DNA from: Thamnocephalis sphaerospora
Taxonomy: Eukaryota; Zoopagomycota; Zoopagomycetes; Zoopagales; Sigmoideomycetaceae
Length of the DNA: 64,000 bases
Direction: 5' to 3'
Assembly (NCBI GenBank): GCA_003614735.1
Contig: KZ992425.1
Coordinates: forward strand, 1 to 64,000
In this document: positions 1 to 64,000 of the stretch, in pieces
Numbering within the stretch: the first letter of the stretch is position 1
How the letters are laid out: each line of letters starts with the position of its first letter
Position numbers and translations under genes: made by a program
The notes under the pieces: generated by a model
What the model was told of the DNA's origin: nothing
The model's input: only the letters and a program-made list of their open reading frames with translations
Database searches by the model: none

Positions 1-2
1 TC

Positions 3-633
3 AATCGCGAGCGTCAAATGTCCGTTGCGAGCAATGCTACTGATCCACGCTCGCGTAGCCGGCGCACAACGGTGGCCGAACGGCCTAGCGAGGAATCAAC
101 CTTTGGCGGCGCCGGTCTGGTCATTTCCTTCTCAGGTATGGTAGTGGACATGTGCAGGCTAAATGGCGCCACATCTGCTTACCAGCAGTGCCCTAGTGCA
201 TGGGCCGGTGGTGTATGAGCACGAGTTTGTCGTGGAGGCGTTCCTTGTGAACCGATCGCACCGAACCAAGAACTTTACCGTGTTGGTTCCTAGTCGACAG
301 AGCGTTAGCAGTAATGCCATTCGCTATCGGCGGTAAGTGGGCCATATCAACGTGGTGCGATTCAGCCACCGTCTTACCGAGCTGTTGCCCGCAGACCTGC
401 AGCTCTTTCCGAGGTGTGAGGTGGCACTAGCTGACCCGGCGCATGCGGATTACCGGTTTGCGGTGGCGCAGGTGGTGCGGCAGGCCGGCCAGTCCGCGGT
501 GGTCCCAGCTCTATGGAGGTCTCGGCCGGCGGGAAGACACGCACCGTACGCGCACCTCCTGACCGGAACTGTTCCTGCACACGACGCTTCGCCACATCGC
601 TTGCATCCACCGAAAAAGACCAGTCAGACGTGA
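3..633 (+). CDS. 3' end of a gene; C-terminal beta-sandwich-like domain resembling TRAPPII Trs65/TRAPPC13 (partial)
   Basis: The gene runs in from the left edge. Three exons can be read: 3-135, 197-332 and 366-633. Introns 136-196 and 333-365 (33 nt) fit GT...AG, and the frame stays open across both. After a basic/serine-rich linker the protein reads GAGLVISFS, then VHGPVVYEHEFVVEAFLVNR, SHRTKNFTVLVPSR. This is the alternating pattern of an immunoglobulin-like sandwich and looks like the last domain of the Trs65/TRAPPC13 family (family knowledge, judged by eye). The final exon overlaps the opposite-strand gene by about 260 bp, which is odd for two conserved genes, so the true stop may lie earlier. 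The assignment rests on pattern only and could be wrong. The minus-strand gene next door looks like the rest of the same family. Confidence 0.45.
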
Positions 634-2553
634 TGGTACGCGTAGGCATATCCGGATCGGTGGTGTGCACATGGCCAGCCACCTGCAAGCGAACACTACG
701 CAGCTTGCTTTCAGGCTGCGCTGGCGTGAAAAGCATCGGAGGTTCGCCGTTGATGCTGAACCGCGCAAAAGTGGGCGACATGACCTGTACCGGCGGCGGC
801 TGAATAGGAGGCAGCTGATCGTCTTCCAGCACTGTCAGGTGATAGAGTGTCGAAAACTGATCGCTCGGCCGCAGTAGGACATGCTGATCCACAGTAGACA
901 CATGCCAGTTAAGCAAGCAGCATTAATCGCCATACCACTACGCCAGTGCACATACCTCATGGTCCGAAAACTTGTCGCCGTACGGGCAGAGAACGGCATT
1001 GTCTACGCCAATATCGAGTGCCTCGAGTGTGAAATCATGAGATGCGGTCGGTTCGTTCTCAAACTCCACTGCCAGGATCAACGTATTCTCCAATAATGAA
1101 GTCCATGTGGCCTTGACCGTGGCAATGGCCGCCGTGCGTACAGGCATCGTCTTGCTAGCAGTACGCCGCAGCAACTCTTCTCTAGATGGACTAAACGGCT
1201 CAGCACGCGGTTTGGACGGCGTCTGTGCACCATTGATAGATGGTGTTCCTTTAGGCGTATCCGGTGTGGCCAGATCGACCGATCCCACTGGGCTGTGACT
1301 GGGACTTTGCACAAGCGAAACATCTGCCCAATGTACATCGCTTAACAAGGATATACATTATAAAAGTGTGATTTTGCGACTTACTTTGGGCAAACTCCTC
1401 GAGCACGCTAACATCCGCACCACCACCTGTGCCTGGTGATGCTAGTGTAATGGACATATCTGCAAGCTGAGCCTCCAGAGACGAACGCTCCTTGGTCACA
1501 ACCACGTTGACGATGAGACTGCGCGACCTTTCATTCAGCCGCGTGTAGGCTACAGCAGATTGTACAGACGGGTAAGTTGCGGTTGCGTAGACCAAGACTA
1601 TCATCGTTGCCCACTTACCAATAGGCACGGCAAACTTGAAGGCACAGCACCACGTTTCGTTGACCATCTGCACCGTACTGATAGGACCCTCTCGCGCCGC
1701 ACGCCGCTCCTGGTAGATTTGCGTGCCAGACCAGCCTTCGTTAGTCTGGCGAACATCACTACCGCGTCGAGGCCCCAATCCAGGCGATAGCGAATCGCCA
1801 CGGATGGAAGAGGAGCGCCGCGGTACGAGGCGAGCCGGTCGCTGCGGCTGGCTAGGGCCAAGTGCGGGCGATGTGGGTGTGCTCGCGTGAGAGGCAGGCG
1901 GCAGCAGTCCTGATCCACTCGTGTCTAGACGCATCTGCGGCTTGGCTCCCGACGACTGCGGCGGCTGCGCCTGCTGCGGTAGCGGCGGCACGGGCGGTAT
2001 TGGCGACGGAGAACGCTGCGGCACTGGTCGCTGCATCGGCGACTGACCACCGTGCAATACATCCGGACCTAGCACAGGCGAGCTGATGGGCGCCATTTCA
2101 ATCACCGTTGCTTCCAGCTGGAGACGCAAGCTGTTAAACAACTCCTGTACGGCCATAGGTACGCGTGGCTCCTTATCGTTGTCGTCGGCAGTGTCTGCTT
2201 CCGTAGCGCCCGCCTCCTCGTGTGACCCTCTTCCTCCTCCTCCTCCTCCTTCTCCTTCTCCTCTTGCGTTATCCACAGACAGGCGCACGCGCGCCATCAC
2301 GTACACGTCCAGCGTTTCGTCTACGTGTGCAAGCGTCCAACGATAGGCGAGTTAGTCTATGCGCGCCACACTTCCGATGGCTGCCCACGCGTTTGCGTTC
2401 ATCTAACGCCCACGCACCCAGCAGCGCATAGTCCAATTCGTGCGCAAGCAACAGGTCATCCAGCTGTGGAAACACATCGCCTTCGGGTGGCTTCAAGGCG
2501 GGGATGAACACGTCAAAGCTGCTCGACTGAAACAGCCCGTCCAATGGGTCCAT
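374..2553 (-). CDS. TRAPPII complex subunit Trs65-like protein
   Basis: Five exons are supported by splice signals and frame: 2553-2418, 2320-1619, 1549-1385, 1323-956 and 883-374, giving 627 codons including the stop. The start at 2553 (MDPLDGLFQ) is chosen; an in-frame ATG at 2619 would add 22 residues. An N-terminal segment (HELDYALLDETLDVYVMARV) is followed by a long Ser/Pro-rich disordered region. Then come strands such as NETWCCAFKFAVPI and RSLIVNVVVTKE, and a late block LLRPSDQFSTLYHL with TITSDWSFSV. That last block is the order seen in fungal Trs65, which acts with TRAPPII, the exchange factor for the Golgi Rab GTPase Ypt31/32. The usual C-terminal sandwich domain is missing here: after about residue 580 the sequence degenerates into Pro/Ala-rich text. 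A fitting domain sits on the opposite strand immediately beyond. Confidence 0.6.
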
Positions 2554-2818
2554 GTTGGCGGAGCGTTGAACGCCTCGCGGCGGCGGAGAAGCGGCGGCGG
2601 CGCCGTGGAGCAGAAGCAACCGATAATGGCCCAGTGATGCGCCGACGGCAAGCGGCGTAGACAGTGGTGGCAGACAAGGACAACGAGAGGCAATAACAGA
2701 GACAAAAGGCAGGCCACGAAATGATGCTGCCTATTGTAGCCCAATCACGCCTTCTCACTCTCTCACATTCACTCTCTCTTCTCTCCTGATTCACGTCGAC
2801 GCGTGCGTGTATGCAGTC

Positions 2819-4309
2819 ATGGCTGATTCCACGCCGCAGGCTGCAGGTCTTGCGCAGGCAGCGAGCAGTACCGACACGGCCCCGGTTGTCCGACCCGCAG
2901 CCAGTGTACCGGACCAGTCGGGTGGCACCACCAGTCTTCTGAGCCTCCTAGGCGACAACCCGTACTTTGGCGCCGGCTTTGGTCTGCTGGGCGTAGGCGC
3001 TGCTATGGCGCTGCTACGTCAGGGGGCAGTGCGTGCTGGTACGCTAGCTCGCCGCCGCCTTCTGGTCACGCTGGAGATTCCGTCGCGTGATAAAAGTTAT
3101 CTCTGGTTTTTGCAGTGGATGAGCAGCCAAGGTGCACGCACACGCACGCCGCACTTGTCTGTGGAGACGGTGTTTAAGCAGCACGAAAACGGCACCGTCT
3201 ACACCGAGTTTTCTCTGGTGCCAGGCCCAGGCAAGCATTTTTTCCGCTGGAAAGGCGCCTGGATGCAGGTGGAACGCCAGCGCGACGGTCGTCTGATGGA
3301 TTTGACGACCGGCAGCCCTTACGAAACCATCACCATTACAACGCTATCGCGCGACCGCAGTCTGCTGTCGGAACTGCTGACGGAAGCGCGAGCACGGGCG
3401 TTAGCGCGTCAAGAAGGCAAGACGGTGATCTTTTGCAGCTACGGCCCAGAGTGGCGGCCCTTTGGCCAGCCTCGGAAGCGCCGGCCGCTTGCCTCTGTGG
3501 TACTGGACCATGGGCTCAAGGAGCACATCGTCAAGGATGTTCGCTCATTTCTGGATAACGGAAAGTGGTATTTGGATCGCGGTAAGTGGCCGGTACGGTC
3601 CTGCAGGGGAACGACGCTAATGTGGTTCATCAGGCATCCCCTATCGTCGCGGCTATCTGCTTTACGGACCGCCGGGCAGCGGCAAAAGTTCGTTTATTCA
3701 GGCGCTGGCAGGAGAACTAGGCTACAACATTTGCCTGCTGAATTTGAGTGAACGCGGTCTTACGGACGATCGACTGAATCATCTGCTGAGCAACACGCCA
3801 GAACGCAGCATTCTGCTGCTGGAGGATGTGGACGCAGCCTTCAACCAGCGTGCGCAGTCAGACAAGCAAGGGTAAGCGCAGTCTGCGGTCCTTTGAGAAA
3901 ACGATGAATGCTGACCTGGCTTGCGGCATGGATCACCTGTAGCTTTGCGTCCATGGTGACCTTTAGCGGGCTGCTGAATGCGCTAGACGGTGTGGCGGCG
4001 GCAGAGGAGCGCATCATCTTTATGACCACCAATCATCTGGAGCGGCTTGATCCAGCCCTTATTCGACCAGGTCGCGTTGACATGAAGGCATTACTAGGCG
4101 ACGCGAGTGATCACCAAATTCGCCAGCTCTTCCTCCGGTTCTACGAGGGACACGAAGCCAAGGCGACTGCTTTTGTGGCCGCCTGCCGTGAGCGTATGGC
4201 TGGTGGTACACGTGGCGTCAGTGCTGCTGCACTTCAGGGACATTTCGTCTTTCATCGTGACAATCCTGACCAAGCACTTTGCCAGATAGACACGCTTTTC
4301 CAGCGCTGA
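2819..4309 (+). CDS. BCS1: Mitochondrial chaperone BCS1 (AAA ATPase)
   Basis: BCS1 is an inner-membrane AAA protein that moves the folded Rieske Fe-S protein across the membrane into complex III. Three exons (2819-3581, 3634-3871, 3943-4309) give 455 residues, a normal family length. The start at 2819 (gtcATGgct) has the better context; an ATG at 2807 is also in frame. The N-terminus carries the single membrane segment near [14 protein letters not shown]. The BCS1-specific domain follows ([41 protein letters not shown]). The AAA core is complete: Walker [11 protein letters not shown], Walker [12 protein letters not shown], sensor [20 protein letters not shown]. Near the C-terminus is [20 protein letters not shown], typical of BCS1. 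Both introns are GT-AG (52 and 71 nt). Identification is secure. Confidence 0.95.
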
Positions 4310-4893
4310 GTCTTGATCAGGTCGCTTGCAGTGTGGCAGTACGTAGATGTGCTGGCTCATGCCATGGCGACGTTCATCCCTTCCAATATACATGCAATAT
4401 TTGCACGGCAGCTTTTGCTTTTATTCGCCAGAGACGCGTTGCTCTCTGAAACGCAAGAGGCAGTCGGAATGGAACAAGATGTATGATGGCGTTTTGGCAT
4501 GCCCAGTAGCTAGTTGGAGAACGAACAAAGGGGAAGGCATCGCAATGCACAAACACAAGGAGGCAGACAGAACACAGAAATGCCGGTGAACCGTCTAGCA
4601 GCGACCGTCGCAGTGGCAGGTGTGGATGACAAGCACTCGGCCACAGTGGTGGCAATAGTAGTGGCGACAATAGCGATAGCGACACAGAGAGATAAGCATA
4701 AGGATAGCAATAGCGGATGAATGCGCAAATAACGCCGCACTGGAATGCGAACAGAGAACGGCGAACAAAGTAAAGAAAACAGCAAAATAGTATAAAACAT
4801 GCACAACTGTCCAGCATTACCGTGACTTGGCAAAGCTGATGATGGCAGCAAGCGGCCGGGTGGGCGCAATAGCAAAGCTACAGCGTGGTCATG
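4310..4893. other. Intergenic region between two convergent genes
   Basis: These roughly 580 bp lie between the BCS1 stop and the stop of the Reg1-like gene, so they should hold both 3' untranslated regions and poly(A) signals. Short open frames exist on both strands, but they show no domain, codon-like pattern or splice support. I see no RNA gene. Confidence 0.5.
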
Positions 4894-5153
4894 CTATATG
4901 TAGTAGCCGACCAGATGTACGCCAGCTATCCAGTGAATAAGGTCGCACGCCTCGTTGATTAGTTCGATGATGTGTGCGGCCGCGGCAGCAGCCCGCTGGC
5001 CCGCATTTGGTGGTGCACGACGTCTTTTACGACGACGACGGCGGTCGCGGCTCGATGCTCCGCCCGTTGAGTGACTGCGTGTACCAAGGGATCCGCTGGA
5101 GGTGAGACGCGCCGCACCACTACCGCTGTTGCCACCAAAAATCTCATCATCCT

Positions 5154-5185
<32 letters not shown>

Positions 5186-6819
5186 TCGTCCTCGTCATCC
5201 TCGTCATCCTCATCATCCTCGTAGTCGTCATTCGCGTTATGGCCGCCAAAGTTGAACGCACCGTTCTCATCATCTTCGTCGTCATCGTCGTCGTCATGAT
5301 ACATGCGAACAGTACGACGACGCACCGGTGTTGCGGCCACCCTTGCGTCCGCCCAGCCTTCGCGATCATCCTGTGCAGCTGCAGGGGCGTTTTGTTGACT
5401 GTTGTAACCACGGAGATCTGGATGATGATCCTGCGGCTGCAGATGTGCCAGTGCATCATTGTCGGCAAAAGTGGCAGCACGACTGGAGTTATCGCCACGA
5501 CGCGACGGGCCATGTAACCCAGCAGGGCGCCCGCCGCGGGCTCCTCCGCCATTCGACTCTGTTTCGGTCTCTATCTCCTCCGGAAGCGTGCCAACGCTAT
5601 CGCGACGATTTGCACCGTTGCCCACCTGTGCTCTCCGACTAAGGGGGCGACGACGCATGTAGAGAGCGCCATCCAGGGGCTCCAAGTGCATCGAGTATTC
5701 GCGCTCCGACACGTAAACACGCCGCTCTACTGTATCCTTGAACTTGAGACGCGGTCGGTTATTGGGCGATATGGCCGAGCCATTGGCCGAGTTTAGTCCA
5801 CTGCTTGCCTCGATGCCAACCAGGTTGCTGTGACTGGCGTTGTTGACGCCACGGCAGCATGTACATGGCACAGCGCAAGACACATCGCCAATCTTGCCGC
5901 AGTAGCTGTCGCGCTGGATCGCCGGTGGCGAGATGGCGTCCCAGGGCGCTTGGGACAAGTTACGCAGTCGCGTAGGCGTGATCTGGCCGGCCAGATCCAG
6001 ATGGTCGAGGGCACAAAAGTGCGGTCGGTACACGGGGGCGCGCACGTTGACCAGCGAACCGTAACTGCGCTTCAAGGCAGACTTGATGGGCGGTCGCCCG
6101 TCGATTGGACGTACTAGCGGAGAAGTGGGCGACACCATACTTGCGCCAGCAAGACCAACGGCCGACGGGAAGCGTGCGCTGTCGACAAGCATGGATTTCG
6201 ACCCGAGTGCACCAGATCGCGCAGCACCGTCCTGCCAAGAGCGCTGATCACGCTCATACTCTGCAGAAGCGCGAGTAGCCGCAGGGCGCCGGTCAGTCTG
6301 CTGATTCGCCTCCCGTGGCATGCTCGCCTGCCGCATGCAAGACACGAGTGCACCGTCGCTCATCACGCGCGGCATCCGCGCCGGCTCCCTAGACTCCACC
6401 AGCCCCAAGCCGCCAGCACGCCCCAGCAGCGGTTGTGCACGCTTGTCGGCAAGCGTGTAGCCGACAGCGCCCTGGCTACCACGCCACCGATGTTCGGCCA
6501 GATAGACAGGACCGATAAGCGGCGTGTTGTACTTTTCAAACTTGTTGCGCCATGCGCGTGATACCAGTCCTCGCCGTATGCGCGTGACCGCGCGGTCAGG
6601 CAGCATCATGTACTGCAGGCGCCACAGCATGTTCTCGCAGCGCTGGCGAGTCTCAATGTTGTAACCATAGCGCTCGAGCAGATCGCCACGATACCACAGC
6701 AGCCGCTGCGTGCGGGTCGCTTCCTCCTGGCTCCAGCTGTGGCAGAGATAGTCCACCTTGATCTGAAGCATCGCATTGTGCGTCAGCTCCTCCGAAGAGG
6801 ATGCGCTGACATGCGGCAT
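4894..6819 (-). CDS. Reg1-like regulatory subunit of protein phosphatase 1 (glucose signalling)
   Basis: Single exon. Reg1-type proteins bring PP1 (Glc7) to Snf1/AMPK and related targets in glucose repression. The start chosen is the ATG at 6819 (MPHVSASSSEE); the frame stays open upstream to an ATG at 7164, but that stretch looks like leader. Three family marks are visible. The N-terminal block VDYLCHSWSQEEATRTQRLL matches the fungal DUF1752/Reg1 domain. A PP1-docking RVxF-like motif lies in RLKFKDTVERRVYV. The conserved tail reads HIIELINEACDLIHWIAGVH, like the NTAxDIxxxIWN end of Reg1. Between these are disordered Ser/Arg-rich regions and an extreme acidic tract of about 45 residues, mostly Asp (5140-5300 region). 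A basic RRRRKRRR patch near the C-terminus could be a nuclear signal. Confidence 0.75.
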
Positions 6820-7439
6820 GCTGACGGCGTCGGCCGCTCTACGGCGACGTTGCGAGTAAACAGACAGTGCTTGCGACAGGTGCGCGGAAAGAGACGGGAG
6901 GTAGGCTTGTGCGTGTGCGCAGGATGAAAGAGCACGAACAGGACGGCGGTGGCTGCAGCGTGCAGCTATCGCTATCACGGCAACCACGCGCAGGCCGACG
7001 CTATTACTACAACTGCGCAGGCTGTACGCCGTGGGCTGACCCGCTTGGTTCCAGTGCGGGGTGCTGACGTGCACTAGTGTGGCACAGGTACTGAGGCGGC
7101 ACGTGTCAGTGCGGCTCCACTGGGCAGACGCGTCTACAGCAGTGACACAATCAGCGCCAGTCAAAGTGGGTCAGCAGACGAAGTGATCAGGCAGCTTCGC
7201 AAAAGGAAAAGACAAGCGCTCGTGCTGCCAGCCGATTTGGGCCAGGCGACGATGGGTGGGTAGGTATGCGGATGCGCGGGCGTGTGGGTGTGTAGCGGAA
7301 CAAGTGGGCGCTATGTGTGTGAGACGAGCGCATCTGTGGCGGAGAAGCACACAGACACCAAGAACAAATAGCCCGCTATGACAAGAGGACGCAAGGCGTG
7401 TGCACCCAGAGCGGATGTATGCGCGCCGACAAACGGGCA

Positions 7440-7500
7440 GCTCGGTATATGCGTCCACGCATACGTGTCCGCCACGAGGTATATGCGTCCACACACTCAA
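7440..7500 (+). repeat. Short interspersed word repeat (tatatgcgtccac)
   Basis: The word ggtatatgcgtccac occurs twice (about 7444 and 7481), with a related atgcgcgcc copy upstream near 7418. The copies are spaced about 37 bp apart. Intergenic; no function assigned. Confidence 0.4.
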
Positions 7501-8768
7501 GTGGCCAGAGCACACGCGTTGCGAAGACGGAAACGGATAAGCAACAGCAACAGCAGCAGCAGCAGCGGCAGCAGCAGCAATCACTGGGCGTATGCACAAG
7601 GGGGTCGACAACTGCGCAGCAGCATACGCATAGATAACGGCCGGAAAAGGGGCAACAGCAAACGACAGCTGCGTCGGCTAGACAAAGCCACTATGCAGAA
7701 ACAAAAAGAAGAAGCACTGGTGCGACGTGTGCATCATGCCTGGCGGTGCCAAGAAGTGCGGCACAGACAAACCAACGCCGTGGAGGGGGAGCGGACGGCT
7801 GTCAGCGTGACAGAGCGAAGGCGCCTGCGTTGCACCAAGACACGAGGTTGCAACCAGGCAGTATGCAGGCGGCTTCGGCAGCGGCAGGCACTGCCACCCA
7901 GGACTATGCTGAAGGCGTGCAAGGGCCAGGCCACAGGGAGAAACCGGGGACGCAGCACACCTGGCGCAGGCTCGACACCGTGCGCCACCATAGACAAGCC
8001 AGCTGGCAAATGCTTACATGAACACGGGCCACGGCAAGAAGGAGGAGAGAAAGAGGAATGGCTGAGCACACTCTAGCGCACATGTGCACGGTCAGCTGAG
8101 CGTCAAAGAGCAAAGCCTGTGTGGGGAAGAACACTGCCATGCCGCCAGCCCAACAATGGCGCACGCCCAAAAAAGCCGCTGCCAGTGAACGAACACCGCG
8201 GTTGGAATAATACAGTGCCAGAAACTGCCCACGCAGCACACACGGCCTACCTGTGTTGGGGCCTAGGCCTGCAAAGGCTCAAAAAGCGGAATATGCTTGC
8301 AAGTGCGTGCTATAAACATGGAATCACCCGCGTCAGTCGGCCGGTGGACGAGTAAAAGAATGCGCGCAAGAAAGGGAAAGCAATGCAACGAGGTGCCAAA
8401 GAAAAGAGGAAAAGCAGCAGCAACAGTAGCAACCGCAGCAGCGGCTAGGATAAATGCTTGCCAACCACAAGCCGGTTTACTCACACCAAGGCGGTAACAA
8501 TAAAAGCGATGCTATCAACGGAACACAGCCAGTGACAGCTGGGATCGAGTGCATACAAGCAGATAGCAAACGTCAGAGGGTACAGTATTGGTGGTGGTGA
8601 CAAGGTAACAGAGCGCTCGATGGTGTATGAAAGGGAAAAGAGTCGTAGTGAGCGCGCTACACGACTATGGCGCGCGTGAGGCGGCACTTTTGGAAGCTAC
8701 GGCATTAGCCGCGGTGGTCACCGTCGCCATTGTAGTTGCCGAAACCAACCTCTGCAATGCATGGCCGT

Positions 8769-8770
<2 letters not shown>

Positions 8771-8802
<32 letters not shown>
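8771..8802 (+). repeat. (CAG)n microsatellite
   Basis: A perfect run of about ten CAG/AGC triplets in intergenic DNA. It encodes poly-Ser, poly-Ala or poly-Gln in spurious frames, which explains several long but meaningless open frames nearby. Confidence 0.85.
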
Positions 8803-9476
8803 GGATGCGGAGGTGTGGCAAGCGGGCCGCGGCAGTCATCTGCGGCATGCCGACCTTGGCATTTTCACGTGTTGATAACGGAAACGAGACGACGGCGCGT
8901 CCAGCAAGCAGGCACACATGGGTGCCCATGACGACAGATGCGCTGCTTATCGCGCCAGGAAAGAAGCCTCGGATCGCCACGGAAGCAGACTGCTCCGGGT
9001 AGACTCGGAGAATGGCCGCATGGCGACAAAAGGTGGCTATCATCCCGTAGGCGGCAAGAGCGCGACGGGCGACAGTGCGGCCGTCGTCTGCAGGCCGCCA
9101 TAGGCGCTGCTTATCGCTGCGACATCTTGCCGGCATGACATTGGCGCTTGTCCTCGCCCGTTCAACAGGCTTCATTTCTCGCTTAATGCGTTGCAGTCGC
9201 GCGTTCTGCACACAGACGACGTTTGGTACACGACTGGACGGAGCTGTCGGTCCGAGGCGCGTGACACAAGCGATATCATGTTGAGCAGGTCTACTTGACC
9301 TTTGCTCAACCATATGAACATGAACCCAGACGACACAGTTCGAGTCACGCTACCTCCACGCGAATGACACGGTGTATTTAGAGCTAATCTGTCGACTAGA
9401 ATCCCGCGCCAGAGCCACGCTCCCTTCTTTTGTCGTCTGCTGCCTACTGGCCAACCCGTCTTTTGCATTTGCCGCC

Positions 9477-10274
9477 ATGTCGTCGTCCTCACCAGCTGCC
9501 ACTGCGACCGCTGCCACGGACTTGACCATGCGCGATCTGTACGGCGGCGCACTGCGTGCCATGGTGCCAGAGCGCTTTGTTGACATTAGGCAAGTAGACG
9601 GTCGGCTGGTCACTCTGTAGGCACGCGTTAACGCTGGGCCTGCTGCAGCCAATTGCGCGAAGTGCCCGATCACCAGGAGGTGTTTGCCGACACGGAAACT
9701 GAGGAGAGCGTCATTGTGGAGCTGCTGGAGCTGGATACGGATGTAGCTAATGAGCAGTGTGCTAGGTAAGCGCTGCACCAGCCTATCGTGGCCTGCAGTG
9801 GCTCACCGAAATGCGCCGCCAGATTCCACTTTCAGCAGATTGCAGAGCATAACGAAGCTGTAAGGGCGCAGATTGTACAGGAGGCGCAGCTCACAGCGGC
9901 CGATATGCCCCATCTACCGTAGGTGTTTTGGCTGGGCAGGCGCATGCACCGAATGCGCTGCTCACCGCATCATGGTTACGCATACTAGTGAAGACGCGCT
10001 AGGCTATGTGCTGGCTGGCGATCAGGACGTGGCAAAGTTCCGTGAGCGTTCCGCGGATGCCATCAACACAGTGCGCCTTTTCCTGGCTGTACTGCGCCTG
10101 CCGCGTGTCGGTACCGACGTGCTGATCACGGTGAATGTACCGGTTGTAGTGGGCGCGGCAAGCAGCAGTCGTCAGCACTGGGGCGCCGGTGACCTGCAAG
10201 CGGGACTGGATCATCTGCGTACGCTGGTCGGCTCCATCGACGTGCGCGACTGGGGCCTTTTTGGATCGTCGTAG
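9477..10274 (+). CDS. MOG1: Ran GTPase-binding protein Mog1
   Basis: Mog1 binds Ran and promotes nucleotide release in nuclear import. Four exons (9477-9589, 9649-9765, 9823-9918, 9989-10274) sum to 612 nt, or 203 residues, a normal length. The start has a strong context (gccgccATGt). Recognisable Mog1 blocks are LYGGALRAMVPERFVDIS, LREVPDHQEVFADTETEESV, IVELLELDTDV, ARFHFQQIAEHNEA and NTVRLFLAVLRLPRVGTDVL. The first intron starts with GC, not GT (gcaagt at 9590). Only this donor joins VDIS to QLREVPDHQEVF in frame and without a stop, so I regard it as a real GC-AG intron. The remaining introns are GT-AG of 57-70 nt. Confidence 0.93.
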
Positions 10275-10430
10275 ACGACCATGGGTTTAATATAAAGGCG
10301 CCATAGGCAACAAGTGAGCGAAAATAAATGTATCGAGTATGAAGATCCGTTTGCCGGACCATTAACGCCTCCAAAATGTCTATGCACATCCAACGCCAGA
10401 CCTTGCTCGGCGAGAACGGCTGCGCCTACG

Positions 10431-11139
10431 CTATGCTGATTTGATGCTCTCGTCGGTCGCGCTGGCCTTGTCACCGGCTGCAGCCTGAACATCGTCGTCC
10501 TCTTCGTCGTCGGCATCGGCACAGCCACACTTCCACTGCTTCTGCACCTGGCTGCAGTCAAAGAGAGGCTTATCCAGACGCTTGTTGACCACGTTATGGA
10601 CGCGACAGGCCCATTGCGATACGGCATTGCGCGACGACACTTCAGGCGGATTGTTGGCTAGGATCACCTGGAAATGCCGCGCGCACTGGCCGCACGGATA
10701 GAGCCGTGCAAAGAGATAGATGAAGGAGCGCAGCGCCTCGCGCTCATCCTCTGTGGGCCGCTTTGGATAGCGAGACGCCATCGTATGCAGCAGTCTCCAG
10801 GACGCGCGACCTAGTTCCGCACTGCAGTACCGGTAAGTCTCGACGCGCATGCTCCACACACCGCAAGCCAGGCACCACTTACCGAATCGTCGAGTTGCCC
10901 AGCTCGCTCATAACAACATTGCCGCGCACGCTTGCAGGTGTCACGCCGTACAGGTCCGAGTCCAGGCCGAGATTCAGCCAGCCAGACGACCTGACCGGGT
11001 CCTGCTGATGCGCGTTCAGCTCATCCACGCGCGGCTGCTTGCTGCCCACAGACAGTACTGTAATCAACACGACAAGAAAGCCAAGCGCCAGCACCAGCAC
11101 CAGCACCGGCCGACGAGGGCGACAGTGGACCGAAGCCAT
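10431..11139 (-). CDS. ERV2: ER FAD-linked sulfhydryl oxidase Erv2-like
   Basis: The family oxidises thiols to disulphides with FAD and O2. Exons 11139-10883 and 10821-10431 give 215 residues; the intron is 61 nt, GT-AG. The start ATGGCTTCG at 11139 is preferred over an in-frame ATG at 11184. An N-terminal hydrophobic segment (VLVLVLALGFLVVLITVLSV) acts as signal anchor and fits ER placement rather than mitochondrial Erv1. The catalytic core is intact: LGRASWRLLHTMASRYP, the redox motif CGQC in LYPCGQCARHF, the FAD-binding helix WACRVHNVVNKRL, and a C-terminal structural pair near KCGC. The tail is acidic. It is convergent with MOG1, about 155 bp away. Confidence 0.92.
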
Positions 11140-11614
11140 GATGGCAAGGCAGTATACGCGTAGACTAGAAAGACGGCGCGACACACGCAGAGGGCAGTGA
11201 TACCAGTCACAAACGCAACTAGTAGAGGAGAGCGATGCAAATACGTAAAGAGTGTAGGCCTGGCACTAGCTCGCAGCACTAGATGAGGTCGTAGTAAAGG
11301 CGGGAATGGAGTCGAGGCGGATGGTTAATGTGGCGGCAGTGTGACATGTCCGCCGCCGTGGCAATAGGCCCACACTTGGGCCCTTTAATATCAGCCCTAG
11401 AAGCTGCACTATTCCGGAAAGAGTCGGCAGGAAAGGCAGAGGTGCACATGCCCACTACAGGCTGCTGTTGACGACAAGGGAGGGGCGTCTCATATTTATT
11501 ACGCTTGTGTGCCATCGCCTCTGCCGATCACAATGGCAGGGCGTGGGCGGAGAAGCGACGCGAAACAAGCAATATGCAGCACGCCACCACAGCGCAGGCA
11601 CATTCGCGCCAATC

Positions 11615-13424
11615 TTAGGCTTTGGCGTTGAGTTTTTCCTAGCAGAAAGCGGGGTGAGCACACGCACACATACACACACACACACACACCATCCGGCATC
11701 CTGCATCGTCGATCCACCTACCAGCGCGCGCGGGCCCATCTCCTCCCACTCCTGCCGCGTTACCCAGAAGCTGTCTCTGTCCTTCATGAGATCGGCAAGG
11801 ACGGCACCGCCCAGGAACACCATGTGTTTGCGACGTGGCGGATCCTCAATGTGTACCTTGAATTTCTGCGACATGCGCGGGCATCACCCTATGCATCAGC
11901 ATCTGACGACCCACTTTCTACACTCTGTATCGGCTGCCGCATACCTTGAGACGCTCAATGTCACCGTTGAGCGTGTGTGTCAGATACAGCTGCTTCACCT
12001 CCTTCTCCAGTCGGCTGGGCAGGCCTGGGTACATGGTCGAGCCACCCGAGAGCACAATGTGCTTGTAGAGATCCGCGCGAATGTCAATATCCGCCGACTG
12101 AATGGTGTTGTAGAGCAGCTCTGGAAAACATAGGCATTAGCGCGAGAACCGAGGGCATGCAATGCTAGCAACCGGAGCGTACCAGCCATGCCAGGCGACT
12201 CGACGTCGATCAACTCGGGCTGGAACAGGCACTCTGGCGCCTCAAAGCGCTCAGAGCCCACCTTGATCACACGGCCATCGGGAAGCTGGACGCAACAAAA
12301 GGGTAAGACGGCGGGCTAAACAGGATGGCAGCACGCAGACCAATCTACCGTGTAGTTCTCCACCAGCACCGTCGTCTCGTTGGCCAGCTTCTGATCCAGA
12401 CCCAGGTCGTAGCTAAGCAATATCCATCAGTCATCCGCCCTTTTGCGTGGCAGCACACGGTGCACCACACGCACCTGACATAGCAGAGCTTCTCCTTGAT
12501 CTGACGGATGGTCTCAAAGTCGGCAGTACGGTTGAACGCATAGCCGCGCAGCAGCAGCAGCTTGATAAGATAGCGCGTTACATCGCGACCGGCCACATCC
12601 AGGCGTCGTGTGACGTGCGGCATCGCGTAGCCATCGTACACCGGGACAATGTGCGTAACGCCGTCGCCAGAATCGATGACCACACCGGTGAGCAGACCTA
12701 ATAGCAGCAGCAGCAGCAGCAACGCACATAACATACACTTGATTAGCCACCACCACATACGTACACATCCCATGACCGCCACCATGTGCCATACCTTGCG
12801 CATACAGCGTAAGCACGGCCTGGATAGCTACGTATACGCCCTGAAAGCCGTACTCCTCAAACATCACTTCGGCCATCTTTTCCCGGTTCTTGAGCGGATT
12901 CATGGGCGGCTCGGTAAGCAGGATCTTTGCGTCTTTGGTATCCACCCGCAGCTTCTCATTGAACGTATAGTCCCAGACGTGGCGCATGTCCTCCCAGTTC
13001 TTAACGATGCCATTCTCCATGGGATACGACATTTGCAGGATGCTGCGCAGTGCCGCTGCTTCATCGCCCACCATGATATCCTTCACCTCCACGTTGCCGA
13101 TTTTTTCTTCGGCACGCAGAATCGGCCGGCCGACCACCGACGGAAAGACATACTCTGGAAAGTTGGAGCCGGCATAGCCGACCTTGGCAAACTATGGGGA
13201 AAACGTCAGTCTTGTTCGTGCACGCTGCGCCTGCCCTAGCCCGTTGCCAGGATGCAACAGAGCCGCCAGCGTCATCGCGCTTAGCCATCAGACGCCACTG
13301 GCTCCGCCATTTGGCTGCGTCCTGTCTGGCACTGCGCCAGCACGCAACACCGCTACACTGGCCCGCACCGTCTGCCACGTACCCCAGTGCCGTTGTCGAC
13401 AACCAGGGTTTTCGACGCGTCCAT
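11615..13424 (-). CDS. ARP2: Actin-related protein 2 (Arp2/3 complex subunit)
   Basis: Arp2 and Arp3 form the seed of branched actin filaments at endocytic patches. Eight exons (13424-13383, 13191-12795, 12697-12475, 12412-12349, 12285-12183, 12120-11945, 11865-11722, 11638-11615) sum to 1173 nt, exactly 390 residues, the family length. Diagnostic Arp2 text includes [94 protein letters not shown] and [20 protein letters not shown]. The last exon is only 24 nt and encodes EKLNAKA-stop, matching the usual EKLG-type end. It follows an intron filled with a TG/CA microsatellite. Reading through that intron would give a longer but nonsensical tail, so splicing is the better model. Confidence 0.95.
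11661..11691 (+). repeat. CA/TG microsatellite inside the last ARP2 intron
   Basis: A run of about 14 CA dinucleotides with two interruptions, lying inside the 83-nt final intron of ARP2, close to the acceptor of a 24-nt terminal exon. Length changes here could affect splicing. Confidence 0.8.
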
Positions 13425-13653
13425 GGCGGCGATGGATGGCACACGTACACACGCAGTAAGAGCGGAGAATAGAAAGATGCCGCGGTGACAACAGGCAGCG
13501 TCGCGGATGAAGTAAGTAGCAGTAACAAGGACAAACGATGACAACGACCGTATGGAATGAGTCGGTGCGGGTGAGGTGAGTGGTGCGATGACGACCATGA
13601 CCACATGCGGCGTTTAGATGGATCTTATTGCTCGACATGCAGACATACACCGT

Positions 13654-15047
13654 CTATGCTTGATCCATCACGTCGGCCTCCATCTCCTCTTCATCCTCGT
13701 CGTCGGCATTCTCCCACTCTTCGAGAAAGGCGGCCAGCTGCTCCGGAAGAGGCACCGATGCAGCAACCGCTTCCTTGAGATGGTCGATGGCTTGGGCGTA
13801 GCAGGCCGTCTCAGCGGTCTCGTCGCCAGCCATGTTACCCTGGTTGATCTCGCATTCGGCCAGTTGCACAAGAATCCGGCCTAGCGTGCCCACATCCTGC
13901 TTGTCTTTACTCGCAAGCTGCCGTGCCGCCAAAAGGTCTTGCTGGGCCTGATCAAGCCACTCACGCACTTGATGCTGTGTGTCTGGATTCATCATGCCTG
14001 CACCCTCATCCTCGTCCTCGTCCTCGTCATCTTCCTGCTCCATCCACCAGTTGGCAAGCGACAAATTGGCCGTGGCAAGGCCCATGTGCATTGCCACGGT
14101 TGGGGTCTCTGCAAAAAGAACGAGCGGATCAGCTCAGCGTGCGTATACATCTGGACCCGTTCATCAGATATCACTTGCTTTTAGCTGTGGCGAAACGATC
14201 TAGCGCGGCACGACACCAGTACTCGCGACCTTCCCAGTCGTCGCGCAAATCGGCGTGGGCCTGCTCCAGGTTGCCCAGCAGACCTAGCGTCTCCACTGCT
14301 TCCTCGCTATCCTCTGGATACTGCGCCAGAGCGCGCACAATGCACTCGGCCGCCTGTTTGGCGAGTGCATCGACGTGCGGCGTGCCTATGGCGCGTCCCG
14401 TCTCCTCGGCAATCTCGCGCAGCAGAGTACGTGCCTGTGCAAACGCCATCATATCGCATTCCCTTATCATTAGCTGTAATCTAGCCGCCAACGTTTGCAA
14501 CACAGCAGCCCACCTTACTGAAGAAGACGCGTCCCTGAGCCACACACAGCTCTTGGCTGCTTTCATCGGACGACGCGGTCTCCTTTGACGACGGCCGCAC
14601 AAACTCTTCGGCCAGCTGTAGAAAGCCGGCCGCTGTGTCGGGCGATTCATCTTCAAGCAACTCGCTTAGCTCACAAAGTGCCACAGCATAGGTGGCGTAG
14701 AAACGGGGAGGTGGTGGTGCGTCTTCAGACGCATTGCGCAGAATACGGTCGCAGTCGTGCACCGTGCCCTGCAGCAGCAGACGCGCTTTGGTCGGGTCGT
14801 CGGCTGCGCGCGTTTGCGTTTCCGTTAGCGCCATATCCGCTACGGTCATATGGTGCTTGCAGCGTCACTTACCCACCAGCGCCATGGCATTTTTCAACAG
14901 CACCGTCGCTTCGCCCACCTCGTCGACCGCCTCGTCACCGCCCTGCAGCCAGACCGTCTGGTCCTCGCCCTCCTCCTCCATTTTGGCGCGTTTGCTCTGC
15001 GCAGACTTTTTCAGCCCCAGTGGGCGACGCTTTGGCTGTTCACTCAT
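13654..15047 (-). CDS. ETT1: Ett1/Nro1 family protein (enhancer of translation termination / Ofd1 inhibitor)
   Basis: Ett1 in budding yeast affects stop-codon readthrough; its fission-yeast relative Nro1 controls the dioxygenase Ofd1 in oxygen response. Four exons (15047-14873, 14839-14514, 14473-14179, 14108-13654) sum to 1251 nt, or 416 residues. The N-terminus has the family hallmark KRRPLGLKKSAQSKRAK, a basic nuclear-type signal. Then come TPR-like helices (LLLQGTVHDCDRILRNA, ATYAVALCELSELLEDE, EYWCRAALDRFATA). The C-terminal half has an acidic EDDEDEDEDEG stretch and an acidic tail. The first intron is only 33 nt. The third intron uses a GC donor (gcaagt, at 14178), which is the only donor that joins exons 3 and 4 in frame. 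Confidence 0.8.
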
Positions 15048-15190
15048 GACGAACTGGCGATGCAATGGGTCAAGGGTAGACTGGTGCGCGTGCCTGAACA
15101 AGTAGAAAGAAGCACTGGCGTTTTTTCTTTGCAGCCAAACGGGCACACGCACACAGACACGAACCGCGCACACCTGCACGCCATGCTACC

Positions 15191-16138
15191 CTACTCGAAG
15201 CCGATGAGCTCCACCTCAAAGATAAGACGCTGGTTCGGACCGATGCTGTCATGATTGCGCCATCCGCATGAGTTGGCGAGCGAGCGGCACTCCCTGCGCC
15301 TGCGCTCACGTACCCGGCATCCGGCATGCCCTTCTTGCCATACGCCCACTCTGGCTCGATCGTCAGCTTGGCCTTTTCGCCCTTGGACATGGTAACAAGC
15401 GCCTCGTCCCAGCCACGAATCACGCGGCCCGTGCCAACTAGACGCGTTCGCTTGCACATTAGACGTGGACGTTCAGACACGCCAATGCGCACCTGCGCTG
15501 TCACGCACCCTTGAACTTGAGCGGCTGCAACTGCCTCTTGCCGCGCTTCTTCTCGGTGTTGGTATCAAACACCGTGCCGTCCTCCAGCATGCCCTTGTAC
15601 CAGACCGACACCATGTCGTTCTTCTTGGGAAAGTTGACGCGGTCGCCCTTTTTCAGCACTGCTTTGGCATACTTTGGCGGGCCTTCGTCCTCCACCGGTG
15701 CACTGGCTGCTGCTGTCGCAGCGGCCGTCTCCGCAGGCGCTGCCGCACTAGCGGCTTTCTTTGCCGCTGCTACCGGTGCCTCGTCAGCCGCACTGTGTGC
15801 GCAACACCCGTCGTAAGCATATAGGCATGCCAGCATAACGCGACAAGCACCGACCGGAATGCTTTTTCCGCAAACAAGGCTTCATAAGCAGCTGCCAGCG
15901 CGTCCTTGCTCTGCGTCTTGGCCACGTTCTTTATCTGACCGTTGAGCTTGCGCGCCACCAAGAACTAGGACGTTGCACGTACGTCAGCGTGTTGCGCCAC
16001 CACCGCTGACTACCGTTCCACTGTACGCTTACGCACATCGTTGCTGGCATGCTCATGCAGCCAAGTGACGAGATCCTTTTTGGAGACCTCGTCAGACGCG
16101 AGCTGCTCGCTCGTCCACGTGCGTTGAGGCTCAGCCAT
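15191..16138 (-). CDS. FKBP25-type nuclear peptidyl-prolyl isomerase (FKBP3 homologue)
   Basis: Five exons (16138-16037, 15964-15855, 15792-15509, 15437-15314, 15245-15191) give 224 residues, the length of animal FKBP25. The N-terminal basic tilted helix bundle is present (RTWTSEQLASDEVSKKDLV, LNGQIKNVAKTQSKDALAAA); in animals it binds nucleic acid. An Ala/Lys linker leads to the FKBP fold: EGPPKYAKAVLKKGDRVNFP, VWYKGMLEDGTVFDTN, VGTGRVIRGWDEAL, SKGEKAKLTIEPEWAYG and LIFEVELIGF. The Trp and Tyr residues that line the FK506/proline pocket are kept. The catalytic fold is therefore probably active; a nuclear role in chromatin or ribosome assembly is inferred from the family. All introns are GT-AG, about 62-72 nt. 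Confidence 0.92.
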
Positions 16139-16343
16139 GACAGTACAAGCGGAGAAAGTAGTGTAAGGAAAAGATGCAGGCAACAGACAAGTGCATATAC
16201 GCACACATACGCACACATGCATACACACACGTCATCTCAGCTACAATCACAAACAAGCGGGTTTATGAACAAACGCCTCGTCCATGAGCCTGCAGCCATC
16301 ACAGTGCCAACGAGGAGGTAAAACGGGCTTTGGCATCGCCTGG

Positions 16344-17194
16344 CTAAGCAGACGCGTTCAGCGACTGCAGATACTCGACGCGAAACTTGTTTTGCTCCGC
16401 TGGTCTGTTGATGGGCGTCCACTTGGGCTCCTACGCAACAGAAAAGAGCAATGCCACATCAGCGACCGTCTGGCACACACACAGCACCCAGCCACAATTC
16501 ACCTCCTGGAACAGACGCATCGCGTGGATAAAGTTGTTGATATCGGGCGTAAAGCGGTGGTAGATGCCCGCCGGCTATGCCAGCTTTGACGTCAGTCGTC
16601 GTGTGTCTGCTGCCATCGTTCTATTTGCCACTCACCACGATCAAAAGATCGTTACGCTCAACGTGGATACGAATCCAATCATCGTTTCCATCTACGCCAG
16701 CTATGAGCGAATGCGTATGATGGCTCGGCTGTCATTCTCATTACCTACCGCGCACATCAAAGTAGCCGGAGCCTTCGAGGATGTAGCGGATCTCCTCGTC
16801 TTCGTGCAGGTGTCTATGACCCATTGGTGAGCTTATGCTCGCATCTGCAAGCAAGACACTCGATTGGCTTACTCGGTGAAGAAGATTTTAAGCTTCTCAT
16901 CGTAGCCGGGCAGACGGTCTGGCGCAATGACAACCTGTCATTAACATGCGTGAGCCAAATGCTTTGCAGGGTCGCCCTGGTGTCTCAAATCGGCCGACAT
17001 ACTTCATCGCGGTTCTTGTAGGAGCGTTCCCGACACACATCCTCCAGACGCTCTAGGCGGTCCTCGCCGCCCAGACTCCAGTAGAGCACGCCCACGCGCT
17101 TGAGGTCCTCTTCCGAAACAGGACGCGGCGGTGAAAAGCTGTGCTCTTCACGCGGATCCTGGCTGTCGCCCTGGTGATAGTAGTAGGCGCGCAT
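16344..17194 (-). CDS. ADI1: Acireductone dioxygenase (methionine salvage)
   Basis: The enzyme converts acireductone to the keto-acid precursor of methionine, using Fe2+ or Ni2+. Six exons (17194-17003, 16934-16873, 16813-16749, 16691-16636, 16574-16503, 16430-16344) sum to 534 nt, or 177 residues, the family length. It begins [10 protein letters not shown]. Metal ligands are visible in [20 protein letters not shown] (His, His, Glu), with a fourth His in [11 protein letters not shown]. The end reads [13 protein letters not shown]. At exon 4, two AG acceptors are possible; the one giving [11 protein letters not shown] fits the family best. Introns are 57-72 nt, GT-AG. It is a cupin-fold enzyme of cytoplasm and nucleus. 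Confidence 0.94.
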
Positions 17195-17609
17195 GATTGA
17201 AGCGTAGCGTGGCAGGCAAAAAGAACGGTGCGTAATGAGTGGGTACAAGGCGCGAGGGAATAAGGAGCGAAGCTTGCCGACGGAACACCGCGGCCAAAAC
17301 TCGCGCGCCTTTTCTAGCCGCACGGCCCAAGCCATACGTAAGCACTGTATGCTGTGCTACCGCCGATACGCCACGCACTACAGAGTGCGGTGCTGCAGCC
17401 TGTAAGCGCGTTGCTCAGCCGGCGGTAGGATCGCGTCATCGTTACGGCGTACGGATCCATGGTGGTAAATCCGCATGATTATGAGATTCAGACCAGGAGA
17501 TTGCACAGCACAAATGCCACGGGTGCCATACCTGTTACCGCCCCATACTTTCAAGCTACACTCTTGCCATTTCCTCATCTCGTACGTGCACATTCACCAC
17601 CACCGCACC

Positions 17610-17966
17610 ATGTCGTACTTTGCCGAAGTCCGAGCTTATCTGTCGCCGCGTCCTATGGAGGGTAAGTGGTGCGCTGCGTAGGTCGGCGCAGCCGGCACGC
17701 TGCTTACAGACATGAACGTGCCATCCTCTCTCCCCCTCTTCCTGAAAACGCTAGCGGCCGACCCAGCAAAGATGCATCCGGCCTTTTTCGCGCGCCACGC
17801 TGCCATTGTGCCGCAGCGGAACGTCCATGGCCCGCCGGCTGTGGTCGAGGCACACTGTAATGCGCATGCCACCCAGCGCTCGCCCATTTTCCAGGGTTAT
17901 GCTTGGCAAAAGTCTGGCGTTGTGGGTGTGGTTGCCGGTCAAAACGCCCTACTAGCACATCTGTGA
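17610..17966 (+). CDS. Small two-exon protein of unknown function
   Basis: Exon 1 is 17610-17661 (start in caccaccgcaccATG) and exon 2 is 17710-17966. The 48-nt intron is GT-AG and the sum is 309 nt, or 102 residues. The protein begins MSYFAEVRAYLSPRPMEGDM and continues with PSSLPLFLKTLAADPAKMHP and RSPIFQGYAWQKSG. I do not recognise a family. Its size and the Pro/aromatic-rich text would suit a small mitochondrial or structural protein, but that is speculation. It is divergent from the acireductone dioxygenase gene, about 415 bp apart. A second intron after YAWQK with a longer third exon is also possible. Confidence 0.4.
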
Positions 17967-18709
17967 TATTGCCGTGGTGTCCATCTATGGCAACGCCCTG
18001 TTCGTTTGCAAGACGCGTTTGTACTAGTGTCTTCAATAGAATGTCCGATCGAGTGTTTGATGTCTCCGTCGGTGGTAGCCATGGACAGTGGTATTGCAGT
18101 TCGTAAGGTGTCACGCAGAGAGGGGCTGCATTGCAAAAGCCAAGGCGAAAGGGGCAGCGCGGACAGGCGCAACACGTGGTGGCCGGGACATGCGAGCATG
18201 TCGCGAGGAATGGTCACACTGTGCTGGCAGCCACATGCAACGCGCAATGCATGGTCGCAGCAGCCTGCACTCTGGCGACCTACATGGACCGCCCACCTCC
18301 TGCACCGTTGGCGGAAGAGCAGCGGTGGTAGCAACGGCCGGCTGCATCTGTCCGCTTGCTGTTCTGCACGCACTTTGTCCTCCTGCTTCGCCATCGACAT
18401 ACGCACTGTGCTTCCTATTTCATCACACTACCTGCATTGCACAGCAACAGCAACGCTGCCGTTGTTTCAGACATACCAGTTGGTAAAACAGCTACGGCCG
18501 GTGGTACACACCGGATCTACCTAGTCTTGTGACGCCGTCAAGTTGATGAACAGGCGGATGCAACGACCGCCTACTTGGCGTTGATCTGCGGCTATCGGTA
18601 TTCCTCCGCTGGATTTCGCAAACTTGCTTGCTGCAGCCTCAATTAGCATTCGTGTTCACATACACGGGGCGCACCGGCAGCCACAACCGCGCAACCCACC
18701 GCTGTCGCC
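17967..18709. other. Intergenic region upstream of the first 7TM gene
   Basis: These roughly 740 bp contain overlapping short open frames of 60-170 codons on both strands, all Cys/His/Arg-rich and without domain resemblance or splice support. I see no RNA gene or clear repeat. Confidence 0.45.
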
Positions 18710-20013
18710 ATGCTGGCAAAGCGCTTCATCTATGCGATTGCCATCAGCGCATCGCAAGGACTGGCGCTGCTGGTGCTACCGGTGATTGCCGCCATATTCT
18801 GGATGCGGTGCCGCTCGACCATTGGCCGCCTGTCGCTCGTGGCCCTTGCAGTGGACATTCTCTACGCTGCACTCCTGTTGCTTGAAGAAACTGTAGTGCT
18901 GGACCAGATATGGACCACGCCGACCCTCTGTCGCTATGCGCTTGCTGCTCGGTAAGTGGCACCAGCCGCGACAATAGTCACCGACATGCTCTAACGTGCG
19001 CATACACGCGCTACAGGCTCTTTTTCATGGCGCTGAGCACCAGCTGCACCTCACTGCTCGCCATCTACTCGCACATCCACCTGATGCCGCGCTATCGGAC
19101 AAAGCTGCCAAATCGTCATTTGGCCTACGGTGCAGCCTGGCTCGCCATGCTGGAGCTGGTGCTGCTCACCATCTGGTCGCGATATCCGGGCAACATGTCT
19201 GCTCTTCAGACACACATGCAGACCAACTCCATTGAAGACCAGACGCCGCTCGAGATTGCCACTGCGGCCGACGCTGACGCCGGTCTTCAAGTCCGGATGG
19301 TGTGTGCTGCCGATCCGACGCACGCTATTGCCACACAGCTTACTTTTGGCGCCATGGTCCTGCTTCTTTGGGGCCTGGCCATGTACGCGCTGGGCAGCAT
19401 GTACCGCCGTGTGCACGCCATACGCCGCCCAACCCCGGGCATCATTGCACGGCGCCGATCCATCATCTTTGCTGCGGCTGCCCTCTGTCTGAATGTAACG
19501 CCGTACATTGTCTACACGCTGATCAGCGCCATGGCCGGTCACAATGGCGCCAGTGCTGGCGGCGCGGACACCGCCATCACGCGGCTGCAGGTGAACCAGA
19601 TGGACCGCCATCGAGCGTCCATTCATTTGTTTCGCTTCATTGCTGTCTACATGCTATTCTCCGGCCCGCTGCTCTCGCTGCTACACTGGCTTCCGCTGCT
19701 GTGGTGCACGCTACGCAAAGGCGACCCGTTTGTAGCGCAACGTCTGCACGCACGCTGGGACCGATTGCGTATGCGCGCCGCGCCCGTATCCGCCACTCCG
19801 CGCGACACCACAGCCGGCAGTCGCCTGAATAGCATGCTGGATGATTACCGATCGTCCATTGCCGCACAGGCCATGTCCGTGCGCCAGTCGTACCAGACCG
19901 ACCGCTCGTCGGCCACCGACGCGTCGCCAATGAGTCTTGGCGAAGAGGTGAGGCCGATCAACAACGCGCACACCAACAGCGACAACCAGGCCGGTCGGAT
20001 GGTGTGCGATTAG
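18710..20013 (+). CDS. Seven-transmembrane receptor-like protein, short paralogue
   Basis: Two exons (18710-18951 and 19017-20013; 65-nt GT-AG intron) give 412 residues. Seven hydrophobic segments are visible at about residues 8-30, 40-60, 80-102, 116-134, 186-208, 229-251 and 286-315. The loop pattern fits a GPCR-like protein. Cys74 lies just before TM3 and Cys177 in the TM4-TM5 loop, the positions of the usual extracellular disulphide. The text after Cys177 (CAADPTHAI) matches the giant downstream protein (C...PTHAI at its residues 164-177), as does the TM2 text (RLSLVALAVDILYAA against RLTSLAALLDLAYAG). The last 80 residues are a hydrophilic Ser/Thr-rich tail with no repeats. No named receptor class is recognised; ligand and G-protein coupling are unknown. 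Confidence 0.75.
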
Positions 20014-23000
20014 GTGGCTGCAGTAGCCGCCCACATTTGTGTTGGATGATGTTGGGAATGGGCCGATGATGTAGCATTGCTTGCACATGCGGTCGATGCA
20101 ATTGTGCATTTCCCACCCACATCCACTGGCCTGCCTACGCCCCGTGCAATTAGAAGCCACGCACCTTGGACACAGTCTGAATGTCGGCCCGGCGATGGCC
20201 ATGCTCTTTGCATGCAATTGGCGCAAGCACAGCGCGCTACAGCGTGCTTGTTGTCTGTTGTCTGCAAGTAAACCTATATCTATATCTATATATAGTCTAT
20301 AGACGCTAGTCCACATTTAGATGTTGCACGTCACACGGCCAGATGGCAGTCGGGCGAAATGGTACGCCTATCACCACTGCGTCTAATCGGCGCACGCCTA
20401 GCTGAAGCGTGCTTGGCCGATGTATGCATGGGGACACCTGGATGCACCTGGATACGGTGAGGGCGCTGTGCTTGGTCCCTGGGCGGTGTCTGGCGGGTCA
20501 TCTCAGGACGCACACCTGATGCGCCGCCCGCGGACGTAGCAGCTACCCCGATGGGCGATAATGCCGTGCATAGGGCGCGGCGGTGAAACACACGAGGGTT
20601 TGTACGGCGTAGCACGCAGGCCAGCAAGCATCGGGTGGGCGCGTCAACGATTAACCCTCGCGGACCACCCTGTTTGGGGCCGACTAAACAGGTCAGATTG
20701 CACATGCAAACAGGCCGCGTATTGGTCCACAATGGCTCGGCAACGGTGCACCACCAACCGCACCGCCTGCGAAGCACCCTGGGATGCTGTTGTGCAAGTG
20801 TGTGGCGGCGGCATGAAGCATAGTCGGCGCGCATGAGCTTGAGTGAGCCGGTCGTGTTGCTGCATGCGACACGTCATCGCTGGCATTTTGTACGTTTGCT
20901 CGCGCCATGTCACACGGATGCACCGCGGCCAGCTGCGTTGTTGTTGTCGCCGCTGCCGCTGCGTCGCCTGCAACTTTGCCATCGCTACTTGCCGTTGCAA
21001 CATGTGTGTGTGTGTGTGGATGCGCCGCAAATGGCGTAGCGGCCACGCCGTCGCTGCCATTGCGTTTGATAGTGTGTGCGTGCTTACCAGTATGTCTACG
21101 TCACGCCTTAGCAGCAGGGGTCTATCCCCAACCTATGCTTTGCAACCAATCAGCACGTGCCGACACACCAGCACATTTTTACGCTCTACTTTGCATACGC
21201 TCTGTGGCGCACAGTCACGTCCACGCTTGGCTGGCACCTCGTATGTCCGCACCCGGCGGCGCTCCGATTGCGGTGGGTGCAGCGTGCAAACGCATAGGCT
21301 GCACCGCGGGATGCAGGTTGCGCTTGACGGCGCTGCACATGCGGTCGGCATTGCATGGGTGCTCTGTCGCTGACGCCATGGCCTATGGGCACGTCGCCAT
21401 CTTGGGTGTATCGTGTCGCCCGGCGGGCGGCGCACGGACAAGTGGCGGAAGGTGGCCGGACTGATAGGCGGCCATGCCGGGTGGGACCAGGCGCCGCCGT
21501 TCAAATGTGTTGCACAGGCAGAGCAATGGCTGACCTCCATTTTGGGCCTCGGCCTCGCCGAGATATGCGCACGCCACCCGTGTCGACGTCGTCGCTGCCT
21601 TTATCGCGCCGCATCGCCGAACGCCCGCCCGCTTTGGGTCATTGCTCGCGCATTTCCATCCGGCACATCCGGCTGCCTCTTCTTCTCTTTGCCCGCTTTC
21701 ACCACCATTCCCTCGTCCTCATCCCACTTTCCACTCAAGCACGTTTGCGCAGTCTGTCTAGCCGACGCATTGTACGGCATCAGGCTCCGGTAGGTGGCGT
21801 TTGATGGCATGCGCAAGCACATACATGAGAAGGGGTGTGCGCTTTGCGGGGTATATGCGCTCCACACAGTGCTAACCAGTCGACTCCGACCCATGCTGGC
21901 GACGCTTAATCCTGGATACGCGTTGCTGCGCCGACCAGCTGTGTATACACCCGTTCCTCTCCATCTCTCTATCGTTGGCGTGGCTGTCGCTGCTAGCGTC
22001 TCTGTCGTTGCTGTCGCTAGCTTGTGTGGCGTCCTATCGCTGTCGCGTTGGTCCCCGGGCTAGTCTCTCGGCAGTGTGCTTGCGCGCTCTTACGCCCGCA
22101 TATCTGCTTACCCTGTTGCTCGCCCACTGCGGTGTGTGCGTGCACTGAACGTCGTTGTTACTTGGCTGTCGGATAGCATTAGGCTGTTTGCCCTAGGCAC
22201 ACCTACTGTCTGGTTGTTGGTGGTGTTTGCTTGCTGCTCTTGCGTCTCCTCCCATTGACATTTGCACCATTGGTTGCTCTGTCACTTTATCGCACATTTC
22301 CGCCCTGTTTCCTCTCTCTCTCTCTTCTCGCCTATTCAACTTTTGGCTGTGCGCTATCTGCGTTAGCTTTGCTAACAATTCGTCGTGTGCGTTCTCGCTT
22401 GCTGCTTGTGCGCTGCTTGCTGTTGCGTCTGTGTTTGCGTTTAATCGCCCTCGACTGGTGCGTATCCTCGGGTGCGTATCGTGGTTTGGGCCAAAAAAAA
22501 GGCGTCTCGCTGCCATCGCTGCTGTCGGTCGTGTGCTGGACACGCGTGCGTTTGCTACCTTTGGGCTGCAGGCGTTCGCACTCCGCAACGTTCGCTAGCC
22601 AGTCGCTCCGGTTAGCCGGTCGGCGGTCGCCATACGCGTTCTAAAAGCGTATTGTGTTGTTTGCGTCTATTCTCCGCGCGCCCTCCTCGTGAGTGTGTCT
22701 GTGTGTGGCTGACTTTGTGCAAAGTCGGTTATCCACTACCGCTTAACGGTCCGCCTTTCCTGACGTGCTTGTCTGTCGACATTGCACGTGTCGCCCCTTC
22801 CATCCCGCCTGCGCCTCAAATTTCCTGTCCTCCGCCACCACCACCACCATCACGACCTGGTGATTTCACCTGTTGTCCTTTGCGGCTGTATCTAGTATCA
22901 CGTCGCATCGTGTCATCAGTCACCTTGCCAATAGTGCACGCGTGTGTTTGTTTCGTTCTGCTTTGTGAATATCATTACCCAATCTAGTCGCTTTGGTTGA

Positions 23001-23147
23001 ACGCTTGCACGCCATTTCAGTAGTCGCTATTGCTGTCTACGGCTGTTGCGCGTCCCGATTGCTGCTGCATTGTCTGTTTTTTCTTTTTCGCGCTTTTTCA
23101 TTCGTCTATAGTTAGCTTCAATTCCAACGTGCACCGCCACATCCGCC
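20014..23147. other. 3.1-kb region with long pyrimidine-rich leader before the giant gene
   Basis: The first part has a short AT-rich tatatctatatctatatata stretch (about 20270-20300). From about 21600 to 23147 the + strand is strongly C/T-rich (runs like ctctctctctcttctcgcc at 22310-22330, ccgccaccaccaccaccatc near 22830). This looks like an extended promoter plus 5' untranslated leader, possibly with leader introns. Open frames of up to 185 codons (for example 20907-21464) are low-complexity and I do not call them. Confidence 0.45.
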
Positions 23148-26100
23148 ATGTGGTTCTCGCACGACTTGAGTGTCGTCCTACTTGCCGTGCAGGCGGCTGC
23201 TGTGGTCGGCCTGACGGTCAGCGTGGCGCAATTCTGGCAGAAGCGCGAGCATCTTGTCGTGCGCCTGACCAGCTTGGCTGCACTGCTTGATCTTGCCTAT
23301 GCTGGCACCGTGTTGCTCGGTGAGCTTTCCGAGCTGCGCGCGCTGTCCGCATCGGCCGCCGGCCTGGACACCGGCCTCAGCGCTGCATCCTGCCGCAACA
23401 ACCATGGCATGCGCCTGGTCCTCTGGGCGGCCAGTATGGCGTACACCGCATTCCTGGCGGTGCACGCGCAGCGCTTTGCCGCCGATCCGTCGCACGCTCG
23501 TCCATCGCTGTCCAAGCGCACCGCGCTTACCGGTTTTGGCTGGACGGCCGCTGCTGCCGGCACCACGCTTGCTCTCTGGTCGACCCGCGATTGGTGGCAG
23601 GCACTGACGCTCGACAGCCAAGGACGTGCTGTTGCCTGTCGTCCGGAGCCGGCCGCTGAGCGCCCAACGCACGCCATCATTGGCATGCTCGCTCTGGCCG
23701 CGTGGGCCTTTGTGGCAGTCCGTGCTGTGCGCAGCCTGCCCGTGATCCGCTCGCTTGCCGGCCAGATTGTCGCCAAGGACGCGCAGGTCTCGCTGCTGCA
23801 GCGCTTCAAGCTGCGTCTGACCATGCTGCCGTTCGTCTACACCGCCGTGGCCCTCTGGTACCCACTTCACAATCTGGCAGTTGCCGCCACCGGTCACGAG
23901 GATGCTTCTGGCCTGTTTGCCTATGCCGCGCACTTTTCCGCGCAGGCCTGGTCAGTCTTCTTTGCCGCCTACTATCTCTGGCTTCTGCGCTGGCTGCCAA
24001 GCGACCGCGCTCTCTACGCCGCCGAGTCAGTCTCGGTCAAGGTCGACTTGGCTACGCCGATCGCCGACACTGTGACTGCGGTTCACGCCAGCGAGTCTAG
24101 CATGCACGAGTCCGCCAGTCTGCGCAACCGCCATGCCAAGACAGCCGGTCGCGGTCTCACCGAGTCTGACATTGCTGCTGCAGTGCGCAGCGTCGCTGAG
24201 GCTCGCCGTTCCGGCACCGTCACTCCGATCGAAGGCATGGTTGCCGATGAGAGCCTCTCGCAGGTGAGGGAGTGTGTGGACGGTCTGCTTTCTGCCTTTT
24301 CCAGCTGGGAGAACTTGCAGCAAGCTCGCAGCAGTGCCCTCTATGTTCAACCGCGCGCTCGTCGTGCCAGCGAAAGCCTGTCGACTGTATCTGACCTTCT
24401 GACCGCGGATCTCACCTGGTCTGATGCGGGCTGTGATGCACTTGCGCAGTTGTATGCGCCGGTAGCGCCCGTCGAGGTTGTCGCCTTTCCGCTTTCCAAC
24501 GACTCGGACGAGGAGAAGGGCAAGGGTGGTTTTTTGAGTCGTTTCTGGGGCAGCAGCAGCAAGTCGTCCAAAAAGTCCAAGGAGACCAAGCCAGCCGCTG
24601 CGCCAGCGCCAGCGCCAGTGCCTGCACCCGCACCTGCACCCGCACCCGCACCGGCGCCGGTCGCCAACATTCCCGCTGACGTGGGTCCTAGCGAGTCTCG
24701 CAAGGCTGAAAAGGCGCCGGCCTCTGACGAGGACGAGAGCATCATTGGCCATGTGGCTCACGAAGCCGTCGAAGGTGTGTCCTCTGCCGTGCACCGTGTC
24801 GAGTCCTGGTTCTTTGGCAAGCCAAAGAAGAAGGGACGTGCTATTGATGACGAGTCATCTGTTGCTACTGGCTTGGCCAAGGCTACTACCATGCGGTCCG
24901 ATGCAGAGAAGCCGGTCGGCGTGATGGTGGTTCGTTCTGGGCGTCGCTTCATCCGTCGCACGTACACAGTCTACAACTCGTCTTCCAGCAAGATTGAGGA
25001 GGCCGAGCTGGAGCTACTTGTCGATGGGCTGACCGAGGCTAGCAGCCGTGCCACCATCAAGTCGTCGGGCATCAACACCACGCACAAGGGCCGCCGCTTC
25101 ATCAAGTATGCCATCGCTCGCTGGGACGTGCGTACCGGCCAGCTGATTCACGACACGCTGCGAGTTGCCGCCGAGGATGTCGATTCGGCCATCAACGAGG
25201 CAGCGCGCGTTTCCGCTCAAGTGGCCATCCGCAATGGCCGCCGGTTTATCCGCCGCGTCCTCACCCGCTGGGATGCCGCCACACACAAGGCCGTGCAGGA
25301 GCCGGCCGAACTGGCTGCCGACGATGTTGCCCAGGCTGCCGGCGAGATTGCTGGCTCGTACAGCATTGTGGTGCGCGATGGTCGTCGATTTGTCCGCCGC
25401 ATCTACACTCGTTGGGACCTGCGCACCAACGCAGTTGCTCATGACAAGCTCGAGTATGCACATGACGATCTCAAGCTGGCCGACGTTGAGGCTGCCAGCA
25501 CGGCTGCAATCATCATTGTACGCAGCGGTCGTCGCCTGATCCGTCGTTCGTTCATCCGCTGGGATGAGTCCACGCAGTCCATCTCGCGCGATGCCATTGA
25601 GCTTGCTGCTGATGACGTGCAGCGCGCTATTTCAGCAGCTTCGGAAGCCAAGGCCGTCGTCGTGCGTAACGGCCGTCGCTTTGTGCGTTCGCAGTTCTAC
25701 TACTGGGACACGCGCACCTGCCGTATCGTGTTGGGTGAGCTGATCGTGTCCGCCGAGGATCTGCAGCAGGCAAGCAGCGAAATTGCCACTGTATCGGCCG
25801 TATCGGTTGTGCGCAGCGGCCGCCGTTACATCCGCCGTGTCTTCACATTCTGGGATACTGCAGCTGGCTGCGAGAATCGTCGCGTGGGCGAGATGGCTGC
25901 CGACGAAGTGGCCGCCGCCGCCGCCGAGTCTTCGGGCAAGGCGCCGGTGAGCAGCAGTAGCAGCATCGTTGTTCACAACGGCCGTCGCTTCCTGCGCCGT
26001 ATCATCACCCGTTGGGATGTACAGACCAACAAGGCTGTGCAGGAGCACATTGAGGTGGCTGCTGATGACCTGCAGAATGCTCATGCCGCCAACAGCATCT

Positions 26101-29100
26101 CCTATTCTGTGATTGTGCGCCAGACCCGTCGCTTCGTCCGCCGTTTCTTCACACGCTGGGACGCCAAGCACGAGCGTTTCATCGATCAAGAGCTGGAGAT
26201 TGACGAGCAGGAACTGCGTAACGCTGCTGCGGCATCCATCAACGGTTACGCTGCTTCCCGCATTGTGGTCCGCCGCAACAAGCGCATGCTTCGCTACGCC
26301 TTCACCCGCTGGAGCACCACACGTAGCCGACCGATCGAGGAGGAGCTTGAGATTCTGGCGGACGATGTCGAGAACGCCGGTACTCTGGCTGCAAACCCAA
26401 CCTTCTCTGCCAGCGTGCTTTTGCGCAACAGCGTGCGATTTGTACGTCGCTATGTCTACATCTGGAACGAGAAGACCAGCAGCGCTGAGCGCGTTACGCT
26501 GCACGTCATGGAGAAGGAGGATGATTCTGACGACGACTCTTCGCTCAAGGCTGCTCAGGAGGGCGGTGTGGAGCGCGACGGTCGTCTGTATATCCGCCGC
26601 ATGGCACTGCGCTGGGATGAGCAGAGTGGCACTGAGCGTCAGGAAGTTGTTGAGATTCACATTGCCGACACTTCCAGTCTCCTCAAGATGTCCTTTGCCG
26701 AGATTGCTCGCTCTGTGCGCATCGTTGTGCGTGGCAACCGCCGTTATGTCCGCCGTTTGTTTACGCGCTGGGATGTGCAGCAGAAGCGTCTTGTACAAGA
26801 TGAGATCGAGCTGGCTGCTGACGAGCTGGAGCAGTCGACCGCACTCATCCACGCCTCGACGCTGGTGTTGATCCGCGAGGAGCGTCGCTTCGTTCGTCGC
26901 ATCTTCACTCGTTGGGACGTGCATCTCCGCACAATTGTGCGCGAGGAGATCGAGTTTGCCGTTGACGATCTTGAAGAGGCTGCTGAGCTGGCACGCAGTG
27001 AGCTGTACTCCAACCAGCACGAGCACATCATCCTGCGTGGTGGCCAGCGCTTTGTGCAGTATACTATTCGCCGCTGGTGCGAGAAGACCAACAGCATTGT
27101 CACGTCTGAGGTCGATATTTCCGTCGAGGACATTGACAGTGCTGTGCAGTACTCTCGCCAGGTTAAGGTGATTCTTGTGTTCCGCGAAAACCGGCGCTTC
27201 GTTCGCTACCTCTTCACACGCTGGTGTCACATTACGAACACCAGCGTACAGGAGAGCATTGAAGTCGACGCGGACGAGGTAATTCAGGGCGCCAGCCGCA
27301 GCACATTTGCCGCCTCTGCCGCCGTTTCCGCTGCTGTCGTACCGGCCAAGGGCACTATCGTCATTCGTCGCGGTCGCCGCTATGTCAAGCGCACCTTCAC
27401 CGTCTTCTATCCGGGCACCGCTCAGCCTGTCCAGAAGGAGATTGAGGTTGCTGCTGACGATGTTGAGACGGCTGCTTGCACCAGTGAGGCCGACGACAGC
27501 AGTGTAGTCGTGCGCGATGATGGCAAAAAGTACATTGTTCGCCGTTTCAAGCGCTGGGATGCTCAGCAGGATCGTGAAGTTGAGGAAGAGATCCAGGTGG
27601 ACGCCGCTGAACTCAAGAGCGCGCGCACACTTTCGGTGAACGTGTCTGCTTCCATTGTCATTCGTCATGGCCGTCGCTTTGTTCGTCGTCTGATGCGCTT
27701 CTGGGATGCACACCAGAAGAAGACGGTCAAGCGGGTGGTTGAGATTGCAGAGGATGACGTCATCCATGGAGCTGAAGAGACCACCAAGGCCACCAGCCGC
27801 ATTGTTGTCCGCAACACTCGCCGTTACATTGTACGTCGCTACATCCGCTGGGACGAAATTCAGCAAAAGACCGTTGAGGATGAAGTCGAGGTTGATGCCG
27901 AGGATCTACAGCTCGCCCAGGCTGAGGCTGCTACATGCGTCACTGCCGTAGTTATCCGCCACCATCGTCGCTATATTCTGCGTACTTTCACCTACTGGGA
28001 CCAGGCCGCTGGCAAGGAGGTCCAGAAGCAGGTTGAAGTCGCCGCCGAAGATTTGACCGAAGGCGGTTCGCCCGAGACGGTGGTTGAGCGTAATGGCCGC
28101 CGTTTCGTTCGTCGCATTGTCAAGCGCTGGTGCACTGTGGAGAACAAGGAGGTCGAGGAGGAGGTGGAGATTGCCGCCGACGACCTTGCCGAAGTTAGCA
28201 CTGAACTCGTCAAGTACGAGGCCAAATCTAGTGCTGCGCTAGCAGCTACCGCCAAGGCTGCCACTGAGTCTGCCGGTGTTGCCGTCCGTGAGGGCCGCCT
28301 GTTCGTCCGCCGTATCTTCACCTACTGGGACGTCGAGAAGAATGAGGAGGTCCAGAAGGAGGTGGAGGTCGCCGCCGACGAGGTCAAGGAGGCCACCAAG
28401 GTCGAGGCCGATTCCGAGACGATGGTCGAGCGCAATGGCCGCCGCTTCATCCGCCGTAAGTTCACCCGCTGGAGCGTCGAGGAGAACAAGGAGGTCGCCG
28501 AGGAGGTGGAGGTGGCCGCCGACGAGGTTCAGCAGGTGAACGAGGAGGTGGTCAAGGTCGAGGTCGAGACCACTGGCGCGCTTGCCAACGCCGGAGTCGC
28601 CGTCCGCGAGGGCCGCGTCTTCGTCCGCCGTGTGTTCACCTACTGGGACGCCGAGAAGAACGAGGAGGTCCAGAAGGAGGTGGAGGTCGCCGCCGAGGAA
28701 GTCAAGGAGGCCGCCGACACCGCCTGCGGCGCCGACTCTGAGGCTGTCGTTGTGCGCAATGGCCGCCGCTTCATCCGCCGCTACTTCACTCGCTGGAATG
28801 TCGAGACTGGCAAGACCGTGGCCGAGCAGGTCGAGGTCGCCGCCGACGATGTCCAGCAGGTGAAGGAGGAGGTTGTCAAGGTTGAGGCCGAGACCGGCTC
28901 CGTTCTGACCACGGCCGTCGCTGCCACCGCCGCGACCGCCACGGTCGCCGCTGCCGCCGCCACCGAGAGCGCAACCGTCGCCGTCCGCGAGGGCCGCCTG
29001 TTCGTCCGCCGTATGTTCACCTACTGGGACGCTGAGAAGAACGAGGAGGTCCAGAAGGAGGAGGAGGTTGCCGCCGATGAGGTCAAGGAGGCCGCCACGG

Positions 29101-32100
29101 TCGAGGCCGAAGCCGAGGCTGTTGTCGAGCGCAACGGTCGCCGCTTCATCCGCCGCAAGTTCACCCGCTGGAGCGTCGAGGAGAACAAGCAGGTGACCGA
29201 TGAGGTCGAGGTCGCCGTCGACTCTGTCCAGCAGGTCAACGAGGAGGTGACCAAGGTCGAGGCCGAGTCCAGCGGTATCCTGAGCACCGCCGTTGCCGCC
29301 ACGGCCGCAGCATCTTTGACCGGCGCTGCAGTGTATGGCGCGCTGCGGTCAAGTGCATCCGCATCTACACAGGCTCGTCCGCTTGTGCAGACTGACAGCG
29401 CGATTGGTGGTGTTGCTGATGCTGAAGGCGCTTGCGTCGAGAAGGAGCGTATTCCAGTTATTCACGAGGACTCCGCTACCACTGAGGTGCTGGTTGGTGC
29501 TGCCACCATGACTACATCGTCAGCGTGGACCGCAGATGTCAAGGTTCACCCGGCTCGCGCAGAGGCCAAATCCAATGTTGTGCTGCATTCTGGTCGCCGT
29601 TTCATTCGCCGCTACTTTGTGCGTTGGGATGAAGTCACGCAGACGACTGTGCGCGAAGAAGTTGAACTGGATGCCGAACAGCTCGAAAGCGCTGTGACCG
29701 ATGAGACATCTGTCGAGAAGGTCACGCGTGATGGAAAGACATTCATTCGTAAGGCCTTCGCCATCTGGGACAAGACGACGCAGTCCATCGTCGAGAAGGT
29801 GACCGAGATTGCATGTGATGACGTGCAGAACTCGGTTAGCGATGCTTCGGTTGATACGTCTGCTACAATCGTCATACGTGGTGGTCGTCGCTTTGTCCGG
29901 CGCGTGATTCTACGCTGGTCGGAGGTTGAGCAGCGTGAAGTAGAGGAGGAGATCGAAGTGGCAGCTGATACAGCGTCCGAGGAATCGATTGATGAGACGT
30001 CTGTTGTCATTCGCGGTGGTCGCCGTTTCTTCCGTCGCATGATCCGCCGCTGGGATGCCGTCCGTGAACAAGATGTCGACGATACGATTGAGGTTGATGC
30101 CGATGACTACCACGCCATTTGCTCTGTTGCCGCCACGTCCACCGCACTTTCAGCAGTATCCAAGGTTAGCGTTGATGGCCACACGTTCATCCGCCGCCTG
30201 GTTACCCGCTGGGATGAGGTGCAGCAGCGCGAGGTCAAGGAGGTTGTTCACATCGCATCTGGCCGCGACGAGTCGCTCGGCGAAGTATCCACCGTAGAGC
30301 GCAACGGTTGCCGCTATATCGTCCGCTACGTGCTGCGCTGGAATACCCTGGAGGGCACCACGCGTACCGAGGCTATTGAGGTGCCGGATGTTGCCGCCAA
30401 TCGCCCGGACAATCCGACTGTGAGCACGCTGATCACGGTTGTCCATGGTGGTCGCCGCTTCGTTCGTCGCACGATTGCGCTTTGGGATGCCGAGACCAGC
30501 ACAACCCGCTACGAGGAGCTGGATGTTGCTGCCGATGAGGAAGCATCTGCTGACGAGAGTACCGCAGCTGTCACTATCGTCCGCGATGGTCGCCGATTTG
30601 TCCGTCGCACCATCGTTGTCTGGTGCTTCAAGACATTCACTACCGTGACTCGCACCATTGAGTACGCCGTGGATAGCACCAGCGAATCTGGCCATGCACA
30701 CTTTGCTCTTCGTGCTCCTATGCACGTCTGCCGTGCGGATCGACGCTTTGTGCGCCGCGCCGTTCTTCGCTGGAACGTGCAAGCGCAGCAAGTGGTTCGT
30801 GAGGTAGTACATGTCGAGGTTGCCGCAAGCGATTTCACCGCCAACGAGTCGTCTGTCATCGTGCGCGATGGTCGTCGCTACGTTCTGTGGCAAATTCTCT
30901 ACTGGGATGAGCTGACTGGCGCCGAGCGCATCGAGTCGGTTGAGCTTGACCTGGAGGACGTCACGGCGCGCAAGCCTACTGATGACGTGACAACGGTTCG
31001 CCGCGCTGGCGTGCTGTTCATCCGTCGCACCATTCGCATTTGGATTGCCGCTGAGAGCCGCTTTATTGAGCGCACTGCGTTTGTGAATGCGACCGAGGAC
31101 GAGCACGCACTGGTTACCGTCCGCTTTGGCCGCCGCTTCGTTCGCCGTCTGATTCTCGGCTGGAACGAGCAGACCGGCGAGGAGTATGCGGAGATTGCTG
31201 AGGTCGAGGTTGAGGCCGAGACTGTGCACGAGGATGACGAGCCGTCAGACTCGGGTAGTGACTACGACTCTGCCGCCGACTCGGATGTGGATCAGCCAGG
31301 TGTTACCGCCAGCAAGGGTGGCAAGAAGCGTCGCAACAAGAAGCGCCGCAATAAGAAGCGCGGTGGTCAGCAGCAGCAGCAGCAGCAGACTACCCAGCTG
31401 GCTGTCGGCGCTGCTGTTGGCACTGCTGTCGCCGCCAGCGCCGTGGCCGTGGCTGCCCAGTCTGCCCAATCCGCCAGTCTTACCGTGGAGGCACCCGCGA
31501 CCGCTGCTCTTTCCGACGTGACCTACGAGTCCGAGTCCGAATCTGAGCTGGAGTCGGACGATGATGCGACGATAGGAAGCGTCAGCATGCTGGCCGATGA
31601 TGACAGTGAAGAGAGCGATCTCGAGTCCACTGAGGATGAGGAGGGTGTGGTGAAGGATATGTCGCCGGAGGCTGTTGCTGCGCGTGCCGAGCGCAAGGAG
31701 AAGCGCCTTCGGAAGAAGAAGCAGCACCGTCACAAGAAGCACCGGCCAAAGAAGGGCCGCCGCGCTGCTGAAGGTGGTAATGCAAAGAGCACCACCGAGA
31801 AAGCAGCAACGGGTGGCAAGAAGAGGCGTCGTCGTCAGCGCTCTCGTCGGCCGCAGCTGGACTCGGCTCCTGTGGCTGCAGCTCCATCGGTTCAGGTTAT
31901 TGCTGAGGAGCAGCATGTTTCCACAAGTGCGTCGAGCACCGCAGCTGCCGTTGGTGTTGCAGCAACTGGTGCCGCGATTGCTGCTGCCAGCACGGCCGCT
32001 ACTGTCAAGGCATCGACTGCCGAGGAGTTCCTGCGCGAACTGGATGGTGAGCCGCAGTCAGCGCCGTCGGTTGTGACCACAGATGCCGATACCTTCCTTC

Positions 32101-35015
32101 GCGAGCTAGATGCCGAGACTGCAAGCGCAAAGCAGACCGAGACGGTGCAGACGACCATCGAGGATGCTTCCAGCAGCACACACGAGTTTTCTGCTGTCGC
32201 TGGCATTGCTGCCGCTATTAGTGTCGGTGCCGCTGTCGCTGCCGGTGCCGCCATTGCTGTTGGTGCGTCGTCTTCCAAGACCGTGGATGCTGATACCTTC
32301 TTGGAAGAGCTCGAGGATAACCGCGCATGCAAGACCACCACTGCAACGGAGTCAAAGGTTGCTAGCACTACATCTGTTACGCGAGATGCTGAGCAGTTCC
32401 TTAGCGAGCTCGATGCCGATACCAAGGTGTCTACAACCGCGACCACCACTGTTGCAGTCGAGTCGCAGGCTACCGAAGCTTCGTACACCAGTCAGGCTAC
32501 TGCGCCTGCCCCTGCACCTGCACCTGCTGCGCCCGCCTCTGGTGACGTGACTATTGTTGGCCCGTCCGGTGGTGTTCAGGAGTTCACCGAAGAGAAGACC
32601 GATACCGATGGTGGCCATCTTTCCATCCGCACGGTGATCATCTCCGATACTCAGGTTCGCCAAATCACCCGCTACTTCACCAAGACGCTCAACGGTCAGG
32701 TGTCGCAGTGGATGACCCACGATGTGGAGCCGATTGTTGCCAAGGCTGAGGGTGAGACGTCTGCCGCCGGCTCCGTTTCCGTGTCTGCCGATGGCTCTGC
32801 TTCGATCGTTGGTGCATCTGGTAGCATCCAGACCGGCTCGCATGCCGCCCGCAGTGAGATCACTCAGGCCGCTGGTGCTGCGATCCAGTCGTCCGGTGTT
32901 ATTGGCCAGCAGACCGCCCAGGTTGCCGTTGAAGAGGTCAAGGAAGCTGAGGAAGTCGTTGGAGCGCCTGAGGAGACTACCGAGGAGACTACCGATGCCG
33001 CTGGTGCGCGCCTTGTGATCCGTACTGTTACCGTCCGCACTCGTTCGTGCCGCCGTGTCACCAAGTACTACAAGCGCACGCTAAATGGTGAGGTCACCGA
33101 ATGGTCGACGAACGAGGAGCTACCGCTGGAGACTGCTGCACCTGCCCCTGCGCCTGCTGCGCCCGCCTCTGGTGACGTGACTATTGTTGGCCCGTCCGGT
33201 GGTGTTCAGGAGTTCACCGAGGAGAAGACCGATACCGATGGTGGCCATCTTTCCATCCGCACGGTGATCATCTCCGATACTCAGGTTCGCCAAATCACCC
33301 GCTACTTCACCAAGACGCTCAACGGTCAGGTGTCGCAGTGGATGACCCACGATGTGGAGCCGATTGTTGCCAAGGCTGAGGGTGAGACGTCTGCCGCCGG
33401 CTCCGTTTCCGTATCTGCCGATGGCTCTGCTTCGATCGTTGGTGCATCTGGTAGCATCCAGACCGGCTCGCATGCCGCCCGCGGTGAGATCACTCAGGCC
33501 GCCGGTGCTGCGATCCAGTCGTCCGGTGTTATCGGTCAGACTGCCACTGCTGCCGCTACCGCTACTGCCGCGGCTGCCGGCCCTGTTCAAGAGTTTACCG
33601 AGGAGAAGACGGATACTGATGGTGGAAAGCTTGTCATCCGCACGGTTATCGTCGCCGACAGTCATGTTCGCCAAATCACCCGCTACTTCACCAAGACGCT
33701 CAACGGTCAAGTGTCGCAGTGGATGACCCACGATGTGGAGCGCCTGGAGAATGGTGTCTGGGTTGCCGTGCCTGCTGGCCCTGATGCGTCAGCACAGCAA
33801 GGTGCCGCCGGCGCGTCTAACGATGCAGCGCAGGAGACGACCGAGGAGACGACCGACACCGACGGCGGACACCTTGTCATCCGCACGGTTATCGTCGCCG
33901 ACAGTCATATTCGCCGCATCACCAAGTACTTTACCAAGACGCTGAATGGTCAAGTGTCGCAGTGGATGACCAGCGACGTGGAGCGCCTGGAGAATGGTGT
34001 TTGGGTTGCTGTGGCCGCCGGTTCCGATGCATCGGCACAGCAGGTTGCATTTGCTGACCAAGCTGCTGCTGCTGCGCAAGCGACCGTTGCCAGTCCCGTC
34101 CAGGAGACTACCGAGGAGACGACCGACACTGATGGTGGACATCTTGTCATCCGCACGGTTATCGTCGCCGACAGCCACACTCGCCGTATCACCAAGTACT
34201 TTACTAAGACGCTGAACGGCCAAGTTAGCCAGTGGATGACCAGTGATGCGGAACGCCTGGAAAATGGCGTCTGGGTTGCTGTGCCCGCCGGCTCTGCTGG
34301 TGCCGGTGCTACTGCCGAAGAGACTGCTGCTGCTGCTGCCGAGGCCGCCGCCGCTCATGCCGCCGCTCATGCCGCTGCCACCGAGGCCGCTGCCGCCGCT
34401 ACTGCCAACGCTGCCGCTGCTGCCGCTTCCGCCCAGGCCGCTGCTGCTACCCAAGCCGCTGCTGCTACCGCTACTGCTCAAGCCACTGCCGCTGCTTCTG
34501 GTGTTGCCACCTCTGCCTCTGCCCAAGCCCCCAACGTTGGCGATGCCTATCAAGAATCGACAGAGGAGAAGGTCGATGTCGACGGTGGTCGCCTGGTGAT
34601 TCGCACTGTTACCGTTACTAGTAGCCAGAGTCGTCGCATCACGCGCTACTTTACCAAGACGCTCAACGGCGCCGTTTCCGAGTGGTCTACCACCGAGGAG
34701 CAGCCGCTGGATGGTGCCGCCAATGCTGCCGCCCAGGCCGCCGCTGCCCAGGCCGTCAGCACCACGGTTACCACCAGCATCCAGCAGACCGGCCCTGTCG
34801 AAGTAGTGATTGGCGAGACTGTCGAGGAAATTGGCGACGCCATCGAGGAGGAGATCGAAGAGACGATCGAAGGCGATGGTACCCGCTTGATTGTACGCAC
34901 CGAGACGGTGACTAGCCAGACCACCCGTCGCATCACCAAGTACTATACCAAGATCGCGACGAACGGCGAGAAGAACGAGTGGCAGACTACCGAGGAGCAT
35001 CCGATCAGCGCCTAA
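23148..35015 (+). CDS. Giant 7TM protein with about 40 GRRF/RWD repeats and 8 C-terminal IRTV/YFTKTLNG repeats
   Basis: One uninterrupted frame of 3955 residues. Residues 1-290 form a seven-helix domain (TM1 8-28, TM2 36-58, TM3 88-107, TM4 126-144, TM5 176-194, TM6 229-247, TM7 265-283) with Cys82 before TM3 and Cys164 in the TM4-TM5 loop, as in GPCRs, and PTHAI at 173-177. Residues 290-590 are Ser/Lys/acidic linker with a PAPAPAP tract near 485-505. About 40 repeats follow at 592-2690, core VVRNGRRFVRRIFTRWD then VQEEIEVAADDV. Residues 2700-3140 hold acidic tracts, basic RNKKRRNKKR and RKKKQHRHKKHRPKK patches, poly-Gln, Ala/Gly-rich segments and four FLxEL motifs. Eight related repeats, core GGHLVIRTVIVADSHTRRIT then KYFTKTLNGQVSQWM, fill 3146-3955. 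If the topology is GPCR-like, all repeats are cytosolic. No family recognised. The start ATG (23148) follows ccgccATGt. Confidence 0.85.
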   Translation: MWFSHDLSVVLLAVQAAAVVGLTVSVAQFWQKREHLVVRLTSLAALLDLAYAGTVLLGELSELRALSASAAGLDTGLSAASCRNNHGMRLVLWAASMAYTAFLAVHAQRFAADPSHARPSLSKRTALTGFGWTAAAAGTTLALWSTRDWWQALTLDSQGRAVACRPEPAAERPTHAIIGMLALAAWAFVAVRAVRSLPVIRSLAGQIVAKDAQVSLLQRFKLRLTMLPFVYTAVALWYPLHNLAVAATGHEDASGLFAYAAHFSAQAWSVFFAAYYLWLLRWLPSDRALYAAESVSVKVDLATPIADTVTAVHASESSMHESASLRNRHAKTAGRGLTESDIAAAVRSVAEARRSGTVTPIEGMVADESLSQVRECVDGLLSAFSSWENLQQARSSALYVQPRARRASESLSTVSDLLTADLTWSDAGCDALAQLYAPVAPVEVVAFPLSNDSDEEKGKGGFLSRFWGSSSKSSKKSKETKPAAAPAPAPVPAPAPAPAPAPAPVANIPADVGPSESRKAEKAPASDEDESIIGHVAHEAVEGVSSAVHRVESWFFGKPKKKGRAIDDESSVATGLAKATTMRSDAEKPVGVMVVRSGRRFIRRTYTVYNSSSSKIEEAELELLVDGLTEASSRATIKSSGINTTHKGRRFIKYAIARWDVRTGQLIHDTLRVAAEDVDSAINEAARVSAQVAIRNGRRFIRRVLTRWDAATHKAVQEPAELAADDVAQAAGEIAGSYSIVVRDGRRFVRRIYTRWDLRTNAVAHDKLEYAHDDLKLADVEAASTAAIIIVRSGRRLIRRSFIRWDESTQSISRDAIELAADDVQRAISAASEAKAVVVRNGRRFVRSQFYYWDTRTCRIVLGELIVSAEDLQQASSEIATVSAVSVVRSGRRYIRRVFTFWDTAAGCENRRVGEMAADEVAAAAAESSGKAPVSSSSSIVVHNGRRFLRRIITRWDVQTNKAVQEHIEVAADDLQNAHAANSISYSVIVRQTRRFVRRFFTRWDAKHERFIDQELEIDEQELRNAAAASINGYAASRIVVRRNKRMLRYAFTRWSTTRSRPIEEELEILADDVENAGTLAANPTFSASVLLRNSVRFVRRYVYIWNEKTSSAERVTLHVMEKEDDSDDDSSLKAAQEGGVERDGRLYIRRMALRWDEQSGTERQEVVEIHIADTSSLLKMSFAEIARSVRIVVRGNRRYVRRLFTRWDVQQKRLVQDEIELAADELEQSTALIHASTLVLIREERRFVRRIFTRWDVHLRTIVREEIEFAVDDLEEAAELARSELYSNQHEHIILRGGQRFVQYTIRRWCEKTNSIVTSEVDISVEDIDSAVQYSRQVKVILVFRENRRFVRYLFTRWCHITNTSVQESIEVDADEVIQGASRSTFAASAAVSAAVVPAKGTIVIRRGRRYVKRTFTVFYPGTAQPVQKEIEVAADDVETAACTSEADDSSVVVRDDGKKYIVRRFKRWDAQQDREVEEEIQVDAAELKSARTLSVNVSASIVIRHGRRFVRRLMRFWDAHQKKTVKRVVEIAEDDVIHGAEETTKATSRIVVRNTRRYIVRRYIRWDEIQQKTVEDEVEVDAEDLQLAQAEAATCVTAVVIRHHRRYILRTFTYWDQAAGKEVQKQVEVAAEDLTEGGSPETVVERNGRRFVRRIVKRWCTVENKEVEEEVEIAADDLAEVSTELVKYEAKSSAALAATAKAATESAGVAVREGRLFVRRIFTYWDVEKNEEVQKEVEVAADEVKEATKVEADSETMVERNGRRFIRRKFTRWSVEENKEVAEEVEVAADEVQQVNEEVVKVEVETTGALANAGVAVREGRVFVRRVFTYWDAEKNEEVQKEVEVAAEEVKEAADTACGADSEAVVVRNGRRFIRRYFTRWNVETGKTVAEQVEVAADDVQQVKEEVVKVEAETGSVLTTAVAATAATATVAAAAATESATVAVREGRLFVRRMFTYWDAEKNEEVQKEEEVAADEVKEAATVEAEAEAVVERNGRRFIRRKFTRWSVEENKQVTDEVEVAVDSVQQVNEEVTKVEAESSGILSTAVAATAAASLTGAAVYGALRSSASASTQARPLVQTDSAIGGVADAEGACVEKERIPVIHEDSATTEVLVGAATMTTSSAWTADVKVHPARAEAKSNVVLHSGRRFIRRYFVRWDEVTQTTVREEVELDAEQLESAVTDETSVEKVTRDGKTFIRKAFAIWDKTTQSIVEKVTEIACDDVQNSVSDASVDTSATIVIRGGRRFVRRVILRWSEVEQREVEEEIEVAADTASEESIDETSVVIRGGRRFFRRMIRRWDAVREQDVDDTIEVDADDYHAICSVAATSTALSAVSKVSVDGHTFIRRLVTRWDEVQQREVKEVVHIASGRDESLGEVSTVERNGCRYIVRYVLRWNTLEGTTRTEAIEVPDVAANRPDNPTVSTLITVVHGGRRFVRRTIALWDAETSTTRYEELDVAADEEASADESTAAVTIVRDGRRFVRRTIVVWCFKTFTTVTRTIEYAVDSTSESGHAHFALRAPMHVCRADRRFVRRAVLRWNVQAQQVVREVVHVEVAASDFTANESSVIVRDGRRYVLWQILYWDELTGAERIESVELDLEDVTARKPTDDVTTVRRAGVLFIRRTIRIWIAAESRFIERTAFVNATEDEHALVTVRFGRRFVRRLILGWNEQTGEEYAEIAEVEVEAETVHEDDEPSDSGSDYDSAADSDVDQPGVTASKGGKKRRNKKRRNKKRGGQQQQQQQTTQLAVGAAVGTAVAASAVAVAAQSAQSASLTVEAPATAALSDVTYESESESELESDDDATIGSVSMLADDDSEESDLESTEDEEGVVKDMSPEAVAARAERKEKRLRKKKQHRHKKHRPKKGRRAAEGGNAKSTTEKAATGGKKRRRRQRSRRPQLDSAPVAAAPSVQVIAEEQHVSTSASSTAAAVGVAATGAAIAAASTAATVKASTAEEFLRELDGEPQSAPSVVTTDADTFLRELDAETASAKQTETVQTTIEDASSSTHEFSAVAGIAAAISVGAAVAAGAAIAVGASSSKTVDADTFLEELEDNRACKTTTATESKVASTTSVTRDAEQFLSELDADTKVSTTATTTVAVESQATEASYTSQATAPAPAPAPAAPASGDVTIVGPSGGVQEFTEEKTDTDGGHLSIRTVIISDTQVRQITRYFTKTLNGQVSQWMTHDVEPIVAKAEGETSAAGSVSVSADGSASIVGASGSIQTGSHAARSEITQAAGAAIQSSGVIGQQTAQVAVEEVKEAEEVVGAPEETTEETTDAAGARLVIRTVTVRTRSCRRVTKYYKRTLNGEVTEWSTNEELPLETAAPAPAPAAPASGDVTIVGPSGGVQEFTEEKTDTDGGHLSIRTVIISDTQVRQITRYFTKTLNGQVSQWMTHDVEPIVAKAEGETSAAGSVSVSADGSASIVGASGSIQTGSHAARGEITQAAGAAIQSSGVIGQTATAAATATAAAAGPVQEFTEEKTDTDGGKLVIRTVIVADSHVRQITRYFTKTLNGQVSQWMTHDVERLENGVWVAVPAGPDASAQQGAAGASNDAAQETTEETTDTDGGHLVIRTVIVADSHIRRITKYFTKTLNGQVSQWMTSDVERLENGVWVAVAAGSDASAQQVAFADQAAAAAQATVASPVQETTEETTDTDGGHLVIRTVIVADSHTRRITKYFTKTLNGQVSQWMTSDAERLENGVWVAVPAGSAGAGATAEETAAAAAEAAAAHAAAHAAATEAAAAATANAAAAAASAQAAAATQAAAATATAQATAAASGVATSASAQAPNVGDAYQESTEEKVDVDGGRLVIRTVTVTSSQSRRITRYFTKTLNGAVSEWSTTEEQPLDGAANAAAQAAAAQAVSTTVTTSIQQTGPVEVVIGETVEEIGDAIEEEIEETIEGDGTRLIVRTETVTSQTTRRITKYYTKIATNGEKNEWQTTEEHPISA
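24921..31230 (+). repeat. Coding tandem repeat array, type A (about 40 units of ~52 codons)
   Basis: Units are recognised by G-R-R-[FY]-[IV]-R-R followed about five residues later by R-W-[DSNC], then by an acidic half ending in E-x-A-A-D-[DE]-[VL]. Spacing averages about 52 residues, with insertions in some linkers. Most units keep the first Arg pair and the Trp; units 11, 12, 15, 18, 30, 33 and 39 are divergent. Each unit looks like two beta-strands with alternating basic residues, then an acidic strand and short helix, so one unit's basic face could pair with the next unit's acidic face (inference). Confidence 0.85.
28270..29280 (+). repeat. Recently expanded two-unit super-repeat within the type A array
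   Basis: Units 23-28 alternate between two subtypes. The odd ones read VREGRLFVRRxFTYWD with EKNEEVQKEVEVAADEVKEA. The even ones read RNGRRFIRRxFTRW with EVEVAADxVQQVxEEV. Three such pairs follow each other, starting near 28277, 28599 and 28979, with much closer similarity than elsewhere in the array. This points to recent duplication of a two-unit block. Confidence 0.75.
31365..31387 (+). repeat. Poly-Gln coding CAG run
   Basis: Seven CAG codons in a row inside the giant gene, directly after the basic RNKKRRNKKRGG patch in the linker between the two repeat arrays. Confidence 0.85.
32529..33538 (+). repeat. Near-identical 630-bp-offset duplication (about 380 bp per copy)
   Basis: The text from gcgcccgcctctggtgacg at about 32529 through tccggtgttat at about 32902 recurs 630 bp downstream (from about 33159), with only a few mostly synonymous changes. 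The offset equals 210 codons, so the frame is kept. It is a recent duplication or is homogenised by gene conversion. Confidence 0.85.
32529..35012 (+). repeat. Coding tandem repeat array, type B (8 units)
   Basis: Eight units share E-E-x-T-D-x-D-G-G-x-L-x-I-R-T-V, then R-R-I-T-[KR]-Y-F-T-K-T-L-N-G-x-V-S-x-W. Units d, e and f add RLENGVWVAV. Linkers are Ala/Thr-rich, including a stretch of about 70 almost pure Ala/Thr residues near 34320-34530. The RR-I-T-x-Y-F-T...V-x-x-W order resembles RRF-I-R-R-x-F-T-R-W of type A, suggesting common origin (inference). Confidence 0.85.
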
Positions 35016-35408
35016 TTCACTGGCTGTTGATGTGCACTAGGCTTTGATTATACCGCTGGCAGCTGGCCGCGGTCTTGTTCAATGAACGCCACGTTTTGCT
35101 TAATTGCGTGTGTCTGTCTTTATGTGGATGTGAATGGGTGCACGTGGCGCATCGTGTGGGTGCAATCGGTTCCAATTCTGGTTTCTGGTCGAGGCCTTTT
35201 GTAGACAGGCTGCGTATCCCAGCATCCCAGTCGCACAGGCGTGCTTGTTACTCTTGCTTCTCACTCCTATGCGTACTCATCCCACGGTTACTGCACCTAT
35301 TCTACACTAGCTTCCCATTTGCCTACAAGCCAACTAGCTGAACGACCAGCTAGATGCACAGCGGGCCAACAGGCCCACATTACACTTGGCTCAGACGTGC
35401 ACGCCACC
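35016..35408. other. Short intergenic gap before SLA1
   Basis: These roughly 390 bp hold the 3' end of the giant gene and the SLA1 promoter. The second half is C/T-rich. No gene seen. Confidence 0.5.
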
Positions 35409-38400
35409 ATGCCGTTCGCGGGCGTGTACCGCGCCACCTATGACTATGCCGGACAGGAGGAGGACGAGTTGAACCTTAAGCAGGATGAAGTATTTTTTGT
35501 TCTGGACAAAGATGACGAAGATTGGTGGCGAGTGAAGCGGAAGGACACGGAGGAAGTCGGTGTGGTACCGAGCTCTTATCTTGAGGAAGTAAGTCCACGC
35601 GAACCGGCAGTCATGAACCAAGCTGCACGCACAGGACTGACGGCGCACTCTGCGCCGGCCACGCTTAGCTGGTGCCATCGGCTAAAGTACAGGCCAACTT
35701 TGCCTACGAAGCCACCAATGACGAGGAGGTTACCATGGCGGAGGATGACGTGCTGGAAGTGCTGGATGCCGAGGATCCCGAATGGATATTGGTTCGGCTA
35801 GAAAACCAGATTGGCTTTGTGCCTACAAGCTACGTCCAGTCGGTAGGCACACACTTGGGCACAGGCTCACCATATACGATGCATACTTATGTCGTATGTC
35901 TACAATGGCATTACCTGCATAACAGATTGAAGACGACGCACACAACGAGGAGAACGAAGACGCCGAAGAGCTTATTGCCGAGACGCCAGTGGTAGGATTG
36001 TCGCCGCTTAAACCACCATGATTGCGCTAACCACGGCTATTTCTCCAGCCTACCGTTGCGGTCACGCAGGCTACATCTGCCACAAAGCAACGGCCAAAGC
36101 TGATTTTGGATGATATTCAGTACTGGGACGTGTCGGTAGGTGACTGCAACGCCACAAAGTCGTGCAACTGCGATGGTCTGACATGGCCAAACGCTCGTTA
36201 TCAGGAAATGGAGAAGAAGAAGAAAAAGAAGAAGGGCCGTCTTGGTATTGGAAATGGCCTAGTGTTTTACGCCAGCAAAACAGACAAGGTTGGCACAGCG
36301 ATTGCGCGCGCACAACCATGGTACCTAAACTCAACGCAGACCAACGCAACTCTACGGGATAGACACCGGTGCAACAGTGGACAGTTTCAGACGTCCAGTC
36401 GTACCAGCACGACGGTAAACAGGTGCAGCTGGACATTGGTGGCGACCATCCGGCCAAATTCACGTTTCACGTTGGGAGCAAGGCGCATGGCGAAGCAATT
36501 GCGGAAAAGATTGCTAAAGGCCAGCGCTTGGCTCGTGAAGCACAGGTGAGCAAACCGATGTCTACGTGCATTTTAGACATGCACATCAGGTGGCATCTGT
36601 GAGTGGACTGGCTTGAGCTGACATATTTTCAGGCCGATGATGCGACCGGCGTGGATGCGGATGCGCGTGCCCCTGCATTGCCCACCCTGACAATACCCAA
36701 AGTCCAGCCTGTTGCCGCTGCCTTGCCTACGACGCCCATTGCAGAGCCTGTCTATGCTGTTGCTGCTTTTGACTTTGAGGCAGCAGAGGAGGGTGAGCTC
36801 ACAGTGCGTGAAGGCGAACAGGTGCTTGTACTGGACCCAGTACCCGACGAGGAGTGGTGGCAGTGTTCCATCATCGACGCCGATGGCACCGAGCGGCGGG
36901 GTGTTGTGCCAGCCAGCTATTTGCAGGTGAGCAACTATATGGCCTTGCGTTGAGAGCACTTGGTATGCTGATACATCGTCACTTTATCAGTCACCATCAG
37001 ATGTTGTGATGGCTAGTGAGCCGAGTGTTGCAGAGCCCGCCGTAACCGCGCCAGCGCCTGCGCAACCTGCTCCGCCGTTGCCGTCAACTTTAGAATCATC
37101 GGCTAGCGTGTCAGCTCCGCCGCCGCCACCGCCACCGCCACCGCCTCCCCCTCCACCAGCATCTAGCGCAGAGCCCTCGGTTAGTGTGTCGACCCCTCCG
37201 CCACCTCTCCCGCCGCCGCCACCGCCACCACCCCCTCCTCCGCCACCGCCTGTACAACCTCCCGCCGTTATCACCGCTGCCACCGCTCCGGTGCCGGTGG
37301 TAGCACAAACAGTTAGCGATGCATCGACACACCAGGCAACTGCAGTAGCGGTATTTGATTTTATTCCGGAAAATGAGGACGAACTGGAACTTAAGGAAGG
37401 CGACCGAGTGGCCATCTTGCACGCGGAGAGTGGTGAAGAGTGGTGGCACTGCAAACTGCTCAGCGGGCCTAATGTAGGAAGGGACGGCGCAGTGCCTGCA
37501 AACTATCTGCAGTTGGTGGACGATGCGATTGCTGGTATTGCCGAAACTTCAAGCGTGGCAGCGGACGAAAAGCAGCTTCGTGCGAAGCGTGCAGAAGAAG
37601 AAAAGCGTATTGCCGCTGAACAAATTGCTCTTCGGCGTCAGGCAGAGGAGGAGGATGAGCGCCGTCGTGAGGCGGACCGTGAAGTCCGCAGCCAGCGTAT
37701 GGCTGCTGCTGCTGCTGCTGCCATGCCAGCGCCACCGTCAGAAACGCCACCACCACCGCCGCCGCCACCGGCAGCCCCGCTAGCCGCGCGGGCTCCGCTA
37801 GCCCCTCCAGCGCCTATTGCACCCATCCAAAGAGCACCAAGCCCGTCAAAGGCTGCAAAGAGCAAATCCAGTGAGTTTCAATGCTTATCAAGTGTATACA
37901 AAACGCACTGATCTTGTTGCTAAATCATGCGCCGTACTTTAGAGTCTTTACCCAAGGACACGCGTACTTGGATGGATCGCACCGGTAACTTCCAGGTAAA
38001 AGCAGAGTTTCTCAAGCTTGAAGATGGCAAAGTTCATCTGCACAAGGAGAACGGAATCAAAATTGCCGTGCCACTGGATAAGCTTAGCCAGGCGGATGCC
38101 GACTTTGTGGAGCAAAAACTGGGCAAGTTGCCAGGACGTCCAAGCTCGCCATCCTCGACACAGACTGCATCAAATGCCGCTACACCTACCGTTGTAGCGG
38201 CTGCAGCTGCCAAAGCTCCTCCGGCAAAGCCTGCTGTCCACCCTTATGAAGCAAGGCCGTACAATCGTGACTTTGACTGGTTCAGCTTTTTCTTTACGGC
38301 CGGTGTAGGCGAGGCAGACGCATTCCGGTATGCAAAGACGTTTACGCATGAACGCCTGGACGACAGCGTTCTGCCGGATATTACGCCGGATATGCTAAAG

Positions 38401-40584
38401 CAGCTTGGAGTGCTGGTCGGAGATGTCAGACGTGTGATGCTCTTTATCGAGTCGGGTGCCGTTCGCGAAAGCATGCCTAAAACGCAGATGGAGAAAGACG
38501 CCGAGTTTGCGCGCGAACTGCAGGTAGGCTACCCGTAAACTCGGATACCACGGAAACATGGGCGGATGCGCGGTTGGGTGTGCAGCGTATCTGACCTGCG
38601 TGTACTTACACTAGGATCAGGAATACGGCATCAAGTCAACACCAAAGCCAGTGGTGGCTGAGAAGGTGCTGTCGGATGAAGAGTTGGCACGCAAGCTACA
38701 GTCTGAGGAGGCCAATGAGACTGGCGTAAAGGATCCGTACGCACACCTTTCACTGGTACTCAAAAAGGATGGCGACAAGGCCAGCGTTGCAAAATCTAGC
38801 GAGTTCGAGCTGGATGATCGGCTCCGCCGCCGGAGTGAGTATTCAACCAAAGATATGGCGGTGGTAGCGCACAGAATGCAGCTGACAATGAGGGTATTTG
38901 CCTGGCAATCTTTTCCCTTGGCTAGCCAACCGTCCTGCACCAGCATCCGCTGCGCCTAGTCGCGTCGACCCGAATGCACTTCGATTTGCCCAGACAACAC
39001 TGGCGTCTGACTCTGTTTCGGACGACGCCGCCTGGCTTCCGAAGGGATCCGACACCAAACTCTCGGCTGCACAGCGGCCATCTTCGCTGTTTACCGGGCA
39101 GCCAAGCGCACCGGCCACGTCAATTGCCAATACTTCATTCACCAGCACGACAAAGCTGATGCCCGCTTCGGACAGTATGGCGCTTGTGGTAACCGAGCCA
39201 CCATCGCAGCGCCCGGAGCCACCGCCAGTGCCGCCCCAGCGAAAGATCAATTTGCAAGAAGCGCTGCCTATGCCGCTGGTACCCAATCCGAATCCCACCG
39301 TCAGCAGCGGCACTTTTGTACCAACACACAGTCGACGTCCGCCGCCGCCACCGCCGCCCACAGCACCAGCGGCCTATGCGCCAACACAGCCACAGATGAA
39401 CCGTGCCTACGCTCCGGCGATGGCAAATATGGGCGGCGCAAGTGCACCAAGCATGAGCATGGCTGTGAGCTTCCCTGCATCCGCAGTCGGCCGACGGGTG
39501 CCGCCACCGCCACCGCCTCAATCTCGTGTGTCTACTGGTGTGTTCAACAGCTACACAGGTCAGAGCGGTGGTGGCCTCAGTCTGAATGCCATCAGTCGCC
39601 GCCCTCCACCGGCGCCGCCGTCCATGCAGCAGCCATCGATGTTTAGCGTGAGTGCCCACCTCAACCAGTCTGGGCAGAACAGTGATGCGGCTGGTTTTGG
39701 CCCGGGAGCACTTGTACGTCGCAATGCACCACCACCGCCACCATCAATGTCGACTGCATTGCCAATGCTCAGCACAGGTACCTCATTCAATCAGTTCAAG
39801 TCGGGCGGTTTTGGTCCAGGAACGTATGCATCCCGTCCTGCACCACCACCGCCGGCAGCAGCATCGTTTGGCGGCTCATTCGGCGGGATGCAGCCCACAC
39901 CGCTGGAAAACCCGTTCGCAGTTCGCCGCCCGGCACCACCAGTGCCCGCAGGTGGCTCAGGAATTTCAACAACATGGGCACAGCCACGTAAGTCTTTCAC
40001 AGCCAGTTGTGACATGCACAATATGGTTACACCTGTGCAACCATCTAATCATGCTACCATCCGCAGCATCCATGCGTGCCGGCATGTCGACACTGCGTCC
40101 ATTTGGGCAGCAACAGGCGCCTAGTTTCATGACAAACAGCATGTCCAGTGGCTTTGGGCAGTCGTCGCAAATGCAGCCGCCCCCGCGACCACAACGAGTT
40201 GCAACTAACCAGACGTTTTCGTCGACATTCTCGAGCGGCATGATGCCATCAGGTCAGTCCTTTGGCATGCAAGGTATGCAAAACATGGCTGGTCCGTCGG
40301 GCGCCATGGGCGTTGGCTCGGATCCTTATGCCGCTCTTCGGGGGGCCAATCCGAATGCACCCGGCATTCTCAATCCAAACATTGGTCAAGGTAGGTTGTG
40401 CGTGTAGTCGGTCCGTCACATTGTGGATCACTTATCCATCGCTCCATCTGCCTTTGTAGCGGCCGGCCAGTGGAACATGCAGCCCAACTTTATGCAATCT
40501 CAGCAGCAGCAGCAACAGAGACAGCAGCAATTCTATGGCAGTGGAAATACCTACAACTCAGGATATGGTGGCCGTGGTTTCTAG
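35409..40584 (+). CDS. SLA1: Endocytic coat/actin regulator Sla1
   Basis: Sla1 links cargo with NPFxD signals, clathrin and actin nucleation at endocytic sites. More than ten exons joined by GT-AG introns. Domains in order: SH3-1 (YDYAGQEEDELNLKQDEV...WWRV), SH3-2 (ANFAYEATNDEEVTMAEDD), the Sla1-specific region with KKKKKKKGRLGIGNGLVFYA and FTFHVGSKAHGEAIAEKIA, SH3-3 (AAFDFEAAEEGELTVREGEQ...WWQC), a poly-Pro block, SH3-4 (AVFDFIPENEDELELKEGDR...WWHC), a charged helix, SHD1 (TRTWMDRTGNFQVKAEFLKL), SHD2/SAM (DFDWFSFFFTAGVGEADAFR) and a long tail. Budding yeast Sla1 has three SH3 domains; this one has four. The tail has repeated RRPPPPPP and GFGPG units instead of the yeast LxxQxTG repeats, then ends Gln-rich (NSGYGGRGF). 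Confidence 0.93.
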
Positions 40585-40779
40585 TTGACATGCAAATATA
40601 ATATCAGATTCTGATCTACTTTATGTCACACATGCCTTTGATGACGTGGAGGCACCGTTGCTCCGACAGGGTATAGACGCGCGCGGTGGCGTGCCAGCAT
40701 GCACTTTGCCCAGCATCACCCTCTCACATTACCACACACGCACAGGCGCACCCGCACGCAAACATACTCGACGCTTACA

Positions 40780-42985
40780 ATGACCGTTGCCACACGGTAT
40801 CCCTCTCTGGTGGAGGCCGCTGAGCGCCATCCAAAGCCGGCCGACGTCACGTATGCATACGGTACGGCTGGATTCCGGATGAAGTAAGCCCTAGACCTGC
40901 GCGGAGACAGAGTGTCGCAGCTCACACCAGTCCATCATTGCGCCATGCTTGCGTCGTAGGGCCAATCTGCTAGACTCGGTCATCTTCCGCGCTGGTGTGC
41001 TTGCCGCGCTGCGCTCCAAGAAGCTTGACGGCAAGACTATCGGCGTGATGATTACTGCCTCTCACAACCCGGCCCAGGTGGGTGTCCCGGCTGACAGGCG
41101 CGACGCGCTTGAGTGTAGCGATGGCCTAATAATAGCGTCGATGGGTATGGCGGTGATTTGCAGGATAATGGCATCAAGCTAGTCGATCCGATGGGCGAGA
41201 TGCTTGAGCAGACCTGGGAAGCCTATGCCAGCCAGCTGGCCAATGCTCCGACGATCGAGGAGCTGCTGGCTGTGGTGGATCGGGTGATTGCGGCAAACAA
41301 AATTGATCTCAGCAAGCCGGCCAACGTCGTCTATGCGCGCGACACTCGGTAGGTGTCTGATGCTGACGCATCGCACTGCATGCGGCACGGCTAACGTTGG
41401 CGCTAGTCCGAGTGGCCCGGCACTTGTTGCTGCGCTCGCCGATGGTCTGTCTGCCGTGCAGGCACAACATCGCGACGAGGGTATTCTCACCACACCACAG
41501 CTGCACTACATTGTGCGCTGCCTAAACACCCAGGGCACCCCAGAGGCATACGGAGAGCCGAGCGCGGCGGGATACTACAAGAAGCTGGCCGATGCCTATC
41601 ACAAGCTAGTGGTAAGTGACAGCATGCTAGCGTTTTTACAGCCTACGTGCAGCCGACACATTTACAAATGGTACGCGCACTTGTAGAATGGCAAGACCCG
41701 TTTGTCGCCGCTTCACGTGGATTGTGCAAACGGTGTGGGCGCACCCAAGATTCGCGAGTTTGCGCAAGTCGTCGGTGAAGCAGCCCTGGCCTTGATTGTG
41801 ACCAACGACGATACCGAGACTGAAGGCAGCCTCAACTACCAGTGCGGTGCCGACTACGTCAAGGTGAATCAGCATGGCCCGCACGGCGTTGAGATGCAGC
41901 CCAATGGTCGTTACGCATCTTTGGACGGCGATGCAGACCGCCTTGTGTACTACTACATGGATAATGGCAGGTCACCATGCCAGCATGGTCATGACTGCAT
42001 GTGTGCGCACGTTTACTTATGCATGCACACGCACGCGTGTGCCTATTTTCTCGTTTAGATCGCGTCTTCCATTTGCTGGACGGCGACAAGATTGCTGGCC
42101 TTGCAGCCATGTTCATCAAGGATCTCGTGACGGCAGCTGGCCTGGAAGGCATCAATGTTGGCACCGTCCAGACGGCATATGCTAACGGCAGCTCGACCAA
42201 CTATCTCACCAATATTTTGGTAGGTAGCCTGGCCGTTTGCACGACCATGGCGACATCGCATTCCACCGACTGATCATAACTTGGCGGCATGCACGCCACT
42301 AGCAAGTGCCTGTTTCGTGCACGCAGACGGGCGTGAAGCACCTTCACCACGAGGCTGAAAAGTATGACGTTGGCGTCTACTTTGAAGCAAACGGTCATGG
42401 TACCGTACTGTTTAGCCCGGTGGTGCTACAGGCCATTAGCGATACCGTCAGGTGCGATGAAATACAGACGCGTCCAGGCAAACCAGCGGTGCACTAACGA
42501 CACGCGCTCTAACCATATGTGCTTGCTTGTGCAGCCGCACCCCGGCTCAGGCACTTGCCATTGCACAGTTGCGTGCATTGACAGATATGATCAACCAAAC
42601 GGTCGGCGACGCCATCTCAGACCTGCTTCTGGTTGAGGTAATTTTGACGCACAAGCAATGGACGCTGTCGCAATGGGACCAGGCGTACACGGATCTGCCC
42701 AGCCGCCTCGTCCGTGTGGTGGTCAAGGATCGCAATATCTTCCGCACCATCAACGCCGACCGTCAGCTCGAGTCGCCCGCTGGAATGCAGGCGCTGATTG
42801 ACGGTGCTGTGGCCAAGTTTGCCAACGGCCGCTCCTTTGTGCGGCCCTCTGGCACAGAGGATGTAGTGCGCGTGTACGCCGAGGCTGCCACACGCCACGA
42901 GTGCGATGAACTGGCATTCCGCGTTGCCGGCCTTGTATTCGACAATGCTGGCGGTCTTGGCGACCGCCCAGCCGAGTTCCTCTAA
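40780..42985 (+). CDS. AGM1: Phosphoacetylglucosamine mutase (UDP-GlcNAc pathway)
   Basis: It converts GlcNAc-6-phosphate to GlcNAc-1-phosphate, feeding chitin, N-glycans and GPI anchors. About eight exons. The start is [32 protein letters not shown] follows. The phosphoserine loop is [11 protein letters not shown], the metal site [13 protein letters not shown], the sugar loop [15 protein letters not shown], and the phosphate loop [15 protein letters not shown], all intact. One intron (about 41969-42058) must start with GC (gcaggt): only that donor gives [17 protein letters not shown] in frame, which matches the family; the GT two bases later shifts the frame. In the last exon, [20 protein letters not shown] follows the family well. 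It is convergent with RAD52, 320 bp apart. Confidence 0.94.
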
Positions 42986-43305
42986 ATGCGCGCAGATCAT
43001 TGGCATGGTGTCGAGCAATGTCCTATTGCGTTGATCGATTGTGGTCTATTAAAGCGCTTGCATACAAAATAATGCAGAGTTTTTGCTACTCTCGGCTAAA
43101 TGTACGAGTGGCTTAAAGGAGGCAAGGTCTCATACTGCTTCCGTGTCATCGGCGCCTTATAGCGCCTGTCTTATACGCTTGCTGGATGGTGACCGAGCGG
43201 CAAGCAAGCTTTGAGCAGTTGACCGGTGTGGCGATAACGGTACGACGCCATCACTGTCGGCCTAACGCGTAAGAGCAGTATTCTCGCGCAGATACGTCAG
43301 ACAGC

Positions 43306-45027
43306 CTACCTTTGTCGTGTGATTGATCGTCGTGGCGACAAGCGGCCAGGCGCGTTTGGCGCCGCTGATTCGCCTTCATTTGCTGGTCTTTTGCCATTCT
43401 CATTACCGCTGCTACCACTGCCACTCTCCGTGGATACTGCTATGCTATTGTAGACGCTCAGCATTGACTCCTCGAGAGTTGTTTCGTCCGGATCGATGAA
43501 GCTGTTGCTGCACATCGTTCAGCCAAATCTGTTCATCCAACTACACGCTTGCGCTATAGTGCCTTGTGAGCCTACCTTGCCGTCACAGTCTCGTGAATTG
43601 TTGAACAGCCTACTGCTGCCACTCGGTCAGGCTCATACTGATTCACCATCTTTGTAAACAGATCGTCGTCATCTGGACGACCAACAGGAGAAATAATGCA
43701 TATGATGTTCAGTTCTCAGGTCACACGAGCACTGTTATCCATACCAGCCCTACCAGCATAGAAATCATCGCTGTCGACTGCATCGCCTTGAACCAGGAAA
43801 TCGCCAGCAGCTTTGCCGACTGGGAGTGGCACTGTGTTGCGAGGAAGAATTAATATTGCAAAAAGCATTTCACTCACACGACCGCCCTTTTCTCACTAGA
43901 TGTCTGCGGGTTTGGCCGGAATGTCGCAGCAGAATCGTTCCGGTTCACCGGAGCATATACTGTATTGGCAGACTGCGCTTGAGCTTGGCATAGCGCTGTT
44001 GATGCTGTCTGTGCGGCCGGTAGCGGCAATGGTCGTGCAGCGCTGGACATTGTCGCTGCATCTTTGCTGTCAGCTACCCCACCAGCTAAACCTGTCCGCC
44101 GGCCAGATGCCGGGGATGGGTTACGGTCGCCAGAGTCGTATTTGAAGTGATAAAATGTGCTTGGATCCAGGTCCTTTGCCTATTACATAGAATGACGCGT
44201 TATCGTGTCATATCGACGCATCGAGCATTGCATTAGACGCTGTGGCCGCCTGTCAATCCACCCTCATACATCTACGACATACCGGCGCGGTTGGTATCCG
44301 AGTAACCTTGCGCAGATAATGCTTATCATATATGCAGTTGCCGAGAACGTTGCCGAATCCGCGCAAGGCACGCTTCAGAGCATCGGTAATCGCCTCTTTC
44401 TTGGCCTAGTATGCCCGTATTAGAAAGGCAAATTACTCACAATGGCTAGCTCAACGGTCCACCTTTTCTAAAGCCATGCCCTTTGACTTCATGTTTTCCG
44501 CCATACCAAAGCCGATATCCTAAACATATGCAATTCAGATACCCGCTAGTCTGTAAGCCCGCTTAACCGCCAGCTACCAGATACGCAAACACACCTCGTG
44601 ATGGGCTCCGTTCTTGATGGTGACGCGTACAATGGCCGACACACCAACGGAAATGCGCCCATTGACATTGTCAATCTACACGCATGCGTAATAGAGTATG
44701 GTCGGTATAGGACTGTTGCTCATACGCCGCTGCATGTACTTACATAGTCCACAGTAACCTCAACAATAGACGAAGACCAGCCATCAAAGCCCCATACGTC
44801 GTTTGCAAGATTCAGCACCTTCCAGCCTTCAATGTAATGAAGCTTGGCTGCGTCACGCGCGCAGCAATCCAGATTAGCAGCGTCCAGTCTGACGTCAGTA
44901 AGCACATGCACTCACTACCGCCCTGCCCAGCACGCGACGCTACGCAGTCGGGCCCCAGATAACGAGTTAGATTGCGGCTGAGCGTGTCATGTTCCTCCGC
45001 ACTGAATGTGCCGCGACCAAACGACAT
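43306..45027 (-). CDS. RAD52: DNA recombination and repair protein Rad52
   Basis: Rad52 anneals single-stranded DNA and loads Rad51. Nine exons (45027-44919, 44847-44744, 44675-44595, 44519-44463, 44405-44283, 44179-43897, 43831-43754, 43672-43576, 43507-43306) sum to 1134 nt, or 377 residues, and every phase agrees. The N-terminal annealing domain is clear: [95 protein letters not shown] and [20 protein letters not shown]. The C-terminal half is disordered and acidic ([38 protein letters not shown]) and ends with a basic RRSITRQR tail. C-terminal exons are supported by phase but not by recognisable motifs, so small errors are possible there. Confidence 0.92.
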
Positions 45028-45345
45028 GATGGTATACTGTGGCAAAGAGACCGGCTGGGTAGACGGCAACAAACGAGAGAAAGAAGCAGCAGCGGACAAG
45101 CGGCGTTTGTTGACACAACGCGTCAAGTGTAAATAAAGGACAGAACTGAGCACGCGGATTTCAATTCAGCCGACTTTCCTTCACCGCCACTCATGTAGAC
45201 CAAGCTGCAAGGACATGAAACGATACGTTCAGCTCAACAAAGCGATAGTTTGCTTTGGGCCCAGTAATCTTGTTATTCAGATATTCATCAGTCAACGCAA
45301 ATATGCTTACAGCTAACGCAATCAGCGCTGCTTGCTTGACAGCAA

Positions 45346-47831
45346 TCATTTGGTAAGCTCAACGTAACTCGCTGCGGAAATAGCAATCATCAATGTCAGC
45401 CAACGCCGACACACAGCACAAACCAGCGCATTTTACCTGGGAACAAGCCGCGCTTTCCATCGGGGCCAATGCCTCGCCACCAGTCTTCAGACTCTTGTGC
45501 AATATCGGTGATGCAGGCGCCCTCTTCAAACGTGAGCTCATCATCCTCGACACCGGTATAATCAAACTGTGCAATGGCTGACGGGCCTTTAAGTGTGGCC
45601 GCTGGCTGACTTTTTTCCACCTGCACATACGAAGCTGAAGCGTGTCATCGTTAGTGCCATGGTCTTGCAAATGTACCAGCACTGTCCAGCTACCTGGAAA
45701 CAAGCCAGACTTGCCGCCGTCGCCTGTGCCAATCCACCAGTCATCGTCCATCTTGTCGGTAATAACAACTGTTTCGCCCTCTACCAACGCCATCTCATCT
45801 GTCTCCACTAATAGAACAGACACAAAATAAGAGCGCATCAGTATAGAAAGTAGCAACACTCGGCCACACCGCCATAAGCGCACCTGGATCATAGTCAAAT
45901 AGCGCTGTTGCTTTCATCTCAAATGCGCCATTTGTGGCATTCTTAGGCGCTGCTGCAGGCGCGCCCGTTTGCTAGGCGAAAATGTACCTGTTAGCACATT
46001 CACTCGCTGGGCAGCGCTGCTCGTACACTCACATAGTGTAGCTCGTTCTTCAACCGCGCCATTTCCTCCTGAGCTCGTGCCTTATCCTACAGTGCCATAA
46101 GAAAGCATGGTAGAAATGAGCACCAACATGTAAGTGCCCGCGTCTACTTTTCATCAACTTACTGCCGCCAGTTTTTCTTCCTCCTGCTTGCGCTGCTCTG
46201 CTTCTTCCTTGGCCTGTTGTGCGCGAAGCTCCTCGGCTTCCTTTTGCTCTGCCAACTTCTTTTCCTGAAGTTTGTGCTCCTCCTGTTCTCGTTTCTCTTG
46301 CTCAACCTTTTCTCTCTCACGCCGCTCTTGTTCACGCTTCTCTTGCTCCTGCTTTTCCTGTTCTCGCTTTTCTTGCTCACGCCTCTCTTGCTCACGCTGC
46401 TCCTGCTCGCGCTTCTCCTTCTCCTGCTTTTCTCTTTCCCGCCGTTCTGCCTCAGCACGCGCTAGTTGTTTACGACGTTCATCCTCTTCTGCCTCACGAC
46501 GCTGCTTTTCTGCCTGCTCTCGCTGTTGTTGGGCTTTTTGCTCCTCTTGTGCCTGTTGCTGTGCACGTTGAGCAGTCTCTAGGTCATGCTGCTTCCTCTG
46601 GCTGCGCAGCTCTGCCTCGCGTCGGGCCTGCTCCAATTGCTCCAACTTTTGTTTCTCTCGCCGCTCGCGCATCTCCGCCTCGCGACGCTCCGCTTCGGCG
46701 CGTTCCTGCTCCATGCGTGTGTTACGTGCTGACCGTACTGAACTCTCGCGCGAGCGTGCCACTCTTTCTTCGCGTAGCTCGCGCTCGCGCTGCTCCAGTT
46801 CCTGGCGTTCACGTTCGCGGCGTTCTTCCTGCTCACGAAGCTGTTTCTCGCGCAAAAGCGCTGCCTCAGATACGGTATCATCTTTGCGGGTCGGCAGTTT
46901 TGGCTTGGCCGGCGACGCTAGCTGGACGCGAGTGGTAGCAGCAGGGCTCACGCTGCTACGCACAGATCCCTACCATTGCAAATAGCAAGTTCCGCCCGTG
47001 CATCAGCAGATGCACTAACAAAGTCGCATTACACACGCCAACTCACATAGTTTGGTTGGCGGCCCAGGTCTGCTGCAATATTCACCGGGGTATAGGACGA
47101 CGACACAGGCTTATACGCCTCTTGAGCCGCTGCTTGCTCGTTATGCACCGAATACTTGGCACCGGTACTTTCGCCAAGGCGTTTCATGATATAGCTCGGG
47201 TCCACATCGCCCTAATAATAGCAAGGTGGCGAAATATCAGCGGCGCATATTATGTCTGCGACTCTGCACGTATGGTGCTCACCTCTGCGCGTGCGTTGAT
47301 CTGCAGATGATAGCCCTGTATTGCCGGCAAGATAAGCACTCCGCCTGCAGCTGTATTTCGCCGCCGCCCACTTACCTTCAAGAAGAGTGCCACGTCACTG
47401 AGGTGAGATGCAAACAGCCCTTTCTTCTCGACGGGCACGCCACTGCCGCACTACGACGCCGACTTGATGAGCACAGTGCTGCACCACTCCCGCAACACGC
47501 TGCTCACTTACCCAGCCGATCAATACTAGCTTAGGCAGCTGGCTGATTGGCTCGATAATGCGTGCAAAGCCATACTGTATCTTGCCGTCGCTGAACTCGT
47601 CCGACAGCTCGTCCAGTCCAACTGCGAACAGCATATGCATTGTTAGCACGCCATCACTCGGCAGACTCGCCAAGGCCGCGCCTTACCGCCTGTCTCTAGC
47701 ACCTTCAGGTCGTTGGTGCCTCGGTCATACCCAAACACGGCCCATTCGACATCAGGATTGCCGTCACGCACGGCGTTGTAAGCGGTGCGCAGTTGCTGAC
47801 TGTGAGTGGAAAAATTGGCAGCAAGAGACAT
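45346..47831 (-). CDS. ABP1: Actin-binding protein 1 (Abp1/drebrin-like)
   Basis: Abp1 binds F-actin, activates Arp2/3 and recruits patch proteins through SH3. The start is MSLAANFSTHSQQLRTAYNA (47831). The ADF-H domain spans the first exons (WAVFGYDRGTNDLKVLETG, SDGKIQYGFARIIEPISQLP, KLVLIGWCGSGVPVEKKGLF, ASHLSDVALFLKGYHLQINA), then DVDPSYIMKRLGESTGAKYS. The central exon (46963-46154) is a coiled coil of about 250 residues, almost entirely Glu/Gln/Arg/Lys heptads such as REQEKREQEKQEQEKREQE. The C-terminus has two SH3 domains (MALVEGETVVITDKMDDDWW and ELTFEEGACITDIAQESEDW) and ends GLFPASYVELTK. The last exon is short (stop at 45346). An acidic ADF-H plus tandem SH3 layout is as in fungal Abp1. 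Confidence 0.92.
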
Positions 47832-48763
47832 GCTAGCAGAGAAGGTCAAGTGCAATGTTTACCGACGACGATGCGGTTGTGAACGATACGAACGCGGAAA
47901 GAGAATTGTTGGTTTGACGAGCAGAGAAGCGAGGTGGGAGGGTGTGCGTGTTGATAAGACTGCCAAGAGTCTGGTGGCGCAGCGGTATCATCATAAGCCC
48001 AATGTCGTCACGGGCCATGGCATAGCGACCATGCAGCACGCTTACTCCAACATCACGCAAATAGAAACGCCATGGGGCATGGTGTGCCTGCAGGACCGCG
48101 CGGCACGGCAAGGCACACGCGTGCGCACAAAAACGGTCAACTCCAACGATAACGCGGTTGCCAAGAGCGATTTGTCACGTGATATATCAAAATGGTATAT
48201 ACATCAAAGTCATGTCCACTTGTTGTGCGAACAGGATGCACTCCAACTAACTGTACCAGCGCTCAACACGAGCAGCAAGCGGTATACCGCCGGGCCTACA
48301 TGGCATCGTAAAAGTCTGGGAACGCCATACTCAGCAGAGAGGGCAATGGCGATGGTGGCTAGCGATGAGTGTGTCGAAATAGAGGAAAGGCGTGTTAAGG
48401 AATGCTGTATGCATTTCGGCAACAACAGTCACTTACGCGCGGTAACGCAAACAGCTCAAGCTTCCAGGAAAGCGTGAAAATACGCTCCAGCAACTCTTGT
48501 AAATATACCGCGCACATGCGTCTCAACTGCGACTCTCTACGATGTTCTTGGCTATAGATGGTGTGTAGTGCGGCTGGCAGGCGCTGGGTGGTGGTGGGCT
48601 ATAATTAGCGCAGCGTCGCACGAGAAGGTGCGCGTGTAACTATTACCTTTGACTCTAGCTCCATTAATTCCACACGCACCAGCTCCTGTCTACAGCGCTC
48701 CTGTTTGTAGATTATATCTCGTTCCTGTTCCAGGTCTTCTTGACTGTACAGGGCCATGCGTCG
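47832..48763. other. Intergenic region upstream of ABP1
   Basis: About 930 bp. A 223-codon + strand frame (47806-48477) overlaps the first ABP1 exon in antisense and reads as Arg/His/Cys-rich text with no domain. It holds the ABP1 promoter and the 3' end of the small gene to the right. Nothing else seen. Confidence 0.45.
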
Positions 48764-49279
48764 TCAGCGCCTGCGCGAATGCCTGGTGCAATCGCCGACG
48801 TGTTTGCTGGTTTACGCGTGCACCGCTCTACATGTGTTTTCACGCATCTGCTTGCGCACTTACCCGAACCGTGTCCAGCGTGCCTTCTCTTCGACCATGT
48901 ACTCGTCGACACTGCATACAACCTCGTCAATGTCCAAGGTACAATGGTCCTCTCCCCAGAGCCAGCTCAGCAAATCAGCTTTTGACGTTTTGTTCAGATA
49001 CCCTGCATAGCCACTCTCATCGCTATTGTCACTGTCGCCGTCGTCGCTGCTTACTCGACTGGCGTAGTCGTACTGAAGGGTGGCTGGCTGTTTTCCTTTG
49101 CTGTTTGTTTGGGTCAGCTGGCCCGCTTGCGTCACCTCTGTTGCGCACCATTTCCTAGACTGCAGCGGTGCGGTGTGGTGCTGCTTGTTGGCGCTACGTC
49201 CAGCAGTGTACAGACCGGCCTTGGATGAACTACAGGCGATAGCACGACTGGCTTCAGGTCGGTAATGGTACTGGAACAT
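48764..49279 (-). CDS. Small acidic protein of unknown function
   Basis: The proposed model has exons 49279-48864 and 48782-48764, an 81-nt GT-AG intron and 144 residues. It starts MFQYHYRPEASRAIACSSSK, has a Ser/Gln-rich middle and then an acidic, structured-looking part: SSDDGDSDNSDESGYAGYLN, KADLLSWLWGEDHCTLDIDE and SVDEYMVEEKARWTRF. I do not recognise a family. The second exon is tiny (HSRRR-stop) and uncertain; other acceptors run into stops or change frame. The frame is open upstream to 49804, but that part reads as leader. It is divergent from the Nudix gene, 300 bp apart, so the two may share a promoter. Confidence 0.4.
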
Positions 49280-49580
49280 GACTGCGGTAGCGTATGGTGT
49301 TGGTGACTGGCAAACAGACGGAGGACATGGCATTCGCCAACTAGATCGACACAGTCGGAGCTCTCTTATATGGGGTGCAGTGGGTCTGGCGCATCTGCTC
49401 ACCATGACTCGGCTGGCTGCATGTGCTGGCTCACCATGATGCTCCTCGCACGAATTTCGTGATCCTATGATTCTAGCTCTTGACTGGTGATCTTTGGATC
49501 TGTCCCACCTAGCTGGCCTTTCCGTAGTTGCTAAATTCGACGCGCGGCTTCCCACGACGTATTCTTTCCTCACTGTATCC

Positions 49581-50999
49581 ATGTCGCTATTTCGTCGTAC
49601 TGTATACGCACTCCCTGCTGCCGCGCGTCCGTTTTCTCCTCGCATTCTGCCGATTGGCCGCACTTCAGCACACATGCAGGCCCGTCCGGTCATCAATGCC
49701 GCCAAGATGATTCGGTCTCCAACCGAGCCGAGCCCGGTGTTGCGGCCGTCCGCTTCGTATGTGGCTCGCAGCGTAATGCTTGCAAAAGCGTCGCTCATAT
49801 GCATGGCTACCGCAGAATTATCATTGCTGCACCGCTACGTGGGAAGCCAGCGCCAGGCCAGGCCGATTATCGTATCTTAATGCTGAAGCGGTAGGTGGTC
49901 CGCTGCTGATGGCATGGTATAATCGGCTGTCCACGGCTGAATGGTGTTTTGTAGCTCTTCGCGCGGTGCTTTCAAGAATCTTCATGCCTTTCCTGGTAAG
50001 CTGTGTCGGCAAAGGATGGCGCATTTGTTTCTCGCGCTGAAACGGGCGTACCAATGTCTTTTTGAATGCCAGGCGGTGTGGTGGATCCAATCGATAAGGA
50101 TCCGTACTGGCAGTCGTATTTGTCTGCCACAAATGCATCTGACGTCGAAGCACAGGTGGATCTGGTGTATCGAGTGTGCGCATTGCGCGAAGCATTTGAG
50201 GAGTGTGGCATTTTGCTAGCAGAGTCGCCGCTTGCAAGCTCGCTGACGGCGGAAGAACTGAGAGAGTGGAGTAAAAAGGTAGTGACGGATGTGATGTCGA
50301 GGAGCGACGCGATCCAGAGTGTGGCTAATGTATCAACATACTGGTATGCAGGTGTACGCCGCACCGAATGAGATGATACAGCTATGCGAGCAACACCAGT
50401 TGCGCCTTGGCGTTTCGCGCCTCATCCCTTATCAGCGCTGGATTACGCCGCCTCAGGAGCCGCGTCGTTTCGACGCTCGATTCTACATCATTGCTCTTAC
50501 CGAGGCCGAGGCTGAGCGTCTTGGAGTGTTTGCATCGGTATCCGATGCGGGCATAGACGATCCCAGGGCTCAGGCTGCAGCCCACCATGATGGCTATGAG
50601 ATAGTCGACAGTGCATGGTATCGGCCTGAGGTGGCACTGGCGCGATATGCTCGCAGAGAATTGGAGTTTATCCTGCCGCAGTGGTGTATGCTGGATACAC
50701 TGCGCAGCGTCTCATTTACGCAGCTGGGTACATTTGCGGACATGCAAACGATGCCGCTGTATTCGCCCGAGTTTCGCATCATGGGCAAGGACCATCAGCT
50801 GATTGCACTACTACAGGGAGATCGTATGCACTCAGCATCGCCTGGTGTCAAACAGCAACTTCGCGACGATGGAATTATGGAGGATGTGCCAGACGGACCG
50901 GTGCATCGCGTGCGCTTTGATCTGGCCGGTTCCATCGCATATGTCACGGAACGGATTTGCAAACTGGACGAGTCAGCGGCAAGTGCGGCCAAATTGTAA
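49581..50999 (+). CDS. NUDT19-like Nudix hydrolase (probable CoA or acyl-CoA diphosphatase)
   Basis: Exons begin at 49581 and continue through about 49869-49891, 49975-50001 and 50071-50314, with the last from about 50346. The chemistry expected is cleavage of CoA-type pyrophosphates. Visible blocks are ADYRILMLKRSSRGAFKNLH, the Nudix box AFPGGVVDPIDK...ALREAFEECGIL, then SRLIPYQRWITPPQEPRRFD and FYIIALTEAE, as in the RP2p/NUDT19 branch where a long insert splits the box. The N-terminus MSLFRRTVYALPAAARPF is basic and amphipathic, like a mitochondrial presequence. The C-terminus is Ala-Lys-Leu, a peroxisomal PTS1. The intron near 50315-50345 would be only about 31 nt but is the simplest way to join the two frames. 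Confidence 0.78.
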
Positions 51000-51968
51000 G
51001 ACGCTGGTCTATTGTTACACTGTCCGGCGCCCCGTACGCTCATGTGCCGGAAAGGGTGTACACCGTTAATTGCGAGAATAAGACAGACAATTGCATAATC
51101 AACGTGGGCGCGTATTTTAATAGGCGGCGCGACTGACCTGGCAGAGTGAGGGCTCGCTGGCTAGCTGTGCAAAGTAGAAGAGAATTTACGATCAAGAAAT
51201 GCGCAAGCAGGCGACACGTAGAGCAAAGAGCTGTGCATGGGAGTTGGAGGCGTGGTAAGGATGCGCAGGGACATGCGCAAAACGCCACAAAAGCGGCAAT
51301 ACGGGTCAGCGGAGAACGCAGAGGGACCTGCCGGTGCCCAGATACGGACAAAAATACTGGAGTAGAAGGCGCGACAGGCAACGATGGACGACACAAGGCG
51401 AACGCGTGCATGCGGAGAAGAAAGGTGTGTCGGCGGGCGACAGCGGAAAACACGGAGAGGGCGCATGCGTGCCGAGCGCCGACCGTATCCTCGCAGTCGG
51501 CCGCGCTGGAAAGTCTGTACGACAGGCAGCGGCCGCGTGTATATGTGCTCGCATGTGTACCGTGCGCAAACAAGTGCACTACGTAACGCGGGTGGGCGAG
51601 TCTAGTTGGCGAGGCGCGGGCGGCGCTCGAGCAAACTCGGGGCGTCCATCGCAAGGGGAACGGCCGGCAGCGGATGGTGATGACGAGTGGCAAAGGAATA
51701 GAGAGAGCAAGGCGTAGCGTTGAGAAGCAGCCACGCGGTAGAATTACGAAAGAAGTGGGCACCCGCAAAGAGGGGGCCGATTAATATGCGCTGTGTGTGT
51801 GACGGGAGAGAAAAAAAGTACGAGTGCGAATAAACGATGAGCAAAGCTCGAGGTCAACAAACGGTACGGCGGGAGGACGATTAGACAGGCAAAAGTGCTG
51901 CTGCTGCGACGTGCTCGAGCAGCGAGAGAGAGTGTGTGATAGAGTGAGAGCGAGAATGGCGGAGCGGG
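51000..51968. other. Intergenic gap between convergent Nudix and kinase genes
   Basis: About 970 bp holding the two 3' ends. Long frames here (for example 51040-51768 minus) are compositionally biased (Arg/Cys/Ser/Pro-rich) and lack domains. No RNA gene seen. Confidence 0.45.
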
Positions 51969-54900
51969 TTATGCGCCACCGATCGACTTGGACGTCTGGC
52001 CATTGCGGCGAGCGCTGCGTTGATCGCGTAGGATCCGCACTAGCTGATCCCACTCGGCCGTATGAATGCGCGCCATCTCCTCTGCCTCACGCCTCTGCCT
52101 TTCACCAAGTTCGATCAGGCTCGGGTCGTTGATGTCCAGGTCGTTCAGCTCATCATCCCCCCATTGCATGTCGGGCGCTGAAGAGCGTGGCGACAAGTGG
52201 TCCGGATGCGGCGGCGATATGGGCGGCCCATGCGTCGGGCTTGTAAGCGGCAGCGGGATGAGCGGCGTGGTTGTCCCGATCATCGGTGGCGACGAAATAC
52301 CGGTGGCCAAGGGCGCGGCCGGGTCGGCCAGTGCCGGATCAACCGTGACGCCGATGCCCGCGGTTGATGGGGCACGCGCTACGAGCACTTCGGCAAACAC
52401 GGGTGCTTGCGCGTGTTCACTAGCAGGCACACCGGGTGATTTGGCCGGTTTGACCAAGCCGTCTTCGCCTAAACGCGGTGAGCCAAAAAGCGGCGACCCA
52501 AGGGATGTGTTGCCGGTGGCTGCCGTGCTACCAGCCGTCAACTCGCCATGGTCACTGCGCGGGGACGAACCGGTAGACTGACCAAGCATAGTGCCAATTG
52601 TGGTAGATGGCCCGGACTGCGCGCGCTTCCGAGAATGTGCAGCAGCAGCAGCGGCGGCGGCAACAGCTGCTGGAGAGGACACATAGCCTGGGGCCGACCC
52701 AACGCCAACAAAGTGCGACGCTGGTACCGACGCGCGACGTGGACTTTGCGCCGTTAGAGCATCCCGATAGTCGACAAACGACTCGCCAGGCCTGGTCACG
52801 GGGGCAGCCATGCCACGGCCCAAGCCATAAGCATGTGGATCGTAGTAGCGCTGCGTGTGCGGATCGCTCGGATACATGCACGAATGTGCCATGATGGGCG
52901 GTGCAAAGTCACTCGAGTCGCTTAGAGATGCAGGAATTGCCGTTGCTAGCCCTTGCTGACTGTAGAACGACTGCTGCTGCTGCTGCTGCTGTGCCGCCAC
53001 CATGGTCGCTCTCGATCCTGGCGATGAGCCAGGGGCCGGATAGGCCTGTGCAGCGTTCACATAAGAGTACAGCAGAGGTGCGGCACCTGATGAGGCTGAA
53101 CGCCGATGGCCAAGCGGAACGTTTTGCGGCAGAGATGTAGCCAGTCCTGGACTATGGGCGACCGGGGAACCGGGCATGGGCGCATCCATGATGGAATGGC
53201 CCTGTGACATGCGCTGTTGGTGATGTGCAATGTACACAGGCGACGTTGGCGCATGCTGAAGAGTATGTCGAGCCAGCGGTATGCACATCTCGTCCTGGCT
53301 ACGGCCGGAGCTAAGACCAGAACCGCTGCGCCTTATACCCGCTATCATCATGCTAGCCGACTGAGGGCCGCTATCGTTTGAGCTAACCGACCCAATGGCC
53401 GTGTTGATGACCAGCTCCGAGGTGGCCAACACGCGGGACACCGTCTGCCGAATATTGCGTACTGCCAGGTTGCGGTCTGCCTCATCGAGAACCTCTTCAC
53501 GTACCATTTCATCAACCACGTCTTCCGGTGTGTCTTGGTCTAGCACAAACGGAAACTTTACGCACTTTGGCTTGACGTCACCGGCGCGTCGCTGAGTCAT
53601 TTTTAGAAGCAGCGTACCGCCTTCCTGACGCTTCACCAGATCCACCTGGCCATGCTGTGCCGGTTGCGCCATTAAGGGCGTGCTGGCCGCCGTACTTGTT
53701 GCCGTGCTGCTAATGAACATTCCATCGGCGTGCATACGCGCATAGTCGTTCGGCTGCAAATGGGCTGGAGCTGCAGCTGCCGGAGGCATTACCTGACGGA
53801 GTGTGGTCGGCGCACTGAGCGTCGCCGAGTCTACCATGGTGCCCTGAATGCCAAGCAGCTGGCTGGAGTGCGAGTGCTCTATACCAACCGGCGTCGCAAG
53901 TCTAGCCAGCTGGGCGGCATCCAGCGAACTGGTCCGATGCAAGTCTAGAGGAAGCATTGGCACGCCAGGTCCGGACAGTACGGCGCCAGGTGTGCCGGCA
54001 GGCATGGTGCTACCAGAATTGCCTAGATTGGCCGTTAGCAGTCCGGCCGATAGCGCGCTTTTGCCTCCAGTTGGCTGGCGCAGCAAGTCCAGGCTGGTGT
54101 CTACGCTGGCCGTACCTAGAAGCACGCCCGCACCTACGGATGAGCGACGATTCCCCAAAGTCACTGGCGCAATTTGCGCATCATGCTGTTGTGGTGGCAT
54201 ACCGGCATTTACCGGATCCATGGGCGGGGTGCCCTCTGCGGTAAGGAACGGATGATGCAGCAGCTCGGCGGCAGTCGGACGTTCTTCTGGGTTAAAGCGC
54301 AGGCACGCCTCGATCAGCTCGCGCAATGGACCTTGCTCGATCTTGTCTAGTGCCAGCGGCTTGATACCGTTGGTGACCTTTTTGTAAATCTGCGCCTGAT
54401 TGGTGCACTCGCTGTACGGGTAGTCCTTGGTGACCATCTCCAGCACGCACATGCCGAATGCATACACGTCTACCTTTTCATCGTACTTTTCGTCGTAAAG
54501 CTCAGGTGCCATAAACTCGGGCGTGCCAATGACCGAGGTGACGTGCCGCAGCGGCTTCACCGTGGCCAAGCCTAGATCGCCCAACTTCACTTCACCCGTG
54601 TTGCCGTTGACGAATATGTTTTCGCACTTGAGATCGCGGTGAATGACTGGCGGATGGCAGTTGTGCAGGTAAGAAAGGCCGCTGAGTACCTGTCGGCAGA
54701 TGAGCTTGAGAAATTTCGGGCGGATTCCACCGGACGTTTTGCGCAGATAGCGCTTGAGCGTGCCCGAAGTCATCAGCTCGGTGACAAAATAGACAGTCTC
54801 GCCGCCGTTGGCAGCGGGCGCAGTCCACGCGTAATAAAGCCGAATAACGTTGGGATGGCGAAGGGCGCTGAGCAGTGTCACCTCGGAACGCAGCTTGCCG

Positions 54901-55157
54901 GCATCGAGCGTGGTGAGATGATCGACGCGCAGCTGGTTCCATGCCACTTCCACACCTTCCTCCTCGTCGAATGCGCGCCAGACAGTCTTATAGGCGCCTT
55001 TACCTAGGGGTTCTGCGTAGCGGATGAAACGGCCCGACGGATCGCGATCAACCACCTGCGGCGGCGGTTCATCGTCGTCGTCATCGGCCTCGGCCGCGCG
55101 TATTCGCTCATCCTCTGTCGTACGGCAAGAGGACGACGCATCGCTAGGCAGCACCAT
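51969..55157 (-). CDS. WNK-type serine/threonine protein kinase
   Basis: Single exon, 1062 residues. The kinase domain lies at about 45-315. Subdomain II reads VEVAWNQL, so the usual catalytic Lys is absent. A Lys sits in the glycine loop (GKGAYKTVWRAFD), the WNK signature. The remaining kinase motifs are intact: HRDLKCENIFV, the DFG equivalent DLGLATV (DLG, as in WNKs), TPEFMAPELYDEKYDEKVDV and an Arg in NPEERPTAAELL. After it come a Ser/Pro/Gln-rich region, an OSR1-C/autoinhibitory-like block (KFPFVLDQDTPEDVVDEMVR), more disorder, and a conserved-looking acidic helix end (WDQLVRILRDQRSARRNGQ). WNKs sense osmotic or chloride stress in animals and plants; the role in this fungus is unknown. 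Confidence 0.88.
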   Translation of the reverse strand: MVLPSDASSSCRTTEDERIRAAEADDDDDEPPPQVVDRDPSGRFIRYAEPLGKGAYKTVWRAFDEEEGVEVAWNQLRVDHLTTLDAGKLRSEVTLLSALRHPNVIRLYYAWTAPAANGGETVYFVTELMTSGTLKRYLRKTSGGIRPKFLKLICRQVLSGLSYLHNCHPPVIHRDLKCENIFVNGNTGEVKLGDLGLATVKPLRHVTSVIGTPEFMAPELYDEKYDEKVDVYAFGMCVLEMVTKDYPYSECTNQAQIYKKVTNGIKPLALDKIEQGPLRELIEACLRFNPEERPTAAELLHHPFLTAEGTPPMDPVNAGMPPQQHDAQIAPVTLGNRRSSVGAGVLLGTASVDTSLDLLRQPTGGKSALSAGLLTANLGNSGSTMPAGTPGAVLSGPGVPMLPLDLHRTSSLDAAQLARLATPVGIEHSHSSQLLGIQGTMVDSATLSAPTTLRQVMPPAAAAPAHLQPNDYARMHADGMFISSTATSTAASTPLMAQPAQHGQVDLVKRQEGGTLLLKMTQRRAGDVKPKCVKFPFVLDQDTPEDVVDEMVREEVLDEADRNLAVRNIRQTVSRVLATSELVINTAIGSVSSNDSGPQSASMMIAGIRRSGSGLSSGRSQDEMCIPLARHTLQHAPTSPVYIAHHQQRMSQGHSIMDAPMPGSPVAHSPGLATSLPQNVPLGHRRSASSGAAPLLYSYVNAAQAYPAPGSSPGSRATMVAAQQQQQQQSFYSQQGLATAIPASLSDSSDFAPPIMAHSCMYPSDPHTQRYYDPHAYGLGRGMAAPVTRPGESFVDYRDALTAQSPRRASVPASHFVGVGSAPGYVSSPAAVAAAAAAAAHSRKRAQSGPSTTIGTMLGQSTGSSPRSDHGELTAGSTAATGNTSLGSPLFGSPRLGEDGLVKPAKSPGVPASEHAQAPVFAEVLVARAPSTAGIGVTVDPALADPAAPLATGISSPPMIGTTTPLIPLPLTSPTHGPPISPPHPDHLSPRSSAPDMQWGDDELNDLDINDPSLIELGERQRREAEEMARIHTAEWDQLVRILRDQRSARRNGQTSKSIGGA

Positions 55158-57263
55158 GGTCGGCTGCAGAAACAGAGAGCGGCGCAGCGACGATAGTCGA
55201 CACTACCAAACAAAGAATGTATCGACTGGCTGAGGTGAACAAAGGTAAACGAGCGCGGCAGCGTATCTGTGTGCAAGACTGACGTTGCTCTAGAGTGGCG
55301 GCTGTGTCGTCAGGGAGTGAGATCACAAATGGCACGGACGGTGATACGGCTGTGAGCGTGCAACACCAAAGTTGGGCTGCTGAGAGAACAGCCAGTATAG
55401 TGGTCGGTTGGATGCACAGAGAACGTACGGCAAACAAAAGAGTGATCCGACCAGCAGTCTGACGATGCGTAGTGCGCTAAGGCCTAGATGAGAGACTGGG
55501 CCAACAGGATGATGGAAGTTCTCGTTACGTGCTGGAAAGAGTGCGCGTAGTCTGCAGGTGATACGAGAATGCGCATTGATCAGCTATGGATGCTCCAGCC
55601 AGGCCACACGACGGACACATGCCCCATCGGGCCAAAAGCACTTACCGCTAGCGTAACGGACAGCGAGTGGATTGGGTCGACACGGCCAGCGAGCGAATCT
55701 GTGTACACCACGACAGTAGCGCGCAAGATCCGACTGTCTGGCAGTGTACAGCGTATCGGGTTAATCCTTTTGCAGGTGGCAAAACGAATTTGCTGCGTGC
55801 GCGGCGATGAAATCTTTGGCTATAATATAAGCGTCAACAAAACTAGGCGTTAGTTTGCGAATAGTCACCGTGGGGCCGGCGGTAGGGTACGACAAGAAAC
55901 GAATAAGACGCTGGTGTTGCTGTTGCTGCTGCGGCCATGTGTTACGAGCAGGCGCCGATGAGCGTAGCAGCATGTAGTACGCTGCAGATGCTTTGAAAAA
56001 AAGGAGAAAGGGAAAAGAGGGGCGGAAAGCGCATACAGAAAAGGTGTGCGTGCAGGTACGATATTTACAGCCCACGGGACCAAGCTGGCTCATGCCGATG
56101 CCGAGTAACTGCCGAGCGTTGTAGGCAATGGCAAAGAACAGACGATCAAGCATAACGAGCTGCTTGCCGACTCTACACTAGCTCGGCTGCAAATCAGTAC
56201 CGACAATGTGGCTGACGCGACAGGGCACTGGGCAACATTTGCATTATGGTCCACCGTATCCAAAAAAGCGTCAGTTAAGCATAATGAGAGCGCCTGTTGG
56301 GGATCGAGCACGCAATAGGCACGTGTCACGCTACAGCCATCTACACCTGTGCTGAAGGATTGCGCTGCTACAGCGCACGTATGCATGTGCGTGCACGGCT
56401 GGTCTCTCATGTCGACACACCCCAAAGAAAAGAGCCAATGTACGCTGCCACGTCATGGCGCTTGGCCATTCGTAGAATTTGCATATCATCGACAGGAGCG
56501 CCTGCCGCCACAGGCCTGGATCGCGCGCAAGGTTGTGCCACCCAAGAATGTCGCCCTGCCAAAGAGCACGTGTATCGATGCGTCTGCAAAAGATGATAGC
56601 GCACGCGTATTGAACCGGCTGCTGCGGCTGCATCGTGCAGCCTGCAATGTGACAAGGCCGCTGCCAAAGTCTGTGGTACGCGATGCATGCTGATGAAGCG
56701 GCGCCATCGTTCCCAGGCGACGATCCCAGACAGGGATGGGCAAGGTGTTCTCACCCAGCCGTGCCCGCCCACCGGCTGCCATGCTCAATGCGACAAGGTA
56801 TGCGAGCGATCGTTCATCCGAAACACGCTCGATACGCCTGCTTGTAAGCCGAAAAAGTGCATGCTGCCAATCCGCCGCGTATATCGCCAACACCGTTCAT
56901 GCAAACACCGTGCACAGATGCCGCTCGGTGCATGGCTGACTAGCAAGCCAGGTGTGCGCCCCTGTCGCTAAAGCACGCTCGCAACGACGTCATTCGAGCA
57001 AAGATGGCTTGGCGTAAGACAAGCGAGGCGCGCCGAGCCATCGCTTGCGCGCACACCGTTACACCGCAACGGACTGCCTAGCAGATCGCCCTGCTGGGCG
57101 GTGACAACGCTGTCGACGGCGGCGGCGTAGATGGCGCCAGGATGCCGCTGCATTGTTGTCCTATCATCCTTACCGTATTGATTCCGTTCTGTCAACGTTT
57201 ACAGAGTGCACACGGCGGTTGGTGCAGAAGGATGGTGAAAAGACAGCGATAGCGAAAGAACAA

Positions 57264-57302
57264 GAGAGAGAGAGAGAGAGAGAGAGTGTGTGTGTGTGTG
57301 TG
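57264..57302 (+). repeat. (GA)n(GT)n compound microsatellite
   Basis: About 11 GA units run directly into about 9 GT units, in the gene-poor block. Confidence 0.85.
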
Positions 57303-58399
57303 GATGAGAAACGAGCAGGGAGAGGCAAAGGCTGGGTAAATGAGGAGAAACGGGCAGGGCGGTGCGCACAGCGTCTCCTAGTCTACGTGTTGTGATCCGC
57401 GGGAGAAGATGAGCACCGTACGCTCTTGACGAACACGATGCTGCGTAGACGCGTCGCGACCGCTGATGCGGCGACGAACCAACAGTCACAAAAGTGCTGT
57501 GAGCTACGACGCGCGTGGATGCGGGCGTATTGCCTACCAGCGCACGCGTAGCGTGTTTGCCACGCGCCAATTGTGGCGACACGGCAGAAAGCAAGTCCGA
57601 TAGACCACCAAATATCGAGTAGACACGTCGAGCACGCTGCTATGCATGCCAGGCGGGTCTCTGCGCGTGCACGTGTATATCACGGAGTCGAGCGATGGTG
57701 CCGAGTAAGCTGTGAGCGGATCCGAGCGCGTCGACGTGTAAGCACTGCCGACACCACACTGGCAATCCAAGCTGGCCGGCCGAGATGGGTAGAGCGCGAG
57801 TGATACGAGCTGCAAATCAGGCACGGCTGTGCTGCGCGCACGCTGGATTCCGTGGGCTATTTGTGTACGATGGAGGGGGCAAGGTGGACACCAGCAATTC
57901 GCCGCTACCACGACGTCTGGGCGTCACGCAAAGTCAAACGCTGCGCTCTGGGCCCGTGGGGTGAGTGTACAGGCACCTGTGGATCGGACGAGCGGCCACC
58001 GCTACGTTGCTGGTAGGGCAGCCGGCAAAGCACGGCGGCGAAATGGCGGCCGAACTGTGTGCAATCAGGAGGGAGAGCGTTCGGAATGAAGAGGGCGTGG
58101 GTGCGATGCGCCGGCACGGAGGCGGTGGCAGATGAGTGAAAAGCAAGCAGACCCAAGCGGAGTGACGCGCGTGGGAGTGAATGCCAGCAGAGCGGCCGAC
58201 CGAGCAGACCGGCAGGCTAAAGAGGATGGAAAGGCACGATTGCAAGGCGTCGACTGCCAACAGAGAACGTTGGAAAGAGCGTTTGCGCGAACGTGGATGG
58301 GTGGGTGGTGCAGTGGCGGTGATAGCGAGGGGGATAGTGACAATGAAGGAGTTGAATAGGTGGACTGAGCAAGAGGAAACGTGTGAGTGTTTGTGTGTT

Positions 58400-58441
58400 T
58401 GTCTCTCTCTCTCTCTGTGTGTGTGTGCGTGTGTGTGTGTG
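58400..58441 (+). repeat. (TC)n(TG)n compound microsatellite
   Basis: About 7 TC units run into TG units with one CG interruption, about 1.1 kb from the (GA)n(GT)n array. Confidence 0.85.
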
Positions 58442-59585
58442 CAAGAGTGCGGCCGCATGTGCCAGGTCCATGCAAAACGCTCTTCAGTAGTGTAGACCAA
58501 AGAATGACGAAAGAAAAAACCAAAAAAGGCCGCTGGCAAAAAGTCAGCCACTGTGCGCTGTATCTTGGGCTAACCAGGAGCGTACGGTGATGTGTGGGGC
58601 CAAACGAGGACAGGGCAACGTGGCCTGCGTAGCCTCCTCCATGGTCGCCAGCGTCAAGAAAGTAGAAGGCTGTCGTAATCTGCGTTACAGTGGCGCATGC
58701 CGACACGCAGACGATATGCTCAGCTATGCTGGGCAGCAGCCCGCGTGCTGCTGCTGCTGCCGAACTACGGCACCATGGCGGTCCGCCATGGTCATGGCAT
58801 TTGAGCTTTCTACGCACGACGACATGGCTGCCTTGGTGCCGCCCTAGCACGGCAACATGGCGCGACAGCATGGACGCTGGTCGCTAAGCAGCATGTCACG
58901 CGGCCGGCAAACACTCAACATGCATTCACTCGTCTATGCGCGCCCACCTACACCTGGGCCAGCATGAACGCACGCTGCCACCACGTTGCAGCGTCCAAGC
59001 GCGACGGGGTGCAGGCGGCGCTTCAAGCGAACCGGTCGAGGGTCCACGTGCCTGCCTTGCCCGGCGCAGAGGTAGGCATCGGCTGAATGCTGTGGAGAAG
59101 GACACCTGTGCTGTGTCGCAATAGGCAGGCGATCATGCTTATCGCAGCAGACCCACGAGGCGGCCGCGTAAACCACTGCAGCCGATGTGCCTGCGCCTGA
59201 TATGCCTGGTGGCCGCCTGTACGGTGTGGCTGTGCGGTGTACGTATGTGGGCTTTGAACGGGCGTTGCTACGTCATGGTGTACCACCACCGCCTGTGACC
59301 AGCGTATAGCATACACGATCGCTTTGCGCTGTAGACGGCCGCTGCAATCCACGTAGAACATGAGGTAGCCGGTGCTGGTAGCCCTCGACTGTGCTCAGGT
59401 GGATCTGCTATGCGGCATGCCCTATGGCGTTGCGGGCATAGTCTGCGCGTGGCAGTGGGGGATCAGTGGCGACTAAACACACACACACGCTTGAGGCCGT
59501 GTCGCTTCTTTTGTCGTCTATACGCGTGACCTTTGAACGGCGGTCTACCCCTTTCTTGAACGTTCTCACGACAGCACACCTGCTC

Positions 59586-59620
59586 GCACACACACACACA
59601 CACACACATACACACGCACA
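59586..59620 (+). repeat. (CA)n microsatellite
   Basis: A run of about 12 CA units with two interruptions, intergenic. Confidence 0.85.
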
Positions 59621-62174
59621 CTGACCTGCTTGCTGCCGTCCTTTGCACGACCCTCTGTGCGTACGACCTGGTCGTCTGCCCTCCGTTGCCACGGTAAAGA
59701 TCGCCATCGCCTTCTCACGTTGCCCGTAGCGACCGTAGCAACGATCACCGTTGCTGGCGCAGTTGCATGCGACGCGTGCTCATCCGGCCCAGCACACGAC
59801 CTACCGGCTCGTTCCTCTTTCTCGTTCCGTCGACACCCGCGCCCACCAGACTCTGCTGTTGCCACCTTGCCGTGGGCTAGTTTACCGTGCAAATTCTCTG
59901 CCTGTGTACGCCAACGTTTATTCGCTCGCGCCACCTATCAGCTGTTGTCCAGCGTTGGGTAGGTTAGGTCCAGTTGACCGGCAGGACTACTTGCCGACCT
60001 AGGTAGGCAAAGTTGCGCGACACGTTGCAGCTGGCACCGTGCCCAAGCGAGCACCACTGTCCATGTTTGCTTTTGCGTCTGGTTGCAGTCTGCCGTACTA
60101 TAATCTATATCGGTCCGCTAAAGGGCGTTTTGCGCGTACTCGCTCGCGCGGTAATGGCACCACGCTCTGCGGGTCATTCCGGAAGATGGTGGCACACGAC
60201 CATGTTTGCGCCATCGCGCTCCATCGCCTGTGGTCGTGCGTCGGCGGCTCGACGGAGAGGCGGTGCACTGGCGCTGAATAGGCAGGGACCCGGGCTGTCG
60301 CAGGAGCTGCGTGACCGTTAAGCTTCACCGCAACATGAGGCGTCGCCTGGGGGTGGTACGGCGGCTCCCTGTGTTGGGGGACTTGTCAACATGCCTGCTT
60401 TGGTGTGTACAAGGTCGCCCACATTGGCTAGCCGTGATGGCCGCACGACGAATCCAATTCGCCGGTCAATCGCGGAGCTGTGTTATGTAGGGACAAGGCA
60501 AAGCACATGCTAGCGCAGCGTCCTGGCCATGGCGTATGCCTACGCGCTCACTTGTCGCGGTTCGTTATCCGTCCCGCTGGCACTACGATCCTGCACGGTT
60601 GCGCGGTACATATTAGGCGTCGATGCGTCATTCTATGCGGCGAACAGGTGGCTCGCAGCGCTCCTAGCACGTTTGTTCTTTTGCTCACTCATCCACACAC
60701 ACACACACCTGAGCATTTATTTCCTTGTCTCTTCTGGACGCTTCCATCGATCACTCTAACGCTTTGATCCACACGCCTATCGCAGCAGTCTGCATCACCG
60801 GCCCTACTTGTCTGCTCGACCTGTCATTTGGTGTGTGCGGTCGTTTGCTACGTCTAACGCTAGAAGGCGTGCAACTGCATTCACGCCAGTTTCCTCCACA
60901 TTTTACTTGGCGCACATCGGCTGATATTGTGCTTGTCCGGTGCGTACAGTCTCGGACTGCGTCGGTGCTTGTGCGCGCTACCGTGACGTTGGTCGCTGCA
61001 GTAGCATGTGCGCGCAAAGTGTACATCATCGAGATTTGGTCGGCGCAGCGTGCCACGTCTTTTTTTGACTAGGAGCGTGCTAGCCCTTGTATCCCTTTGG
61101 CGGCTCCGCGACGCATGACTGTGTTTGAGCCCTTGCCGAGCGAAAGTCTTGCTATTTGTGTCCAACATAGGGCATATCTGTGAGCCTCACGCGGGACAAG
61201 CGTCGCGCGTGCGTTGGGGGCGTCACCATGTACAGTGGCAGCGGTCGGTGCGGGCGGAGCGCACCTTTTGTTGCATCGTGTGCTTCGGTCGGGTGGTAGA
61301 CTTGCCGAATCCAACCTATTTGGTCATACTTGGCACAACTCATCCCACGCTCTTGCTCATGGACGACAAGGAGGTCGTACTGGCCTTGATGTAGTCGGTA
61401 GACATACAGGTGGGCTGGTGGTGGACTGCCCCGCATCCGTAGGCGCACGCGCCTCACTTTACTTTCACATGTCATTCTGCGCCAACCAGTGCGCTCGCTT
61501 TATCTTGGCGGTATGGCGTATGTTGGCTCGCACATTGGCTACCCGCTCCTTTCCTACCGCTGACGTTTATTCACCTGCTCGCCTGCTGGCCGGTCTGCTT
61601 TTGCGTTTAATAACGACACTGACACGCTTTACGTCGGTCGCTCTTCCTGCCTGCGCACGCTCCGTCTCCTGCCCCATCTTACGCCGTTGCTTCTACTACG
61701 CTCCATCCGCCACCGCTGCCACCGCTGCCACCGCTGCTCTCTCCCTGCCGGGTGCATGCTCTGAGCCTTTGCCCCTTCGAAACACCCGTTGCCACTACGC
61801 CTGCCTGCCCGTTGAACGTGCGCCTCTTACTCGCTCCCTTTTGCTTGACTTTCTCCACGCCTGTCTTTTGTGCTACGCTCAGCCGGCTACGATTCTCCAC
61901 CACCACTGGTTCCGCCGCCTCTCTGCTCTCCTTCTCTCGCCTGCTCGTATCCTTTTCTTCTATTCGTTGACGTTCACGCCTGCTTAGCCTGCAGTTGACA
62001 GCTTACGTACACGCACACCCTGCTTTTTCGCTGTCACTCCATCACGCGCTTCTCTTTGCTATTTTCGCTTCGCTCTCCTTTATTGTGTCGCATTGTACTG
62101 TGTGGTGTTGACGGTTTCTGTGACTGACGTGCTTCTTATTGCTATTGCACACACTAGTAGTTTTCGCCACCATC

Positions 62175-62282
62175 ATGTTGACCTCGCCTGCTCTCAGCTC
62201 TGCTACTGTGGCCGAGCTGGACCGCTCTTCGCTGCCACTGACTGCCTGGCTGCAACATACTCAATCGCAGCAACAGCAGCAG

Positions 62283-62319
<37 letters not shown>

Positions 62320-63746
62320 CGTCGCTGACGCAGTCACCGCTCGCACATCCATCCATAACAATTCAGAACGCTCCACGCTTTGCGCATCCGCAGCCCATGG
62401 TCTTTTCGACTCCAGCCCAGCCTTTGGCTACCATGCGTTCGCGCCAGCCTGTCTGGATGACGACGGCCGCGCTGGAGGCGTATGCGCAAAGTAACCGTCA
62501 AAGCAGCGTCGTGCCACCGCCGCTGTCCACCTCGGTGTCGCCACCGCCGCCCACCAGTACCGGTTCACCAGTGGTCAATGCAGCACTGCTAGACGATGCG
62601 GCCGCGCAGCTCCTTGCCTCGGCCGCCACTGTAAACGCCCAAACTGCCGCCGGCGGACCGGCTGCCGTCGCTGCTGCCGTCGCTGCTGCTGCGCTGACAT
62701 CGCCTCTTTCGCCCAACATGGGTGCGGATCAGCGTACCTTTCGAGCCCTGGCATCGGCCAATGCGATACGTGACGGTCTGTTCAATCCGTTTGAACAGCG
62801 CTATCTGGCCGAATTCCTAAATCACTTTGCCATGGAAAGCAAGGCGCCGTCACCGGTGCCCGATGCAGCAGCGGCAGCGGCGGCCGCTGCGGCAGCCGCT
62901 CATATGGCACATTCGCCCTCGACAAATAGCCCGACGCTTTTGCTTGCTCAGCAGCAGCAGCAGCAACAGCAGCAAGCGCTATCACAAGAGCCTGCACGAC
63001 ATGCACCGGCAGCGAGCGGCGAGACGCGCCGCCGCATTCCCGCTGCTATCGTGCTCAACACGAGCGAGCGTGCGTACCCAAGCCCAGAACCAACGCGCGC
63101 CGATGCCTCTCATAAAATGACCGGCGCTCCGTGCACGCCGCCGGCCACCGCCGCCCTGGATGCAACCATGCCTAGTCCGGCTACGTCGGCCACCTCAACG
63201 CTCGCCAACTCGCCGGCGCTGAAATCGCTCGTCAGCGCTGCGCGCAAACGTTCGCGCGACCCGGTGGCGGCAACAATGGACGCTGATGCAAGCAAGAAGA
63301 AGCTTAAGCGCAAGCGTGCCGCCACGTCCAACAAGAAGGCAGCCAAGAACGTAGCGGAGGCGGATGAGGAGGTGCTGGATGAGGAGGCGCTGGATGAGGA
63401 CGCCGTCGATGGAGAGGCGGGATCGGCCAAGAAGGAGCTGCTCACCGAGGAGCAGAAGCGTGTTAACCACATTCGCTCCGAGCAGAAGCGGCGCGATGCC
63501 ATCCGTCACGGCTTCCAGGATCTGTCGGAAATCGTGCCGGCGCTGCATGGCGTACGTGTTAGCAAAAGTGTGATGCTGGAAGAGGCGGCAGCGTGGATTG
63601 CGCAATTAGAAACCGAATGCTGCCAGCTGCAAAACGAGATCAACATGCTCGATACGAAGCTAGCCATGCGCCGGCAACTAGGCCATGCACTGGACGGTGC
63701 ACGGCCGTCTGCCGTGGCGGTTACCGCAACGCCGTCCTCATCTTAG
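62175..63746 (+). CDS. bHLH-zip transcription factor (E-box type, MLX/Ino-like)
   Basis: Single exon, 523 residues from ATG 62175 (MLTSPALSSATVAELDRSSL). A poly-Gln tract (about 62267-62320, mixed CAG/CAA) follows, then long Ala/Pro/Ser/Gln-rich presumed activation regions with two more Ala and Gln runs. A Lys-rich nuclear signal (KKKLKRKRAATSNKKAAKN) and an acidic patch precede the bHLH at about 440-490: NHIRSEQKRRDAIRHGFQDL, SEIVPALHGVRVSKSVMLEE. His, Glu and Arg at basic positions 5, 9 and 13 predict binding to CACGTG-type E-boxes. Helix 2 runs on into a short leucine-zipper-like stretch (IAQLETECCQLQNEINMLDT). Target genes cannot be read from the sequence. Confidence 0.87.
62262..62321 (+). 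repeat. Poly-Gln coding CAG/CAA tract
   Basis: About 18 Gln codons in a nearly unbroken CAG run with occasional CAA, in frame in the bHLH gene. A second tract of about ten Gln codons lies near 62950-62975. Confidence 0.85.
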
Positions 63747-64000
63747 GCGCGCGCATACTGCACTCTGTTCATCATTCTCGGCATCGTCAACACGCGTGTA
63801 TGTCGCCACCTTTTTGTCCTTGTCTCCTGTCACTCCTCTTGTCTGTCTACTGTTTTTGCAAACGTCTCGGCTCTTTGTGCTTGCTCGGCCGTGTCCCCTT
63901 CTCTGCATGTGTGTGTACCTCGTCTTGGCATGCGCTTATAGGTACGTCTGTACCCGTTCGCTACGCGTCCGCCTGTACATGCATGCGCCGCTGCTGCCAC
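63747..64000. other. 3' flank of the bHLH gene
   Basis: T/C-rich sequence running to the window edge; presumably 3' untranslated region. No gene seen. Confidence 0.4.

Follow-up and report, generated by a model that had tools for sequence, protein, structure and literature searches.

The locus studied here, in the genome of the zoopagalean fungus Thamnocephalis sphaerospora, raises the question of whether a receptor-like membrane head and two long arrays of repeats are encoded as one protein, and what such a protein would do. The window, i.e. the whole stretch of DNA that was analysed, comprised 64,000 nucleotides and lies on contig 2 of an assembly of 14.46 Mb in 594 contigs. In the initial annotation the locus was described as one unbroken frame of 3955 codons with about 48 repeats in two arrays, and both descriptions were confirmed. 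The frame begins with ATG and contains no internal stop (ln P = -124.5 for an open frame of this length arising by chance, given the local base composition); the repeats number 48, made up of 40 A units and 8 B units.

Organization of the reading frame

From the N to the C terminus the protein consists of a seven-helix head ending near residue 291, linker 1, the 40 units of array A (residues 592-2695), linker 2, and the 8 units of array B, which runs to the C terminus; the tail comprises about 3,600 amino acids (Table 1). At the DNA level the architecture, with head and repeats in one frame, is well supported. The predicted start is probably right, since the initial residues MWFS are common to the annotated relatives from Syncephalis pseudoplumigaleata and S. 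fuscata. Several long frames are also present on the opposite strand (e.g. 25632-27866), and these were taken as shadows because the relatives match the sense frame and the repeat copies differ chiefly at its third codon positions.

Comparison of the whole protein with Pfam gave nothing above cut-off, and the four sub-threshold matches (WYL_2, DciA, N_NLPC_P60, and Paramyx_P_V_C; E 0.056-0.16) were taken as chance. Comparison with PDB sequences gave four matches (best E 0.051), none of which was adopted. No paralogue of the head was found elsewhere in the 14.46 Mb assembly, in which residues 1-451 matched their own locus only (E <= 0.001, best candidates scored).

Table 1. Features of the giant gene and neighbouring genes in the window
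Feature	Position	Strand	Remarks
BCS1 N-terminal domain gene	2627-3751	+	
Actin-family exon	12514-13191	-	
Giant frame	23148-35015	+	3955 codons, about 431 kDa, pI 5.4
Seven-helix GPCR-fold head (predicted)	23148-24020	+	residues 1-291; structure prediction and conserved residues
Linker 1	24048-24917	+	residues 301-590; conserved stretches in relatives
Array A	24921-31232	+	40 units, 41-residue core, predicted beta-beta-beta-alpha
Units 23-28, two-unit block present three times	28275-29240	+	closest copies among those compared in array A
Polybasic stretch KKRRNKKRRNKKR in linker 2	31323-31361	+	JGI protein P0003 is also polybasic at the corresponding place
Ala/Val-rich hydrophobic stretch, possible membrane helix	31398-31466	+	residues 2751-2773
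Ala-rich hydrophobic stretch	31941-32009	+	residues 2932-2954
Span with four copies of [DE]xFLxEL[DE], linker 2	32022-32414	+	copies from residues 2959, 2981, 3049, 3082
Ala/Val-rich hydrophobic stretch	32205-32273	+	residues 3020-3042
Duplicated 134-residue block, copy 1 holding B1	32508-32909	+	copy 2, 33138-33539, holds B3
Array B	32586-35012	+	8 units, about 54 residues
SH3 protein, downstream of giant frame	36931-37911	+	
OSR1-like protein kinase	51969-55202	-	
bHLH protein	62124-63746	+	

Relatives in the Zoopagales

Three relatives were identified, each spanning only part of the window protein: SYNPS1DRAFT_27006 of S. pseudoplumigaleata (P0002), BDF19DRAFT_416908 of S. fuscata (P0004), and a JGI protein (P0003). 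All three are annotated as hypothetical, and no described family was found to match head and repeats together. The relatives point to the Zoopagales, an order of mycoparasitic fungi. Residues 1-1031 of P0002 are collinear with window positions 23148-26114 at 48% identity, which takes in the head, linker 1, and units 1-8, and P0003 is 38% identical to residues 2089-2865 of the window protein, a region made up of units 29-40 and part of linker 2. Identity of the head to that of the window protein is 54% in S. fuscata and 52% in S. pseudoplumigaleata, and 73% between those two, so that the window protein probably comes from a zoopagalean lineage outside this pair. None of the 10 candidates for the head among viral contigs was confirmed.

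Residues 1105-1766 of P0002 match window positions 28235-26238 on the minus strand at 33% identity and are thus an antisense reading of the repeat array. This inverted stretch may be an amplification or assembly artefact of the record; the S. pseudoplumigaleata assembly was obtained from a single cell (PMC6784888).

The fusion of head and arrays claimed in the initial annotation holds for the single frame of the window and, as far as unit 8, for S. pseudoplumigaleata, but the annotated S. fuscata protein (564 residues) stops in linker 1, most of which it includes. That protein would suit a scheme in which head and repeats act separately, whether by splicing or alternative ends, by cleavage within linker 1, or because the two parts are encoded by different genes in some species. 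Consistent with this, no array protein from S. fuscata emerged from two array searches, which took in proteins of about 605-1925 and 2175-6900 residues and scored the best word-sharing candidates. Read in its own frame, however, the end of P0004 shows no alignment with the relatives. When its last 15 positions were read in another frame, the best match was the collinear P0002 linker, with a score of 10.9 (300 shuffles: mean 3.1, maximum 11.9). The end therefore fits a frame shift, which probably arose in the record or gene model, and the S. fuscata gene may continue into the array. With the fused frame of P0002 and the lack of any stop between the two parts in the window also against it, separate action was considered quite improbable.

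The seven-helix head

Helices were predicted at residues 5-31, 36-70, 79-112, 123-146, 172-207, 214-248 (in three pieces), and 255-280, followed by a short helix at 286-291, and a strand pair (152-155/161-165) was placed between helices 4 and 5. The prediction was based on an alignment of 3 sequences and gave five models with mean pLDDT from 75 to 49. All 50 matches listed in a structure search of the predicted head against the PDB were GPCRs. The only cysteines in residues 1-300, Cys82 and Cys164, are invariant in all three head sequences (window and two Syncephalis) and sit at the usual places of the GPCR disulfide, the start of TM3 and extracellular loop 2. The receptor-like head of the initial annotation is supported by this predicted fold, in which seven helices are modelled in a GPCR arrangement.

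At the end of helix 3 the window protein has Q-R-F and the two relatives have Q-R-Y, where class A has D/E-R-Y. The class A motif NPxxY is absent from TM7, which reads AWSVFFAAYYLWLLRWLP, without NP. No Pfam 7TM family was among the matches listed for the head (3 sequences, E up to 10; the HMMER filters remove most of those with E over about 0.1), and the giant-frame locus was not among the matches returned when the T. sphaerospora genome was searched with PF00001 (7tm_1). The loop charges lean towards an N terminus outside and a C terminus inside; the stretch following helix 7 lacks a basic character (3 K+R, 4 D+E).

Structure and identity of the A units

The consensus of array A is xxVxRxGRRFVRRxxxRWDxxxxxxVxxxxEVAADxxxxAx. 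Its anchor is Trp in 38 of 40 units and Tyr or Phe in the remaining two, and an HMM trained on these same units finds 40 domains. Anchor spacing is 40-58 residues in 35 of 39 cases and longer in four (61, 66, 77, and 152). Counted from the anchor, Arg is found at -13 in 34/40 units and Glu at +13 in 31/40, while positions -8, -7, -3, and +14 are hydrophobic in every unit; the commonest residue is Arg at -13, -10, -9, -6, and -5, and Glu at +13. The statement that Arg, Trp, and acidic positions are kept was thereby borne out.

Structure prediction of consecutive units, which had been proposed as a check, was performed on three of them and gave a repeated strand-strand-strand-helix order with a pLDDT of 83 and a pTM of 0.61; the mutual arrangement of the units is uncertain because of the lower pTM. 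The units had been called beta-rich, and strands were indeed modelled, but each unit also has a helix, so that a beta-beta-beta-alpha unit is predicted from the three. From the order of the strands, the Arg strand may pair with the Glu strand.

No confident match of the modelled units was found among PDB structures, and a profile of A stretches had no match among PDB sequences at E up to 10. Thirteen A stretches (twelve of three units, one of two) gave nothing above cut-off in Pfam. Below cut-off, TetR_C_16 was matched by 6 of 13, N_NLPC_P60 by 2 of 13 (best E 0.0021), and 19 other families by one each. TetR_C_16 (best E 1.2e-4, below its own cut-off) was rejected because the match is a 27-residue fragment of a presumably helical family, whereas the model shows strands there. 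NCBIfam likewise gave sub-cut-off matches only, mostly to holo-ACP synthase (best E 0.0021). No A paralogue was found at other loci of the assembly, all 10 matches lying within the giant gene (best candidates scored), and none of 8 pattern matches of an A stretch in prokaryote genome contigs was confirmed by a method that reaches close relatives only.

It is highly improbable that the A units bind nucleic acids as domains of the PC4/Pur-alpha type on a membrane anchor. In a comparison made with two PC4 sequences, hhalign gave PC4 a probability of 0.05 percent against the A profile, and PC4 is missing from the Pfam families listed for the A stretches; a PC4 identity was rejected on these grounds. 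A search of the T. sphaerospora genome for PC4 itself found none, which introns and assembly gaps could explain.

Repeat evolution and selection

The best match of a relative's unit in the window was the unit at the same position for all 8 units of P0002 and for 9 of 12 units of P0003, the same-position unit ranking 2, 4, and 5 in the other three. At least 20 units therefore probably predate the split of the lineages. The sense-strand relatives cover units 1-8 and 29-40 and leave units 9-28 uncovered. Units 23-28 and the block shared by B1 and B3 are recent local duplications; in the latter, 393 of 402 bases are identical and 8 of the 9 differences are synonymous.

Values of dN were below dS in all 6 pairs of recent A copies and in all 21 pairs of B1-B7 (B8 unscored). 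Over all A pairs pN was below pS in 722 of 780, with synonymous differences high (mean pS 0.645). Purifying selection on the repeat copies is strongly supported by these comparisons, and the selection on protein proposed in the initial annotation agrees both with them and with the position-by-position unit matches in two proteins; on both counts the repeats are not low-complexity noise.

An elastic or spacer tether, in which the chain of beads acts mechanically between the membrane and the distant cell interior with little dependence on the precise unit count, would account for tandem small folds with variable linkers and for the recent duplications. It was nevertheless judged improbable, as the units keep their individual identity at matching positions in the relatives, which a pure spacer would not need, and no known elastic repeat family was matched in Pfam or by the PDB sequence profile.

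Linkers, array B, and sidedness of the tail

In linker 1, RGLTExDIA and QVRECVDGLL are conserved in both Syncephalis relatives, and GGFLSRFWG..SKSSKKSK is similar in both; HRVESWFFGKPKKKGR is similar in S. pseudoplumigaleata only, the S. fuscata protein ending upstream of it.

The consensus of array B is TEEKTDTDGGHLVIRTVIV..RRITRYFTKTLNGQVSQWMTxD, with 13 invariant columns. The two arrays of the initial annotation stand as such, but they appear to belong to different families by profile comparison: hhalign could align no more than one column of A with B, at a probability of 1.1%. A weak likeness of array B to Rhs repeats was seen (E 0.041 over 33 columns), and neither the Rhs nor the YD family is among the 2 Pfam families listed for the 8 B units. 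Three of five B matches in the assembly lie inside the giant gene, and the two others are weak (E 0.12 and 2.1; best candidates scored).

Because linker 2 carries three hydrophobic stretches, to which the initial annotation did not refer, a cytoplasmic location of the whole tail is a presumption, and array B could lie elsewhere. If these Ala-rich stretches were membrane helices, the tail would cross the membrane again, and an odd number of crossings would put array B outside, giving a receptor with an exposed repeat domain, perhaps for contact with the host fungus. The 440 residues of linker 2, which also has acidic stretches, contain three Kyte-Doolittle peaks (2.04, 1.56, and 2.24), whereas 300 shuffles averaged 0.07 peaks and never gave more than 1. 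Two such peaks occur in P0003, at 665 and 868 (1.92 and 2.03), in the part corresponding to linker 2, and in both proteins the first stretch follows a polybasic and precedes an acidic stretch. Rough insertion scores of 1.14-2.28, on an approximate membrane-insertion scale, fall within the range of the head helices (0.24-4.24). The stretches are, however, rich in Ala and Gly, residues that insert poorly, and the 6 hydrophobic peaks of the entire tail are usual in comparison with shuffles (mean 4.1, maximum 10). Three of these six (1388, 1919, and 2044) fall inside array A, where a simple recrossing scheme does not cover them. Recrossing was accordingly kept as a minor possibility.

Proposed function

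With a probability of roughly 0.55, we regard the locus as a single-gene receptor of the Zoopagales in which a GPCR-fold head is joined to a multivalent cytosolic scaffold. The head would sit in the plasma membrane, its short N terminus facing outwards, and would sense an external cue and signal through heterotrimeric G proteins. Array A would be cytosolic, a string of small bead-like domains whose strands are rich in Arg or in Glu and which offers many near-equal putative binding sites. It could serve either as a scaffold that brings signalling or cortical partners to the receptor or as an anchor reaching far into the cytoplasm. The basic-aromatic patches of linker 1 may keep parts of the tail against the membrane.

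At least two G-alpha genes, on contig 35, and 16 RGS matches were found in the T. sphaerospora genome, so that the means for G-protein signalling are present. Since G-alpha and RGS proteins are common in fungi, their presence is weak support for coupling of the head. Stops within two of the three longest G-alpha matches would fit introns. The two G-alpha genes (contig 35, 32067-33116 and 42259-43435) lie on opposite strands about 9 kb apart. Among the 8 of 16 RGS loci inspected, two (contigs 363 and 422) are in frames of 568 and 629 amino acids with six and five hydrophobic segments, and these are possibly 7TM-RGS proteins.

More tentatively, and with some doubt, the protein may represent a receptor architecture not described before and restricted to the Zoopagales, with a GPCR-fold sensor, a built-in scaffold of about 40 beads of a novel repeat fold, and an unrelated second array that is maybe carried to or through the membrane. 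If so, sensing and assembly (or host contact) would be combined in one molecule, in poorly studied fungi that live on other fungi. The A repeat is a candidate for a new fold, and this one protein supplies 40 natural variants of it. Genes of this kind are lost in annotation, as seen in one relative truncated in the linker and another running into an inverted stretch.

Comparison with known systems

The window protein resembles rhodopsin-like GPCRs in its seven predicted helices, the strand pair between helices 4 and 5, the paired cysteines, the short helix after TM7, and the Gln-Arg-Phe/Tyr near the end of helix 3 in its family. It differs from them in having no listed Pfam 7TM family, no NPxxY, and a tail of 3,600 residues, and we know of no longer GPCR tail. 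Outside the Dikarya, rhodopsin-like and cAMP-receptor-like GPCRs have been described from Chytridiomycota and Blastocladiomycota, with the motifs TM2 Asp, TM3 D/ERY, and loop cysteines (PMC3251606). These are likewise 7TM receptors; the window protein differs in lacking the NP of TM7, and no repeat tail is described in the available text of that paper, in which the term Zoopag is also absent.

A 7TM head with a C-terminal kinase-type domain is well known from GPCR-PIPK and GPCR-TKL/K proteins (PMC12716839). The window protein shares with them the 7TM part and C-terminal module on one chain and has instead 48 repeats, with no catalytic domain recognised. The initial annotation knew of no GPCR built in this way, and open-literature searches agree as far as they go: judged by titles and abstract openings, no description of a 7TM protein with such a tail was found, and the locus tags of the relatives occur in no paper found by tag prefixes or the name S. 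fuscata. 7TM proteins with C-terminal domains are already known, and what would be new, as far as searched, is a tail of such length built from two repeat families.

The long tail of GPR179 consists of short repeat motifs, not folded beads. GPR179 of the vertebrate retina forms complexes with RGS7 and RGS11 (PMC4412108), and its head belongs to the glutamate family (PMC12716839). It would be a functional analogue, a regulator-binding receptor with a long repeat-bearing tail. Whereas GPCRs usually borrow their scaffolds, the window protein appears to carry one as part of its own chain.
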